Positions 1 through 46,661 of a DNA stretch of 46,661 bases are shown here, one piece after another. Positions within the stretch are counted from its first letter, which is position 1. The number at the start of each line of letters is the position of its first letter. The position numbers and the translations under genes were made by a program. Origin of the DNA: a virus; the IMG/VR virus record IMGVR_UViG_3300024344_000030, positions 1-46,661 of that record; one strand, 5' to 3'. The notes under the pieces were generated by a model that made no database searches, was not told the origin of the DNA, and saw only the letters and a list, made by a program, of their open reading frames with translations.

Positions 1-1
1 A

Positions 2-190
2 GGTGGTTTAGTAGAACTACTTGCATCATTAGCAGCTCTTGGCATTGTATCCGAAGTAATATTTGGAACAGGTGTTTGGGGTATGAATGTAGTTGGAAAC
101 CTTGTAGGTATCGTGACGACATTCGGCAACAATGGTTTCGCTGGTTTACTAGCTCTTCTTATTCTTGTAGGATTATGGAATAAGAAGTAA
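2..190 (+). CDS. C-terminal end of a small hydrophobic membrane protein (5' truncated)
   Basis: An open frame runs from the left edge to a TAA stop and gives about 62 residues. The sequence is rich in Leu, Gly, Val and Ala, with two hydrophobic stretches: one around LLASLAALGIVSEVIFG, and one just before the end, around GFAGLLALLILVGLW. It closes with the basic tail NKK, as expected of a small integral membrane protein whose C-terminus stays in the cytoplasm. A terminator hairpin follows 31 bases after the stop, so this is the last gene of its transcript. The start lies outside the window and I do not recognise the family. A role in the host membrane, such as lysis or envelope modification, is possible but not shown. 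Confidence 0.6.
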   Translation, partial: GGLVELLASLAALGIVSEVIFGTGVWGMNVVGNLVGIVTTFGNNGFAGLLALLILVGLWNKK

Positions 191-221
191 TTAACACTTT
201 GGTAGGTGTTATAGAAAATTA

Positions 222-251
222 AGGGGAGAGTTTTAAACTTTCCCCTGTTTT
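222..251 (+). terminator. Rho-independent terminator
   Basis: A GC-containing stem (AGGGGAGAG pairing with CTTTCCCCT, one G-T pair) closes over a short T/A loop and is followed by GTTTT. It lies between the truncated membrane protein and phoH, and separates their transcripts. Confidence 0.75.
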
Positions 252-265
252 CCTGTATGTTGATG

Positions 266-280
266 ATATTTATTATTGAG
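266..280 (+). promoter_or_regulatory. Candidate phage (late-type) promoter before phoH
   Basis: ATATTTATTATTGAG lies 36 bases before the phoH start and just after a terminator. It resembles the TATTTATA-containing motif found before 3450, 28900, 40285 and 45131, but is the weakest match of the set. Promoter activity is inferred from position and recurrence only. Confidence 0.35.
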
Positions 281-315
281 ATAGTTTTTAATAACAATAT
301 ACGGAGAAGTTTCAA

Positions 316-1155
316 ATGTCAAAACAAACAACTTCCAAAAAGGTTACTCCTACCAAACACGATGTAAAAAATCGTCGTCAAGCATTAAAAGAACTCAAAA
401 ACAAAGATTGGACAATTCAATTCAGAAATCGTAACCAGAAACGATTTTATGATATGATTGAAAAGAAAGATATTACTTTCTGCACAGGTCCTGCAGGATG
501 TGGAAAAACATATCTATCTGTTCATTATGCTTTAAAAGCATTAGCTGATAAAGATACTCCATATGATGGAATTATTATTGTCAAACCTTTGGTTGAGGCT
601 GATGGTGAAAAACTTGGTTTTTTACCTGGTAATGTAGAAGAAAAAACAGAACCATTTATGATGTCTTTTTATTATAATATGGAACAACTTATTGGTAAAC
701 ATATCCTTGATATATTAAGACAAGAGGAGATTGTAAAAGTTATTCCAATGGCATACATGAGGGGTTTAACATTATCTAATAAAATCGTAATATTAGATGA
801 AACACAAAATGCTACACCTGCTCAAATAAAGATGTTTTTAACTCGTTTAGGATTCAATTCTAAGTACATCATTGCCGGTGACTTGGAACAAACAGATAAA
901 CGAGGTGTTAATGGCCTGGATGATTCTATTAGACGATTTGCTGGTATTAGAGGTGTTGGCTTATCTATGTTCACATCAAAGGATATAGTTAGACATAAAT
1001 TAATAGCCAAATTATTAGCTCGTTATGAGAATGAATTTGACTTGACTGATGCCGCAGCTGAAGTAACTATATCTAAATGGGTTAATTTAGAAGAAGCTAA
1101 AGTGCCATCTGATGGGTCCTATGATAATTCGAGGATAAATTATAAATTAAAATAA
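316..1155 (+). CDS. phoH: PhoH-like P-loop ATPase
   Basis: This 279-aa protein carries a Walker A motif GPAGCGKT (residues 58-65) and a Walker B VILDETQN (158-165), followed by the PhoH-typical AGDLEQTD segment. That places it in the PhoH family, cytoplasmic ATPases with a helicase-like RecA fold that are very common in marine T4-like phages. The N-terminal 35 residues are basic and probably not part of the ATPase fold. The start is supported by GGAG at 302-305. The gene stands alone between a terminator and the next promoter. The exact role of phage PhoH is not established; links to phosphate stress or to RNA metabolism have been suggested for the family. The family assignment is secure, the function is not. 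Confidence 0.95.
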   Translation: MSKQTTSKKVTPTKHDVKNRRQALKELKNKDWTIQFRNRNQKRFYDMIEKKDITFCTGPAGCGKTYLSVHYALKALADKDTPYDGIIIVKPLVEADGEKLGFLPGNVEEKTEPFMMSFYYNMEQLIGKHILDILRQEEIVKVIPMAYMRGLTLSNKIVILDETQNATPAQIKMFLTRLGFNSKYIIAGDLEQTDKRGVNGLDDSIRRFAGIRGVGLSMFTSKDIVRHKLIAKLLARYENEFDLTDAAAEVTISKWVNLEEAKVPSDGSYDNSRINYKLK

Positions 1156-1162
1156 AAAAAGC

Positions 1163-1192
1163 TTGTTTCACATACAAAAAATGTATTATGTT
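1163..1192 (+). promoter_or_regulatory. Candidate sigma70-like promoter (TTGTTT-N18-TATGTT)
   Basis: TTGTTT (1163-1168) and TATGTT (1187-1192) are separated by 18 bases, and GTAAC follows the second box. The same spacing and boxes occur before the HD gene (1572-1601) and the primase gene (35615-35644), which supports a shared promoter class read by host-type polymerase. A transcript would start near 1199 and carry the AGAGG ribosome site at 1205. Confidence 0.55.
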
Positions 1193-1215
1193 GTAACAAC
1201 AATTAGAGGTATAAT

Positions 1216-1551
1216 ATCAATAAAAATCAGCTGATTACATTCGCATTGTTATTTATTTTACAGATAGCAGTGTGGTTTCAATTAAATGGTCAATTAATCT
1301 GGAAATGGCCACGATATAACCCCCTGTTAATATGTATCTTAGGTATGCCAATAACTTATGGTTTTTGGTTAACGACACAATATGGGTATGAGGGATTTGG
1401 GAACTTATGGTCTGTTAGATTATTGGGGTTCGCCACAGGTATGCTCACTTTTCCATTCATCACATATTGGATGTTAAATGAAGGTATTACTATAAAAACT
1501 GCTATATCAATATTATTATCAATCATAATAATGATTATACAATTTTTATAG
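1216..1551 (+). CDS. Small multi-spanning membrane protein, start codon uncertain
   Basis: The frame encodes about 111 residues with three to four hydrophobic segments: LITFALLFILQIAVWF near the N-terminus, LLICILGMPITYGFW, LLGFATGMLTFPFITYW, and ISILLSIIIMIIQFL at the very C-terminus. The first ordinary alternative start, TTG at 1246, would cut the first membrane helix and has no ribosome site. A ribosome site, AGAGG (1205-1209), sits six bases before ATC at 1216, in frame, which reads I-N-K-N-Q-L-I-T-F. Either AUC is used as the start or an original ATG has been altered. The family is one I associate with small conserved membrane proteins of marine T4-like phages, from memory. No function is known. 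Confidence 0.7.
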   Translation: MNKNQLITFALLFILQIAVWFQLNGQLIWKWPRYNPLLICILGMPITYGFWLTTQYGYEGFGNLWSVRLLGFATGMLTFPFITYWMLNEGITIKTAISILLSIIIMIIQFL

Positions 1552-1623
1552 TAATTAATAAATAATAATACTTGTATTGTATTATATATTATTATTATAT
1601 TATATATTATAATTAATAAATAA
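1552..1623 (+). repeat. Pair of 14-base direct repeats bracketing a promoter
   Basis: TAATTAATAAATAA occurs identically at 1552-1565 and 1610-1623, with a run of T/A sequence between them that includes the promoter-like boxes at 1572-1601. In such AT-rich sequence this could arise by slippage, so the function is uncertain. Confidence 0.5.
1572..1601 (+). promoter_or_regulatory. Candidate sigma70-like promoter (TTGTAT-N18-TATATT)
   Basis: TTGTAT (1572-1577) and TATATT (1596-1601) are 18 bases apart, matching the two other copies of this pattern in the window. The intervening sequence is almost pure T/A, so other -10 choices exist. A start near 1608 would give a short leader with AGGA at 1626-1629 before the HD gene. 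Confidence 0.4.
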
Positions 1624-1635
1624 ATAGGAATTAAA

Positions 1636-2370
1636 ATGACAGCAGAAAAAATATTAGAAAATTGGAATAAGTTAATGAAAATAATAGAAGATAATTTTTC
1701 AGGGACTTTAAAAGAAAATATTTTGAAATTACATAATCACTTTGAGGAAAGAATTATTGAAGCTCCTGCATCAGGCAGACCAGAATATCATAATTGTTTT
1801 CCAGGGGGATACTTAGACCATGTATTAAGAATTATTGATACAGGATTAGATGTTAAACAACAATTTTTAAAAATGAATGTTGAAGTTACTTGTACAGATG
1901 CTGATATTATATTAGCAGCAATGTTTCATGATTTAGGAAAAGTAGGTGATTTAACTACACCATATTATATCGTACAGACAGATGAGTGGCGACGAAATAA
2001 ATTAAATGAATTTTATACTTACTCAAAAGAATTAGAAAATTTATCAGTATCAGACCGAGCTCTTTGGCTGCTACAACATTTCGATATTAAGGTATCCCAG
2101 GAAGTCTGGAAAGCTATAAAGATGGCAGATGGTATGTTTGACGACGCAAACACTAAACTATACAGACTTGGTAGTAATAATCAGAATATATTACATTACA
2201 TAATTCATTTTGCAGATTGGATGTCAACTGTGGCTGAGAAACAACATTATATACAACAAATTTCAGGGAATGAAAAGTCAAATACAATTAAGTCTGGTAA
2301 ACCTAAGTTCAAACCTAAGAATGTAGATTTAAAAGGATTGAAAACAGAATTCGATAAATTGTTCGCATGA
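1636..2370 (+). CDS. HD-domain phosphohydrolase
   Basis: This 244-aa protein has the metal-binding pattern of the HD superfamily: H62 in GGYLDHVLRI, the H98-D99 doublet in AAMFHDLGK, and D194 in HFADWMS. HD enzymes of this type are cytoplasmic metal-dependent phosphohydrolases acting on nucleotides or cyclic nucleotides; the substrate cannot be read from the sequence. The length fits a single-domain HD protein. The C-terminal 45 residues are lysine-rich and probably flexible. The start follows AGGA at 1626-1629. The stop overlaps the next start by four bases (ATGA), so the downstream membrane-anchored protein and the sigma factor are likely co-translated with it. It could affect nucleotide pools or host signalling nucleotides during infection, but this is inference. 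Confidence 0.85.
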   Translation: MTAEKILENWNKLMKIIEDNFSGTLKENILKLHNHFEERIIEAPASGRPEYHNCFPGGYLDHVLRIIDTGLDVKQQFLKMNVEVTCTDADIILAAMFHDLGKVGDLTTPYYIVQTDEWRRNKLNEFYTYSKELENLSVSDRALWLLQHFDIKVSQEVWKAIKMADGMFDDANTKLYRLGSNNQNILHYIIHFADWMSTVAEKQHYIQQISGNEKSNTIKSGKPKFKPKNVDLKGLKTEFDKLFA

Positions 2371-2654
2371 TGATGATAATAATACTTATATTGCTGTGTA
2401 TGTTACTGTTAATCATGGGGTATATGCTACGGTTATCAATACGGCGGATAGAGAATATGGAGCGATTTATAGTACAAATTGCTGATATAATAGATTTTGC
2501 AACAGTGAAAATGAAACAAGTAGATAGTCTTGGACATTATGAATCAGATGATGAAACTGGATTTTTCTTTGAGCAATTAAAACAAATACAATTAGTATTA
2601 CATGAAATATTTGATGGGAGTGTTGATGACGAAGAAACGAAAAAAGAAAAGTAG
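2367..2654 (+). CDS. Small membrane-anchored protein, unknown function
   Basis: This is a 95-aa protein. Residues 1-24 form a single hydrophobic helix (IIILILLCMLLLIMGYML) followed by arginines, so it is anchored with an N-terminal helix and a cytoplasmic C-terminal part. The rest is predicted helical and acidic, with a distinctive ESDDETGFFFEQLKQIQ segment that I associate with small conserved proteins next to sigma-factor genes in marine T4-like phages, from memory. It begins inside the stop of the HD gene (ATGA overlap) without a clear ribosome site, so translation is probably coupled. Its 3' end overlaps the sigma-factor gene by 29 bases. No enzymatic motif is visible. Confidence 0.75.
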   Translation: MMMIIILILLCMLLLIMGYMLRLSIRRIENMERFIVQIADIIDFATVKMKQVDSLGHYESDDETGFFFEQLKQIQLVLHEIFDGSVDDEETKKEK

Positions 2655-3330
2655 AATATATTTTGGGATGGATGTGCAGGATGCAATTATTAGATATAAT
2701 GCAAGTGAAAGTGATGCACAACGAAATAAAATTTATGGGGATGAAATTCATAAAGCATTCGATAAATTAGCTGAAAATATAATAAATACTTTTAAATTTA
2801 CTTATTTTGATTATGGGTTTGAGGATATAAAATGTGAAGTGGTTGCATTTCTTGTAATGAATATTCATAAATACGACCATACAAAGGGTTCAAAAGCTTT
2901 TAGTTACTTTTCAGTCGTTGCTAAGAATTATCTTATATTACATAATAATAATAATTATAAGAAAATGAAAATACATGATGATGTGAGTGTATTAAATGAA
3001 AAGACTGATTTTTCAGCTGCCGAAAAATCAGAAAAATTAATTGAGTTTTTATCATTGTTTGTATATCATTTAGAAGCTAATATCCCGTCAATGTTTAAGA
3101 AACAACGAGATATGAATATATCATATGCATTAGTTGAAATTTTAAAGCGCCCGCATGAAATAGAGAATTTTAATAAAAAAAGTTTATATATTTTAATTAG
3201 GGAGATGGCAAATGTAGAAACCGTACATATAACTAATGTTGTAAATACACTGAGGGTATATTATAAAAATAAGTTTGAAGAATATAGTACAGTCGGTGAA
3301 TTATCAGATATGAGTAATAAATTTTTCTAA
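2626..3330 (+). CDS. 55: T4 gp55-like late-transcription sigma factor
   Basis: This 234-aa protein resembles T4 gp55, the small sigma-like protein that with the sliding clamp directs host RNA polymerase to late promoters. The clearest region is the central helical stretch with DIKCEVVAFLVMNIHKYDH and GSKAFSYFSVVAKNYL, the counterpart of sigma region 2, where aromatic residues melt the promoter. The N-terminus is very basic (TKKRKKKSR). It is longer than T4 gp55 (about 185 aa), mainly at the C-terminus. Two in-frame ATGs lie upstream (2602, 2614), but GGGAG at 2616-2620 points to 2626. The gene overlaps the previous one and ends the operon just before a strong terminator. Assignment rests on motif similarity and gene context. 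Confidence 0.78.
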   Translation: MTKKRKKKSRIYFGMDVQDAIIRYNASESDAQRNKIYGDEIHKAFDKLAENIINTFKFTYFDYGFEDIKCEVVAFLVMNIHKYDHTKGSKAFSYFSVVAKNYLILHNNNNYKKMKIHDDVSVLNEKTDFSAAEKSEKLIEFLSLFVYHLEANIPSMFKKQRDMNISYALVEILKRPHEIENFNKKSLYILIREMANVETVHITNVVNTLRVYYKNKFEEYSTVGELSDMSNKFF

Positions 3331-3356
3331 ATTAGTTATATTAATATATAATAATT

Positions 3357-3385
3357 AAAAACCTGCGTAATGCAGGTTTTTTTTT
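3357..3385 (+). terminator. Rho-independent terminator after the sigma-factor operon
   Basis: AAAAACCTGC and GCAGGTTTTT form a perfect stem around GTAAT, followed by further T residues to 3385. This is the strongest terminator in the window and separates the regulatory operon from the baseplate genes. Confidence 0.9.
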
Positions 3386-3407
3386 ACCTGGACATTTTTG
3401 AAAATAT

Positions 3408-3422
3408 ACTATTTATATATGA
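3408..3422 (+). promoter_or_regulatory. Candidate late promoter before the baseplate module
   Basis: ACTATTTATATATGA ends 28 bases before the first baseplate-module start and directly follows a terminator. Nearly the same core (TATTTATATATGA) occurs at 40248-40260 and 45092-45104. A gp55-like sigma factor encoded just upstream is a plausible user. Function is inferred. Confidence 0.55.
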
Positions 3423-3449
3423 ATAAATGTAATTATTAGGAGATTAATA

Positions 3450-3836
3450 ATGAATGATATGACAATTTTTGATGATAAAACTTTTCAGGATTTAACGCGG
3501 GAAATATATGAAAATGCATTAAAAAAGAAACAACAGATTGATATGCTCATCAAGGAAATGAATAAGATGATGACATCTATTGATGAGGTAATTATTGTTG
3601 CACCAATTATAAAGGAGTATATGGATGTCGCAGTTAAAAATGATGAGCATTTAGTTAAATTATCTGGGGTTCTCCAACGCATGATTGCAAAATCTAATGT
3701 AACTACTGGCGATACAATAGGGTTAAGTGATGCTGAAAAGGAAGATTTAATGGTATCGTTAAATGACACTATTAATTCAGTAAATGCAAATGATGCAATC
3801 TTATCTAATATCAAGCAAAAAAATATATTAGGGTAA
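3450..3836 (+). CDS. Conserved phage protein of unknown function, baseplate-module leader
   Basis: This 128-aa, mostly helical acidic protein has no membrane segment. It starts MNDMTIFDDKTFQDL and contains the segment PIIKEYMDVAVKNDEHLVKL. The heptad-like pattern of hydrophobic residues in residues 10-90 suggests a helical bundle or coiled coil. It is the first gene after the terminator and late-type promoter, four bases before the spike gene, with AGGAG at 3437-3441. Position argues for a tail assembly or baseplate-hub accessory role, for example a chaperone or a small hub component. I cannot match it to a named T4 gene. I associate similar proteins with the same position in marine T4-like phages, from memory only. 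Confidence 0.7.
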   Translation: MNDMTIFDDKTFQDLTREIYENALKKKQQIDMLIKEMNKMMTSIDEVIIVAPIIKEYMDVAVKNDEHLVKLSGVLQRMIAKSNVTTGDTIGLSDAEKEDLMVSLNDTINSVNANDAILSNIKQKNILG

Positions 3837-3840
3837 CATA

Positions 3841-5040
3841 ATGGCTGAGCTGAAAGCATCCAGGCAATATAAGTATGGTGTAGCACCATCAGTTGAAAAG
3901 CAGTTTTTTCAGTTTATTCCATGTGAGGTTAAACATGTAGTATTAAATGCAGATTCTAGGTTTTATGAAGAAGCACGCGATTTAAATAGTGTTATAGTTA
4001 GTCCACATGTAGGCTATTTATTATCTGACTCAGATTTAAATAGGTTGCGTGCATACTCATTACTAAGAGGTATAACAGATGTTCCAAATCCCGGTGACCA
4101 AGTATTGATAACTGAAATTGGGGATACTATATATTATTTAGGTCCAATAAATACTATCAATAACCCGAATGTAACTATGGACACGATGCATAAAGCACGA
4201 TATAATGATTATGCAGGTAAAGTGAAAACAAATAGTAATCAAGATGCACGCATGCTATCAGGTCACATTAATGTACCAAGTGCAAGATTACAAAAGGTGG
4301 TGAAAGCAGAATTAGATTCAACCAGTACATCTGACAATAGAACTCAGGGTGATGTGGTAATTGAAGGTAGGTTTGGGAGTAGTATTAGATTTGGAACACG
4401 AGCACAATCACCATTAATATTAATATCTAATGGTCGAGATATACGCGTCCCATTTGAAACTGCAATAGATGGTTCATTAATTTCCATATTATCGAAGGGG
4501 ACAATAGAGGATAATTTATCACCGTTTACACTTGGGTCAGATTCAATTGAACATCCAACACGGTTAATTGCAGAAGGAAATGGTTCACCTGACGCAGATA
4601 AATTTGATTATAAATTTGGGTCAATTGATGGTAAGTCTATACAAAAACATCAAATTTATATTGCAAGTGATAGGATTATTTTTAATGCAAGGCAAAATAA
4701 TATAACACTTTCTGCATTCAATAATATTGATATTGGTGCCGGAAATAATTTAACAATAAATACAAATAAATTTATAAGTATTGAATCATCTAATATTTAT
4801 TTAGGGAAACAAGCACAATCTCAAACTGAGCCATTAGTTTTAGGTGAACAGTTGAGAGTTATACTGGAGGAATTGGTTGAGATTTTAGAGCAATTCAAAG
4901 TTTCTGGGACAATGGGTGGTATATCAGGCCCACCTGCACCAGATGTGTTGGCAAATATAATTAATTTAAAAAATAAGCTAAGTAGCCCAGCATTTTTCAG
5001 CGAATATCATTACATTGAAGATAATGGGCAAAAAGCATAG
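3841..5040 (+). CDS. 5: gp5-like baseplate central spike protein without a lysozyme domain
   Basis: This 399-aa protein has the architecture of a tail spike of the gp5/VgrG type. Residues about 60-115 fit the OB-fold region (NPGDQVLITEIGDTIYYLG). A segment around residues 175-205 (QGDVVIEGRFGSSIRFG) is the signature seen in phage spike proteins. From about 270 to 330 come short alternating beta repeats (ITLSAFNNIDIGAGNNLTIN) that suit a triple-stranded beta helix, ending in a helical stretch (LRVILEELVEILEQF). T4 gp5 has an inserted lysozyme domain; none is visible here, so cell-wall cutting must come from elsewhere. It is followed by gp25 and gp6, as expected for a baseplate cluster. Gene identity is inferred from fold-like features and neighbours. 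Confidence 0.65.
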   Translation: MAELKASRQYKYGVAPSVEKQFFQFIPCEVKHVVLNADSRFYEEARDLNSVIVSPHVGYLLSDSDLNRLRAYSLLRGITDVPNPGDQVLITEIGDTIYYLGPINTINNPNVTMDTMHKARYNDYAGKVKTNSNQDARMLSGHINVPSARLQKVVKAELDSTSTSDNRTQGDVVIEGRFGSSIRFGTRAQSPLILISNGRDIRVPFETAIDGSLISILSKGTIEDNLSPFTLGSDSIEHPTRLIAEGNGSPDADKFDYKFGSIDGKSIQKHQIYIASDRIIFNARQNNITLSAFNNIDIGAGNNLTINTNKFISIESSNIYLGKQAQSQTEPLVLGEQLRVILEELVEILEQFKVSGTMGGISGPPAPDVLANIINLKNKLSSPAFFSEYHYIEDNGQKA

Positions 5041-5052
5041 GAGTTTTATAAT

Positions 5053-5436
5053 ATGAAATCAGATAAGTTAAAATTACATATAAGACAAATAGTAAGAGAA
5101 GAGGTTGCAATGGCAATCAATGAGGTTATTACTGAAATGAAACAGCCGACTGTTGTGGCAAATACACGGGGACAAGAAAACGAACGGAAACCAACCGCGG
5201 TTGGCAAAAAGCAGTTTTCAAATAATCCAGTATTGAATGATATATTAAATGAAACGGCTAATTCTGAGACAGATTTGGAAAGCTTTAGTAGTGATATTAT
5301 GCACGATGACGGTAATATTATTTATGAGAATGCAGATGTTGCACAATCTAATGTTCCTGATTTTATGACACGAGATTATAGTTCTGTATTGGAACAATCT
5401 TATAAAAAAACTAAATTAAAGGCTGGGACAGCATAA
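5053..5436 (+). CDS. Hypothetical protein with an amphipathic basic N-terminal helix
   Basis: This 127-aa protein begins with an amphipathic helix (KLKLHIRQIVREEVAMAI), then turns into a polar, Asn/Ser/Asp-rich and probably disordered stretch, ending with a basic segment YKKTKLKAGTA. The start is supported by AGGAG at 5039-5043. The stop overlaps the following start by one base (TAATG). It sits between the spike and gp25, so a small baseplate or hub role is likely, but no motif proves it. The opening helix ending in IVREEV loosely resembles N-terminal peptides of phage proteins that are processed or targeted to the prohead; that is speculative. Confidence 0.6.
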   Translation: MKSDKLKLHIRQIVREEVAMAINEVITEMKQPTVVANTRGQENERKPTAVGKKQFSNNPVLNDILNETANSETDLESFSSDIMHDDGNIIYENADVAQSNVPDFMTRDYSSVLEQSYKKTKLKAGTA

Positions 5437-5882
5437 TGAGCCTAAAATTAGATTTAGAGCAGGTGATATTAGATAATTTATCAGATAATGGTGCAGAAAG
5501 TATGGAGTTGACGGATTTCCAACAAAAAAAAGCTAAACAGATGGCAACTGGTATGAGTGATGCAATAGTAAAATGGGTGCAAGCTCAAACATTCACTATC
5601 ACGGAAATGAAAGCAATGGTTGAGATAGAAAAATTGAGTACTGCAGGACCATCATCAGCCGATATTTCACCACAAGTTACATATATTTCACCTTCAGGGC
5701 CTGCACCATTAATTGGTGGGCAAAAGGGAATAAAAATACCAGCATTGGATTTGAAGAAAATAGGTGGTCAGGGTATTAGGACTGATTCATTGGGATACGC
5801 GTATATAGGTAGTAATACACCAAATGGTGAAACAAATGAAACTAAAACTAAAGTGAAATTGATGAAAGTGGTGGATAAATAA
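5436..5882 (+). CDS. Conserved hypothetical protein in the baseplate module
   Basis: This 148-aa soluble protein has a helical N-terminal half (residues 1-70, with AQTFTITEMKAMVEIE as its most distinctive part). A Pro/Gly/Ser-rich linker follows (SPSGPAPLIGGQKG). The C-terminal half is Gly- and Lys-rich (KKIGGQGIRTDSLGYAYIGS). The start overlaps the upstream stop by one base and gp25 begins two bases after the stop, so it is co-translated with the wedge genes. I do not recognise a named family. The placement just ahead of gp25 suggests a baseplate component or assembly factor. Nothing indicates enzymatic activity. Confidence 0.65.
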   Translation: MSLKLDLEQVILDNLSDNGAESMELTDFQQKKAKQMATGMSDAIVKWVQAQTFTITEMKAMVEIEKLSTAGPSSADISPQVTYISPSGPAPLIGGQKGIKIPALDLKKIGGQGIRTDSLGYAYIGSNTPNGETNETKTKVKLMKVVDK

Positions 5883-5883
5883 T

Positions 5884-6321
5884 ATGCCGATTATTGAACA
5901 TAGTAAAAAGGTATTCATAGATGATAGAAATGATAATACATATATTGGTATAGATTTACCATTTAGAAAATCAACTGGACCCGAAGGGTATTTTGCGTCA
6001 ACTTCATTTACGATTGATGCAGTGAAAAATAATATACGGAATTTATTGAGAACTAAAAAGGGGGAGCGAATAATGCAACCTAATTTAGGTACTAATCTCG
6101 ATAAATATTTATTCGAGGTTTTTACAGATGAAACTATGCTTGCAATACAGAATGAAATTATGAATACAATTGGTACCTGGTTACCATTTGTTGAAATTAA
6201 AGATTTAAATATAGAACTCGATGAATTGAGTGGGGTAGGCAAAAACACTTTAAATATACATGTGGTATTTAATATTACACGCGACCCTAGCACACTTGAA
6301 TCGGTTAATGTAATTATTTAG
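5884..6321 (+). CDS. 25: Baseplate wedge protein, gp25 (GPW/gp25 family)
   Basis: This 145-aa protein matches the gp25 family, the small lysozyme-fold-like wedge subunit at the start of sheath polymerisation. The family signature is clear: AVKNNIRNLLRTKKGERIMQ followed by PNLGTNLDKYLFE, where the KGER and PNLGT segments are the conserved core. An N-terminal segment (residues 17-45, IGIDLPFRKSTGPEGYF) matches the usual leader in T4-like phages. The length is close to T4 gp25 (132 aa). It is followed ten bases later by gp6, its partner in the wedge, with AGGAG between them. Confidence 0.92.
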   Translation: MPIIEHSKKVFIDDRNDNTYIGIDLPFRKSTGPEGYFASTSFTIDAVKNNIRNLLRTKKGERIMQPNLGTNLDKYLFEVFTDETMLAIQNEIMNTIGTWLPFVEIKDLNIELDELSGVGKNTLNIHVVFNITRDPSTLESVNVII

Positions 6322-6331
6322 GAGCAAATCA

Positions 6332-8581
6332 ATGGCATATAATCAGCAAGATTTAAAGACAACAAATATAAATTATTTAAATAAAGATTTTGATAATATT
6401 AAACATACTCTTATGGAATATGCTAAATCATATTTTCCAAATTCATATAAAGATTTTAATGAGACATCACCTGGAATGATGTTAATTGAGATGGCTGCAT
6501 ATGTTGGAGATGTGTTGTCGTTTTACATCGACCAACAATATAAAGAAATGATGTTACCATTGGCTGAAGAGCGCCGTAATATGATTAATATTGCGAATAT
6601 GCTAGGGTATAAAGTTAATCCCATAACACCTGCATTTACTACAATGGTTGCTACACAAACTGTCCCTGTTACTACTGGTGATATTAATAATATTTTACCG
6701 GCATATGAAAATTCTGCAATGGTTATTAATAAGGGTTTAAAGGTTCGCTCAAGTGAAAACCCATCTATTGTATTTGAAACGCTAGATATGATTGATTTTA
6801 CAGTAAGTAGCTCAGCAGATGTAATACCAGAACCATATTCATTTGATGAAAATGGTGTAGTGACTGAATATAAAATTTCAAGACAGGTGCGTGCAATATC
6901 GGGTGAAACAAAGGAAACTACATTTACGGTTGGTTCACCAAAACAATATTTAAAACTAACTTTACCAGAAACTAATGTGGTTGAGATTATAGATATTAAA
7001 GACAGTGGGAATAATATGTGGTTTCAAGTGGATTATTTAGCACAAGACAAGATTATTAAAGATATACATTATACAGATGATTGGATTAATGGGGTTTACG
7101 ATGAAACATCTTTGAGGTCATCTGCATATAATGATTTATCTCCTACAACTGATATTAATAATGTTCCTGTTCCATATGTATTAAAATATTTAAAAACATC
7201 AAAGCGATTTACAACTGAAATTAATGAAGATGATACAACGAGTTTAATATTTGGTAATGGGTTATTACGAGTTGGGACGACTGGTTCGCTTGAAACTGGG
7301 TATTATAATGCAAATAATGCAGGTATAGTATTACCTGGTGAAACTGCTGAATGGCAAAAAGCTATTTCACCAACCTTAGGTTCAGTATATTCATCTTTAG
7401 GTGAAACACCATCTAATACTACATTAACAGTAACTTACAGAATAGGTGGTGGGTTAGATGCTAATGTTCCGCAAGATGATTTGAATAGTTATGAAGGTAT
7501 ATCTGTATTAAATGGTGGTATAACACCATCAGACCGAGCATTTGCAATATCAAATGATATACCAGCGCGAGGTGGGTCGAGTGGTGAAACCGTAGAAGAA
7601 ATACGACATAGAGCAAAAGCTTTCTTTGAAACGCAAAATCGTTGTGTTACGAAAGAAGATTATACGGCAAGAGTTTTAAATATGCCTGCTAAATTTGGTA
7701 ATATAGCTAAAGTATTTGTTGAGCGGACTGGTATTGCAGATTTAAGTTATTCACTTGATACAGCACAATTAGAAACTTCAATTAATACTCTAATTCAACC
7801 ACTTATGAATGTTGCGGGATTAAATGAAATAGGGGAATCACCAGAGAATATTGTTAATACATTAATTACAGGGTATGCGAACTTAGCTGCACCTGGAAAT
7901 CAATTTGGTATAAGTGATATAACACAAATGACCTCAAATTTATCTACTGCAGTAGATAATTTACATGCGCAGGCAGCTGATGTATCTGATGCTACCGGTA
8001 ATATTTCTGTATATGTTATGTGTTATGATAAAAATAAAAATTTAACATATGCACCCAATATATTAATGCAAAACATTAAAAATTATTTATCTCAATATAG
8101 AATGATTACAGATGATGTTGTTATAAAGAATGGATATATAATTAACTTTGGTGTAGTATTTGATGTTGTTGCAAATAGAAATCAAAATAAGTCCGAAGTT
8201 AAAATGCGGTGCATAGATAAAATAATAAATCATTTTGCAATTGAAAAGATGGAATATAAACAAGCAATTTATACCAGTGATTTAGAGTATGAATTAATGG
8301 GTGTCGATGGTGTGCGCGCCGTAAATCAGGTTATATTAACACAAGGTGGTGCAGAGACAAATTATACTAATTTATTAGCAACACCATTATATAGTTTAAC
8401 TGGAATTCCACCTGGAGAAGTAATTGATAATCTGAGTTCTGGGTATGGGTATAATTATAATTTTAGTCAATTTTATGGTAATACTACTTCGGTTGGTGAT
8501 GGGACAATATTACCATCAGTTGAGCCAGCTATATTTGAGTTAAAAAATCCCAATACAAATGTGAAAGGAATTGTACGATAA
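6332..8581 (+). CDS. 6: Baseplate wedge protein, gp6 (baseplate J-like)
   Basis: At 749 aa, this is the gp6 wedge subunit that dimerises and joins wedges into the baseplate ring. The N-terminus is characteristic: YAKSYFPNSYKDFNETSPG, then MLIEMAAYVGDVLSFYIDQQ (residues about 50-69), followed by the AEERRNMINIANMLGYK helix. The middle contains the baseplate J-like region with GGSSGETVEEIRHRAKAFFE and CVTKEDYTARVLNMP. The C-terminal part contains DLEYELMGVDGVRAVNQV. It is slightly longer than T4 gp6 (660 aa). A good ribosome site, AGGAG, lies at 6321-6325, and the stop overlaps the next start by one base. Confidence 0.93.
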   Translation: MAYNQQDLKTTNINYLNKDFDNIKHTLMEYAKSYFPNSYKDFNETSPGMMLIEMAAYVGDVLSFYIDQQYKEMMLPLAEERRNMINIANMLGYKVNPITPAFTTMVATQTVPVTTGDINNILPAYENSAMVINKGLKVRSSENPSIVFETLDMIDFTVSSSADVIPEPYSFDENGVVTEYKISRQVRAISGETKETTFTVGSPKQYLKLTLPETNVVEIIDIKDSGNNMWFQVDYLAQDKIIKDIHYTDDWINGVYDETSLRSSAYNDLSPTTDINNVPVPYVLKYLKTSKRFTTEINEDDTTSLIFGNGLLRVGTTGSLETGYYNANNAGIVLPGETAEWQKAISPTLGSVYSSLGETPSNTTLTVTYRIGGGLDANVPQDDLNSYEGISVLNGGITPSDRAFAISNDIPARGGSSGETVEEIRHRAKAFFETQNRCVTKEDYTARVLNMPAKFGNIAKVFVERTGIADLSYSLDTAQLETSINTLIQPLMNVAGLNEIGESPENIVNTLITGYANLAAPGNQFGISDITQMTSNLSTAVDNLHAQAADVSDATGNISVYVMCYDKNKNLTYAPNILMQNIKNYLSQYRMITDDVVIKNGYIINFGVVFDVVANRNQNKSEVKMRCIDKIINHFAIEKMEYKQAIYTSDLEYELMGVDGVRAVNQVILTQGGAETNYTNLLATPLYSLTGIPPGEVIDNLSSGYGYNYNFSQFYGNTTSVGDGTILPSVEPAIFELKNPNTNVKGIVR

Positions 8582-9732
8582 TGCATCATTTTATTTACGC
8601 TACAAAAGATTCTTGGATATCAAGTGGTTCAAACATTGAAACAACTGGTATATCAGAAAAAGACCAAAATTTTGGGTATGACCAGATATTGGAAATTAAA
8701 AAACATTATTATAATACTTCATTTGACCACCAAACTCGTGCATTAATTTATTTTGATTTAAGTGAATTATCGCAATCGTTGGTACAGGGTAAGATAACAA
8801 ATCCACGATATTATTTAAAGTTATACGAATCAGAAGGTAATTCGGGTATATCTCAAACATATACATTGACTGCACACCCACTGTCACAATCTTGGGACGA
8901 GGGTGTAGGTGAATTTGGTGATAATCCAAAAGTAACTAATGGGGTTAGTTGGACTAATAGAAACCATTATCTGGGAGCAACTGCAGTTAGTTGGAGCCAC
9001 AGCAACGGACTACCAAATCATGGTGGTTCATATTTTACTGGTAGTAGTTATGAATCATCGCAATCATTTTCATACGAGTCACCCGATATTAATATGGATA
9101 TAACAACTGTGATGAATAATTGGTTAGGGGCACCATCCATCACTACTAAACTTGCAAATCATGGGTTATTGTTAAAATTTAGTGGGAGTCAAGAAACTGA
9201 TAATTCGGCATATGGTAAGTTAAAATTCTTTTCAGTACAATCTAATACGATTTATGCACCAAAGCTAGAAGTTAAGTGGGACGACCATACTTTTGAAAGT
9301 AGCAGTAAATGGAACCAAAATAGTACATCAGGAAGTTTACAGCGTTTAGATTTAAGTGGTGATGTTGATAATTATGTATATATGAAAGGACTACGGGAAT
9401 CATATAAGGAAAATGAAAAAGTAAAATTTAGAGTGGGTACAAGACAACGATATATTCAAAAAACATTTTCAACTTCTGTACAAACAGTAACGGGTTCATT
9501 TATAGGTAAAGGTAGTGGTTCATATTCTATATTAGATATGGCAACAGGTGAAACGATAGTCCCATTTAGTGCATATACTTCGATGAGTTGTGACCCAACA
9601 TCCAATTATTTCATTCAGTGGATGAATGGATTTGCACCAGATAGAATGTATAAAATAATATTCAAGTTAAAACATAATGATGGACAAGAGGTGATTTATG
9701 ATAATAATTTTGAATTTAAAGTAAAGAGGTAA
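8581..9732 (+). CDS. DNRLRE-domain structural protein
   Basis: This 383-aa protein begins with a beta-rich domain of the DNRLRE type, found in many surface and phage structural proteins. It opens with IYATKDSWISSGS and then NFGYDQILEIKK. It continues with TRALIYFDLSELSQSL, YYLKLYESEG, and LTAHPLSQSWDEGVGEF followed by SWTNRN. The first domain spans about residues 3-240; a second beta domain (about 260-383) ends in VIYDNNFEFKVKR. No enzyme motif is seen. It directly follows gp6 with a one-base overlap and precedes the LamG-like protein, a location matching baseplate-attached or fibre-connector proteins. A role in connecting fibres or binding glycans is inference. Confidence 0.7.
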   Translation: MHHFIYATKDSWISSGSNIETTGISEKDQNFGYDQILEIKKHYYNTSFDHQTRALIYFDLSELSQSLVQGKITNPRYYLKLYESEGNSGISQTYTLTAHPLSQSWDEGVGEFGDNPKVTNGVSWTNRNHYLGATAVSWSHSNGLPNHGGSYFTGSSYESSQSFSYESPDINMDITTVMNNWLGAPSITTKLANHGLLLKFSGSQETDNSAYGKLKFFSVQSNTIYAPKLEVKWDDHTFESSSKWNQNSTSGSLQRLDLSGDVDNYVYMKGLRESYKENEKVKFRVGTRQRYIQKTFSTSVQTVTGSFIGKGSGSYSILDMATGETIVPFSAYTSMSCDPTSNYFIQWMNGFAPDRMYKIIFKLKHNDGQEVIYDNNFEFKVKR

Positions 9733-9735
9733 TTT

Positions 9736-11754
9736 ATGGCAACATTTGTATATTCAAGCGATTCGGTAAATCGTGCTACTTTAAAACAACAAATTGTTAC
9801 AGCTGTTATAGATATATTATTAAATGAAAACCAATTAAATGATGTAGCTGATTTACAGCGAGTAGTTAATAAACAAACTGGGCAAATTCAGTCTGGTCGT
9901 AACGGTGCCAACAAAATCGTAATTTATGCAGAAGATTTTCAAGATATAAAAGAGTCAACATTTACAGATTTTATTGAATCGGCAATGCCATGCCATAAAA
10001 TTGAGGGGACAGGTGAAAATGATGTATATGGGACATGGATTCCACCACAATATACTCCATTCGATAGTTCAATATTATTTTTTATTGCAGGTGATACTAT
10101 TGAAGGTGGTTATGGTCCAAGTATAAGATTTAATTATCAAGAGCAAAATCAAACTAATAATTGTACACAATTTGAGGTTCCGGTTGCTGAAGCTATATAT
10201 TCACTCAGTCAATTTATTGCATCAGGTAATTCATTAACTGTTATTGATTCTGATTTAGCTAAACAAACTTTGGACACAACTGTTTATGAATTATTACCGC
10301 AACAATCTTCGCGACAAAAACAAATAAATAAGTTTTTTGCTGATTATCAAAAGTTAAAACAGCCAGATATACCAAATTTTAATGACGCCATAGAAGGGTT
10401 GCTTAGTGAAACTGATTCCCTTGAATATGATTTAGATAGTGTGTCGAGCGATAAAGTAGGTGGTGACATTACACGGTTAGAAGAGCATGCAGACCAACAA
10501 AATCAAAATAAAACAATGGAGTGGTTGAGAGATGATTTAACTCAATATTTACAAGATTTAGATTTTGAACCAGACGATTCAAATGATGAAAGACCAGAAT
10601 ATGAAAACAGCTCACCTGGGTATCTGAAAATAAGAAATTTAAATCAGTCTATTATTATTAGGAGCCAAGAAGGTGAAGATATAGGATTAATTGGTAGTGA
10701 CCCTGCTAATCCAAAGTGGCAGCGAGATGGGTTTACTGTTGCAATGTGGGTTAGGTTTTTAGATAGAGTTGGTGAAGGTACATTGTTTAATTTAGGTGCT
10801 CCACTGCGCGATGAAAATCCATATGGGTTTATGTTAGACACATTTGTATTACATAAAGATAGTATTATTCGGCCATTTGAATTGATGGGTTGTACTGATG
10901 AAGAAATATATACAGCTTTTAATTGTATGGATAGTTACTATAATCTAATTACAAGTTCGTTTTTACAACAACCAATTGCTCATACATGGGAAACATATAT
11001 AGCTTCTAAATCGGAAGGTGATGGTCACTGTGAAGGGGATTTAACTGTTCAATGCGATGTTGCTGGGGACAGTTCTGAGTGTGCTGATGTTGGTGGGATT
11101 TGTGTTGCCATAGAGGACCAATGGTTTGATTCAAAACATACATTTTTTTTAAATAATGATACTGAGCGATTTATACGGACAGTGGTGCGTGAGGCTGATG
11201 GTACATTACGGGATTCGCATGTAGGTATGTCGAAAGGTAGAGGTGGTTTTATTATGTCAAAACACGATACACGACCCGAAAGTATTATAACTAAAACAAA
11301 TTACCCAAATAGATTATTAACACACCAACGGATACCTATTGATTTTAACGAGTGGTTTTATATTGTAGCTACATATAATCCAGATACAGATGAGGATTAT
11401 ACATTTGATGATGCAGATGAAGAAACAGGTGGGCCATATTATGAAGATTCATTTGGACCCAACGGAGCTACAAAACTGAAATGGTATCCTGAATATTGGA
11501 TGAATCATGTTGTCCCTCTTGGTGTTGAACCAACAGAATATATGTTAGACCCAGCAAATCTTGTCCAATATTGGGAATTTCAATGTAGTTTTAATGGGTG
11601 GAATGGGTCATCATGTTCTGATTCACCAGAAACACTACCGTATTGGAGTTATATCGGTGCATATACTCATTTTTCGGGTTATGGTAATAAATGTAAAGTT
11701 GAATTTATTTCAAAGAGTGATTTATTACGGGCTAAAGGCTTTAAACCAGCTTAG
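9736..11754 (+). CDS. LamG/concanavalin-A-like structural protein with a Cys-rich insert
   Basis: This 672-aa protein has an N-terminal segment of about 270 residues with no recognised motif, containing EVPVAEAIYSLSQFIASGN. A LamG-like beta-sandwich runs from about residue 290: PGYLKIRNLNQSIIIR, WQRDGFTVAMWVRFLDRV, then the strand pattern that includes FNEWFYIVATYNP. Between the strands sits a short insert near residues 428-460 with five cysteines spaced in EGF-like fashion (the segment starting HCEGDLTVQCDVAGDSSEC). The C-terminus has more cysteines (NGWNGSSCSDS). LamG folds usually bind carbohydrate or protein ligands, so a receptor-contact or fibre-connector role is likely. The start follows AGAGG at 9725-9729. 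The next gene begins nine bases after the stop. Confidence 0.65.
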   Translation: MATFVYSSDSVNRATLKQQIVTAVIDILLNENQLNDVADLQRVVNKQTGQIQSGRNGANKIVIYAEDFQDIKESTFTDFIESAMPCHKIEGTGENDVYGTWIPPQYTPFDSSILFFIAGDTIEGGYGPSIRFNYQEQNQTNNCTQFEVPVAEAIYSLSQFIASGNSLTVIDSDLAKQTLDTTVYELLPQQSSRQKQINKFFADYQKLKQPDIPNFNDAIEGLLSETDSLEYDLDSVSSDKVGGDITRLEEHADQQNQNKTMEWLRDDLTQYLQDLDFEPDDSNDERPEYENSSPGYLKIRNLNQSIIIRSQEGEDIGLIGSDPANPKWQRDGFTVAMWVRFLDRVGEGTLFNLGAPLRDENPYGFMLDTFVLHKDSIIRPFELMGCTDEEIYTAFNCMDSYYNLITSSFLQQPIAHTWETYIASKSEGDGHCEGDLTVQCDVAGDSSECADVGGICVAIEDQWFDSKHTFFLNNDTERFIRTVVREADGTLRDSHVGMSKGRGGFIMSKHDTRPESIITKTNYPNRLLTHQRIPIDFNEWFYIVATYNPDTDEDYTFDDADEETGGPYYEDSFGPNGATKLKWYPEYWMNHVVPLGVEPTEYMLDPANLVQYWEFQCSFNGWNGSSCSDSPETLPYWSYIGAYTHFSGYGNKCKVEFISKSDLLRAKGFKPA

Positions 11755-11763
11755 GGGGGTTAA

Positions 11764-14700
11764 GTGGCTATAAATCAAAAATATATACCTACTTTTAATA
11801 CGAGGTCGCAGTGTAAAGACGACCCAAAAGATGGTGCCGGCGATTATTACCCGGAGTTAATGGTATCGGAAATACATTATTCTATCCCATCGTCTGTTGG
11901 TACTTATTCTGATTATCAGTTTGTAGAAATATATAGACCTTTCGGTTCACCGTTTTATGAAGGCTGGGATGGTAACATCTCTGGATTTAAAATGACTTTT
12001 GAAGGTACTGATGCAATTGATGGTCTTGGGTGTGGGATTAATGTCTCAGGTAAAGAATGGAATAGATTCGAGTTTCCAGACGGTACATATATACAAGAGG
12101 GTTATAGGATTGTAATTGCTAATAATGCCACAACTTATGAGAGCGAACCAGACTTAACACTTGGTGTAAATTTATTTGAATGGCAAGACGGAGACAGTTA
12201 TAATTTAAATAGATATTCTCCAATGACTATACGGATACGCAATAATTGTTGGCAAAATCCAGTATGCATACCTGCCCCAGAATATCAAAATTCAGTGGGT
12301 GTTTCTGAAACCTGTGCCGCACAATCAGTCGAATATTTTTGTGATACTGATGATAGTGCTACCGAAGAAACATGTGTAGATGGCAATTGGACGACTTATT
12401 GTGATTTTCATACTCAATGTGTATATGATGTTCCACCTGAATGCACAAATATGGGTCGCGATGACAACAATTGTGGAAATGCAGATGGATGTACAGTTAA
12501 TGTTGTACGATACCATACGGGTTGTGATGATGGTATTGAAGTTGATTCGTATGGTTGGCCAACAATATCAAGTTGTCCATATGGAAGTCATGGTGGAAAC
12601 AGTATTGAACTCAAACCTGATTATTTATTATGGAATACAGATATTAATATAGGTAGTAATTGGCAAGTAAGTACTAGCGAACATGGGACTCCGGATTCTG
12701 GTATTATATTTGGGTGCACAGACCCCCAAGCATGTAATTTTGATGCATTAGCAACCGATGACGATGGTGGGTGTGACTATAGCACTACAATACAATGTTG
12801 CTTTGATGAAGATTTAGATTTGAGTTGGACCGAAGAACAATCTTTAGAAGGTTGTTATCCGAGTTGCAGTACACTTGGGGAACATTGGTATAATTGTGAA
12901 GATTTAGACGGTAGTGAAATACTTGGGTGCACAGACGAGTGTGCAATAAACTATAACCCTGAAGCAACACAACATATTGATAATTGTGAATATCAGGTTT
13001 TTAGTGCCGGTGAAATTATCATTGATGAAATTCATTATTATCCAGTTGATGGTAACGATGCTGAATTTTTTGAAATATATAATAATTCAACTCAAGATTT
13101 AAATTTATCATGTGTATCCATAACCACTCAGGGTGCTTCTTCTGAATTTGTGAGGTTGGAATCAATCCCAGTTGGTACTCAAATTTCATCTGGTGGCCGT
13201 GTGGTTTTTGCTAATAATAGCTCAGTATATGATGGTGTCAATGGGTTATCTGTTAATCAAAATTTATTTGAAATTACGGGTAACTTAAATAACACTACTC
13301 CAATGACAATCCGGCTAAAAACTGCCGTAGGTGATATAATAAATGAGGTTCGTTATCAAGTAGCTGGTAACGAGGGCAGTGAAAATAATACTTGTTCAGG
13401 AATAGGAACAGAGTGGCCATCTAATGTGTATAATGACGATACATCAATAGTATTAGTTAACCATAGTTTGGATAATAATTGTGGTACAAATTGGAGGAGG
13501 GGTGGTGGTGGCCCAACTCCTGGATTATCAAATGAACCTAAACTTAATACTTCCCCTGCTGATTTATTTATATCAGAAATTATGTATAATCCACCAGGTG
13601 GTGGGGAACGAGAATATTTTGAATTATATAATAATCATCCAAGTATAACCTTTGATATATCTGGGTTTGAATGGGATGGCGTTAACCCTGTGAGTAGTGA
13701 TGATAATTATATAATTCCAAATGGAGTTCATATAGCACCAAATGAAGTTATTTTATTTACGCGTAAACATCCAATTGATGAATTTGATATTAGTTGGAGC
13801 GGTCAAGATAATCCATGTTTAGTGGATACACAACAATGTTACCCATACGGTGGGACACCTAATCGTACTATATGTTGTAATGGTAGATTAATTCAATTAC
13901 GAGCAACTTATGGTAATGTAGTGGCTAGGTGGAATGGTGGTACGAGTAACGCCCCATTTTTAAATGTCGATGAGACATATCCAGAAACTGATAATCTTGG
14001 TAGCTCAGTTGAATATAAAATATTCTGTGATGAAGATTTTAATTTAAATCCTGATTGTACAGAAGATTGCAAAAATGGTAGTTCATATACTAACGGTGGT
14101 AACACGGCGTGTTGGCAAGCAAGTATTGATGGTGGGAACCCTGGGTATGTTGCACAAAGCATAGTGGGTTGTATGGACCCATCATCATGCAATTACTGTG
14201 GTGACTGTACTACACACAGCCAACCCATGTGCGAATATCCAGATGTGAATTACGATTGTGATGGTAATTGTGTAATCGGAGAAGATTGTAATGGTGTATG
14301 TGGTGGTACTGCTGAATTAGATTGTGCAGGTGTATGTGACGGAAATAGTGTATATGATGCTTGTGGTGTATGTGATGGTCCGGGTGCTATATATGAATGT
14401 GGATGTTCTGAAATACCTGAAGGTACATGTGATTGTGCTGGAAATGTATTAGATGAATGTAATATATGCGGTGGAGATAATTTATCATGCTCAGGGTGTA
14501 CGGATGCGGACGCACTAAATTATGACCAGGATGCAACAATAGATGATGGTACATGTCAATATATTGATTTACCTGATTGTGAATGCTTGACGGATAGCGA
14601 TTGTGAAAATATTTGTGCAGCTGAAGGTGGGTGTGGGGAATGTGTATCAAGTGGGTGTAATGCATCATCGATGACTGGTTTATGTGAGTGTTTTACATGT

Positions 14701-17700
14701 CTTATTGAAGGTTGTACAGATATAGAAGCATGTAATTACGATTCAGAGGCTCAAGAAAATGATGGTAGCTGTGTATATGCAACAGATTTTTTCAATTGCG
14801 ATGGTGATTGTATAGTAGAAATCGATTGTTTAGGTGAATGTGGTGGAGACGCAGAAGAATTAGAATGTGGGTGCAACACGCCAATGGCAGACGGGGCATG
14901 CAATTGTGATGGGTATATAGACGATTGTGCTGGAGTCTGTGGTGGTGATGCATCAATCGATAATAACGGAGAATGTTGTAATGCAAATTTAATTGATGAT
15001 TGTGGTATTTGTAATGGAGATAGTTCATCGTGTGCACCATCTGGTGATATTTTAATTGAATCCACTTTAACTTTTGGTTTGTCACAACATCAATTCACAT
15101 TTACACCACTCGGTGACAGTCCTACTGGTGCATGGTCTGCACCATCTGATGGTGGATATATAGTTGAATATCTTTTAGAAATTGATAGAAAGACAAGTGA
15201 TGACCAAACTGGACCGAGTGGGTTAATGACTGTCAATAGGACATTCGATTCGGAGACAGAAATATTAGATTTTGAGCAGAATGGGTATTTTAAAGAATTT
15301 ACTATACAATCTGACCCTTTACCGTACACATATTTTGTAAAAATAACTGCAACTGATAATAATGGTATTATTGGGTCACATCAAAAAATATTTATAATAG
15401 AAAATATAATTGAAACTGCACAGTCCGTTAGCTTATCATATTTACCATATCAAGGTATTTGGTTGTATGGCAATTATGACCCCATTGCTATTCCATTATA
15501 TCAAACGCGAGCTTCAATGACAAATTATGATGTCGATAGACGACCGCAGCTGGGAACTTTTTATTATATCGATGATAATTTCAATGTACCGTGGGTGCAA
15601 AAGATAAATGAAATATCATTATCTTATGATAATCCCGAAGATTTTTATTCTGGTACTGAATTTGACTTAGACGATATTGGTATGTTGCAATCACAATCTG
15701 GTAAAATTATTACACCATGGAAATCATTAATTCAATCTGATTTATCTCCTGATATTGATGCAAGAACTGTCCGGAGTTTAAATAAAAATGTTAATCAAAC
15801 TGTATATAATTATTTTGATGAACTTATACAGCCAGATGAATATGATATAAATTCAGCACCGGGTGAAGTACAACTATATGCATATTTTAGGCGTTCCAGT
15901 GAACTTTCAGAAAATTTAAACGAGGTTTCTTGTGGTGGTGTTGGGGATTCAGGTCACATTTTAGTTTCCGACGCACATTGCACAAAAGCATCCGATTGTA
16001 ACACACCCGATGGGAGTTCATTTGGAATCGAGGGTCAAAATGTGACTCCAAGTGATTGTTGTATATTCCATTATGGTGGGTATCCAGGTGATTATACTAT
16101 TGGCGAGCCATGTGGGTCGTTTGGGGTGTATTATGGATATTATTGTAATTATGTACCAACCGATTTAACGGGAGAAACACCTGATGTTAATGTTTATGAT
16201 ATTTTTAATGATAGACCACATGTTAATTTTGATTATATAAATAGAGATGGAATTGTATGTAAAATGGATTCAGATTGGACTACATCATATTTTACACAGG
16301 CATATATTGGAGTAATAGATTGGGGCGATTCAGTTACTGCTATACCAGAATATGCAGACAAACCACTCGAATTAAAATCTGATACTATAATAAAACATAA
16401 GTATGAAAAACCTGGGGTATATGAAATTACGGGTTTGATGTTTATTGTTGGTGGGATATTAATCGAAGGGTCGCGGCATAAACAAGGTGTTTTAGAAAGC
16501 TTTAAATTCACTACACGCATAAATTTATATGAAAACAATTTATATACCTCACCTTTCATTGATGTTAATGCATTTGAACCTATTATTGGTGGTATATCTA
16601 AAAATAGTATTTATTATAAGACAATAAAACGACAATTGGGATTAATGCCGGGCTTAGACCAACCAATTGATTTACATTTTGCGTATGAATTTGATAGGTT
16701 AGAAACGGGTGGCGCATTAGTAAATATTGAAAATAGAGTATCAGGTTCGAGTGCACCATCATTACCATTTTTAGATGATTATATGGGGCCTACTTATGAT
16801 TTATCTGATGCTTCAGGTGCACCAACTGAGAGTGCAACATCTAATAATTTAATACATAATGGTAGATTTAATGACCAAGGTATTTTAGGAGAATTCCCTG
16901 GAGAATTGGATATTGGACAAATTAGATATTTTAATTCTGGTAAATATAATATATGGGATATGCTTGGGTTTATAAATACACCATTTGAACAATCGTATGG
17001 AATCAATGATGCATCAATAACGCAAGCTGTATTATTCACAGCTGCACATAATCAGCGAAGCTATAGACCATCAATAGATTCAACTCATTCGAGTGATTTA
17101 TATACAGGTTCAATTGGTAGAAAGATGCATGATTTTTTCGGGTGTCCTGTTATATATGCTAAATATAGAACTGATGACCCTAATTTTTATCATTATGTTC
17201 CAGACCCAACTGATACTCCTGCATTTGAGCCTATAAAGGGGAAGATGATGCCAATGAAGCGAGCAGTATTAGACTATCTGGAAACTCACCCTAATATTAA
17301 ATTAGTAATTGATTTACATGGTGCTGCAAATTGGAGATACTTTGCCGTTGATTTAGGGTTAACTGGCCCAAAAAATACACCTGGACCATTTTTAACAGAT
17401 GAGGGTGAATGGGAAGAAGTGGAGTCTCCTGAATTACAATATCCGCAATATAATGTATTTGATGATGTAAGTAAATATGCACCATCAATTAAAACTACAT
17501 TTGGAACACAAGAATTATTGCGTTACATATATGATGCATTAATTGATAATGGTGTTGGTGCTGGGTGTCCAACTTCACAGGATGAAATAGATACATCCAC
17601 TTGTATTAATCATGATAACGATGGATTTGGACCAACATTCAATCATTCATTCACAGCCGGAAACCAACCTACTGGCACTGCATGGGTAACACGCGATGCA

Positions 17701-18867
17701 CCGTCAGAAATAGTGACTAACCCAGATAAATTTGTAGATGCAGTGCAGATGGAATTCAGTAGAGAGTATAGACGATTTGGAAATACCGAAGATAATGACC
17801 CGGCTGCACTGAAAGCAATAGTTGATATAGTAAACTTTACTAATGAGCATTATGGATATATTGATGCAATCAAACCTAAACCAACGGATATTGAATTTGA
17901 AAATTGGGGACCATGGATAAAAAATGATTGGGACACGCAATTTGACCCGACAAAGGATACAGTCCTTAGTGCAGACACAGTTCCAATGCTAAATCACCCA
18001 GGGAATCCGGGTCATTCGAGATATTGGAAAAACATTATACCAAAAGATACTAACATTTTTACAGGACGGGAGGGGATTGTAGCATATAATATTGGACAAA
18101 CGATTATCGGTTCGGGTAGTTATACATTGATGTTTAGTGATTTACCAGAAACTGGTGTGACGGTTAATGATATTTTTTCAGCATTACTTGAATATACACA
18201 TATGGTAGATTTTATTTTATATACTCCAACGGGTGAATATTTTACTGAATTGAGTGAATACCCATCTGTTAATAATGATGATGGGTGGCGAATAACTATA
18301 GCATCTAATGTTAGTATTAGATTTGATTTTAGTTATTATTTTAATATTTATACAGAGGATGAACTTGGTTCTATACAAGAGCTGTATTTTGATGATTATT
18401 CATTATTAACTGGTGATTTATCGTCAAATCAAAACTGGACACCAAAAATAATAACAGAGAATGTTGGGGAGCAACAATCCACAGAATATATAAATTATTA
18501 TCAAAATTTTTATTATCCAGTATTACCTAAAATAGATTTTTTAGGTAGGTTTTCTGAAAATCGTTTGCAAACTTTTAATTCAAGCCCATTATTCCCGTGG
18601 GGTTATCCTGGCATCGATTGGAATGAATACGACCCATATGCTAGTATAACAAATGAAAAAATTGTAAATAATAATTTAAATATTGATATGACTTTTTCTG
18701 AAATTGATGATAATAACCAATTAATTGATATTGGTGGTCGGAATATATTTGGGCAGTTAATTACTGATTATAAAGTTATGTTTGACCATGAAACTGGTGA
18801 ACCATATGCAAATGATTTTAAAATATACCCTAAATTAGGTGAAGATGAATATGAAAAACCATATTAA
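11764..18867 (+). CDS. Giant multi-domain virion adhesin: lamin-tail domains, Cys-rich repeats, PKD-like and amidohydrolase-like domains
   Basis: This 2367-aa protein starts at GTG after a strong GGGGGG site (11755-11760). Three lamin-tail-like domains lie near residues 28-165 (LMVSEIHY), 412-530 (IIIDEIHYYP) and 597-740 (LFISEIMYNPP then EYFELYNN). Cys-rich repeats of the GCTDxxACNY type lie at 317, 388, 802 (degenerate), 911 and 983. Runs of DCNGVCGG and DCAGVC units occur near 830-930 and 1010-1080. A PKD-like domain at about 1515-1565 shows WGDS and HKYEKPGVY. Residues about 1755-2005 resemble N-formylglutamate amidohydrolases: H1762 in AAHNQRSY, IDLHG with H1852, and QMEFSREYR with E1997. 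The C-terminal 350 residues are unrecognised. It is probably a distal tail adhesin or fibre with an enzymatic module. No signal peptide is visible. Confidence 0.7.
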   Translation: MAINQKYIPTFNTRSQCKDDPKDGAGDYYPELMVSEIHYSIPSSVGTYSDYQFVEIYRPFGSPFYEGWDGNISGFKMTFEGTDAIDGLGCGINVSGKEWNRFEFPDGTYIQEGYRIVIANNATTYESEPDLTLGVNLFEWQDGDSYNLNRYSPMTIRIRNNCWQNPVCIPAPEYQNSVGVSETCAAQSVEYFCDTDDSATEETCVDGNWTTYCDFHTQCVYDVPPECTNMGRDDNNCGNADGCTVNVVRYHTGCDDGIEVDSYGWPTISSCPYGSHGGNSIELKPDYLLWNTDINIGSNWQVSTSEHGTPDSGIIFGCTDPQACNFDALATDDDGGCDYSTTIQCCFDEDLDLSWTEEQSLEGCYPSCSTLGEHWYNCEDLDGSEILGCTDECAINYNPEATQHIDNCEYQVFSAGEIIIDEIHYYPVDGNDAEFFEIYNNSTQDLNLSCVSITTQGASSEFVRLESIPVGTQISSGGRVVFANNSSVYDGVNGLSVNQNLFEITGNLNNTTPMTIRLKTAVGDIINEVRYQVAGNEGSENNTCSGIGTEWPSNVYNDDTSIVLVNHSLDNNCGTNWRRGGGGPTPGLSNEPKLNTSPADLFISEIMYNPPGGGEREYFELYNNHPSITFDISGFEWDGVNPVSSDDNYIIPNGVHIAPNEVILFTRKHPIDEFDISWSGQDNPCLVDTQQCYPYGGTPNRTICCNGRLIQLRATYGNVVARWNGGTSNAPFLNVDETYPETDNLGSSVEYKIFCDEDFNLNPDCTEDCKNGSSYTNGGNTACWQASIDGGNPGYVAQSIVGCMDPSSCNYCGDCTTHSQPMCEYPDVNYDCDGNCVIGEDCNGVCGGTAELDCAGVCDGNSVYDACGVCDGPGAIYECGCSEIPEGTCDCAGNVLDECNICGGDNLSCSGCTDADALNYDQDATIDDGTCQYIDLPDCECLTDSDCENICAAEGGCGECVSSGCNASSMTGLCECFTCLIEGCTDIEACNYDSEAQENDGSCVYATDFFNCDGDCIVEIDCLGECGGDAEELECGCNTPMADGACNCDGYIDDCAGVCGGDASIDNNGECCNANLIDDCGICNGDSSSCAPSGDILIESTLTFGLSQHQFTFTPLGDSPTGAWSAPSDGGYIVEYLLEIDRKTSDDQTGPSGLMTVNRTFDSETEILDFEQNGYFKEFTIQSDPLPYTYFVKITATDNNGIIGSHQKIFIIENIIETAQSVSLSYLPYQGIWLYGNYDPIAIPLYQTRASMTNYDVDRRPQLGTFYYIDDNFNVPWVQKINEISLSYDNPEDFYSGTEFDLDDIGMLQSQSGKIITPWKSLIQSDLSPDIDARTVRSLNKNVNQTVYNYFDELIQPDEYDINSAPGEVQLYAYFRRSSELSENLNEVSCGGVGDSGHILVSDAHCTKASDCNTPDGSSFGIEGQNVTPSDCCIFHYGGYPGDYTIGEPCGSFGVYYGYYCNYVPTDLTGETPDVNVYDIFNDRPHVNFDYINRDGIVCKMDSDWTTSYFTQAYIGVIDWGDSVTAIPEYADKPLELKSDTIIKHKYEKPGVYEITGLMFIVGGILIEGSRHKQGVLESFKFTTRINLYENNLYTSPFIDVNAFEPIIGGISKNSIYYKTIKRQLGLMPGLDQPIDLHFAYEFDRLETGGALVNIENRVSGSSAPSLPFLDDYMGPTYDLSDASGAPTESATSNNLIHNGRFNDQGILGEFPGELDIGQIRYFNSGKYNIWDMLGFINTPFEQSYGINDASITQAVLFTAAHNQRSYRPSIDSTHSSDLYTGSIGRKMHDFFGCPVIYAKYRTDDPNFYHYVPDPTDTPAFEPIKGKMMPMKRAVLDYLETHPNIKLVIDLHGAANWRYFAVDLGLTGPKNTPGPFLTDEGEWEEVESPELQYPQYNVFDDVSKYAPSIKTTFGTQELLRYIYDALIDNGVGAGCPTSQDEIDTSTCINHDNDGFGPTFNHSFTAGNQPTGTAWVTRDAPSEIVTNPDKFVDAVQMEFSREYRRFGNTEDNDPAALKAIVDIVNFTNEHYGYIDAIKPKPTDIEFENWGPWIKNDWDTQFDPTKDTVLSADTVPMLNHPGNPGHSRYWKNIIPKDTNIFTGREGIVAYNIGQTIIGSGSYTLMFSDLPETGVTVNDIFSALLEYTHMVDFILYTPTGEYFTELSEYPSVNNDDGWRITIASNVSIRFDFSYYFNIYTEDELGSIQELYFDDYSLLTGDLSSNQNWTPKIITENVGEQQSTEYINYYQNFYYPVLPKIDFLGRFSENRLQTFNSSPLFPWGYPGIDWNEYDPYASITNEKIVNNNLNIDMTFSEIDDNNQLIDIGGRNIFGQLITDYKVMFDHETGEPYANDFKIYPKLGEDEYEKPY

Positions 18868-18882
18868 TATGAGAATTAAACT

Positions 18883-21800
18883 ATGTCAATAAACGATTAT
18901 ACAAATAACAGAAGTTGTGCAGGAACCTGTTCTACATTTCAAGGTCAAACTCAATCATGCGTTGGTACTGATATGTCGTGTGGTTGCCCAGATGGCGCAT
19001 GGGATTTTGTTGATTGTTACATTGCACCAGATGTTGACCCATGTGATAATATTTCGTGTCCAGCTGGACAGGAGTGTAATAACGGCGCCTGTGTAGAAAT
19101 TATAGGGGGGTGTTTAGATACTGGTATTAATAGTACCCAATCATTACACCCATTTGGTTTATGTGACAATGCAGTTTATGGGACAGATTCATACTGTGCA
19201 TGCAATTCGAGTACATCATTTACTTTGGATTGTAACGGTGATGAACCATCTGTATCATGTGGGCACGATAATGATTGCTATGATTTAGGGATGGAATTTG
19301 CTGCATGTAGTGTGAATGGAAAGTGCATCGATATATCATGTTGTGAATATCCATATTATAGTGGGCCAGTCACTGTACCTGAAATTGATATAAACGGCCC
19401 ACCTGATTTTTATTTGCATTATCAGTGTGAACTAAATAATGCAGATAATTATTGCATATATGACTTAAACTGTAACGGTGGGTGTAGCCCTCTTGAATTG
19501 CCATCGGATGATTGTGGGGTTTGTGGGGGAAGCTGTTTTGAATATGATGATTGCAATTGTGATTGTCCAGCTGGATATGATTGTTTTGGTGAATGTGGTG
19601 GGTCTGCTGAAATGGATGTGTGTGGGGTGTGTGACCCATGTAATAACGGAACGGCATTTGCAGGGTGTGATTTGTGGAATATGTCTTGTACAGGTTGCAC
19701 AGACCCAAATGCAACAAATTATGATTTAAATAATATTAATGCATGTACCAATGATACACACTCAGATGAGTGCTTGCAGAATGGTATAATTGTTGATAAT
19801 TGCTGCTGTATGTATTCTGATGATTATATAATATATACATGCACAGATATAAATGCAATGAATTATAATATATTATGTGAAGAAACAATAATATTAACAG
19901 AACCAAACAATTTTGATTTAGAATTATGTATGGACAATTGTGAAGTTGTATATTGGGACTGTATATTTGGTCCAGATGAAACACCACATGGGCAGTGTAT
20001 GCTTTCAAGGGATGTGTGTGAAGATGAGTGTGAAACGAACTCTAACATTGAAACTATTACTATTGAAATTGACTCACCATATACATGCTATGATGATGGT
20101 TCATGTAGATACCCAGTAAATTTACCAGAATTTACATATATAATTTTACAAACTGAACCATCTGTAAATGACTATGGTCAATACTTTTATTCGTCTAACC
20201 ATTCTGAGTGGGGTGAAATGACTGGCCTTGATTCAATTGAATCCATAGATGATTTATCAACTACTATGACTCCAAATATTGATTTTGGTGGGGCAGAATC
20301 TACTACTGGTACGCAGATAGCACCTATTAATTTATCTAATGTACCAAATGAACCAGTTTATAGCTGGATGTTACCAAGATTTTTTAGTCATCTCAGTCCC
20401 TTTCAGTATTTAGTAAAATTTCATACTGTTAATATTTATGAGCGTGGGTTAACTTTAGGTTTAAATGCACCAAGTAGTTGGTTATATGAAAATTTTCAAG
20501 TGGATGATTCTTGGCCAGTTAATCGACCATTTACTTGTTATGATGATGATACAGGGTTAGAGGGGTGGCCTGGACAGTTACCATGGTTTGGATACCCCAA
20601 GGGCACTATATCCGCTCCGATAAATTGTACTGATGATTTTTATTGGGCACACCCAACGGGTGATGATTGTACGGATAATCCCGATGCATGTGGTGCATAT
20701 AAAAGTTTAGGATTGAGCTTTTATGCACTAACAGAAGAACAAAATGAGTTTATGTTTGCAGAAGATGAAATAAATTATGAGGTATTTCCAAAACCAGTTT
20801 ATGAATTTATATTAGATGCGAATGGTCGCCGCGCATTTGTTATTAGTTTAGATGGTGACGAGCCAGTAGAATGTATTGGTGAAAATTCAATTGGGTGCAT
20901 CCCAATATTTGAAGAAGGTGGAGATGAACAACATTATCCATCAGTAGTCACTGAGGATATTCAATCCTTAGGGATTAGTTTTTATGCATTCGCTGAGCAA
21001 GATGAATCTGAAATTTTAGCTCCAATAGTAGAATGTTATAATATGGACCCGGATGCATCGGTTCTTGCAATCCATCCAGGTGTTGTAGGTTATGCACCAA
21101 AAGGGCAGTGCCCAATCAATAGGGACCTTTGGGTCGATATGTATGCAGCTGCATGGAGTACTATTTATACCGATATTGTAGTAACCATGAGTGGTGGTAC
21201 CGGTAATGTAACTGATGGTGGATTTAATCTTGATGTAATTCAATCTTATTGGACAGACGACTTTAATGCAGCTGCAGATTATTTTGTAGAGGACGATGTT
21301 GAGGGTAACATAGTCTTTTATGCATACCCAAATAGAACACTGGAACATGATATAATTCGACCAATATCACATGCATATATAGGAACAACTGACACTAATA
21401 TTAAATTTCTAAATAAATATTATAACATTAATGATGTAGATTATTTATATACATCTGCACCAAATATTGTAAATATATCATTTGATATTACAGATGATTA
21501 TGCTGCACAATTGATAACATCCAATGATATTATTGAAAATTATGAACCATTTCGTAATAATAATAAAGATTTTGTATTTATGATTGTGGCATGGGATGGT
21601 GTAAATTTGGATGCAGAATCTATAAAAACTGAATATTTAAGTAAAAAAACTAATGGGGAAATTAGTTTAAATAGTGAATTGATTGGTGCAAGTGATTTAT
21701 ATACATACCAATTTTTACGAGATAGTAATAATAATATTAATTATTTTTCACAACAATATTCTTCATCTGGTGTTAAAATAGTAAAAGCTATTTTTGCAGA

Positions 21801-22542
21801 AATAGATTTATTAGTTGCCGATGGTGATATTGGGCAATTTAATCGTGAAAAAATAGTTACTATTAAGCTAAATTTAAATACAGATGAAATTTATATTGAG
21901 GATTTTCAGGATATAGGTGGACCAGATTTTGTTTATTTACCATGGCCATATCCAGGTAGTACACCAATTATTAATGGATTTACACCGAATAGTAAATATA
22001 TGAAATCAATTGAAAATATTTTACAGTCCGATGTTTTTGATGGAACGGAGCTAATTGAACAATCTTTAGCCCAGCGGGCAATCAATAATGATGAATTAGG
22101 TGATTTTATTAATAAAATAGATATTGAACAGGTTAGGGTATTCAATACAGGGAGATATGATATAGGAGCTTTATTACAGATTGAAAATTATTATACTAAT
22201 ATATTAGACCCATCGAAAGAAAAATTGTACACATTCTATCCACATACTGACATCGGCCCGTTTGATTTTTGGGATGGCATATATAATCAATTTCCAAGGG
22301 AAAGTTCGGTTGGTAATATATTTATAAATGATATGATAGATGAAAACATAAAATCTGAATGTATTTTAGAGCTCAACTGTGGTGAGTTTGATACGCGTGT
22401 GATACGAGATTCAAGTGGTAGTGGTAATAAAGGTATCGTGGTTGGTGATTTTCATGTGGAAAAATTAATTACAGGTCAGCCTGCTACAAGGAGAGGTCCA
22501 ATAGATGTACCAAAAAAAGATAAAAAGAATAGAGCATTATAA
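18883..22542 (+). CDS. Large Cys-rich virion protein, related to its neighbour
   Basis: This is a 1219-aa protein. Residues about 5-400 are cysteine-rich: an EGF-like segment CPAGQECNNGACVE, DCGVCGGSC and DCFGECGGSAEMDVCGVC units, and one GCTDPNATNYD repeat at residue 271. The middle holds an internal duplication (SLGLSFYALTEEQ at 608 and SLGISFYAFAEQ at 695). The C-terminal third contains a module also found in the preceding giant protein: PIINGFTPNSKYMKSI followed by IDIEQVRVFNTGRYDI, matching DIGQIRYFNSGKYNI there. The tail is basic (PKKDKKNRAL). Its stop overlaps the next start by one base. A structural or adhesin role in the same tail assembly is inferred. The many cysteines imply disulfides or metal binding, unusual for a protein folded in the bacterial cytoplasm. 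Confidence 0.65.
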   Translation: MSINDYTNNRSCAGTCSTFQGQTQSCVGTDMSCGCPDGAWDFVDCYIAPDVDPCDNISCPAGQECNNGACVEIIGGCLDTGINSTQSLHPFGLCDNAVYGTDSYCACNSSTSFTLDCNGDEPSVSCGHDNDCYDLGMEFAACSVNGKCIDISCCEYPYYSGPVTVPEIDINGPPDFYLHYQCELNNADNYCIYDLNCNGGCSPLELPSDDCGVCGGSCFEYDDCNCDCPAGYDCFGECGGSAEMDVCGVCDPCNNGTAFAGCDLWNMSCTGCTDPNATNYDLNNINACTNDTHSDECLQNGIIVDNCCCMYSDDYIIYTCTDINAMNYNILCEETIILTEPNNFDLELCMDNCEVVYWDCIFGPDETPHGQCMLSRDVCEDECETNSNIETITIEIDSPYTCYDDGSCRYPVNLPEFTYIILQTEPSVNDYGQYFYSSNHSEWGEMTGLDSIESIDDLSTTMTPNIDFGGAESTTGTQIAPINLSNVPNEPVYSWMLPRFFSHLSPFQYLVKFHTVNIYERGLTLGLNAPSSWLYENFQVDDSWPVNRPFTCYDDDTGLEGWPGQLPWFGYPKGTISAPINCTDDFYWAHPTGDDCTDNPDACGAYKSLGLSFYALTEEQNEFMFAEDEINYEVFPKPVYEFILDANGRRAFVISLDGDEPVECIGENSIGCIPIFEEGGDEQHYPSVVTEDIQSLGISFYAFAEQDESEILAPIVECYNMDPDASVLAIHPGVVGYAPKGQCPINRDLWVDMYAAAWSTIYTDIVVTMSGGTGNVTDGGFNLDVIQSYWTDDFNAAADYFVEDDVEGNIVFYAYPNRTLEHDIIRPISHAYIGTTDTNIKFLNKYYNINDVDYLYTSAPNIVNISFDITDDYAAQLITSNDIIENYEPFRNNNKDFVFMIVAWDGVNLDAESIKTEYLSKKTNGEISLNSELIGASDLYTYQFLRDSNNNINYFSQQYSSSGVKIVKAIFAEIDLLVADGDIGQFNREKIVTIKLNLNTDEIYIEDFQDIGGPDFVYLPWPYPGSTPIINGFTPNSKYMKSIENILQSDVFDGTELIEQSLAQRAINNDELGDFINKIDIEQVRVFNTGRYDIGALLQIENYYTNILDPSKEKLYTFYPHTDIGPFDFWDGIYNQFPRESSVGNIFINDMIDENIKSECILELNCGEFDTRVIRDSSGSGNKGIVVGDFHVEKLITGQPATRRGPIDVPKKDKKNRAL

Positions 22543-25500
22543 TGGGTGAAACAGTATCTGAATTTGTTCCAAATCAATTAGATTTAATTTCATCTGGTCA
22601 AACTACATATATTTTTGATGAATTGTTAGGTGATTATGTTAGGGTGGCTGTATTTGATGACAGTGAAACTTGGGTTGTAGGGTACGAATACCAAACAAAT
22701 ATCGATTTTAATGGTGATTATATTGAATATACTATTCCACCTGATGCACAGGAAGTAATTCCATATCCTAACCCTGATACTCATATGCTATATGAACACG
22801 GGTTAGTTTCATCAGATGATTTAATACCACCTCAAGATGGTGATTCGGTTGCGCTTCAAGGGGGTAACCCTGAGACTGCTCAAGCATTTTGTCAATATTT
22901 GGGGCATGATGCATACTTCGCGACAGGGGTAAATTCAACAACAGAGATACCTGCAGGTACCACAGTAGCTACTTTTAGTTTAAATGATGGGAATTGGACA
23001 ACTACTATTTTACAAAATTCATCTCTAATATTTTCACAAATAGAATGTATTGACTACAATAATACTTATCCAACACCCGTTGACGGTTCATCTCCGCAGG
23101 TAAATATTTATAGAAGTGGCGAAAGTATATATTTTAAACCTAATGAAATTTTATCTGAAAACCAAACTGCAGGTGGTAATTATCAATTAAAATTTGATTT
23201 TTTAAGGAATTTCTTTGACGATTGGTATAATAATTTTACAATTTATACTGCAAGCACTGGGTTTGATATAAATATCCCTATCAACGAGGATGCATCTTTA
23301 ATAGAAAGTGATATTGATGATTTAGTTACAACTGGTAACATATCACAGGGTGATGCAGATGAATATATGGATTTAGTAACTTTTATTGATGATGTTTATA
23401 TGGGTGACCCTAATTTTTATATAAAACAAATATCAGCATCGCGTAAAGAAATTCGTTTATATGGTAGATATGGTGATAATACTAATTTATATTTTGATGA
23501 TATGTTTATGAGTGAATTAGTTAATATTTTGGGTTCTTTAGAAGATGATTGTGGAACAGATGGTGCACCAAATTGTTATGGGTTGAATTATGTATTAAAC
23601 ATTGGGCAAGGAAAAATCATAACGATAAACAATTATGCATTTGACCAAATCACAGACCCAGAACACCCATCATTAATTTTACGGTTGAATACACCATTAC
23701 CAGATAATATTTTTGAATTATATGCTGTGAATATTGAGCGAAAATTATTAGATTCACAAACGGAAAATATAATATATGTTAGTAATATTTCATCAATGAC
23801 GGTTGGTGAAAGTTTAAAACCTGATTTTGATTTTAATTCTGAATTATATAATGATACTATAACAGATACATATCAAAATCAATTACAACTGAATGCCAGT
23901 GCATCAATTAATCAGGAGACATTTGATGAAATCGCATTAGAAAATGCCAATGAATATAAAAATTTAAATATAGATTTTTCCAATTTCAAAAATCATGTAT
24001 TTTTTGGTTCTGCAGCATCAAAATTGAGCAATTTTAAAGCCAAAGTTGTAACGATAGAAAATCACTTACGAGGAATTTCATCATCATTAGCATTAACTGG
24101 AAGTCATGTTGAAGAAAGACGAAAAACCTTATTTAATGATATTACAAAAGTTAAAATGGGTTTTACACCATATGAAAAATTTCTATATTTTGATAATCAA
24201 ATTACTAGCACCGGGTCGGCACCAGGAATAGGACCAAATTTAATCGATTCCACCCCGATTTCAGAACGCTCACCAACAACTATTTTACCTCAATATGAGG
24301 GAATAAAATTAGTTTATAAACATACTTCTAAAAACGCGGGCCAATTGCAAGATATTTATTTATTTGCAAAAAAATATCGTGTGGAAGATGCACCATTTTT
24401 TAATACTGATAAACCTATTTATTTATCATTTTTAATAAAAGGAACAGATGGTATAGCAACATCGGCTACTGGAACTTCGGATGGATTGAAGTGGACTAAC
24501 ATGAATCAATATAATTCATTACCATCAAGTTCATTTGGTGGCAATGTGATATTAAATCCATCTATAAAGCATAATGAATATAGAAGGCATATATATGTTG
24601 CATCACAATCATATTGGAGGCCATCACAGACTGGAGATATAGGTGGTGATGTTGCCAACATTTATGATTGGAGGACAGCATCATCTCAATTTGAGATATT
24701 ATCAGGGTCAAATATCACAGGGTCATATCCTATATACGATTCGAGTGGGCAAATAGGTGAATTATTATATCCAACTATGTATAATACTTCTTCCCAATAT
24801 GGCTATTTGGATACAATTACTGAACGGTCTGGTTCAATATTACCATCTGGTGAATTATTTAATATCAGGTATCATTCGGGGTCAAATACGGCGGGGGCAG
24901 CAACATCGTCATTTACAACTGATATATTTATTACAACTAAAAATCCAAAATCAGTTCCTCCATTTTCGTTATTATATCCCACTGGTTCAAGTGAATGGAT
25001 ATCGTGGTATGATGAACAATATACTTCAGCGTCAAATTATGATGCTGATAATATACATAGTTTGAATAATACATTACCGACTTGGGTTGAAGATGGGGCA
25101 GATACGGCTGTACTAAAAGATTTTGTGCATATGTGGGGCGAACAGTTTGATTTGACTAAAAATCATATTGATAATTTTTCAAATATTCATAAGCGAAAAT
25201 ATACTAAATTTGATTCAGTTCCAAATAATTTATTGCCGATTATAGGTAATAATTTAGGGTGGGAATTCATTAATCCATATTCGAGTAGTTTATCTGAATA
25301 TTTTTTAAATGCAACATATGGACAGCATAATGTGAGTCATGTAGTTGATGATGTTTGGAATAGAGTGATGAATAATCTGATTTATATTTATAAAACAAAA
25401 GGTACACAAAATAGTATTGGTGCCCTATTAAATTCATACGGAATACCCCCCGACTTAATTAAAATTAGGGAAACTGTAGCAGGTGACGGGAATGCACTCG

Positions 25501-28500
25501 CAACTAATATTCCAATTGATGAGGGGGTCGAAGGTTCGGGAATAGATGGAGTTTTTTATACTAAACCAGATTGGTTATCTGGACTCATGTTTGGACCCAA
25601 TCACGGTACATTAAAATTACCATGGAATGCCTTTAAGGCTGCAGGAAATGCAATAGAATTTTTAATTAAGCCGCAACCATTACGGCGACGACAGCATGCA
25701 ATAAATACACAAACCTTAATGTTAAGTAGTGGAAGTGATTCGCAGCGGTTATGGGATTTGAGGTTAATACCATCATCAAGTTATAATAATTTTGCAAAAG
25801 TAGAATTTAGGTTAAATAATTCACCATATGGTTCTGGTAGTATAAGCGATAATGCAGTTTCAATGTCCACATCGTATATTAAATTTAAGGATTATGATTA
25901 TTCTAATATTTTATTACAGAGTATGACTGCTAGCGTTTCAGGGACTGGTGTTCAAGATTATAGATTATATATAGGTAGTTTAGATACTAAGTTTGATACA
26001 CGCATTACTAATTATCAAATTGTGTCAATGAGTGTAAGTGGTGGGTTTGCTGCAGTCACTGCATCCAATGCAGGTGATGGTAAAGGTGATTTGGCATATC
26101 AAGCTAATTTTAATTTCATGGGAACGGGTAGTTATATAACTGGTAGTAATAATACAGCTATATCTGGGAATCTGATAATAGGTGATACCTTTTCAGGGTC
26201 AATTGCAGAAGTTAGATTATGGGATTCAACATTAAGTTCATCTAAATTTAGACTTCATATAATGGATAAAACCAGTGTAGTTGGAAATAATATAAATAGT
26301 TATAAAGATGATTTAACATATAGATTTAAATTAAATGAAAATTATACATCCGGGTCAAATAATAGGCGAGTTATAAATAACATGGATAATAGAATGAATA
26401 CAGATTATACTCGTACTGTACCATATTCAGAAAATAAATTGAAATATAGTGTAACTAAAACAATTTTATATAAATTTGCACCTAAATCAAATCAAGAAAT
26501 CACAATAACAGATAATAAAATTATTATTAAGCCTGATGAAATTTTTGTTAATCCACTGTCTCCATATCATTCATCTGTTCAAAAAATAGAAAATACATTG
26601 GCCGCAACTAGGATACCAACGAATAAAATAAAAATATCTAAATCACCCTCAGCTGTGATAGATGAATATATATCATCGCAGATAGCAGGAATGGATGCTG
26701 AAAGTAAATATGCTGACCCGCGGAATATATACTCAGGTTCGTATGATGAGTTAGATACATTTAGGGAAGATGTGTTAAAAGGTGTGGTAGTTGATGTTAA
26801 TAGATATATTAATGATAATAGTAAAATCTTTAATAATTCTTTTATTAACTCTATAAAAAACTTATTACCTGCTAAAAGTGAAATTGATGAAATTGGTGTG
26901 GTAATAGAATCAGACATGTTACATAAATCTAAATTCCCAAGTCAAACAATAAAAATTGACCCTAAATATAATAAATTTGATTTTGCTGTTGGTTATTTAG
27001 ATGATAATATGATTACAGGGAAATGGGTAGAAAAGCGAACAAATGCCGATAAACTAAAAATAAAGGACCAAATTGAATTGGTTGGTAAATTACCATTAAT
27101 TTCACCTGCAAATATAGATATTACAAAGTTACATTATTCGGGAATAGATAGTTCATTGTTACCAAATATCGGGAATTTTATTTTAAGTGGTAGCAGTTTA
27201 ACAAAAGTTACATCAAAATTATATTTTAGACCAATCGGGAATATAGATGTATATGATGAAAATAATATTAAATTTACTAATAAATTATTAAATCAACATG
27301 TAGCTAATATATCATTTGAGTCTGGTAGTTACAATGCCTTTAAATTGAATCAATCTGTTCAAACTGTACATGATATAATAATTGATAGCACATCTGCACT
27401 GAATATAGTATCTAAATTAATAGATACTAAATATACATCAATTATATTGAGTGGTAGCAATCTGTTACCAGCAATACATATGCACGATGTTAATCCAAAT
27501 CCTGTATCAGCACTTAGGATGATGATGAGTGGAAGTGGTGCCTTTAAATTAAATTCTAAATTAATTGATGACAAAAAAAATACATTATTTTTTAGTGGTA
27601 GTATATTCAATACAAGTATGAAAAAAGTAAATGAGCATTTAATTATATTGAGTGGTAGTGACACCTTTAAATTAAATTCTAAATTTATTTCGGATAAAAA
27701 TAATACATTATTTTTTAGTGGTAGCATAGCTAACCCTGATATGGAAAAAATAAATGAACATTTAATCATATTGAGTGGCAGCGATACTTTTAAATTAAAC
27801 TCTAAATTAATTGATGACAAAAATAATACATTATTTTTTAGTGGTAGTATAGCTAACCCTAATATGAAAAAAATAAATGAACATTTAATCATATTGAGTG
27901 GTAGTGACACCTTTAAATTAAATTCTAAATTAATTGATGACAAGAAAAATACATTATTTTTTAGTGGTAGCATAGCTAACCCTGATATGGAGCATATAAA
28001 AATTAAGTCATTTATGATGAGTGGGAGCAGTAAAGCCGTTAAATTGACTTCTGTTTATATGGGTCAATATTCAGCAAGTACTGCACCATTTAGAACAAAG
28101 GGATACTATTCACGGTTACCGTGGGAAGATGAATATGGTAATGAAGTTAAAGTATTATCTGGTAGATACAGATTAAATACAAAAGATAAAAACTTAGATA
28201 TTAATTGGGATAGTGGTGTATATAATAAAACATTTGTATATTATACGATAGGGGATATTGAATATGTATCCCAGTCAGCAAGGATACCAAAATCACCTGG
28301 GGGAGTTGATGGTTTTGAAGGTAGATTATATACAGGATATGAATTTACAACTGAATATAGTAATCATAATTATTTTAAGCGTAGAATGTTTGTGGATGAA
28401 GGAAAGGGATATGGTTATAGGGGGTATATAAATGGTGAATCAGACCATCGGATTGATGCAAGACCTATGGGTAGGACAGCCTATTTTGCAACATCATCAA

Positions 28501-28811
28501 CGAATGAAATTTTATACCCTGATAATCACTATATACATTTCCCTACTTCAAAGGAGGGGTCTAAGTTATTTTACATTGGGACTCAATTTGAAAGTGGTTC
28601 ATTCAGTACTGTGTATCCCGTGAATGAAGAATTTGACCCCCCATTTAAACCATGGGACCCGTTGCCAAGTGTTCCATTTTATACTTATAAAGTAGATGGT
28701 GCAGGTGCAAATGTTAAATTGGAGGTAGTAAATAAAAATACTATACAAAATAAAAAAAATAATAAATTATTTATTCCAAAAAGTCCAAATGGTGGTGGTG
28801 AGATAAAATAA
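22542..28811 (+). CDS. Giant structural protein with LamG-like domain and tandem 41-residue repeats
   Basis: This 2089-aa protein has no cysteine-rich region. The first 950 residues contain many beta-rich stretches with SGS/TGS motifs. Residues about 950-980 show TKGTQNSIGALLNSYGIPPD, a segment I associate with large structural proteins of marine phages, from memory. A LamG-like domain follows at about 1020-1240 (AIEFLIKPQPLRR to GSIAEVRLWDSTL). Near the C-terminus four copies of a 41-residue unit (core DTFKLNSKLI, then LFFSGSIANPDM) occupy residues about 1662-1825, preceded by decayed copies with LSGS motifs. The last 250 residues are Tyr- and Gly-rich. It overlaps its upstream neighbour by one base and ends the long structural transcript before a new promoter-like motif. 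It is probably a long fibre or tail-surface protein. Confidence 0.65.
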   Translation: MGETVSEFVPNQLDLISSGQTTYIFDELLGDYVRVAVFDDSETWVVGYEYQTNIDFNGDYIEYTIPPDAQEVIPYPNPDTHMLYEHGLVSSDDLIPPQDGDSVALQGGNPETAQAFCQYLGHDAYFATGVNSTTEIPAGTTVATFSLNDGNWTTTILQNSSLIFSQIECIDYNNTYPTPVDGSSPQVNIYRSGESIYFKPNEILSENQTAGGNYQLKFDFLRNFFDDWYNNFTIYTASTGFDINIPINEDASLIESDIDDLVTTGNISQGDADEYMDLVTFIDDVYMGDPNFYIKQISASRKEIRLYGRYGDNTNLYFDDMFMSELVNILGSLEDDCGTDGAPNCYGLNYVLNIGQGKIITINNYAFDQITDPEHPSLILRLNTPLPDNIFELYAVNIERKLLDSQTENIIYVSNISSMTVGESLKPDFDFNSELYNDTITDTYQNQLQLNASASINQETFDEIALENANEYKNLNIDFSNFKNHVFFGSAASKLSNFKAKVVTIENHLRGISSSLALTGSHVEERRKTLFNDITKVKMGFTPYEKFLYFDNQITSTGSAPGIGPNLIDSTPISERSPTTILPQYEGIKLVYKHTSKNAGQLQDIYLFAKKYRVEDAPFFNTDKPIYLSFLIKGTDGIATSATGTSDGLKWTNMNQYNSLPSSSFGGNVILNPSIKHNEYRRHIYVASQSYWRPSQTGDIGGDVANIYDWRTASSQFEILSGSNITGSYPIYDSSGQIGELLYPTMYNTSSQYGYLDTITERSGSILPSGELFNIRYHSGSNTAGAATSSFTTDIFITTKNPKSVPPFSLLYPTGSSEWISWYDEQYTSASNYDADNIHSLNNTLPTWVEDGADTAVLKDFVHMWGEQFDLTKNHIDNFSNIHKRKYTKFDSVPNNLLPIIGNNLGWEFINPYSSSLSEYFLNATYGQHNVSHVVDDVWNRVMNNLIYIYKTKGTQNSIGALLNSYGIPPDLIKIRETVAGDGNALATNIPIDEGVEGSGIDGVFYTKPDWLSGLMFGPNHGTLKLPWNAFKAAGNAIEFLIKPQPLRRRQHAINTQTLMLSSGSDSQRLWDLRLIPSSSYNNFAKVEFRLNNSPYGSGSISDNAVSMSTSYIKFKDYDYSNILLQSMTASVSGTGVQDYRLYIGSLDTKFDTRITNYQIVSMSVSGGFAAVTASNAGDGKGDLAYQANFNFMGTGSYITGSNNTAISGNLIIGDTFSGSIAEVRLWDSTLSSSKFRLHIMDKTSVVGNNINSYKDDLTYRFKLNENYTSGSNNRRVINNMDNRMNTDYTRTVPYSENKLKYSVTKTILYKFAPKSNQEITITDNKIIIKPDEIFVNPLSPYHSSVQKIENTLAATRIPTNKIKISKSPSAVIDEYISSQIAGMDAESKYADPRNIYSGSYDELDTFREDVLKGVVVDVNRYINDNSKIFNNSFINSIKNLLPAKSEIDEIGVVIESDMLHKSKFPSQTIKIDPKYNKFDFAVGYLDDNMITGKWVEKRTNADKLKIKDQIELVGKLPLISPANIDITKLHYSGIDSSLLPNIGNFILSGSSLTKVTSKLYFRPIGNIDVYDENNIKFTNKLLNQHVANISFESGSYNAFKLNQSVQTVHDIIIDSTSALNIVSKLIDTKYTSIILSGSNLLPAIHMHDVNPNPVSALRMMMSGSGAFKLNSKLIDDKKNTLFFSGSIFNTSMKKVNEHLIILSGSDTFKLNSKFISDKNNTLFFSGSIANPDMEKINEHLIILSGSDTFKLNSKLIDDKNNTLFFSGSIANPNMKKINEHLIILSGSDTFKLNSKLIDDKKNTLFFSGSIANPDMEHIKIKSFMMSGSSKAVKLTSVYMGQYSASTAPFRTKGYYSRLPWEDEYGNEVKVLSGRYRLNTKDKNLDINWDSGVYNKTFVYYTIGDIEYVSQSARIPKSPGGVDGFEGRLYTGYEFTTEYSNHNYFKRRMFVDEGKGYGYRGYINGESDHRIDARPMGRTAYFATSSTNEILYPDNHYIHFPTSKEGSKLFYIGTQFESGSFSTVYPVNEEFDPPFKPWDPLPSVPFYTYKVDGAGANVKLEVVNKNTIQNKKNNKLFIPKSPNGGGEIK
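27525..28016 (+). repeat. Four tandem 123-bp in-frame repeats
   Basis: Units begin at 27525, 27648, 27771 and 27894, each exactly 123 bases (41 codons), and share long identical stretches such as CATTATTTTTTAGTGGTAG. A fifth, truncated start follows at 28017. The first unit and the upstream region (from about 27170) are more diverged. The high nucleotide identity of the inner units suggests recent duplication or ongoing gene conversion. Confidence 0.95.
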
Positions 28812-28838
28812 TAAAAAATTTAATTAAAATAAAATAAT

Positions 28839-28854
28839 TTTATATTTATAAGTG
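28839..28854 (+). promoter_or_regulatory. Candidate late-type promoter
   Basis: TTTATATTTATAAGTG lies 46 bases before the start at 28900, after the long structural gene. It shares TATATTTATA with the motifs at 40246 and 45091. The intergenic region of 88 bases contains no clear terminator hairpin. Confidence 0.45.
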
Positions 28855-28899
28855 GATAAGAAAAAAACATTCCTTATAATAAAATTAGGAGAAATTAAT

Positions 28900-29544
28900 A
28901 TGGGATATTTAAATAACGATACAGTGGTAGTGGATGCAATTATGACTAAGCATGGTAGGTGGAAGTTATCACGGCCAGGCGGTCAATTGGGGATAGAGAA
29001 GTTCGCTGTTGCAGATGATTTTATAGATTATAGATTATTCAACCCACAGCATAGTAGTGGTTCTGCATACTTCGGTGAAGAAATAGAAAAATTACCAATG
29101 GTTGAAGCAATACCAACGGATGAAAACTGTATGAAATATAAATTGACCACTGTTGGACAAGATATTCAATTTTGGCCAATACTTGAAAATATAGAAACAA
29201 ATTATACAATACGACATAGAAATACCCCAACAACTTTAACACCACATACTCGACATTTAACGAGTCCTGAAACTTATACATTTAAAGTACCTAATGTGGG
29301 TTTATTTGATTTTTCAGGAACGGGAAATACATTAGATAGTGGAATCGATTATGGTTCAACTCATATTAGTTTCCCAGCAGAGCGTGGCATACCTAGAGCT
29401 GTAAAGTGGTCTGGAAGAAAAACATTTGAGTTTTACCCATCAACGCTTGATTCAGATGTTTATGCAAGCATAGAAGTAGAGGGTGAAACGAGCGGAAAAA
29501 CATTTACTGTCGAAATTAAAATGACAGGACCAAATTATAAATAA
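28900..29544 (+). CDS. Conserved virion structural protein
   Basis: This 214-aa protein follows AGGAGA at 28887-28892. A GTG-started frame extends 16 codons upstream, but the ribosome site selects this ATG. The opening MGYLNNDTVVVDAIMTKHGR, then FAVADDFIDYRLFN, is a pattern I recall from structural proteins of marine T4-like phages, usually before fibre genes. The rest is beta-rich (TYTFKVPNVGLFDFSGTG) and ends with VEIKMTGPNYK. No enzymatic motif or membrane segment is present. It is followed 22 bases later by another structural gene with its own strong ribosome site. Role: probable minor virion component; the exact location in the particle is unknown. Confidence 0.7.
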   Translation: MGYLNNDTVVVDAIMTKHGRWKLSRPGGQLGIEKFAVADDFIDYRLFNPQHSSGSAYFGEEIEKLPMVEAIPTDENCMKYKLTTVGQDIQFWPILENIETNYTIRHRNTPTTLTPHTRHLTSPETYTFKVPNVGLFDFSGTGNTLDSGIDYGSTHISFPAERGIPRAVKWSGRKTFEFYPSTLDSDVYASIEVEGETSGKTFTVEIKMTGPNYK

Positions 29545-29566
29545 TCTCAACTAAGGAGAAGTAATT

Positions 29567-30784
29567 ATGGCTAACGGTAGAAGAAGAAATACAGCAGCAC
29601 TAAACGGGCCAGCTGCTGGTGTAAATGAAATACAAAAGGGTACTAGGACGACCTTTAATCAATTTTTAAAAATAGGTTCAAGAACTTCCGTAACAAAGGA
29701 TGTTACAGCTGGATATTTTACAGGGGGGGTTGCAAATTTAGCAGGTACTAACTTCACAACAAAATCATTATCTGGTAGAGCAAATATGGCAAGTGGGACT
29801 TCATATGCTAAAGGTCAGAAAAATTACTATTATAATTTGCAATATAGTAGTGAGGACCAATTTAGTGTTGCATATGGTCATACTGGTGGTTCTGGTTCTC
29901 GTGGTTCAAATGGTAGCTTAAATTTAACTGGTGGATATAAATTAAAAGGTGAAACACAAGCTGTTTACAGACAATTTGCTTCACTTTGCTTAGATGAGGA
30001 TGATGCATTAGATGGTTTTAAGTTTGTATCTGGTTCAACAACAGTGCAACCTGATATTTATGTATTTATATCAGAGAGAGCTAGAATGAAGGATAAGTTA
30101 GATAAAGCTAATTGGACAATACATTTATCTGGTACAAACACGGATAGCTCATCAGCAAATTTAAGCTTAACGGATGACAGTAAATATGTTGCAGCTAAAA
30201 CCTCACCATTAGGACCTAGGTATAATATAGTATCTGGTTCAGGTGGTGCTGTTTCTGCATCTTCAGGTACTGAATCTGATAGATGGAAATATGATAGATA
30301 TGGATTTTTCTTCCCTGAGGCTGGTATAGCAGTACTATCTGCAAATAAATTATCTGCAAGTATCCCGGGTACTCCTGGGTATATAACAGGTTCCAGAAAT
30401 GGGTTAGCAGTATCGACTGACGGAACAGGTCTTGCACCAGACACAGCATTGCATCCGGATGCAGACAATGCATTAAAGTTTGTTAAAGCAATTCAGTTAG
30501 GTACAGATACATCATTTAGAAATGTTGAAACTCAAATCATTACAAGTCATTTTTGTCACATTCCGGCAGGTGAATTTAATGGTAGTGTTAATCCAACATT
30601 TACATCAGGTTCAAATGGTGATTATAGATTCCCAACTGAAATGCTAGGTGACCCGCAGACATTTATTACTACAATTGGATTATACGATAATTCGGAAAAT
30701 TTAGTTGCAATTGGTAGATTAAGTTCCCCGATTAAGAAAAGCTTTGAGGATGAGGCAATAATTAAAGTTAATATTACTTATTAA
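29567..30784 (+). CDS. Virion structural protein (C-terminal domain shared with next gene)
   Basis: This 405-aa protein, preceded by AAGGAGAAG, is Gly-, Ser- and Ala-rich. Its basic N-terminus (MANGRRRNTAALNGP) is followed by beta-rich sequence. The C-terminal 60 residues contain GDPQTFITTIGLYDNSENLV then AIGRLSSPIKKSF. This arrangement is repeated in the next gene (SPYITTLGLYDKYNNLIVV, then GRLSQPIKKR) and is familiar to me from structural proteins of marine phages. Codon use appears more ordered here than in neighbours, and the strong ribosome site suggests high expression. It may be an abundant virion component. It has no signal peptide and no catalytic motif. Confidence 0.7.
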   Translation: MANGRRRNTAALNGPAAGVNEIQKGTRTTFNQFLKIGSRTSVTKDVTAGYFTGGVANLAGTNFTTKSLSGRANMASGTSYAKGQKNYYYNLQYSSEDQFSVAYGHTGGSGSRGSNGSLNLTGGYKLKGETQAVYRQFASLCLDEDDALDGFKFVSGSTTVQPDIYVFISERARMKDKLDKANWTIHLSGTNTDSSSANLSLTDDSKYVAAKTSPLGPRYNIVSGSGGAVSASSGTESDRWKYDRYGFFFPEAGIAVLSANKLSASIPGTPGYITGSRNGLAVSTDGTGLAPDTALHPDADNALKFVKAIQLGTDTSFRNVETQIITSHFCHIPAGEFNGSVNPTFTSGSNGDYRFPTEMLGDPQTFITTIGLYDNSENLVAIGRLSSPIKKSFEDEAIIKVNITY

Positions 30785-30793
30785 TGTTATGAA

Positions 30794-31660
30794 ATGTCTA
30801 TATACAAGCAAATTAATCGTAGCAATATTACTACAACGACGCGGGTAGTAAGAAAGCAATTTAATTTACATTCAGGTTCACTTGGGATTACTGCAATCCA
30901 ATTTGTATCGAATTCGTCCGACTCTAATTTATCTTCCTCTTATTGGAATTCAGTTAGAGTCGGATTTTATTTAAGTGCATCATCGAATGAAGTCACTTTA
31001 AATAACCCACTATTAAATTATAGTTATTACGATAAAACTAATCCACAGCATTTAAATAAATTTAATGTATCTGGTTCAATATTTTCAATTGACCAAGCAA
31101 TCATTGGTGAGGGCATTGAACCCAAAACATTTTATATATTTGATAATTCGACTGCTAATGAAATAAAAATACAAGATGACGGTTATGGTAATTTATATTC
31201 AACAAACGCAAGCGTATCTTCTAGCACTAATTCCATTTCATCATCTGATAATTATGTTGGTAATATATTTTATCAATGGGGATTAGCAATAATCACTGAA
31301 ACGGGGTCGTGGTCACCAAGTGTTACATATAAAACGGTTGGGACTGGTAATTATAATATTAAATATAAATCTATACAAACTATACATAATACAGAATGGA
31401 GCTTACCAGTTAGTCCAAATGAATTTAATATAACGAATAATCCTACAGCATATAAAAAGGATATCCGAAATACTTCTGCATCGATTATAACTTCCCAATA
31501 CCGTGATGATAATATAACAGGGTCAGCTTGGTCACCGTATATAACTACATTGGGGCTATATGATAAATATAATAATTTAATAGTAGTGGGTAGATTATCG
31601 CAACCAATAAAAAAACGAAAAGATACACGAATAATATTTAAAATAAAAAAAGATTGGTAG
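30794..31660 (+). CDS. Virion structural protein, C-terminal paralogue of the preceding gene
   Basis: This 288-aa protein begins nine bases after the previous stop, with only a weak ribosome site, so re-initiation is likely. Residues 1-180 are Ser/Asn-rich and beta-like (VRKQFNLHSGSLGITAIQF). The C-terminal 75 residues match the end of the preceding protein: ASIITSQYRDDN aligns with TQIITSHFCHI, and ITTLGLYDKYNNLIVVGRL with ITTIGLYDNSENLVAIGRL. A shared attachment domain for two related tail or fibre components is the simplest reading. No catalytic residues are seen. The stop lies seven bases before the RuvC-like gene. Confidence 0.65.
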   Translation: MSIYKQINRSNITTTTRVVRKQFNLHSGSLGITAIQFVSNSSDSNLSSSYWNSVRVGFYLSASSNEVTLNNPLLNYSYYDKTNPQHLNKFNVSGSIFSIDQAIIGEGIEPKTFYIFDNSTANEIKIQDDGYGNLYSTNASVSSSTNSISSSDNYVGNIFYQWGLAIITETGSWSPSVTYKTVGTGNYNIKYKSIQTIHNTEWSLPVSPNEFNITNNPTAYKKDIRNTSASIITSQYRDDNITGSAWSPYITTLGLYDKYNNLIVVGRLSQPIKKRKDTRIIFKIKKDW

Positions 31661-31666
31661 GACAAT

Positions 31667-32170
31667 ATGATTATATTAGGACTCGATGTTTCAACAACAA
31701 CAATAGGTTATGCATTCACGAAAAATAAAAAGATACTCGATATGGGTTTCATAGACATTAAAAAACAAAAAACAATTCAAGAAAAAGCATATTATGCTAT
31801 GGATATATTGGAAAGTAAAGAGTATGATATTGATAAAATTCACATAGAGGATAATTTATCAGGCTTCTCTGGTGGTAGAACTTCACAGCAGGTTATTATC
31901 AAGTTAGCTAAATTCAATGCAGTGTTTTGTTTCATATTAGAAAATTCAATGGAAGTGCCAGTGATAAATATCAATCCAAATACTGGTAGAAAACAAGTTT
32001 TTGGGAAAGCTCGTATTAAAGGAGTTAAAGCTAAAGATTATGTCAAAGAACAGATTGAACAGCGATATGATACAAAAAAATGGTGCATAATAACTTCAAG
32101 GGGTAATTGGGACAAACGCAATATTGATGGATATGATGCATTAACTATGTCATTAGCTGGACAAGATTAA
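31667..32170 (+). CDS. RuvC-like Holliday junction resolvase
   Basis: This 167-aa protein has the RuvC/RNase-H fold signature. D7 lies in ILGLDVSTTTIGYA, E61 in IHIEDNLSGF, and the C-terminal acidic pair D154/D157 in NIDGYDALTMSL. These fit the conserved acidic residues that bind two metal ions to cut four-way DNA junctions. The length matches RuvC proteins (about 170 aa). T4 uses an unrelated enzyme (gp49) for the same task, so this phage has a substitute. The gene follows AGGAC and its stop is immediately followed by the next start. It lies among structural genes, which suggests late expression, fitting a role in resolving branched DNA before packaging. Confidence 0.88.
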   Translation: MIILGLDVSTTTIGYAFTKNKKILDMGFIDIKKQKTIQEKAYYAMDILESKEYDIDKIHIEDNLSGFSGGRTSQQVIIKLAKFNAVFCFILENSMEVPVININPNTGRKQVFGKARIKGVKAKDYVKEQIEQRYDTKKWCIITSRGNWDKRNIDGYDALTMSLAGQD

Positions 32171-35100
32171 ATGACCATCCCAAAGGATAAATTACTTGGT
32201 TGTACAGATTCAGTTGGTTTGAATTATAATCCACATGCTAGTATTGATGATAATACTTGTATCTATGATGAATTATCTTCTATTTTGCGTATGTCTAAAG
32301 TAGATATGCCACATGTAAGTGGAACTGGTTCCTGTGTATGTATGTCATCATATTATGGGTTTGATGAATTTAACCAAGAACCCTTCCCACCACCTATTGT
32401 TTTTTATGATGATTTAGATGAAAATGTTATATTAGCAACTTATCCGATGCAGCAATGTGTGAATATACCGGCATATAATAATTGTAATGATGATTTTATA
32501 CCAGTATGTTCTTTATTGGGTGATACTCAATGCTATTGCAATTGCATGTATCCCGATTGGGATTCTAACGAGAACAGGTCGTTGCGCAACGAGTGTAATT
32601 GTAGATTTAATCCAGATTGCAATGATGGAGATGTATGTGTTTCAAAGGATGAGTGTATTAATGATGATAACATAACTTGCGGGCCGAGTGGGACACAATT
32701 ATGTTTCGGTGAATGTCACTTTGGAGTGGAGGGTTGTTTAGATTCAAATGCAAATAATTATGCAAATCAGATTGATAATATTGCAAATATTCATAACCAG
32801 GATATATGTACATACAATAATACGGTATCAAGTGTAACCAATGTATGTTTAACTATAACTGCTGGACCCAATGGTGGTGAATATTTTGGGTTCTCCCCAT
32901 ATGGAACAACATGGTATCTTGAAGATGAAACAACAAACATATCTTACAATGGTCCATCTAATATAGTGAATATGGTAACACCAGTTCCAGGAGCATTAAG
33001 CCCAAATCAAACGATAAAGTATGCATTACATTTACCACCCTCAGATAGTTATTTTTTAAGGTTTTATGACCTCGAGGGACAAAATACTTCTGCTAGCATA
33101 GAGGTTGTTATATCACCAAATAATGCATGTGATATTAATAACTCATTACCGAGTGAAACTATCGATATGGTGCAAGATGCAAATACAGGTGCACCTATAT
33201 TAAATTTAGAGGGTAGATTTTCAATTGGGCAAAGTTCGTTTGGGTGTGTAGATGAATATGCGTGTAATTATGATTCTAGCTCAATTGGGTGCCAAGGGGT
33301 GGCCAATGATTCAAGCTGTTGTATATATTCTGGTCAAGTATATTTTGAAAACCCGGGGTTAGATTTAGAAAATTATGTATGTTCATGTTCTGGACAAGGA
33401 CCTGGGGGTGGAAATCTACATATACCTTGGTTTCAGTATGGGTGCCCCGATAGCAGTATAATACAATGTTGGAACTGGCCGGAATTAGGAGACCCGTCAT
33501 ATAATTCAGATTGGATGCCGTTTCCATATACAGATGTAGATGAAGTTGATTTGGCATGCAATTGCAACGGTAATTTAGATATGACAATTGATTATTGTGG
33601 GGTATGTAGAAATGGCCCAATGTGCGTAAGTGGAGAAGAAAGTTGTGTTGATGTTAATACTCCTCCGGGTTGTTGTGACACAAATTATAATATGACATGT
33701 AGTGGTGGGTGTGCCAATCCTTTTGCTGAAAATTTTGACCCGAACGCTGATTATATGACTGAAAACCCAACTACTGATTGTATATTTGATTGGGGTCGTT
33801 ATCCAATTACTTTTTCTTTATATTGGTGGTACGATAATAACGAGTGTGGATTGGATACACCATGCTCAGAATCTGAACCTATGCGTAGTTCAATTAAGCT
33901 ATATGAAAATGGTAAATTTGGTACATCATCTGATGAATGTGCTGGGTCATATCATATCACAAATTATAATGGCCCAGGGCAAATTTATTTTTATTTCGAT
34001 TCTGGGACAAAAATGCATGCACATTACAATCATTTAACGAGACGGATAGAAGGTGAACGAGTAACAGATGGTGGTGAGCAAGTCGGTCATTTTTTCATTA
34101 AAACGAGAGCAATTCGACCAAGATTTAGAGGTGGCCCTGGTTCGCGGGCATTAGATAAAATATCTAATACTAATATTAGATTATTGGGAGAAAATGGATA
34201 TACAACGCAAATTTATTTAGAACCTGGAAATACATTTAAGACATTAACGGGAAACGCTACAGGAATGTTTGAACTGATTAGACCTGGTTATAGTTATAAT
34301 ATAGAAATTATAGAAGATATTGAACAAAATTATTTATCACAAGGTTTATTTAAACTGACTTACAAAGGGGCGTCAGATAATTCTTGTATTTCTGCTTGGC
34401 CAGGAAGCCCAGCTGCAAGCAACCCAAATTATACTGGTATTGATGACCCTCGTGGGTGTAGAACTGTTATGGTTGGACATATTAATTCTCCAGTAATATC
34501 AGACGGGGAGGTTGAAATAATAGAACCACATTTATCTCTATCTGACCCAGGTAATTGGTGGAATAACTACGCGTACTTTCCAAGTACCATGAGTTATAGA
34601 AAATGGGATGGTACACAGTCAACTGCTGAATATGATGGGTATGGTATGTTTTTTAACCCCGGGTATTGTTTAAATGACGATGGTACAGAAATAATGTGCA
34701 ATGATATTATAAATTCAGATGCTCAATGTAATCCACAAAATTGTGTAGGTGAATGGATACCAAGGCCTGCATTGAATGCAGAAATGCCAGAATATCCATC
34801 GAATTGTGTTAGTAATAGCGATGTACCAGAAATAAATCCCGATTGTTTAGTTACTTGTCATTGTAGTGCGATATGTGCTGAGAGCTTAGAAGAATGTGAA
34901 AGTATATGTCCAGATACTTTACCAGGAGATGTGAATGATGATGGACTTGTTAATATACAGGACATATTGTATATTATTAATTATATACTCGGTGTATATG
35001 ATTCGCATGAATGGATGTTAGATTTATCTGAAACGGATTTTGTTATCACTGGAGATGTGAATAACGATGGTTTATTAAATATTGCAGATATTGGTATTAT

Positions 35101-35611
35101 TATACAGCATATTTTAGGTAGCGTTATAAACGAATTCGATATATCATCTGCAGTGTCTATACATACATCAAAATTAAAAAATAAAAAAGTAGATATTATT
35201 GTTACAGAATTAATAACGCAATTAGAACAACTATTAAATGATTGTAAAAAACCAAATGTGAGATATGATGCTACCGGTTTAACTAAAATACGGGCATGGG
35301 TCGCACGCAATGAATTTGTGCAATGTGATGCTAAATTTATAATATCTAAATGGGCACAAATGGTTAATAAAAGTATATCACATCTAACTAATGGTAGTAT
35401 TAATACAATTTTACTTAAATCGGGGCAAACAGATAACATCAAATATAAAAAAACACCATTGAATGGAATTCAACATTCAGATATTGAATATAGCTTTATA
35501 TTACCAACTGGCTTTCCATATACTGGGAAGGTAGTAAATAGACATGGGGATTTATATACAGATAGCAAAATGCCGCGGCGTATATTACGAAAAAGGATTA
35601 ATAAAAAATAA
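32171..35611 (+). CDS. Cys-rich virion protein with a type-I dockerin
   Basis: This 1146-aa protein begins directly after the RuvC stop. Cys-rich repeats of the GCTDSVGLNYNPHAS type open the protein (residues 10-32), with related units near 196 (GCLDSNANNYA), 359 (GCVDEYACNYD) and 513 (CANPFAENFDPNAD). Other Cys clusters occur near 110-180 and 440-510. Residues about 919-983 form a classic two-repeat dockerin: GDVNDDGLVNIQD and, 42 residues later, GDVNNDGLLNIAD, each followed by a helix (LYIINYILG, IGIIIQHILG). These are calcium-binding F-hand loops. The C-terminal 160 residues are Lys-rich and end in RRILRKRINKK. It is probably an adhesin or a fibre-associated protein. No cohesin partner is visible in the window. 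Confidence 0.72.
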   Translation: MTIPKDKLLGCTDSVGLNYNPHASIDDNTCIYDELSSILRMSKVDMPHVSGTGSCVCMSSYYGFDEFNQEPFPPPIVFYDDLDENVILATYPMQQCVNIPAYNNCNDDFIPVCSLLGDTQCYCNCMYPDWDSNENRSLRNECNCRFNPDCNDGDVCVSKDECINDDNITCGPSGTQLCFGECHFGVEGCLDSNANNYANQIDNIANIHNQDICTYNNTVSSVTNVCLTITAGPNGGEYFGFSPYGTTWYLEDETTNISYNGPSNIVNMVTPVPGALSPNQTIKYALHLPPSDSYFLRFYDLEGQNTSASIEVVISPNNACDINNSLPSETIDMVQDANTGAPILNLEGRFSIGQSSFGCVDEYACNYDSSSIGCQGVANDSSCCIYSGQVYFENPGLDLENYVCSCSGQGPGGGNLHIPWFQYGCPDSSIIQCWNWPELGDPSYNSDWMPFPYTDVDEVDLACNCNGNLDMTIDYCGVCRNGPMCVSGEESCVDVNTPPGCCDTNYNMTCSGGCANPFAENFDPNADYMTENPTTDCIFDWGRYPITFSLYWWYDNNECGLDTPCSESEPMRSSIKLYENGKFGTSSDECAGSYHITNYNGPGQIYFYFDSGTKMHAHYNHLTRRIEGERVTDGGEQVGHFFIKTRAIRPRFRGGPGSRALDKISNTNIRLLGENGYTTQIYLEPGNTFKTLTGNATGMFELIRPGYSYNIEIIEDIEQNYLSQGLFKLTYKGASDNSCISAWPGSPAASNPNYTGIDDPRGCRTVMVGHINSPVISDGEVEIIEPHLSLSDPGNWWNNYAYFPSTMSYRKWDGTQSTAEYDGYGMFFNPGYCLNDDGTEIMCNDIINSDAQCNPQNCVGEWIPRPALNAEMPEYPSNCVSNSDVPEINPDCLVTCHCSAICAESLEECESICPDTLPGDVNDDGLVNIQDILYIINYILGVYDSHEWMLDLSETDFVITGDVNNDGLLNIADIGIIIQHILGSVINEFDISSAVSIHTSKLKNKKVDIIVTELITQLEQLLNDCKKPNVRYDATGLTKIRAWVARNEFVQCDAKFIISKWAQMVNKSISHLTNGSINTILLKSGQTDNIKYKKTPLNGIQHSDIEYSFILPTGFPYTGKVVNRHGDLYTDSKMPRRILRKRINKK

Positions 35612-35614
35612 CAC

Positions 35615-35644
35615 TTGTTCCGTATATAAAAAAAATTGTATATT
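35615..35644 (+). promoter_or_regulatory. Candidate sigma70-like promoter before the primase operon
   Basis: TTGTTC (35615-35620) and TATATT (35639-35644) are 18 bases apart, the spacer ending in TTG, with GTAAT after the second box. It matches the elements at 1163-1192 and 1572-1601. The predicted transcript start, near 35651, falls on the primase start codon. Confidence 0.55.
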
Positions 35645-35651
35645 GTAATAT

Positions 35652-36572
35652 ATGTATAACAACCATTTATTAGAATTGTTGGAGCAAGTTTTAGGTAGTG
35701 GGTATAGGTTAAAAAATGATGAAATATCATTCCATTGTAAATTTTGCAACCATCATAAGAAAAAACTACAAGTAAATTTAGAAACACAAAAGTGGCATTG
35801 CTGGGTGTGTAATAGCGGTGGTCAAAAAATCGTACAACTCTTAAAGAAGTTAAATGTTTCACATAATATTATAAAAAGTGTCTTGGAATTGCTTGATGAA
35901 TATGTAAGTTATGATAAACAAAAAGAAAAAGAAACCCATCATGGGCTATCATTACCGAAATGTTATAAACCATTATATAAACAATCAGATAGCATAATAA
36001 GAAAACACGCTTTAAATTATTTAAGACATAGAGGTATAACTCAGCGAGAGATTATACGATACCAAATAGGATATTGTGTGGATGGTGAATATAAAAACAG
36101 GGTTATAATTCCAAGTTATGATTTAAATGGTGATATTAATTATTTTGTAGCACGAGATATATTTCCAGATTCTAACATGAAGTATAAAAATCCACCAGTT
36201 TCAAGAAATATCATACCATTTGAGTTATTTGTAAGTTGGGAACACCCAATAGTATTATGCGAAGGTGTGTTTGATGCAATTGCAATAAAAAGAAATGCAA
36301 TCCCATTGTTAGGTAAATTCCCATCAAAAAAATTGATAATCAAAATAATTGAAAGTGGTGTTACAGATATATACATAGCATTAGATGAAGATGCAAAAGA
36401 AGATGCAAGAAAATTATCAGAATTTATGATGGGATATGGTAAAAATGTGTATTTGATGGATATGGATACAAAAGACCCAAGTGATTTGGGGTTTAGACAA
36501 TTCTGGAAACAGATTGAAAATACAAAACAAACTGGTTTTTCAGATTTAATTAGGAGTAGATTAAATGAGTAG
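35652..36572 (+). CDS. 61: DNA primase, T4 gp61-like (zinc finger plus TOPRIM)
   Basis: This 306-aa protein has an N-terminal zinc-binding region: C29 and C32 in FHCKFCNHH, and C50 and C53 in WHCWVCNSGG. The TOPRIM domain follows with E204 in VLCEGVFDA and the D245/D247 pair in IALDEDAKED, then TKDPSDLG, the usual third acidic motif. That is the architecture of primases that lay down RNA primers for lagging-strand synthesis with a replicative helicase; the length is near T4 gp61 (342 aa). No ribosome site precedes this ATG and the predicted transcript starts at or just before it, so it may be leaderless. The stop overlaps the SET-gene start by eight bases. Confidence 0.9.
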   Translation: MYNNHLLELLEQVLGSGYRLKNDEISFHCKFCNHHKKKLQVNLETQKWHCWVCNSGGQKIVQLLKKLNVSHNIIKSVLELLDEYVSYDKQKEKETHHGLSLPKCYKPLYKQSDSIIRKHALNYLRHRGITQREIIRYQIGYCVDGEYKNRVIIPSYDLNGDINYFVARDIFPDSNMKYKNPPVSRNIIPFELFVSWEHPIVLCEGVFDAIAIKRNAIPLLGKFPSKKLIIKIIESGVTDIYIALDEDAKEDARKLSEFMMGYGKNVYLMDMDTKDPSDLGFRQFWKQIENTKQTGFSDLIRSRLNE

Positions 36573-37029
36573 GATATTTTTAAGTAACCTAATAGAAGTA
36601 AGGAAGTCACCTATTCATAGGTATGGTGTTTTTGCTAAAGAAAATATACAAAAAGATACTATTATAGAAGAATCACCGTATGTTGAATTTGATGTAAATA
36701 TCTTTGACTTATTTGCAAAACCAAATAGACTTGAAGATTATTATTTTGCACACCCAAAATCTGATAAACTTGGTATATTTCCACTTGGGTATAGTGTAGT
36801 ATATAATCATACTGATGATAATAATATTACATTAGATATAATATTAGAAAGGGAAACTGTAATAATTAAAACAAGTGACGATATTAAAAAAGACGATGAG
36901 CTACTTATGCATTATGGTTCAACATATTTTCCAGATAGAAAATTTGAAATTTTTTTGAATAAAATTCAAGATGATTATTTTAATAATCGGCTTTCTTTAG
37001 ATGATATTAGGAGAAAATTATATGATTAA
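36565..37029 (+). CDS. SET-domain protein (probable lysine methyltransferase)
   Basis: This 154-aa protein shows the main SET-domain motifs in order: SPIHRYGVFAKENIQKDTII (residues 15-34) corresponds to the N-terminal strands, VVYNHTDDNN (78-87) to the NHS-type cofactor and active-site loop, and KKDDELLMHYG (108-118) to the closing motif ending in the conserved tyrosine. SET enzymes transfer methyl groups from S-adenosylmethionine to lysine side chains. The length is that of a bare SET domain without added substrate domains. AGGAG at 36552-36556 sets the start. Eight-base overlaps at both ends with the primase and recombination genes imply coupled translation. The substrate is unknown; a replication protein, ribosomal protein or host factor are possibilities. 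Confidence 0.82.
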   Translation: MSRIFLSNLIEVRKSPIHRYGVFAKENIQKDTIIEESPYVEFDVNIFDLFAKPNRLEDYYFAHPKSDKLGIFPLGYSVVYNHTDDNNITLDIILERETVIIKTSDDIKKDDELLMHYGSTYFPDRKFEIFLNKIQDDYFNNRLSLDDIRRKLYD

Positions 37030-40000
37030 GACGATAGCACACTTAGGTGATATCCACATACGCAAATTACATAGATTTATTGAGTATAGAGAAGTTTTTA
37101 ATAGATTGTATAAAAAATTAAATGAATTGGAACCAGATTTAATCTATGTTGGTGGCGATATAGTTCATGGAAAACTTGATACATCACCAGAAGAAACTCG
37201 AATGGTTGCTAACTTCTTTTTACAATTATCAAACATTTCACCCACTATCATCATTCCGGGGAATCACGATTGTAATTTAAATAATAAATCTCGCGAAGAT
37301 ACATTATCGCCAATCATTGATTTAGTGAAAAAAATTAACCCAAATATTCATTATTTTAAACAAAGTGGTGTTTATACGCTTGATAATATTGACTTTGGTG
37401 TATTATCAATTTTTGATGTAGATAGCGATGGGAATCAGAGAACAGATACATTACCAAACCCAAAAAATATGAATAACACTAAAATAGGGTTATTTCATGG
37501 TGCAGTTGGAACATTCCACTATGATAATGGATTTGAGGTTACTGATAAAAATGTTTCGGTGGGTACATTTGATGGGTATGATATGGTATTACTTGGTGAT
37601 ATTCACAAAAGGCAGTTTTTAAATAAAGAAAAAACTATGGGTTATTGTGGGTCATTAATCCAACAGGGATTTGCCGAGGATCCTGCACATGGTTTTTTAT
37701 TGTGGGATGTCGAAACTAAAACTGCAGAATTTCATGCAGTAGAAAATGATTATGGGTTTAAAGTTATAATTGTCGAAGATGGTAAAATTCAAAATAAGAT
37801 GAAATTTATGCCCCCAAAGGGTAAAATTAAAATTAAGTATTGGACTACAACCTTAGAGCAGATAAAAGATATACAGATTGATTTAAGAAAACAATATCCT
37901 AAAATAAGGGAAATTATAGCAGAAAAACAGGATGTACTTTCTAAAATTGATGGTACTTCGAGTAAAATCAATGTTGGTGATGTTAGAGATGTAGAGTACC
38001 AAAATGAATTAATAGTAGATTACTTAGCAAATAACATTGAAGGTGTAGATGCAGATACAATCAAACGAATATGTGAGTTAAATAAATTAACAAATAATTC
38101 ACCTGAAATATATGATGGTGGGGTAACTCGGAATGTAGATTGGAAACTTAAATCATTTGAATTTGATAATATGTTTTCATATGGTGAAGGTTCAAAAATA
38201 GATTTCACAAAACTTGATGGCGTTGTTGGTGTGGTTGCACCAAACCATTCGGGTAAATCTGCAATGATGGATGCGATTGCATACACTATATTTGATATAT
38301 GTAGTAGAACTAATAAAGCAATTGATGTGATGAATAAACGAAAATCAACATTTTCAGCTAAACTAAATCTTGAAATTAATGGTGAGGATTATTGGATTGA
38401 ACGGGTTGGTACTCAAAAAGTAAGACACCACCGGGATGGTACATATACAGAATCATGTCCAGTTGCTGTTAAATTCTATATGATAGATGGTGATGATAAA
38501 ATTGATTTGAGTGGTGCAGCCAGATTTAATTCCCAATACGGGAGTGGAACAAATGAAGAAATACAGAAGGTGTTAGGGACTTTTGATGATTTTATATTGA
38601 CATCACTATCATTACAAAATAACGGTACAGATTTTATTGATAAAAAACAGGCAGAACGAAAACAAATACTTTCACAATTTATGGATATTGACATATTTGA
38701 ACAATTAGAAACAATAGCGAGAAGTGATTCAAATGAAGAGCGTGCATTATTAAAATCGTTCAAGAAAAAAGATAGTTATAAAGATTTATCGACGATAGAG
38801 CAATATATACTTGATTATGAAGATGTTGAAATTGATTTAAATAAAAAACTTCAAGTTTTAGATGATGATATTGATAAATTAGAGGATACAAAATTTAAAC
38901 TTGGTATTAAATTACATAAAGTAGATTCAACAATTTTACATATTGATACACTTAATAATGAAAAGCATGCAAAGGAACTAAAGAAGAAAAACATAGAAAA
39001 ATCATTAAAAGATGATAAGGATTATAAAGAGAATTTAAGACCTTTATTTCATGAATATAATGAAAAGATAGATAAATTTGATGAAACTGTTATAAAATCA
39101 AATTATGAGTTATTTAATAAATTAACTCATAAATTAAAAGATATTAATTCAGGCATTCAGATTATAGAAACAACTGCTAGGTCATTAAATAAACATGCGG
39201 GAGATTTGGATAAATATAAATATGACCCGAATTGTGAGTTTTGTATTAATAATGGTGAGGAACAGATTAATGAAAAAATATCAATTCAACGCCAATTAGA
39301 TGAGTTAGATGTGAAATACAAAATAATAATTTCTAAGCAAGAATCCACTATGGCTGCACTTGATGCAGTAAAGGATGCAGAAGTTGAATTGCATGAATTT
39401 GATAGGTTTTCCGATGAATTAAATCAAATACGACATGATGCCGTTAAGATTGCAGGTAAAATTACAGCACAAGAAAGTGAAATAAAACAACTTGATGCAG
39501 AAATGTTAAATATTGATACTAAAATTACACAATATTATAACAATGAGCAGAAAATTAAAGATAATGAAATTACAAATAAACATATACAACAATGTATTTC
39601 AGATATTCTAAATTTGAATGTAAAAAAGAAATCATTTACTCTACAATATAACGAAAATATGAGTAAATTAAACATGTACAGAAGTGAAAAGCATACCATC
39701 GAGCGTGATATTAAAAAACTTGTAGAAACCGAACAGATGATACTTGATTATGATTTATATTTGATGGCATTATCTAAAGACGGTGTACCATATGAGTTAA
39801 TTTCAGAAACAATTCCGGCAATAGAAAGTGAAGTTAATCGGGTATTGGAAAATATGATGGCTGGGTTTACTATTAAAATGACAATGGATGGTAAAAATAT
39901 TGAAACTATGATATGTTATAATGACAGCTGTTGGAATCTTGAATTAGCGTCAGGTATGGAAAAGTTTGTTTCATCACTTGCAATCCGTATTGGGTTGATT

Positions 40001-40222
40001 AATATATCTACATTACCAAGACCCAATTTTCTTGTAATTGATGAAGGATTTGGAACATTAGATGGCGACAACATTGCAAATATGGAAGGTGCATTTCAAT
40101 ACTTAAAAACTCAATTTGATTTTGTATTGATAGTTTCACATTTAGATACAATTAAAGATTTTATGGACATGTTAATTCCAATCGAGATAAACAATAAATA
40201 TAGTAAAATTACACTAACCTAA
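37022..40222 (+). CDS. Fused Mre11-Rad50-like recombination nuclease (gp47-gp46 fusion)
   Basis: One 1066-aa frame holds both subunits of an SbcCD-type complex. The N-terminal Mre11-like phosphoesterase shows HLGDIHIRK (D10, H12), VGGDIVHGK (D46), IPGNHDC (81-83), GLFHG (H159) and LGDIHKR (H195). The Rad50-like half has the P-loop APNHSGKS (406-413), a long coiled coil, a zinc hook CEFC (C738, C741), the signature ASGMEKFVSSLAIR (about 977-990) and Walker B FLVIDEGFG (D1007, E1008), then an H-loop VSHLD. In T4 these are separate genes 47 and 46, which prepare DNA ends for recombination-dependent replication and degrade host DNA. AGGAGA at 37010 selects the start at 37022, overlapping the SET gene. 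Confidence 0.93.
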   Translation: MIKTIAHLGDIHIRKLHRFIEYREVFNRLYKKLNELEPDLIYVGGDIVHGKLDTSPEETRMVANFFLQLSNISPTIIIPGNHDCNLNNKSREDTLSPIIDLVKKINPNIHYFKQSGVYTLDNIDFGVLSIFDVDSDGNQRTDTLPNPKNMNNTKIGLFHGAVGTFHYDNGFEVTDKNVSVGTFDGYDMVLLGDIHKRQFLNKEKTMGYCGSLIQQGFAEDPAHGFLLWDVETKTAEFHAVENDYGFKVIIVEDGKIQNKMKFMPPKGKIKIKYWTTTLEQIKDIQIDLRKQYPKIREIIAEKQDVLSKIDGTSSKINVGDVRDVEYQNELIVDYLANNIEGVDADTIKRICELNKLTNNSPEIYDGGVTRNVDWKLKSFEFDNMFSYGEGSKIDFTKLDGVVGVVAPNHSGKSAMMDAIAYTIFDICSRTNKAIDVMNKRKSTFSAKLNLEINGEDYWIERVGTQKVRHHRDGTYTESCPVAVKFYMIDGDDKIDLSGAARFNSQYGSGTNEEIQKVLGTFDDFILTSLSLQNNGTDFIDKKQAERKQILSQFMDIDIFEQLETIARSDSNEERALLKSFKKKDSYKDLSTIEQYILDYEDVEIDLNKKLQVLDDDIDKLEDTKFKLGIKLHKVDSTILHIDTLNNEKHAKELKKKNIEKSLKDDKDYKENLRPLFHEYNEKIDKFDETVIKSNYELFNKLTHKLKDINSGIQIIETTARSLNKHAGDLDKYKYDPNCEFCINNGEEQINEKISIQRQLDELDVKYKIIISKQESTMAALDAVKDAEVELHEFDRFSDELNQIRHDAVKIAGKITAQESEIKQLDAEMLNIDTKITQYYNNEQKIKDNEITNKHIQQCISDILNLNVKKKSFTLQYNENMSKLNMYRSEKHTIERDIKKLVETEQMILDYDLYLMALSKDGVPYELISETIPAIESEVNRVLENMMAGFTIKMTMDGKNIETMICYNDSCWNLELASGMEKFVSSLAIRIGLINISTLPRPNFLVIDEGFGTLDGDNIANMEGAFQYLKTQFDFVLIVSHLDTIKDFMDMLIPIEINNKYSKITLT

Positions 40223-40245
40223 AAATATTAATTTCTTTTAAATGT

Positions 40246-40260
40246 TATATTTATATATGA
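40246..40260 (+). promoter_or_regulatory. Candidate late promoter before the tail fibre
   Basis: TATATTTATATATGA lies 25 bases before the GTG start, in the 62-base gap after the recombination gene. Its core is identical to those at 3410-3422 and 45092-45104. It is expected to restart late transcription after the replication operon. Confidence 0.55.
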
Positions 40261-40284
40261 TTAAATACATTTAGGAGAAAATTG

Positions 40285-43200
40285 GTGAAATCCCTATATA
40301 CAGCACATGAGATAAAAAATAAACCTCAGTTACAGCAACATAATTTAGATGCATTAGATGTATATTACGAGGATACACGATGTGATTATTTCGATGTTGT
40401 TGGTATTGATGAGATATTACCATATGGTAAAACATATTTTATTATAAGTTTAAAGGATGCTGCAAACGGATTACAGCCCGGCAGTGATGTACTGTTTGAA
40501 TTTAAAGATACTAATGGTGATATTATTCATTCTGGTGTTACGCCACTTTCAATTGATGGTGATGGAATATGTTATGTATCATTAGAACAACAACATAATT
40601 ATACTTACAGAGAAGCACAAGATGGTATAGGTTCACTTACAGTGGTGGGTGAGCTAAGTGCTGCACCACTCCAGTATAGAGGTATGTATAATATACGCTA
40701 TACTAAACACTTCCAAATACGAAAAAACTATCCTAATGTATCGGATATTTTATTTAAGGAAAAACCTAAATTAGAATTAGTTGAAACCGTTGAAGCTGAT
40801 AATTTGAGGTTTAAGCGTTCTTATATATCGCTTAAAACTAGCCAATTATCAACTTATGGTGGACAAGTAAAATTCGCTGAAGTATCATATAATGCACAGA
40901 AATCAAAAACAGATAAATTTCAAATCTTAGGTACATACGAGGTTGAGGATTCATTTGAAACGCTCCGCTCCCCAATATCGAGTGGGTCTGATTATGTTGG
41001 TAATTTTGCTGATTTTTCAACATTAGGTGGTTATTGGATAACTTCGAGTGGTATATACCATCATAGTTCACAAAGTCTATATACTATGTCTAGCTCAGTT
41101 TATTTATCGGGTAGTGATACAAATATTATATATAAATCAACTCATACTACACAGGATGCTGAATTTTATGACTTCCAATATATCATAAGTGGAAGTGGAA
41201 CGGTTGATGTGTATGAATTATTATCTGGGTCAAATCACCCATCCAGCTCGATTGAACAGAAAAACAAAATTTATTCTAAACAATATACAAATTTTAACCC
41301 AAGTTCAAGCCTTGGACCAATCATAGATGGTAAGCCACATGTATCTAATTCCTTTTTTATAAAAGACAAAATCGAAATAGTTAAAAATAAAGCATATGCA
41401 TTAAAGTTTAGCGCATCTGCACCTGGGCTGTATGTTAAAAATGTATCGTTCAAATATAAACCAAATTCTGGTGTTAACCCATCTACTTTTATACAAAAAG
41501 CACAATTACCTACCGTTAGGCGAAATGAAACGATAGATTTTAAGGTTAGATTTTTAAATAATAAAATGGATGTTGCACATGATTTTTCCAAACCGGGTAA
41601 AGATATAGTGCTATCAGGTTCATTATTCATTGCAGGCGCGCCATTGACGATAGAAACTGCTGATAATTTAATAACCAGCAGTGGTGCATTTGTATTTGGT
41701 AAAGATGTTGACAATGGAATTAGAATGGATTTTAAACCAACGGGTGAAGGAAATGTTAAAGGTTCTGATACAATTGAATTTACAAGAGTTGTTGCTGGTA
41801 TTGATAATAAAGCTATATACGCATTGTCGGATAAGGGTGGAATTATAAATGATATTGAAACCAATAAAGTATCTGGTTCTGATAATAGTAGTATAATTGC
41901 ATCAGTAGAATCAGTTGTATCATCATCAACATTTGGTTCTATTATGGCATCATCTGGCAGTTCAATAAAATATTCACCATTATCTGTTGTAATTGGTGGA
42001 CAAAATCAAAAAATACATAACCCAACTGATAATACATCTGATACTGGCAATGTAGTAATCGGTGGTGGTACGAATATTATATCATCTTCATTTACAACTG
42101 ATAAAGTTATAAATTCTATCATATTGGGTGGTGCAGTAAATAACATACGACAAATTGATTCAGTACAAGAAATAAATAGTGGTATCATAATTGGTGGATT
42201 AAATAATGCTATAAATACAGGATTATTTCCAGTAATACTGAGCGGTAATGGAAATTTAATATCAGGGAGTTCGACAAACAGTTCTATTATACTGGGTGGG
42301 TCTAATAATAAATTAATTCACGACAATTCTATTATAATAGGGAAGTCGTCATTCACATCAACTGCCGACAATACAGTCTATATAAACAACTTAGATGTAG
42401 ATGGAACAATAACAGCAAATGAATTTCATACAACATACACATCAGCTTCAATAATTTATGCAAGTGGGTCAACTCAATTCGGTGATACATTAGATGATAT
42501 TCATAATTTTACAGGTTCTGTTAATATAACAGGTTCATTATCAGTAACTGGTGATATTTCTGCCAGTGCTAACATATACGCACCAAACATTGGAAGTGGT
42601 GTAGATAATTCAGTTGTAATATTAGATTCAGATGGTACATTTAAAACTGATGAAGTAGATAGTAGAGTGTGGGGCAGTTCATTACTAAGTGGTGATGGTG
42701 GTCCATTAATAGACGGATATATCCCATATACATCAGATGGTGCTGGTGGTTTATTAGATTCATCGAATTTATATTGGGATTCAAATAAATTAGGAATTGG
42801 GACTGGAGCAGTTACTCCGCCAAAAACTTTAACTGTAGCAGGTGATATATCAGGAAGTGGTGATTTACATATTCAGGGTGACATAACAGGAAGTAATACA
42901 GGTTCATTTTCATATCTAAGAACAACGGCATATACATTTCCAGGTTCAGATGGAAATGACGGTGAAGTATTAAAAACATATGGTGCTGGGGCAGTTTCAT
43001 TTGGTCATGGTGAACGGTTAGAATTACAAGTTAGAAATGATGAAGGCTCTACTTTAGTGATAGGAACGCCTGTATATTCAAAAGGTGAAATTGGTGGTTC
43101 AAATAGAATTAAAGTTGGAAAGGCCGATGCATCTGATACTACAAAACTACCGGCTATTGGAATATTAAAACAAGAGTTAGATACATCAGGAAACAAAGAT

Positions 43201-44433
43201 GGTTATGCTATATCAACTGGTGTGTTCAATGAAAATATAACAGGATATAGTGGTTTATCTGTAAATGATAAATTATTTGTAGCGGTAGGTGGTATGTTAA
43301 CAAATGTAAAACCAACTGGTTCAGCAAATGAAATTCAAAATGTTGGAATTATATTAAAAACAAATGGAACAATAATACAAGGAATGAAAGTATCTGCTAT
43401 TGATAGAACCAATGATATTCCAAACCTACCAACTGGTAAAATATGGGTGGGTAATGTAAATACAGTAACATCTTCAATTGTACATTTAGATGAAACGAGT
43501 GGTTATCTCGGAATAAATACAACATCTCCATCAAAAACTTTAACTGTAAATGGTGACATATCAGGAAGTGGTGAATTAAATATACAAGGCAATATAACTG
43601 CATCAAACATAGCTGGAACACTAACAACATCAACGCAAGACAATATTTCACAAATATACAATACATCTCTTAAAATCGGTAGGGATTCACAGAATTTAAT
43701 AGATTTTGCAACAGTCGATAATAATATAATATTTAGAATAAATAATGCAGATGAATTGAAATTGCTTTTTAATTCCTTACAACCATATACAAGTAATGGT
43801 TTGGCGCTGGGTTCAACATCAAGACAATGGTCAGATTTATATTTATATGAAGGAGGGGTTATAAATTGGGATAACGGTGATGTTACAATGACCCAAACAG
43901 GAAATCAACTTGATATTGAAGGAACTACACTTACTACATTTGAAGGTGACATATCAGGAAGTGGACAAGTTTATGCAGTATCAGCTTCATTCGGTGAATT
44001 ATCAAATACAACAAATAGATGGACAGATGGTTCAAATGGAAATGATGAATTTATTGCTATAACACCTGGTGACTTTACATTAACAGATTTTTATAGTAGA
44101 GGTGATGAATTTCCACCAAAAACATCTGATAGCGGTGGTTCAATTGTACCAACGAGTGCTACTGTAAATTACTTTGCATTAAAAATGATACCAAAAGGAT
44201 TTACGGCAATTGAAGTTTATATTTATTCAAATAGTGCAGATATAATTACAGTATATGAAGGAAACATAGCTAACGCAACAACAACTTCAAAGGGTAGTGG
44301 TAATACAAACGCTACAATAAACATAACAGATGTGGACGGTGATGGAACAAATTATTTATCAATAAAATGGAATCCAAGTGCCACAACTGATGAAATTCAT
44401 GGCGGAAAAATTAACATACAGAGGACAACATAA
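40285..44433 (+). CDS. Tail fibre protein with trimeric-adhesin-like repeats
   Basis: This 1382-aa protein starts at GTG 40285 (AGGAGA at 40273-40278 gives better spacing than TTG 40282). The first 190 residues (KSLYTAHEIKNKPQL) form a probable attachment domain. Mid-protein, from about residue 560 to 720, runs a series of VVIGG/IILGG units (SIILGGSNNKLIHDNSIIIG) similar to the head repeats of trimeric autotransporter adhesins and long fibres. Next comes FTGSVNITGSLSVTGDISAS, then two diverged copies of a repeat with KTLTVxGDISGSG (at about 846 and 1083). A globular module (LVIGTPVYSKGEIGG) lies between them. The C-terminal 140 residues (DGSNGNDEFIAIT) look like a receptor-binding tip. No intramolecular chaperone is visible. 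Confidence 0.8.
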   Translation: MKSLYTAHEIKNKPQLQQHNLDALDVYYEDTRCDYFDVVGIDEILPYGKTYFIISLKDAANGLQPGSDVLFEFKDTNGDIIHSGVTPLSIDGDGICYVSLEQQHNYTYREAQDGIGSLTVVGELSAAPLQYRGMYNIRYTKHFQIRKNYPNVSDILFKEKPKLELVETVEADNLRFKRSYISLKTSQLSTYGGQVKFAEVSYNAQKSKTDKFQILGTYEVEDSFETLRSPISSGSDYVGNFADFSTLGGYWITSSGIYHHSSQSLYTMSSSVYLSGSDTNIIYKSTHTTQDAEFYDFQYIISGSGTVDVYELLSGSNHPSSSIEQKNKIYSKQYTNFNPSSSLGPIIDGKPHVSNSFFIKDKIEIVKNKAYALKFSASAPGLYVKNVSFKYKPNSGVNPSTFIQKAQLPTVRRNETIDFKVRFLNNKMDVAHDFSKPGKDIVLSGSLFIAGAPLTIETADNLITSSGAFVFGKDVDNGIRMDFKPTGEGNVKGSDTIEFTRVVAGIDNKAIYALSDKGGIINDIETNKVSGSDNSSIIASVESVVSSSTFGSIMASSGSSIKYSPLSVVIGGQNQKIHNPTDNTSDTGNVVIGGGTNIISSSFTTDKVINSIILGGAVNNIRQIDSVQEINSGIIIGGLNNAINTGLFPVILSGNGNLISGSSTNSSIILGGSNNKLIHDNSIIIGKSSFTSTADNTVYINNLDVDGTITANEFHTTYTSASIIYASGSTQFGDTLDDIHNFTGSVNITGSLSVTGDISASANIYAPNIGSGVDNSVVILDSDGTFKTDEVDSRVWGSSLLSGDGGPLIDGYIPYTSDGAGGLLDSSNLYWDSNKLGIGTGAVTPPKTLTVAGDISGSGDLHIQGDITGSNTGSFSYLRTTAYTFPGSDGNDGEVLKTYGAGAVSFGHGERLELQVRNDEGSTLVIGTPVYSKGEIGGSNRIKVGKADASDTTKLPAIGILKQELDTSGNKDGYAISTGVFNENITGYSGLSVNDKLFVAVGGMLTNVKPTGSANEIQNVGIILKTNGTIIQGMKVSAIDRTNDIPNLPTGKIWVGNVNTVTSSIVHLDETSGYLGINTTSPSKTLTVNGDISGSGELNIQGNITASNIAGTLTTSTQDNISQIYNTSLKIGRDSQNLIDFATVDNNIIFRINNADELKLLFNSLQPYTSNGLALGSTSRQWSDLYLYEGGVINWDNGDVTMTQTGNQLDIEGTTLTTFEGDISGSGQVYAVSASFGELSNTTNRWTDGSNGNDEFIAITPGDFTLTDFYSRGDEFPPKTSDSGGSIVPTSATVNYFALKMIPKGFTAIEVYIYSNSADIITVYEGNIANATTTSKGSGNTNATINITDVDGDGTNYLSIKWNPSATTDEIHGGKINIQRTT
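42821..42893 (+). repeat. Tail-fibre repeat, copy 1
   Basis: Encodes KTLTVAGDISGSGDLHIQGD. It shares the identical run CAAAAACTTTAACTGTA and most of the following 50 bases with copy 2 at 43532. Both copies are preceded by LGIxT-type codons, as in repeated fibre shaft units. Confidence 0.8.
43532..43604 (+). repeat. Tail-fibre repeat, copy 2
   Basis: Encodes KTLTVNGDISGSGELNIQGN, 711 bases after copy 1. A third, shorter relative (GDISGSGQVYA) lies near 43947. These are possible sites for recombination that would swap or lose the module between them. Confidence 0.8.
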
Positions 44434-44434
44434 T

Positions 44435-45073
44435 ATGGTTACAACACAACAATATAAAACAGATGAATATGGAAAAGACATTTTATTAAAAGACGATAAA
44501 CACCAAGTGATGATGCAGTGGGAAAAATCATTAATGAAAAAATGTATTGATGAATTAAACCCAATAAACGGTGATGTTTTAGAAATAGGATTTGGTATGG
44601 GATATTCAGCAAAACAAATTCAAAAATATAAACCCAAATCACATACAATTATAGAAATGGATTCTATGGTTATAAACAAAGCGAAAACAGATTTAGGCTT
44701 TCACCCGACATTGGGAAAATATGAAAATGTGAAATGGATACATGGAACTTGGCAAGAAAAATTAAATGAATTAGGAAAGTTTGATTATATATTCTTTGAT
44801 GATTATCCATTAGAGCAACCAAAAGATGATTTTCAAAAGAAGTTAGTAGCTGAAAGATTTTTTATGTTTATTGATATTTGTTTAGATAGTCACTTAAATG
44901 ATTTTGGTAAAATATCAGGCTATTTACATGACCCAAACAATACATTTGGTGAACGAGTTGTAAGTGGAAGAAATGTAAAATATAAAGAAAAATATATTGA
45001 TTTAGAAGTACCAGATAACTGTAATTATTACAGAGATGACAAAGGTATAATCCCAATAATAACAAAAATTTAA
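44435..45073 (+). CDS. SAM-dependent methyltransferase, guanidinoacetate/arginine N-methyltransferase-like
   Basis: This 212-aa protein has a Rossmann-fold methyltransferase core: motif I VLEIGFGMGYSA (48-59), the acidic end of strand two TIIEMD (71-76), and motif FDYIFFDDYPL (116-126). The upstream helix QVMMQWEKSLM (24-34) is typical of the GAMT/RMT2 group, which methylates guanidino groups of small molecules or arginine. The frame is open upstream to 44378, but the ATG at 44435, one base after the fibre stop, has GAGG at 44421-44424. The fibre-adjacent position could mean it modifies a virion protein, or it may be accessory cargo. Substrate unknown. The fold is secure, the subgroup likely. 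Confidence 0.82.
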   Translation: MVTTQQYKTDEYGKDILLKDDKHQVMMQWEKSLMKKCIDELNPINGDVLEIGFGMGYSAKQIQKYKPKSHTIIEMDSMVINKAKTDLGFHPTLGKYENVKWIHGTWQEKLNELGKFDYIFFDDYPLEQPKDDFQKKLVAERFFMFIDICLDSHLNDFGKISGYLHDPNNTFGERVVSGRNVKYKEKYIDLEVPDNCNYYRDDKGIIPIITKI

Positions 45074-45090
45074 TTATTAAATATGTTTTT

Positions 45091-45104
45091 TATATTTATA
45101 TATG
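45091..45104 (+). promoter_or_regulatory. Candidate late promoter before the MscS-like gene
   Basis: TATATTTATATATG lies 27 bases before the TTG start. Its core is identical to the motif before the tail fibre (40246), and GGAG follows at 45120. Confidence 0.5.
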
Positions 45105-45130
45105 AATAATTACAAAGTTGGAGAATAACA

Positions 45131-45520
45131 TTGGATGAACAGAAACTCATAGAAGATATTGGAAAAACATTAATCGGTGATTATGGTTGGATGTTCATTA
45201 TTGCATTTGTTGGAATTATGTTCAAAGAATTTGTTAATAATACATTTCAGGGAATAGCTACAATGTTAGGTGGCGATATAAACAATGATGATATTGTTTA
45301 TATATCAGGAAGACAAGCAAGAGTTGTTAGAGTTGGAATGAGAAAAACTATATTTTATATGACTGATAGAGGAACAAAAATGATTGTTCCGAATGATAGA
45401 TTAAAATATTTAGTTATCGAAAAAACACTACCAAAGAATGGTAGTAGTTTTGCCAAAGGACCCGATGCTAATTTAAAAAAACAGATATTTGACGGTAAAA
45501 AATATGAAGAAAAAACATGA
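45131..45520 (+). CDS. Minimal MscS-like membrane protein
   Basis: This 129-aa protein starts at TTG, seven bases after GGAGAA (45120-45125). Residues 17-32 form one membrane helix (YGWMFIIAFVGIMFKEF). The next segment (FVNNTFQGIATMLGGD) resembles the pore-lining helix of MscS channels, and residues 48-97 match the MscS beta domain: GDINNDDIVYISGRQARVV, then RKTIFYMTDRGTKMIVPN, where the VPN turn is characteristic. Cellular MscS has three membrane helices and an extra C-terminal domain; this protein keeps only the core. MscS proteins are heptameric tension-gated channels of the inner membrane. The gene ends in a four-base overlap with the kinase gene. Function in infection (osmotic protection, lysis timing or DNA entry) is inference. 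Confidence 0.65.
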   Translation: MDEQKLIEDIGKTLIGDYGWMFIIAFVGIMFKEFVNNTFQGIATMLGGDINNDDIVYISGRQARVVRVGMRKTIFYMTDRGTKMIVPNDRLKYLVIEKTLPKNGSSFAKGPDANLKKQIFDGKKYEEKT

Positions 45521-45539
45521 TTAAACTAAAAGACTTAAT
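45517..45539 (+). repeat. Start-codon repeat, copy 1
   Basis: These 23 bases, beginning ATGATTAAACT and ending GACTTAAT, match 46290-46312 with one mismatch. Each copy contains both the TGA stop of the gene before and the ATG of the gene after. Confidence 0.85.
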
Positions 45540-46293
45540 AAAATTGAACATCAATGAAGGTGTTGATGACAAAGGTATTCTGAAAGCTGTATTTCTGGCA
45601 GGTGGGCCAGGTAGTGGTAAATCATTTGTCGTATCAAAACTATTCGGCATTCCAGAGAAAATTAATATATCATATACAGGAATGAAAACTGTAAATTCTG
45701 ATTCTGAATTTGAATTTTTATTAAAGAAATTCGGTTTTGAAACTGTTGGAACTGGTAATCTTGATATTGATATGTGGCCAGATGATGTATTTCAACAAGT
45801 AACTGGTGGATCAGAAGATGACCCAAGTGTAAGAATGTTTGCTAAAGAATTAACAAAACAAAGAATGAAACAATATACCGAAGGCCGTCTTGGTATGATT
45901 ATAGATGGAACTGGTCATAATTATGGTAAAATAGTCAAAGAAAAAGAAAAATTAGAAAAACTTGGATATGATACATATATGGTTTTTGTTAATACATCAT
46001 TAGAAGTAGCACACGAACGGAATAAAAAGAGAAAACGAAAATTACCAGAAGATATATTAGAAAAATCTTGGAATGATGTACAAAACAATATGGGTAAATT
46101 TCAAAATTTATTCGGGCAGTCAAACTTTGTATTGGTGGATAATTCAAAACATTTATCTGAGAAAGCTGCAACAAAGAAATTTAACTCACTTGTAACTAAA
46201 TACATTTCAAAGTTTGTTAAAAAAGCTACTAAAAATAATAGAGGGTTGAAGTGGATTAAAAAACAAAGAATTTTAAAGAAAAATAAAAAATGA
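45517..46293 (+). CDS. Zeta-toxin-like P-loop kinase with a possible capsid-targeting N-terminus
   Basis: This 258-aa protein has a Walker A motif GGPGSGKS (29-36), a following TVNSDSEFEFLL segment as in zeta-toxin-type kinases, IIDGTGHN (128-135), and a basic lid-like stretch ERNKKRKRKLPEDILE (167-182). These place it among small P-loop kinases that phosphorylate nucleotides, sugars or other small molecules. The C-terminal 45 residues are strongly basic. The first 15 residues (MIKLKDLIKLNINEG) precede the kinase fold and closely resemble the start of the next gene; they fit the pattern of T4 capsid-targeting peptides cut after I/L-x-E. The start overlaps the previous stop (ATGA). The target of phosphorylation is unknown. 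Confidence 0.75.
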   Translation: MIKLKDLIKLNINEGVDDKGILKAVFLAGGPGSGKSFVVSKLFGIPEKINISYTGMKTVNSDSEFEFLLKKFGFETVGTGNLDIDMWPDDVFQQVTGGSEDDPSVRMFAKELTKQRMKQYTEGRLGMIIDGTGHNYGKIVKEKEKLEKLGYDTYMVFVNTSLEVAHERNKKRKRKLPEDILEKSWNDVQNNMGKFQNLFGQSNFVLVDNSKHLSEKAATKKFNSLVTKYISKFVKKATKNNRGLKWIKKQRILKKNKK

Positions 46294-46312
46294 TTAAACT
46301 TAAAGACTTAAT
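46290..46312 (+). repeat. Start-codon repeat, copy 2
   Basis: Second copy of the 23-base start/stop junction sequence (one mismatch to 45517-45539), 773 bases downstream. It encodes the shared peptide MIKLKDLI. Confidence 0.85.
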
Positions 46313-46661
46313 TACAGAATTGGCTTGGGTGGATAAAACATTTAAACAAGTACATCTATTAAATATTCCAATATCTATTCCAATTATGAAAAAGGTAATT
46401 GGTGATGTTACTGTCAGTGCATTCCATATGACTGAATTAGACTATGTGGTGAATGGTAATGTAAAAAAATCAATAGGAACAAAGAAGTCACTATCCACAT
46501 TTACAGCTATTACACAACATTCTGATTTGGCTCGGGGTAAAGGAATACAAACGGGTGGTGGTATATTATTTCATGTTGAAGGTAAGTTGTTAATATCAGC
46601 AAATCAGGATATTGGTTCTGGTGTAGATGAAAGTGGAAGAAGATGGTTAAATGTTCACTTG
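46290..46661 (+). CDS. Hypothetical protein with shared targeting-like N-terminus (3' truncated)
   Basis: The frame opens at an ATG overlapping the kinase stop by four bases and runs off the window after 124 codons. It begins MIKLKDLITELAWVDKTF, nearly the same first eight residues as the kinase, with LITE as a possible prohead-protease site. The remainder is a soluble domain with FHMTELDYVV, KSIGTKKSLSTFTAITQ, GIQTGGGILFHVEGKLLISA and DESGRRWLN. I associate similar segments with uncharacterised proteins of marine phages, from memory, but know no function. The context suggests another accessory or packaged protein. Its end and full domain content cannot be judged here. Confidence 0.65.
   Translation, partial: MIKLKDLITELAWVDKTFKQVHLLNIPISIPIMKKVIGDVTVSAFHMTELDYVVNGNVKKSIGTKKSLSTFTAITQHSDLARGKGIQTGGGILFHVEGKLLISANQDIGSGVDESGRRWLNVHL

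Follow-up and report, generated by a model that had tools for sequence, protein, structure and literature searches.

A divergent PF05013-type amidohydrolase-like domain inserted in a variable baseplate/fibre-type protein of marine T4-like viruses

Introduction

Depolymerases carried on phage tails and amide hydrolases encoded by phages, PghP for instance, are each known on their own (PMC6966330, PMC4497714). In PghP and PghL, zinc is bound by His, Glu, and His, and a distant Glu is catalytic (PMC6506827). We analyzed the DNA of a virus record of 46.7 kb with a T4-like gene set, in the following called the window. An earlier note had claimed that a giant tail protein encoded in the window contains a domain resembling N-formylglutamate amidohydrolases, which could strip a peptide-containing surface layer. 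We compared this domain with viral and cellular relatives and with known enzyme families.

Results

The giant gene and its surroundings

The T4-like genes of the window code for PhoH-like, gp25-like, gp6-like, RuvC-like resolvase, primase, and SbcC-like proteins, and a match to a late sigma factor is weak. The gene order is gp25, gp6, two ORFs, and then the giant gene of 2367 codons (Table 1). As the gp25- and gp6-like wedge genes are located shortly before it, we placed the giant gene in the tail block, consistent with the earlier description of its product as a T4-like tail protein. In the region 11764-15048, one phage protein combines Lamin tail domains with Cys-rich GCTDxxACN repeats of a bacterial type, and similar Cys-rich repeats are present in several related viruses.

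The giant protein is followed by two more very large proteins of 1219 and 2089 aa (18883-22542 and 22542-28811), both without a Pfam match; PHROGs gave just one weak match of unknown function for the 2089-aa protein. For a 1146-aa protein (32171-35611), Pfam detects Dockerin type I repeats at E 8e-10, a feature unusual for a phage, and a dockerin-like GDLNGDGGYNVLDIV stretch is also present on a Marinimicrobial contig (L211). In a 1073-aa ORF (37001-40222), residues 8-226 match a metallo-phosphoesterase family and residues 277-1070 match SbcC, so that it resembles a fused version of gp47 and gp46, subunits that are separate in T4. Finally, a 258-aa protein (45517-46293) with matches to Zeta_toxin and AAA_33 is perhaps a polynucleotide-kinase-like P-loop enzyme.

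Table 1. Features of the baseplate region and the giant gene in the window (aa numbering of the 2367-aa protein)
Feature	Position	Strand	Basis or occurrence
gp25-like baseplate wedge gene	5884-6321	+	PHROGs 1.8e-24
gp6-like baseplate wedge gene	6332-8581	+	PHROGs 2.2e-22
Giant ORF, baseplate/fibre-type, carrier of the domain	11764..18867	+	2367 aa, GTG start
Lamin tail domain (PF00932), better of two stretches	13003..13356	+	Pfam E 1.5e-23, whole protein
Cys-rich GCxDxxACNY-type repeats, limits approximate	14143..15048	+	sequence
Conserved scaffold before insert: PKD-like stretch, IGGISKNSIYYKTIKR, LDIGQIRYF...MLGF; variable stretch inside	16306..16971	+	common to L016, L027, many viral loci
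Inserted segment, about aa 1737-2081	16972..18006	+	missing from L016 and L027
Predicted amidohydrolase domain, about aa 1750-2032	17011..17859	+	alignments with L101, L102, L132; PF05013-type profile matches
H1762, predicted metal ligand 1; AAHN (APHS in L101/L102/L132)	17047..17049	+	40/42 of PF05013-type set
D1778, predicted metal ligand 2; D-L-Y-T-G	17095..17097	+	invariant in phages and L132; 38/42 PF05013-type
D1805-P-N1807, LDxNR counterpart minus Arg	17176..17184	+	joint alignment
IDLHG 1849-1853; H1852, predicted metal ligand 3	17308..17322	+	38/42 PF05013-type
FTAGNQ 1963-1968, in place of [YF]xGGY loop of PF05013-type set	17650..17667	+	joint alignment
E1997 (VDAVQMEFSREYR), predicted general base	17752..17754	+	38/42 PF05013-type
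Scaffold after insert, around RYWKNIIP	18007..18084	+	relatives
Second, unrelated insert, about aa 2108-2243	18085..18492	+	no match in related loci compared
C-terminal scaffold, YYPVLP to end	18499..18864	+	relatives

Relatives of the domain in viruses

When the window protein or its domain alone was compared with Pfam, PHROGs, NCBIfam, and the PDB, and by tblastn with phages, no useful match to the segment emerged; its best PDB matches were leader-protease fragments, which we took as chance. As these searches linked the window sequence alone to no relevant family or structure and to no relative among phages, the claim was tested via relatives. Viral loci were sampled with a gp6 search, which gave 44, and with a scaffold profile, which gave 72. 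Two of these 72 loci, L101 and L102, encode proteins of 3107 and 3103 aa, respectively, that contain the segment at the same scaffold site as in the window, and phmmer with the window domain matched them at 1e-23 and 5e-25, respectively, with an alignment covering the whole stretch. Further scans of viral_contigs revealed no fourth virus with the domain.

The motifs HNQRSY from H1762, IDLHG with H1852, and QMEFSREYR from Q1995 with E1997 are positioned as the earlier note had claimed. The domain is also found where that note had located it (16990-17790, residues about 1755-2005), although its limits reach slightly past these coordinates (Table 1). The first motif is a canonical APHS in L101 and L102 (APHSPVTLRP or APHSPRTLRP) and AAHN in the window, and the counterpart of IDLHG in both relatives is LVID[LF]HGA. 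Among others, H1762, D1778, D1805, N1807, D1850, H1852, G1853, Q1995, and E1997 are invariant in the three viruses. The L101 and L102 domains carry large loop insertions. In the comparison of L101 with L102 by a simple counting method, the domain is 73% conserved with a dN/dS of about 0.24, and the whole protein is 56% conserved with a dN/dS of about 0.39; the domain is under purifying selection, and its constraint is stronger than that on the remaining protein, a pattern that a functional part should show.

The domain as an insert of a conserved scaffold

Some of the 44 loci from the gp6 search encode a protein that corresponds to the C-terminal part of the giant one, with the PKD-like stretch and the motifs YYKTIKR, YWKNIIP, and YYPVLP, but lacks the segment, and L016 and L027 have only about 10-15 residues between the motifs that flank the insertion site. 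Sequence comparison thus identifies the domain as an insertion in a conserved scaffold, located between its MLGF and RYWKNIIP motifs, and we found no named family for this scaffold. The domain is present in three of the 59 scaffold proteins of our tree, and the other 56 have little or unrelated sequence at this site. The nearest neighbor of the window in the tree is L091 (support 91/61), whose insert differs, and the window itself lies on a long branch. Between LGF and the C-terminal profile, the scaffold proteins have from about 9 to >800 aa, a distance that also takes in the second insert site, located past YWKNIIP. In the scaffold proteins L045-L116, two highly variable insert sites lie between LGF and YYPVLP, with cargo from none to >800 aa. 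When 33 inserts were scanned, five gave a CBM60 match and one a CBM_4_9 match.

A cellular homologue

For a piece of the Cys-rich repeats in the giant protein, the best matches in cells came from Neomarinimicrobiota and the next from Bacteroidota. A homologue of the domain itself is also encoded in one of these Marinimicrobial genomes. The protein that carries it, L132, matched the three-phage profile at 2e-22, and a profile comparison of the window with L132 alone gave 98% probability, a firm link of the window to this family. L132 has 468 aa, a lipoprotein-like start, and Cys-rich repeats of the GCMDKTACNY type ahead of the domain, and its motifs are APHSQRNFR, RDKYTGAIA, DDPNYYD, IIDLHGF, and DAIQMEVESDYR. 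The contig is 7.5 kb long, and further genes on it look cellular. As the L132 genome gave the sole strong match among the 245 genomes searched in its phylum, the subfamily is rare; a sample of 297 Bacteroidota genomes contained no close homologue.

Family assignment

A Pfam match to PF05013 was absent for the window, L101, L102, and L132 even at an E-value of 10, below the Pfam gathering score. For profile comparisons, PF05013 members were gathered from Bacteroidota, and their exported-type subgroup, once enlarged, comprised 42 sequences of Bacteroidota and Marinimicrobia. Using hhalign, the query profile of the three phage domains and L132 reached a score of 36 with the first three exported PF05013-type members (231 columns), 39 with the deep 42-sequence set (105 columns), 54 with the first three together with other PF05013 members, and 58 with an actinobacterial plasmid family, with reversed or column-shuffled templates reaching at most 20 as controls. 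Accepted PF05013 subgroups scored 41-43 against the same deep set, and the profile-profile relation of the phage/L132 subfamily is at that level. Scores against the cytosolic-type PF05013 subgroups alone were weaker (16-17). The phage profile gave nothing against 2q7s alone, and it took L132 and the secreted members of PF05013 to reveal the link. The single-sequence profile of the window scored 23-29 against PF05013 templates, close to its own control maximum of 21-26, and the basis of the assignment to PF05013 is therefore the family rather than the window.

PghP (PF05908) was rejected as the family, with hhalign scores of 13-17 against a two-sequence template and no Pfam match, and so was Peptidase M14 (PF00246) with scores of 18-20. 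The proposed resemblance to N-formylglutamate amidohydrolases thus holds at the superfamily level, where profile scores were far above the controls, whereas the comparison with the PghP and M14 profiles gave no match. Judged by these profile comparisons, the segment is a homologue within the PF05013 superfamily and represents a divergent subfamily, known so far from three marine T4-like viruses and L132.

Two side aspects emerged from these comparisons. Of the 244 Marinimicrobial genomes searched for it, 43 encode an exported-type PF05013-like protein (L177-L206, L212, L213), and two of these proteins have lipoprotein-like starts. An unnamed family on Arthrobacter-type plasmids (L142:2399-3061, L159-L162) is profile-related to the domain; its second metal His is replaced by N, V, or R, and the family is possibly inactive.

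Predicted active site and fold

The predicted metal triad H1762, D1778, and H1852 and the putative catalytic E1997 are all kept in the sequences of the three viruses and L132. Of the 42 PF05013-type sequences, at least 38 keep each of the three residues named in the earlier note (H1762, H1852, and E1997). D1778, which was absent from that list, is part of a D-x-[YF]-T motif and is likely the second metal ligand, in support of a metal site. The role of E1997 as a base is predicted by analogy with Glu165 of PghP/PghL. Two PF05908 members have E-A-G-T shortly past the first His, a parallel at the motif level only.

Two elements of the nearest PF05013 members, an Arg that follows DxN and a [YF]xGGY loop, are missing in the phage/L132 subfamily, and the window has DPNFYH and FTAGNQ instead. 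As both elements are replaced, the family name does not give the substrate, which is probably other than N-formylglutamate.

Pyrrolidone carboxyl peptidases and nucleoside phosphorylases have a phosphorylase/hydrolase-like fold, a fold class common to Zn-exopeptidases. An AlphaFold2 model generated from three sequences was weak (mean pLDDT 43, pTM 0.50). A fold search with this weak model gave pyrrolidone carboxyl peptidases as best matches, nucleoside phosphorylases, and the carboxypeptidase Csd4 at rank 49, which would be compatible with a fold of the Zn-exopeptidase-type class without proving it.

Discussion

With somewhat better than even confidence, we favor the view that a metallo-amidohydrolase of the PF05013 superfamily is an exchangeable cargo of a baseplate/fibre scaffold and acts from the virion on the host surface. 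H1762, D1778, and H1852 would hold a divalent metal, E1997 would activate water, and the domain would hydrolyze an amide bond. As the domain is part of a baseplate/fibre-type protein, action from the virion on the host surface is the most likely mode, presumably during adsorption and on an amide-containing surface component. Candidate targets may be an amino-acid polymer, a peptide, an N-acylated glycan, or a surface protein, and the host would belong to the Neomarinimicrobiota. The fibre-borne role and the stripping of a peptide-containing layer, as proposed in the earlier note, are likewise inferences.

The main rival is that the domain has kept its fold but only binds a surface ligand without cutting. 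The CBM60 and CBM_4_9 matches among inserts at the same site in relatives, the loss of the second His in the related actinobacterial plasmid family, which indicates that members can decay, and the altered first motif (AAHN) of the window would all fit such a binding function. However, the four predicted catalytic residues are retained in all three viruses and L132, and the constraint on the domain exceeds that on the rest of the protein, so that we regard mere binding as unlikely. An active amidohydrolase directed against peptidoglycan or another inner barrier during genome entry, or against the virus's own proteins, rather than against an outer layer, appears to us slightly less probable still. 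This superfamily cuts amide bonds, the cell-wall carboxypeptidase Csd4 appeared at rank 49 with the weak model, and T4-like baseplates carry a lysozyme (gp5), all of which could point inward; yet the carrier protein is variable and probably peripheral, its other inserts resemble surface binders, and the cellular homologue L132 is a lipoprotein-like exported protein. A chance likeness, in which an unrelated structural domain happens to contain three short motifs, in line with the lack of a direct library match for the window alone, is largely refuted and very improbable, because L101, L102, and L132 carry the segment with the same motifs and the joint-profile scores are well above those of shuffled controls.

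Beyond the favored view of an exchangeable amidohydrolase cargo, we only tentatively suggest that T4-like phages of Marinimicrobia acquired a host-type secreted amidohydrolase as a swappable tail cargo that strips an amide-linked surface layer; we would sooner doubt this than rely on it. In this view, the Cys-rich partner repeats were possibly taken up together with the amidohydrolase.

If the domain is active, metallo-amidohydrolases would be a further class among the enzymes possibly borne on phage tails, and the finding would point to an amide-containing surface target on a host that probably belongs to an abundant uncultured marine phylum with little-known surface chemistry. A scaffold with such an exchangeable site for inserts is also a handle for mining further cargo enzymes and binding modules from metagenomes. 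In the literature searched, which left many subscription papers outside, we found no description of a PF05013-type family in a phage tail protein.

Among known systems, PF05013 (structures 2q7s and 2odf) is the closest, in particular its secreted or lipoprotein-like members from Bacteroidota and Marinimicrobia (L155-L157, L165-L206, L212, L213). The domain shares with it the profile alignment and the motif order H...D-x-x-T...DxN...IDLHG...QxE, but PF05013 members are separate enzymes, whereas the domain is part of a giant phage protein and below Pfam detection. L132 has the same domain subfamily with similar Cys-rich GCxDxxACNY repeats in front, but it is a stand-alone exported cellular protein without the phage scaffold. 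PghP and PghL (PF05908) are also phage-encoded amide hydrolases of the same broad Zn-carboxypeptidase-like group. Their metal site consists of H, E, and H with a distant Glu (PMC6506827), whereas the predicted ligands of our domain are H, D, and H; the first two ligands are 5 residues apart in PghP/PghL and, as predicted, 16 in the domain. Moreover, PghP/PghL is described as a separate small enzyme, in contrast to the domain inside a tail protein. Virion-associated depolymerases are similar in that an enzyme domain is proposed to be located on the tail and to act at adsorption (PMC6966330). As in these depolymerases, the domain belongs to a tail-region protein, being in frame within the 2367-aa ORF and likewise in L101 and L102. 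The depolymerases reviewed in PMC6966330 are glycan-active tailspikes, whereas the locus described here encodes a predicted metallo-amidohydrolase in a baseplate-region protein of T4-like viruses.

Follow-up and report, generated by a model that had tools for sequence, protein, structure and literature searches.

Two adjacent accessory genes of an uncultured far-T4 phage share a predicted capsid-targeting leader

The window analysed here is the entire virus record IMGVR_UViG_3300024344_000030 (46,661 bases; a genome fragment), which ends in two overlapping genes on the + strand. The first (45517..46293, ATG start) codes for a 258-aa P-loop kinase of the Zeta_toxin/AAA_33 group (MIKLKDLIKLNINEGVDDKG..., Walker A GGPGSGKS), a predicted packaged cargo. 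Its last bases overlap the ATG of the second gene (ATGA, 46290-46293), and its own start overlaps the stop of the preceding gene in like manner (45517-45520). The second gene (46290..46661, ATG start, MIKLKDLITELAWVDK...) has no stop before the window end, so that 124 of its 292 aa are seen here; the full length is found at L001:1480-2358 in a near-identical contig (L001, IMGVR_UViG_3300009703_000101; 96-98% identical to the window in the two genes). Both proteins begin with MIKLKDLI, and their leaders end in NINE↓G and LITE↓L, respectively (arrow: predicted cut). The kinase leader, MIKLKDLIKLNINE (45517..45558, + strand), would be cut after E14, and that of the second protein, MIKLKDLITE (46290..46319, + strand), after E10. 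An initial annotation had proposed that these neighbours share a capsid-targeting-like N-terminus with cut sites fitting the rule of T4 gp21; both N-termini are as it described them, the common MIKLKDLI was confirmed in the sequence, and both leaders end in a gp21-type [L/I]xE site. The span it gave, 45517-46345, includes both starts, and of the second gene it covers no more than the beginning. Judged by sequence, the shared MIKLKDLI start is more than coincidence.

In the T4 leader MKTYQEFIAE, residues 4 and 7 target the protein, cutting depends on residues 8 and 10, and the ten residues suffice, with gp21 cleaving after L/I-X-E (PMC9026906). MIKLKDLITE fits this register fully (hydrophobic residues at 4 and 7, L/I at 8, E at 10), while the kinase retains L4, L7 and I8 with the LxE-type site displaced to residues 12-14. 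The T4 internal proteins IPII and IPIII (MKTYQEFIAE↓A) and IPI resemble the window proteins in having a ten-residue N-terminal leader of this kind, and IPI (MKTFKEFTSTTTPVSTITE↓A) keeps F4 and F7 with a displaced cut (TITE↓A), as in the window kinase (residue 14). The annotation had ascribed the MKTYQEFIAEA leader to T4 internal proteins and to Alt; this holds for IPII and IPIII, but Alt starts MELITELFDED. When the register was written as a strict rule, Phi-x-x-Phi-[LI]-x-E, the second gene was the sole gene of the window to pass. Among the other window proteins there is a weak candidate, a 127-aa protein starting MKSDKLKLHIRQIVREEVAMAINE↓V (5053..5436, + strand), which by eye resembles one of the leader families described below (family B) and fails the strict rule; no other clear leader was seen in the window besides it and the pair. 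Elsewhere in the window, the tail genes have among them one (11764-18867) for a 2367-aa protein with abundant Cys/Asp/Gly repeats of the DCAGVCGG type.

The kinase matched the Pfam profiles PF06414 (42.2 bits; cut-off 22.3) and PF13671 (35.7 bits; cut-off 27), and in the alignment with its homologues GGPGSGKS, D62 and the lid residues R168, R172 and R174 are invariant, by which we assign it to the Zeta_toxin/AAA_33 P-loop group. The homologues have unlike leaders, each ending in [L/I/V]xE ahead of the domain (window NINE↓G, G008 ILSE↓G, G002 SVEE↓G, HTVC008M ILKE↓G, Melnitz ELQE↓G, G003 FISE↓G, G045 SLFE↓G, G044 LILE↓G). We considered the recurrent E-G as proof of a conserved cut; this was weakened by the kinase of G013, in which a family-A leader comes first and ISE↓GVNDP is retained about 85 residues from the start, so that the E-G may partly belong to the domain. 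In G003 (36023-38470; L128) the same kinase domain opens an 815-aa protein, a possible fusion. The second protein had no Pfam or PHROG match, and a fold search with its AlphaFold model (pLDDT 66) gave a best PDB match of E 1.1, with none below 0.001. An ADP-ribosyltransferase, like the packaged T4 Alt, was prompted by its FHMT... and rejected, as neither sequence nor fold matched. A 34% identical relative of this protein (L104:9893, G013) has the same leader in a phage that also has the kinase, suggesting that to some extent the two cargo genes move as a pair.

The near-identical contig L001 extends beyond the window end. There the kinase and the second gene are followed by MIKLKDILTEIKIK... 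(start MIKLKDILTE) and then by a run of small genes starting MKLTKTKLKQIIREELLNE, MKLTKSKLKQIIREEMQLLNE and MKLTKTRLKQIIREELLNE, with the pattern MKLTK(T/S)(R/K)LKQIIREE...LNE; one more gene with a leader of this type precedes the kinase. The window (45517) and L001 (707) are 98% identical in nucleotides from precisely the kinase ATG onward, and the genes upstream differ (L001 has a family-B leader protein there, the window a 129-aa protein), a pattern that an exchange of cargo at the leader would leave.

Searches defined three leader families: A (MIKLKDLLxE), B (MKLTKxxLKxIIREE..LNE) and C (MKLLLENWRKYLNE). Family B, for which IMG/VR was searched with a core pattern lacking the start codon, lay directly after a start codon in 42 of 42 distinct copies (40 ATG, 1 GTG, 1 TTG), on different proteins; among the matches listed, 89 of 93 distinct family-C copies were at a protein start. 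The mature parts are unrelated (family A, 21 proteins in 19 families; family B, 92 in 81; family C, 91 in 69 among the matches listed), amounting to about 170 unrelated mature families, and the cargo enzymes include P-loop kinases, NUDIX and HAD-type proteins and cytidylyltransferases. Homologous kinases carry either A or C leaders, one homologue (31% over 205 aa) having the family-C leader MKLLLENWRKYLTE. In many family-C contigs, NUDIX-like proteins have varied short leaders ending W-x-x-F-[LI]-x-E↓GELKTVGIV (L235:11721, L160, L211, L175, L196, L220, L172, L184, L173, L217). The number of leader genes on a single contig reaches about 20, with 14-17 on 37 kb. Family B had no match in cellular genome contigs.

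Shared N-termini of this kind could also be a feature of the DNA, either a seam of gene exchange or a start region that aids translation, with the peptide itself having no role. The kinase and the second gene do share 22 of their first 23 bases, and identity between the window and L001 does begin at the kinase ATG. Family B, in contrast, is conserved at the amino-acid level: same-genome copies agree best at second codon positions (0.91), less at first (0.83) and least at third (0.73), and Leu, Thr and Ile are each encoded by many codons, indicating that selection acts on the peptide. The floating LxE site and the register common to unlike families are likewise features of protein, and we consider the DNA-level explanation hardly probable at all. 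Late promoters (TATAAATA) gave no signal upstream of leader genes (family B, 0/92; family A, 1/21; elsewhere, 12/620).

The three families differ in sequence and agree in register: family A has L4, L7, L/I8 and E10; family B has L8, I11, I12 and E14, plus a second, floating LxE (mostly LNE); and family C has W8, F/Y11, L12 and E14, so that all three show Phi-x-x-Phi-[L/I]-x-E. A loose core, [KR][LI][KRS][DEKSQNT][LI][LI] beginning at residues 2-4, was found in 36 of 1,812 proteins, and in 33 of these [LIVM]xE followed directly. The strict core with E at residues 9-16 was N-terminal in 75 of 394 genes from 11 related contigs, windows from the interior of these proteins giving an expectation of 5.7. 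Longer contigs had counts (expected) of 13/241 (1.7), 20/221 (2.2), 24/213 (2.4), 10/221 (2.7) and 6/201 (3.2), and in three random non-T4 contigs they were 3/195 (2.2), 2/121 (0.5) and 7/280 (2.8). An S77 protease is by itself not accompanied by many leaders, which speaks against the capsid-targeting reading: HTVC008M gave 3 matches (2.0 expected) and G045 gave 4 (3.3 expected). In T4, the rule returned 11 matches against 4.7 expected, among them IPII, IPIII, gp24 (MAKINELLRE), gp2 (MAIFQIINE) and 61.1 (MKTFKEFIKE); IPI and Alt were missed. A contig of 134,713 bp retrieved with a random 14-mer (L424-L430), which starts just past the tail-tube region and is without head genes, had the strict core in 24 of 213 genes, its leaders being mostly MKIT(R/K)RQLRR(L/I)IKEEL...LLE.

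The predicted cut site could be examined best in family B, since E is built into the search patterns of families A and C and is no independent test there. [LI]xE occurred at residues 15-26 in 72 of 92 family-B proteins, as compared to 5.5% of downstream windows (highest 7.7%), 19.8% of non-leader proteins and a mean of 34.8/92 (highest 53) when residues 13-27 were shuffled. The residue after the site (P1') was A or G in 43%, against a background of 14% (p=6e-12). The conserved REE and LxE are 3 to 8 residues apart, a variable spacing in keeping with an independent cleavage motif. The maturation region of the major capsid protein Gp23 holds [LI]xE in all nine far-T4 contigs (LISE↓N, LIKE↓A, LINE↓N, LLDE↓V, LLRE↓S or A, IVSE↓A), in HTVC008M (FLGE↓I) and in Melnitz (FLSE↓A), the T4 cut being FLTE↓A, suggesting that sites of this type are probably acceptable to the proteases of these phages.

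Published virion proteomes of cyanophages bear on the register. For S-CREM2, whose virion proteome comprises 52 proteins (PMC10665884), a T4-register rule derived from T4 mutant data picked five proteins: gp6, a SAM hydrolase (MKDFDSFLEE); gp13 (MKDLHSFLTE); gp14, an APH/ChoK kinase (MKRFDAFLTE); gp154, a cytidylyltransferase (MKNFSSFLTE); and gp175. Four of the five were detected in virions, compared to 48 of 214 others (p=0.012; non-structural proteins, p=0.0016). In S-SCSM1 the strict rule had a single match, an NMNAT (MKSFLQFLKE↓A) labelled as a virion protein. Since the matches are few (six across the two phages), we take these data as support for the T4-register rule, not as proof. A looser N-terminal LxE rule (R1, fixed first) reached p=0.04 in S-CREM2, predicted nothing in S-SCSM1 (2/10) and was dropped. 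The virion enzymes with T4-register leaders are thus gp6, gp13, gp14 and gp154 of S-CREM2 (OR473000) and gp91 of S-SCSM1 (MK867354). Like the leader phages they include kinase and nucleotidyltransferase cargo behind a T4-register leader (MKxFxxFLxE), here found by mass spectrometry; unlike them they come from a different phage lineage, and the S-CREM2 kinase is of the APH/ChoK type rather than the Zeta_toxin group. The S-CREM2 and S-SCSM1 papers, which we searched for a leader, report none, and the authors of the cyanophage proteomes themselves left open whether the enzymes are packaged.

A genome lacking a prohead protease had been named as evidence against the capsid-targeting proposal. The 46.7-kb window has no S77 prohead protease, because the fragment stops before the head genes; G008, whose proteins show it to be co-linear with the window for 12 genes (64% identity in the kinase), encodes one. 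Past its kinase, G008 has a cytidylyltransferase gene, terminase, portal, S77 (28999-29607, 13 kb beyond the kinase), eight family-B genes, scaffold (39323) and Gp23 (40350), with the terminase, portal and scaffold functions assigned by resemblance to immuto and the T4 order. S77 was found in 14 and Gp23 in 12 of 24 family-B contigs. Among the matches listed, 16 large family-C contigs had S77 in 8/8 of those of at least 139 kb and in 0/8 of the shorter ones, and among contigs of at least 134 kb fetched with a random 14-mer it was present in 1/4. Leader genes are often situated within the head gene block, and in G010 those of families A and B are interspersed among the head genes. By Gp23, the closest isolates are Microcystis phage Mel-JY01, Flavobacterium phages immuto and Rhodothermus phage RM378.

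The leaders might instead address another place (a membrane, a replication body or a common partner) or serve another phage protease. Amphipathic helices can bind membranes, and three leader-rich fragments, G017, G026 and G044, are without head genes. These fragments are simply incomplete, however: protease, Gp23 and portal are jointly absent, or the contig starts after the tail-tube region. G044 (24 leaders, no S77) was considered as a counter-example and set aside on these grounds, as it has no Gp23 or portal match and starts just after the tail-tube region, and so is a fragment. Given also the S77 in every listed family-C contig of at least 139 kb, the leader genes inside the head block and the T4-register proteins in S-CREM2 virions, we regard another address as very unlikely.

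We consider it highly probable that the shared N-termini are capsid-targeting leaders cut by S77 and that the proteins behind them are packaged and injected, a joint reading that rests on comparison of sequences. The capsid-targeting part of the initial annotation is thus upheld in having a detachable N-terminal module, the T4 register, a gp21-type site and S77 and Gp23 in the leader phages; packaging and injection of the kinase and the second protein are what we infer from the analysis. In the mechanism that we envisage, the amphipathic leader, with hydrophobic residues two helical turns apart followed by L/I-x-E, would probably bind the prohead core, and the protein attached to it would be enclosed during construction of the shell. 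The S77 protease would then cleave the leader after E, and the mature protein would stay among the packaged DNA and go into the host with it, to act early in infection. The leader would serve as a portable address, each of many unrelated small proteins and enzymes bearing one of several families.

Leaders could also be packaging tags on proteins that, rather than being injected as effectors, act inside the head, in the scaffold or core or in DNA condensation. Such N-termini occur too on T4 core proteins and on gp24 (MAKINELLRE↓S), gp24 being a closer match to MIKLKDLLTE that nearly has the family-A pattern M-x-K-L/I-x-D/E-L-L-x-E; several contigs have, as a conserved part of the head block, a leader protein starting MxxLKDLLxEVFxE...; and IPIII influences head assembly (PMC9026906). 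gp24 is a shell protein, whereas the window leader proteins are accessory genes, and most cargo, being variable, unrelated between phages and inclusive of a kinase, NUDIX proteins and a cytidylyltransferase, is unlike core parts. In T4, the leader proteins Alt, Ip1, Ip2 and Ip3 are injected (PMC9026906; PMC12373910). A role confined to the head is therefore improbable in our estimate, and packaging followed by injection is the reading that we retain. It agrees with the T4 internal proteins in the unrelated mature parts behind a common leader and, in relatives of the window, in S77 and Gp23; it departs from them in that the leader sequences of A, B and C differ and that contigs have many leader genes where T4 has few. 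P1 DarB and, as propeptides, the head proteins of SPN3US and phiKZ also have an N-terminal signal into the head, which in the giant phages is removed behind a short motif whose last residue is E, but the signals are longer (DarB, 30 residues sufficient; SPN3US, mostly >100) and belong to other sequences and capsid lineages (PMC9024508, PMC5694885).

More broadly, uncultured far-T4 marine phages may have a large, fast-changing injected set, making up about 5-10% of the gene content of leader-rich genomes and sent to the head by leader families with nothing in common but the T4 register, with new cargo joined to a ready-made leader and exchange breaking at the leader start codon; we hold the case for this wider picture to be evenly balanced. 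Targeting leaders of the T4 type were already known, and families A, B and C appear to be new, as do their scale and the phages that carry them, as far as our sequence comparison and a limited search of the open-licence literature went, the latter returning no paper on these families. To learn which proteins a phage injects, one normally has to culture it and analyse its virions by proteomics. Should the leaders prove to be packaging tags, what uncultured phages inject could be read from sequence, small orphan genes would gain a likely place of action, and whether the kinases and NMNATs of cyanophage virions are packaged or contaminants would become testable. The leaders would also provide ready tags to load proteins into other T4-like heads.
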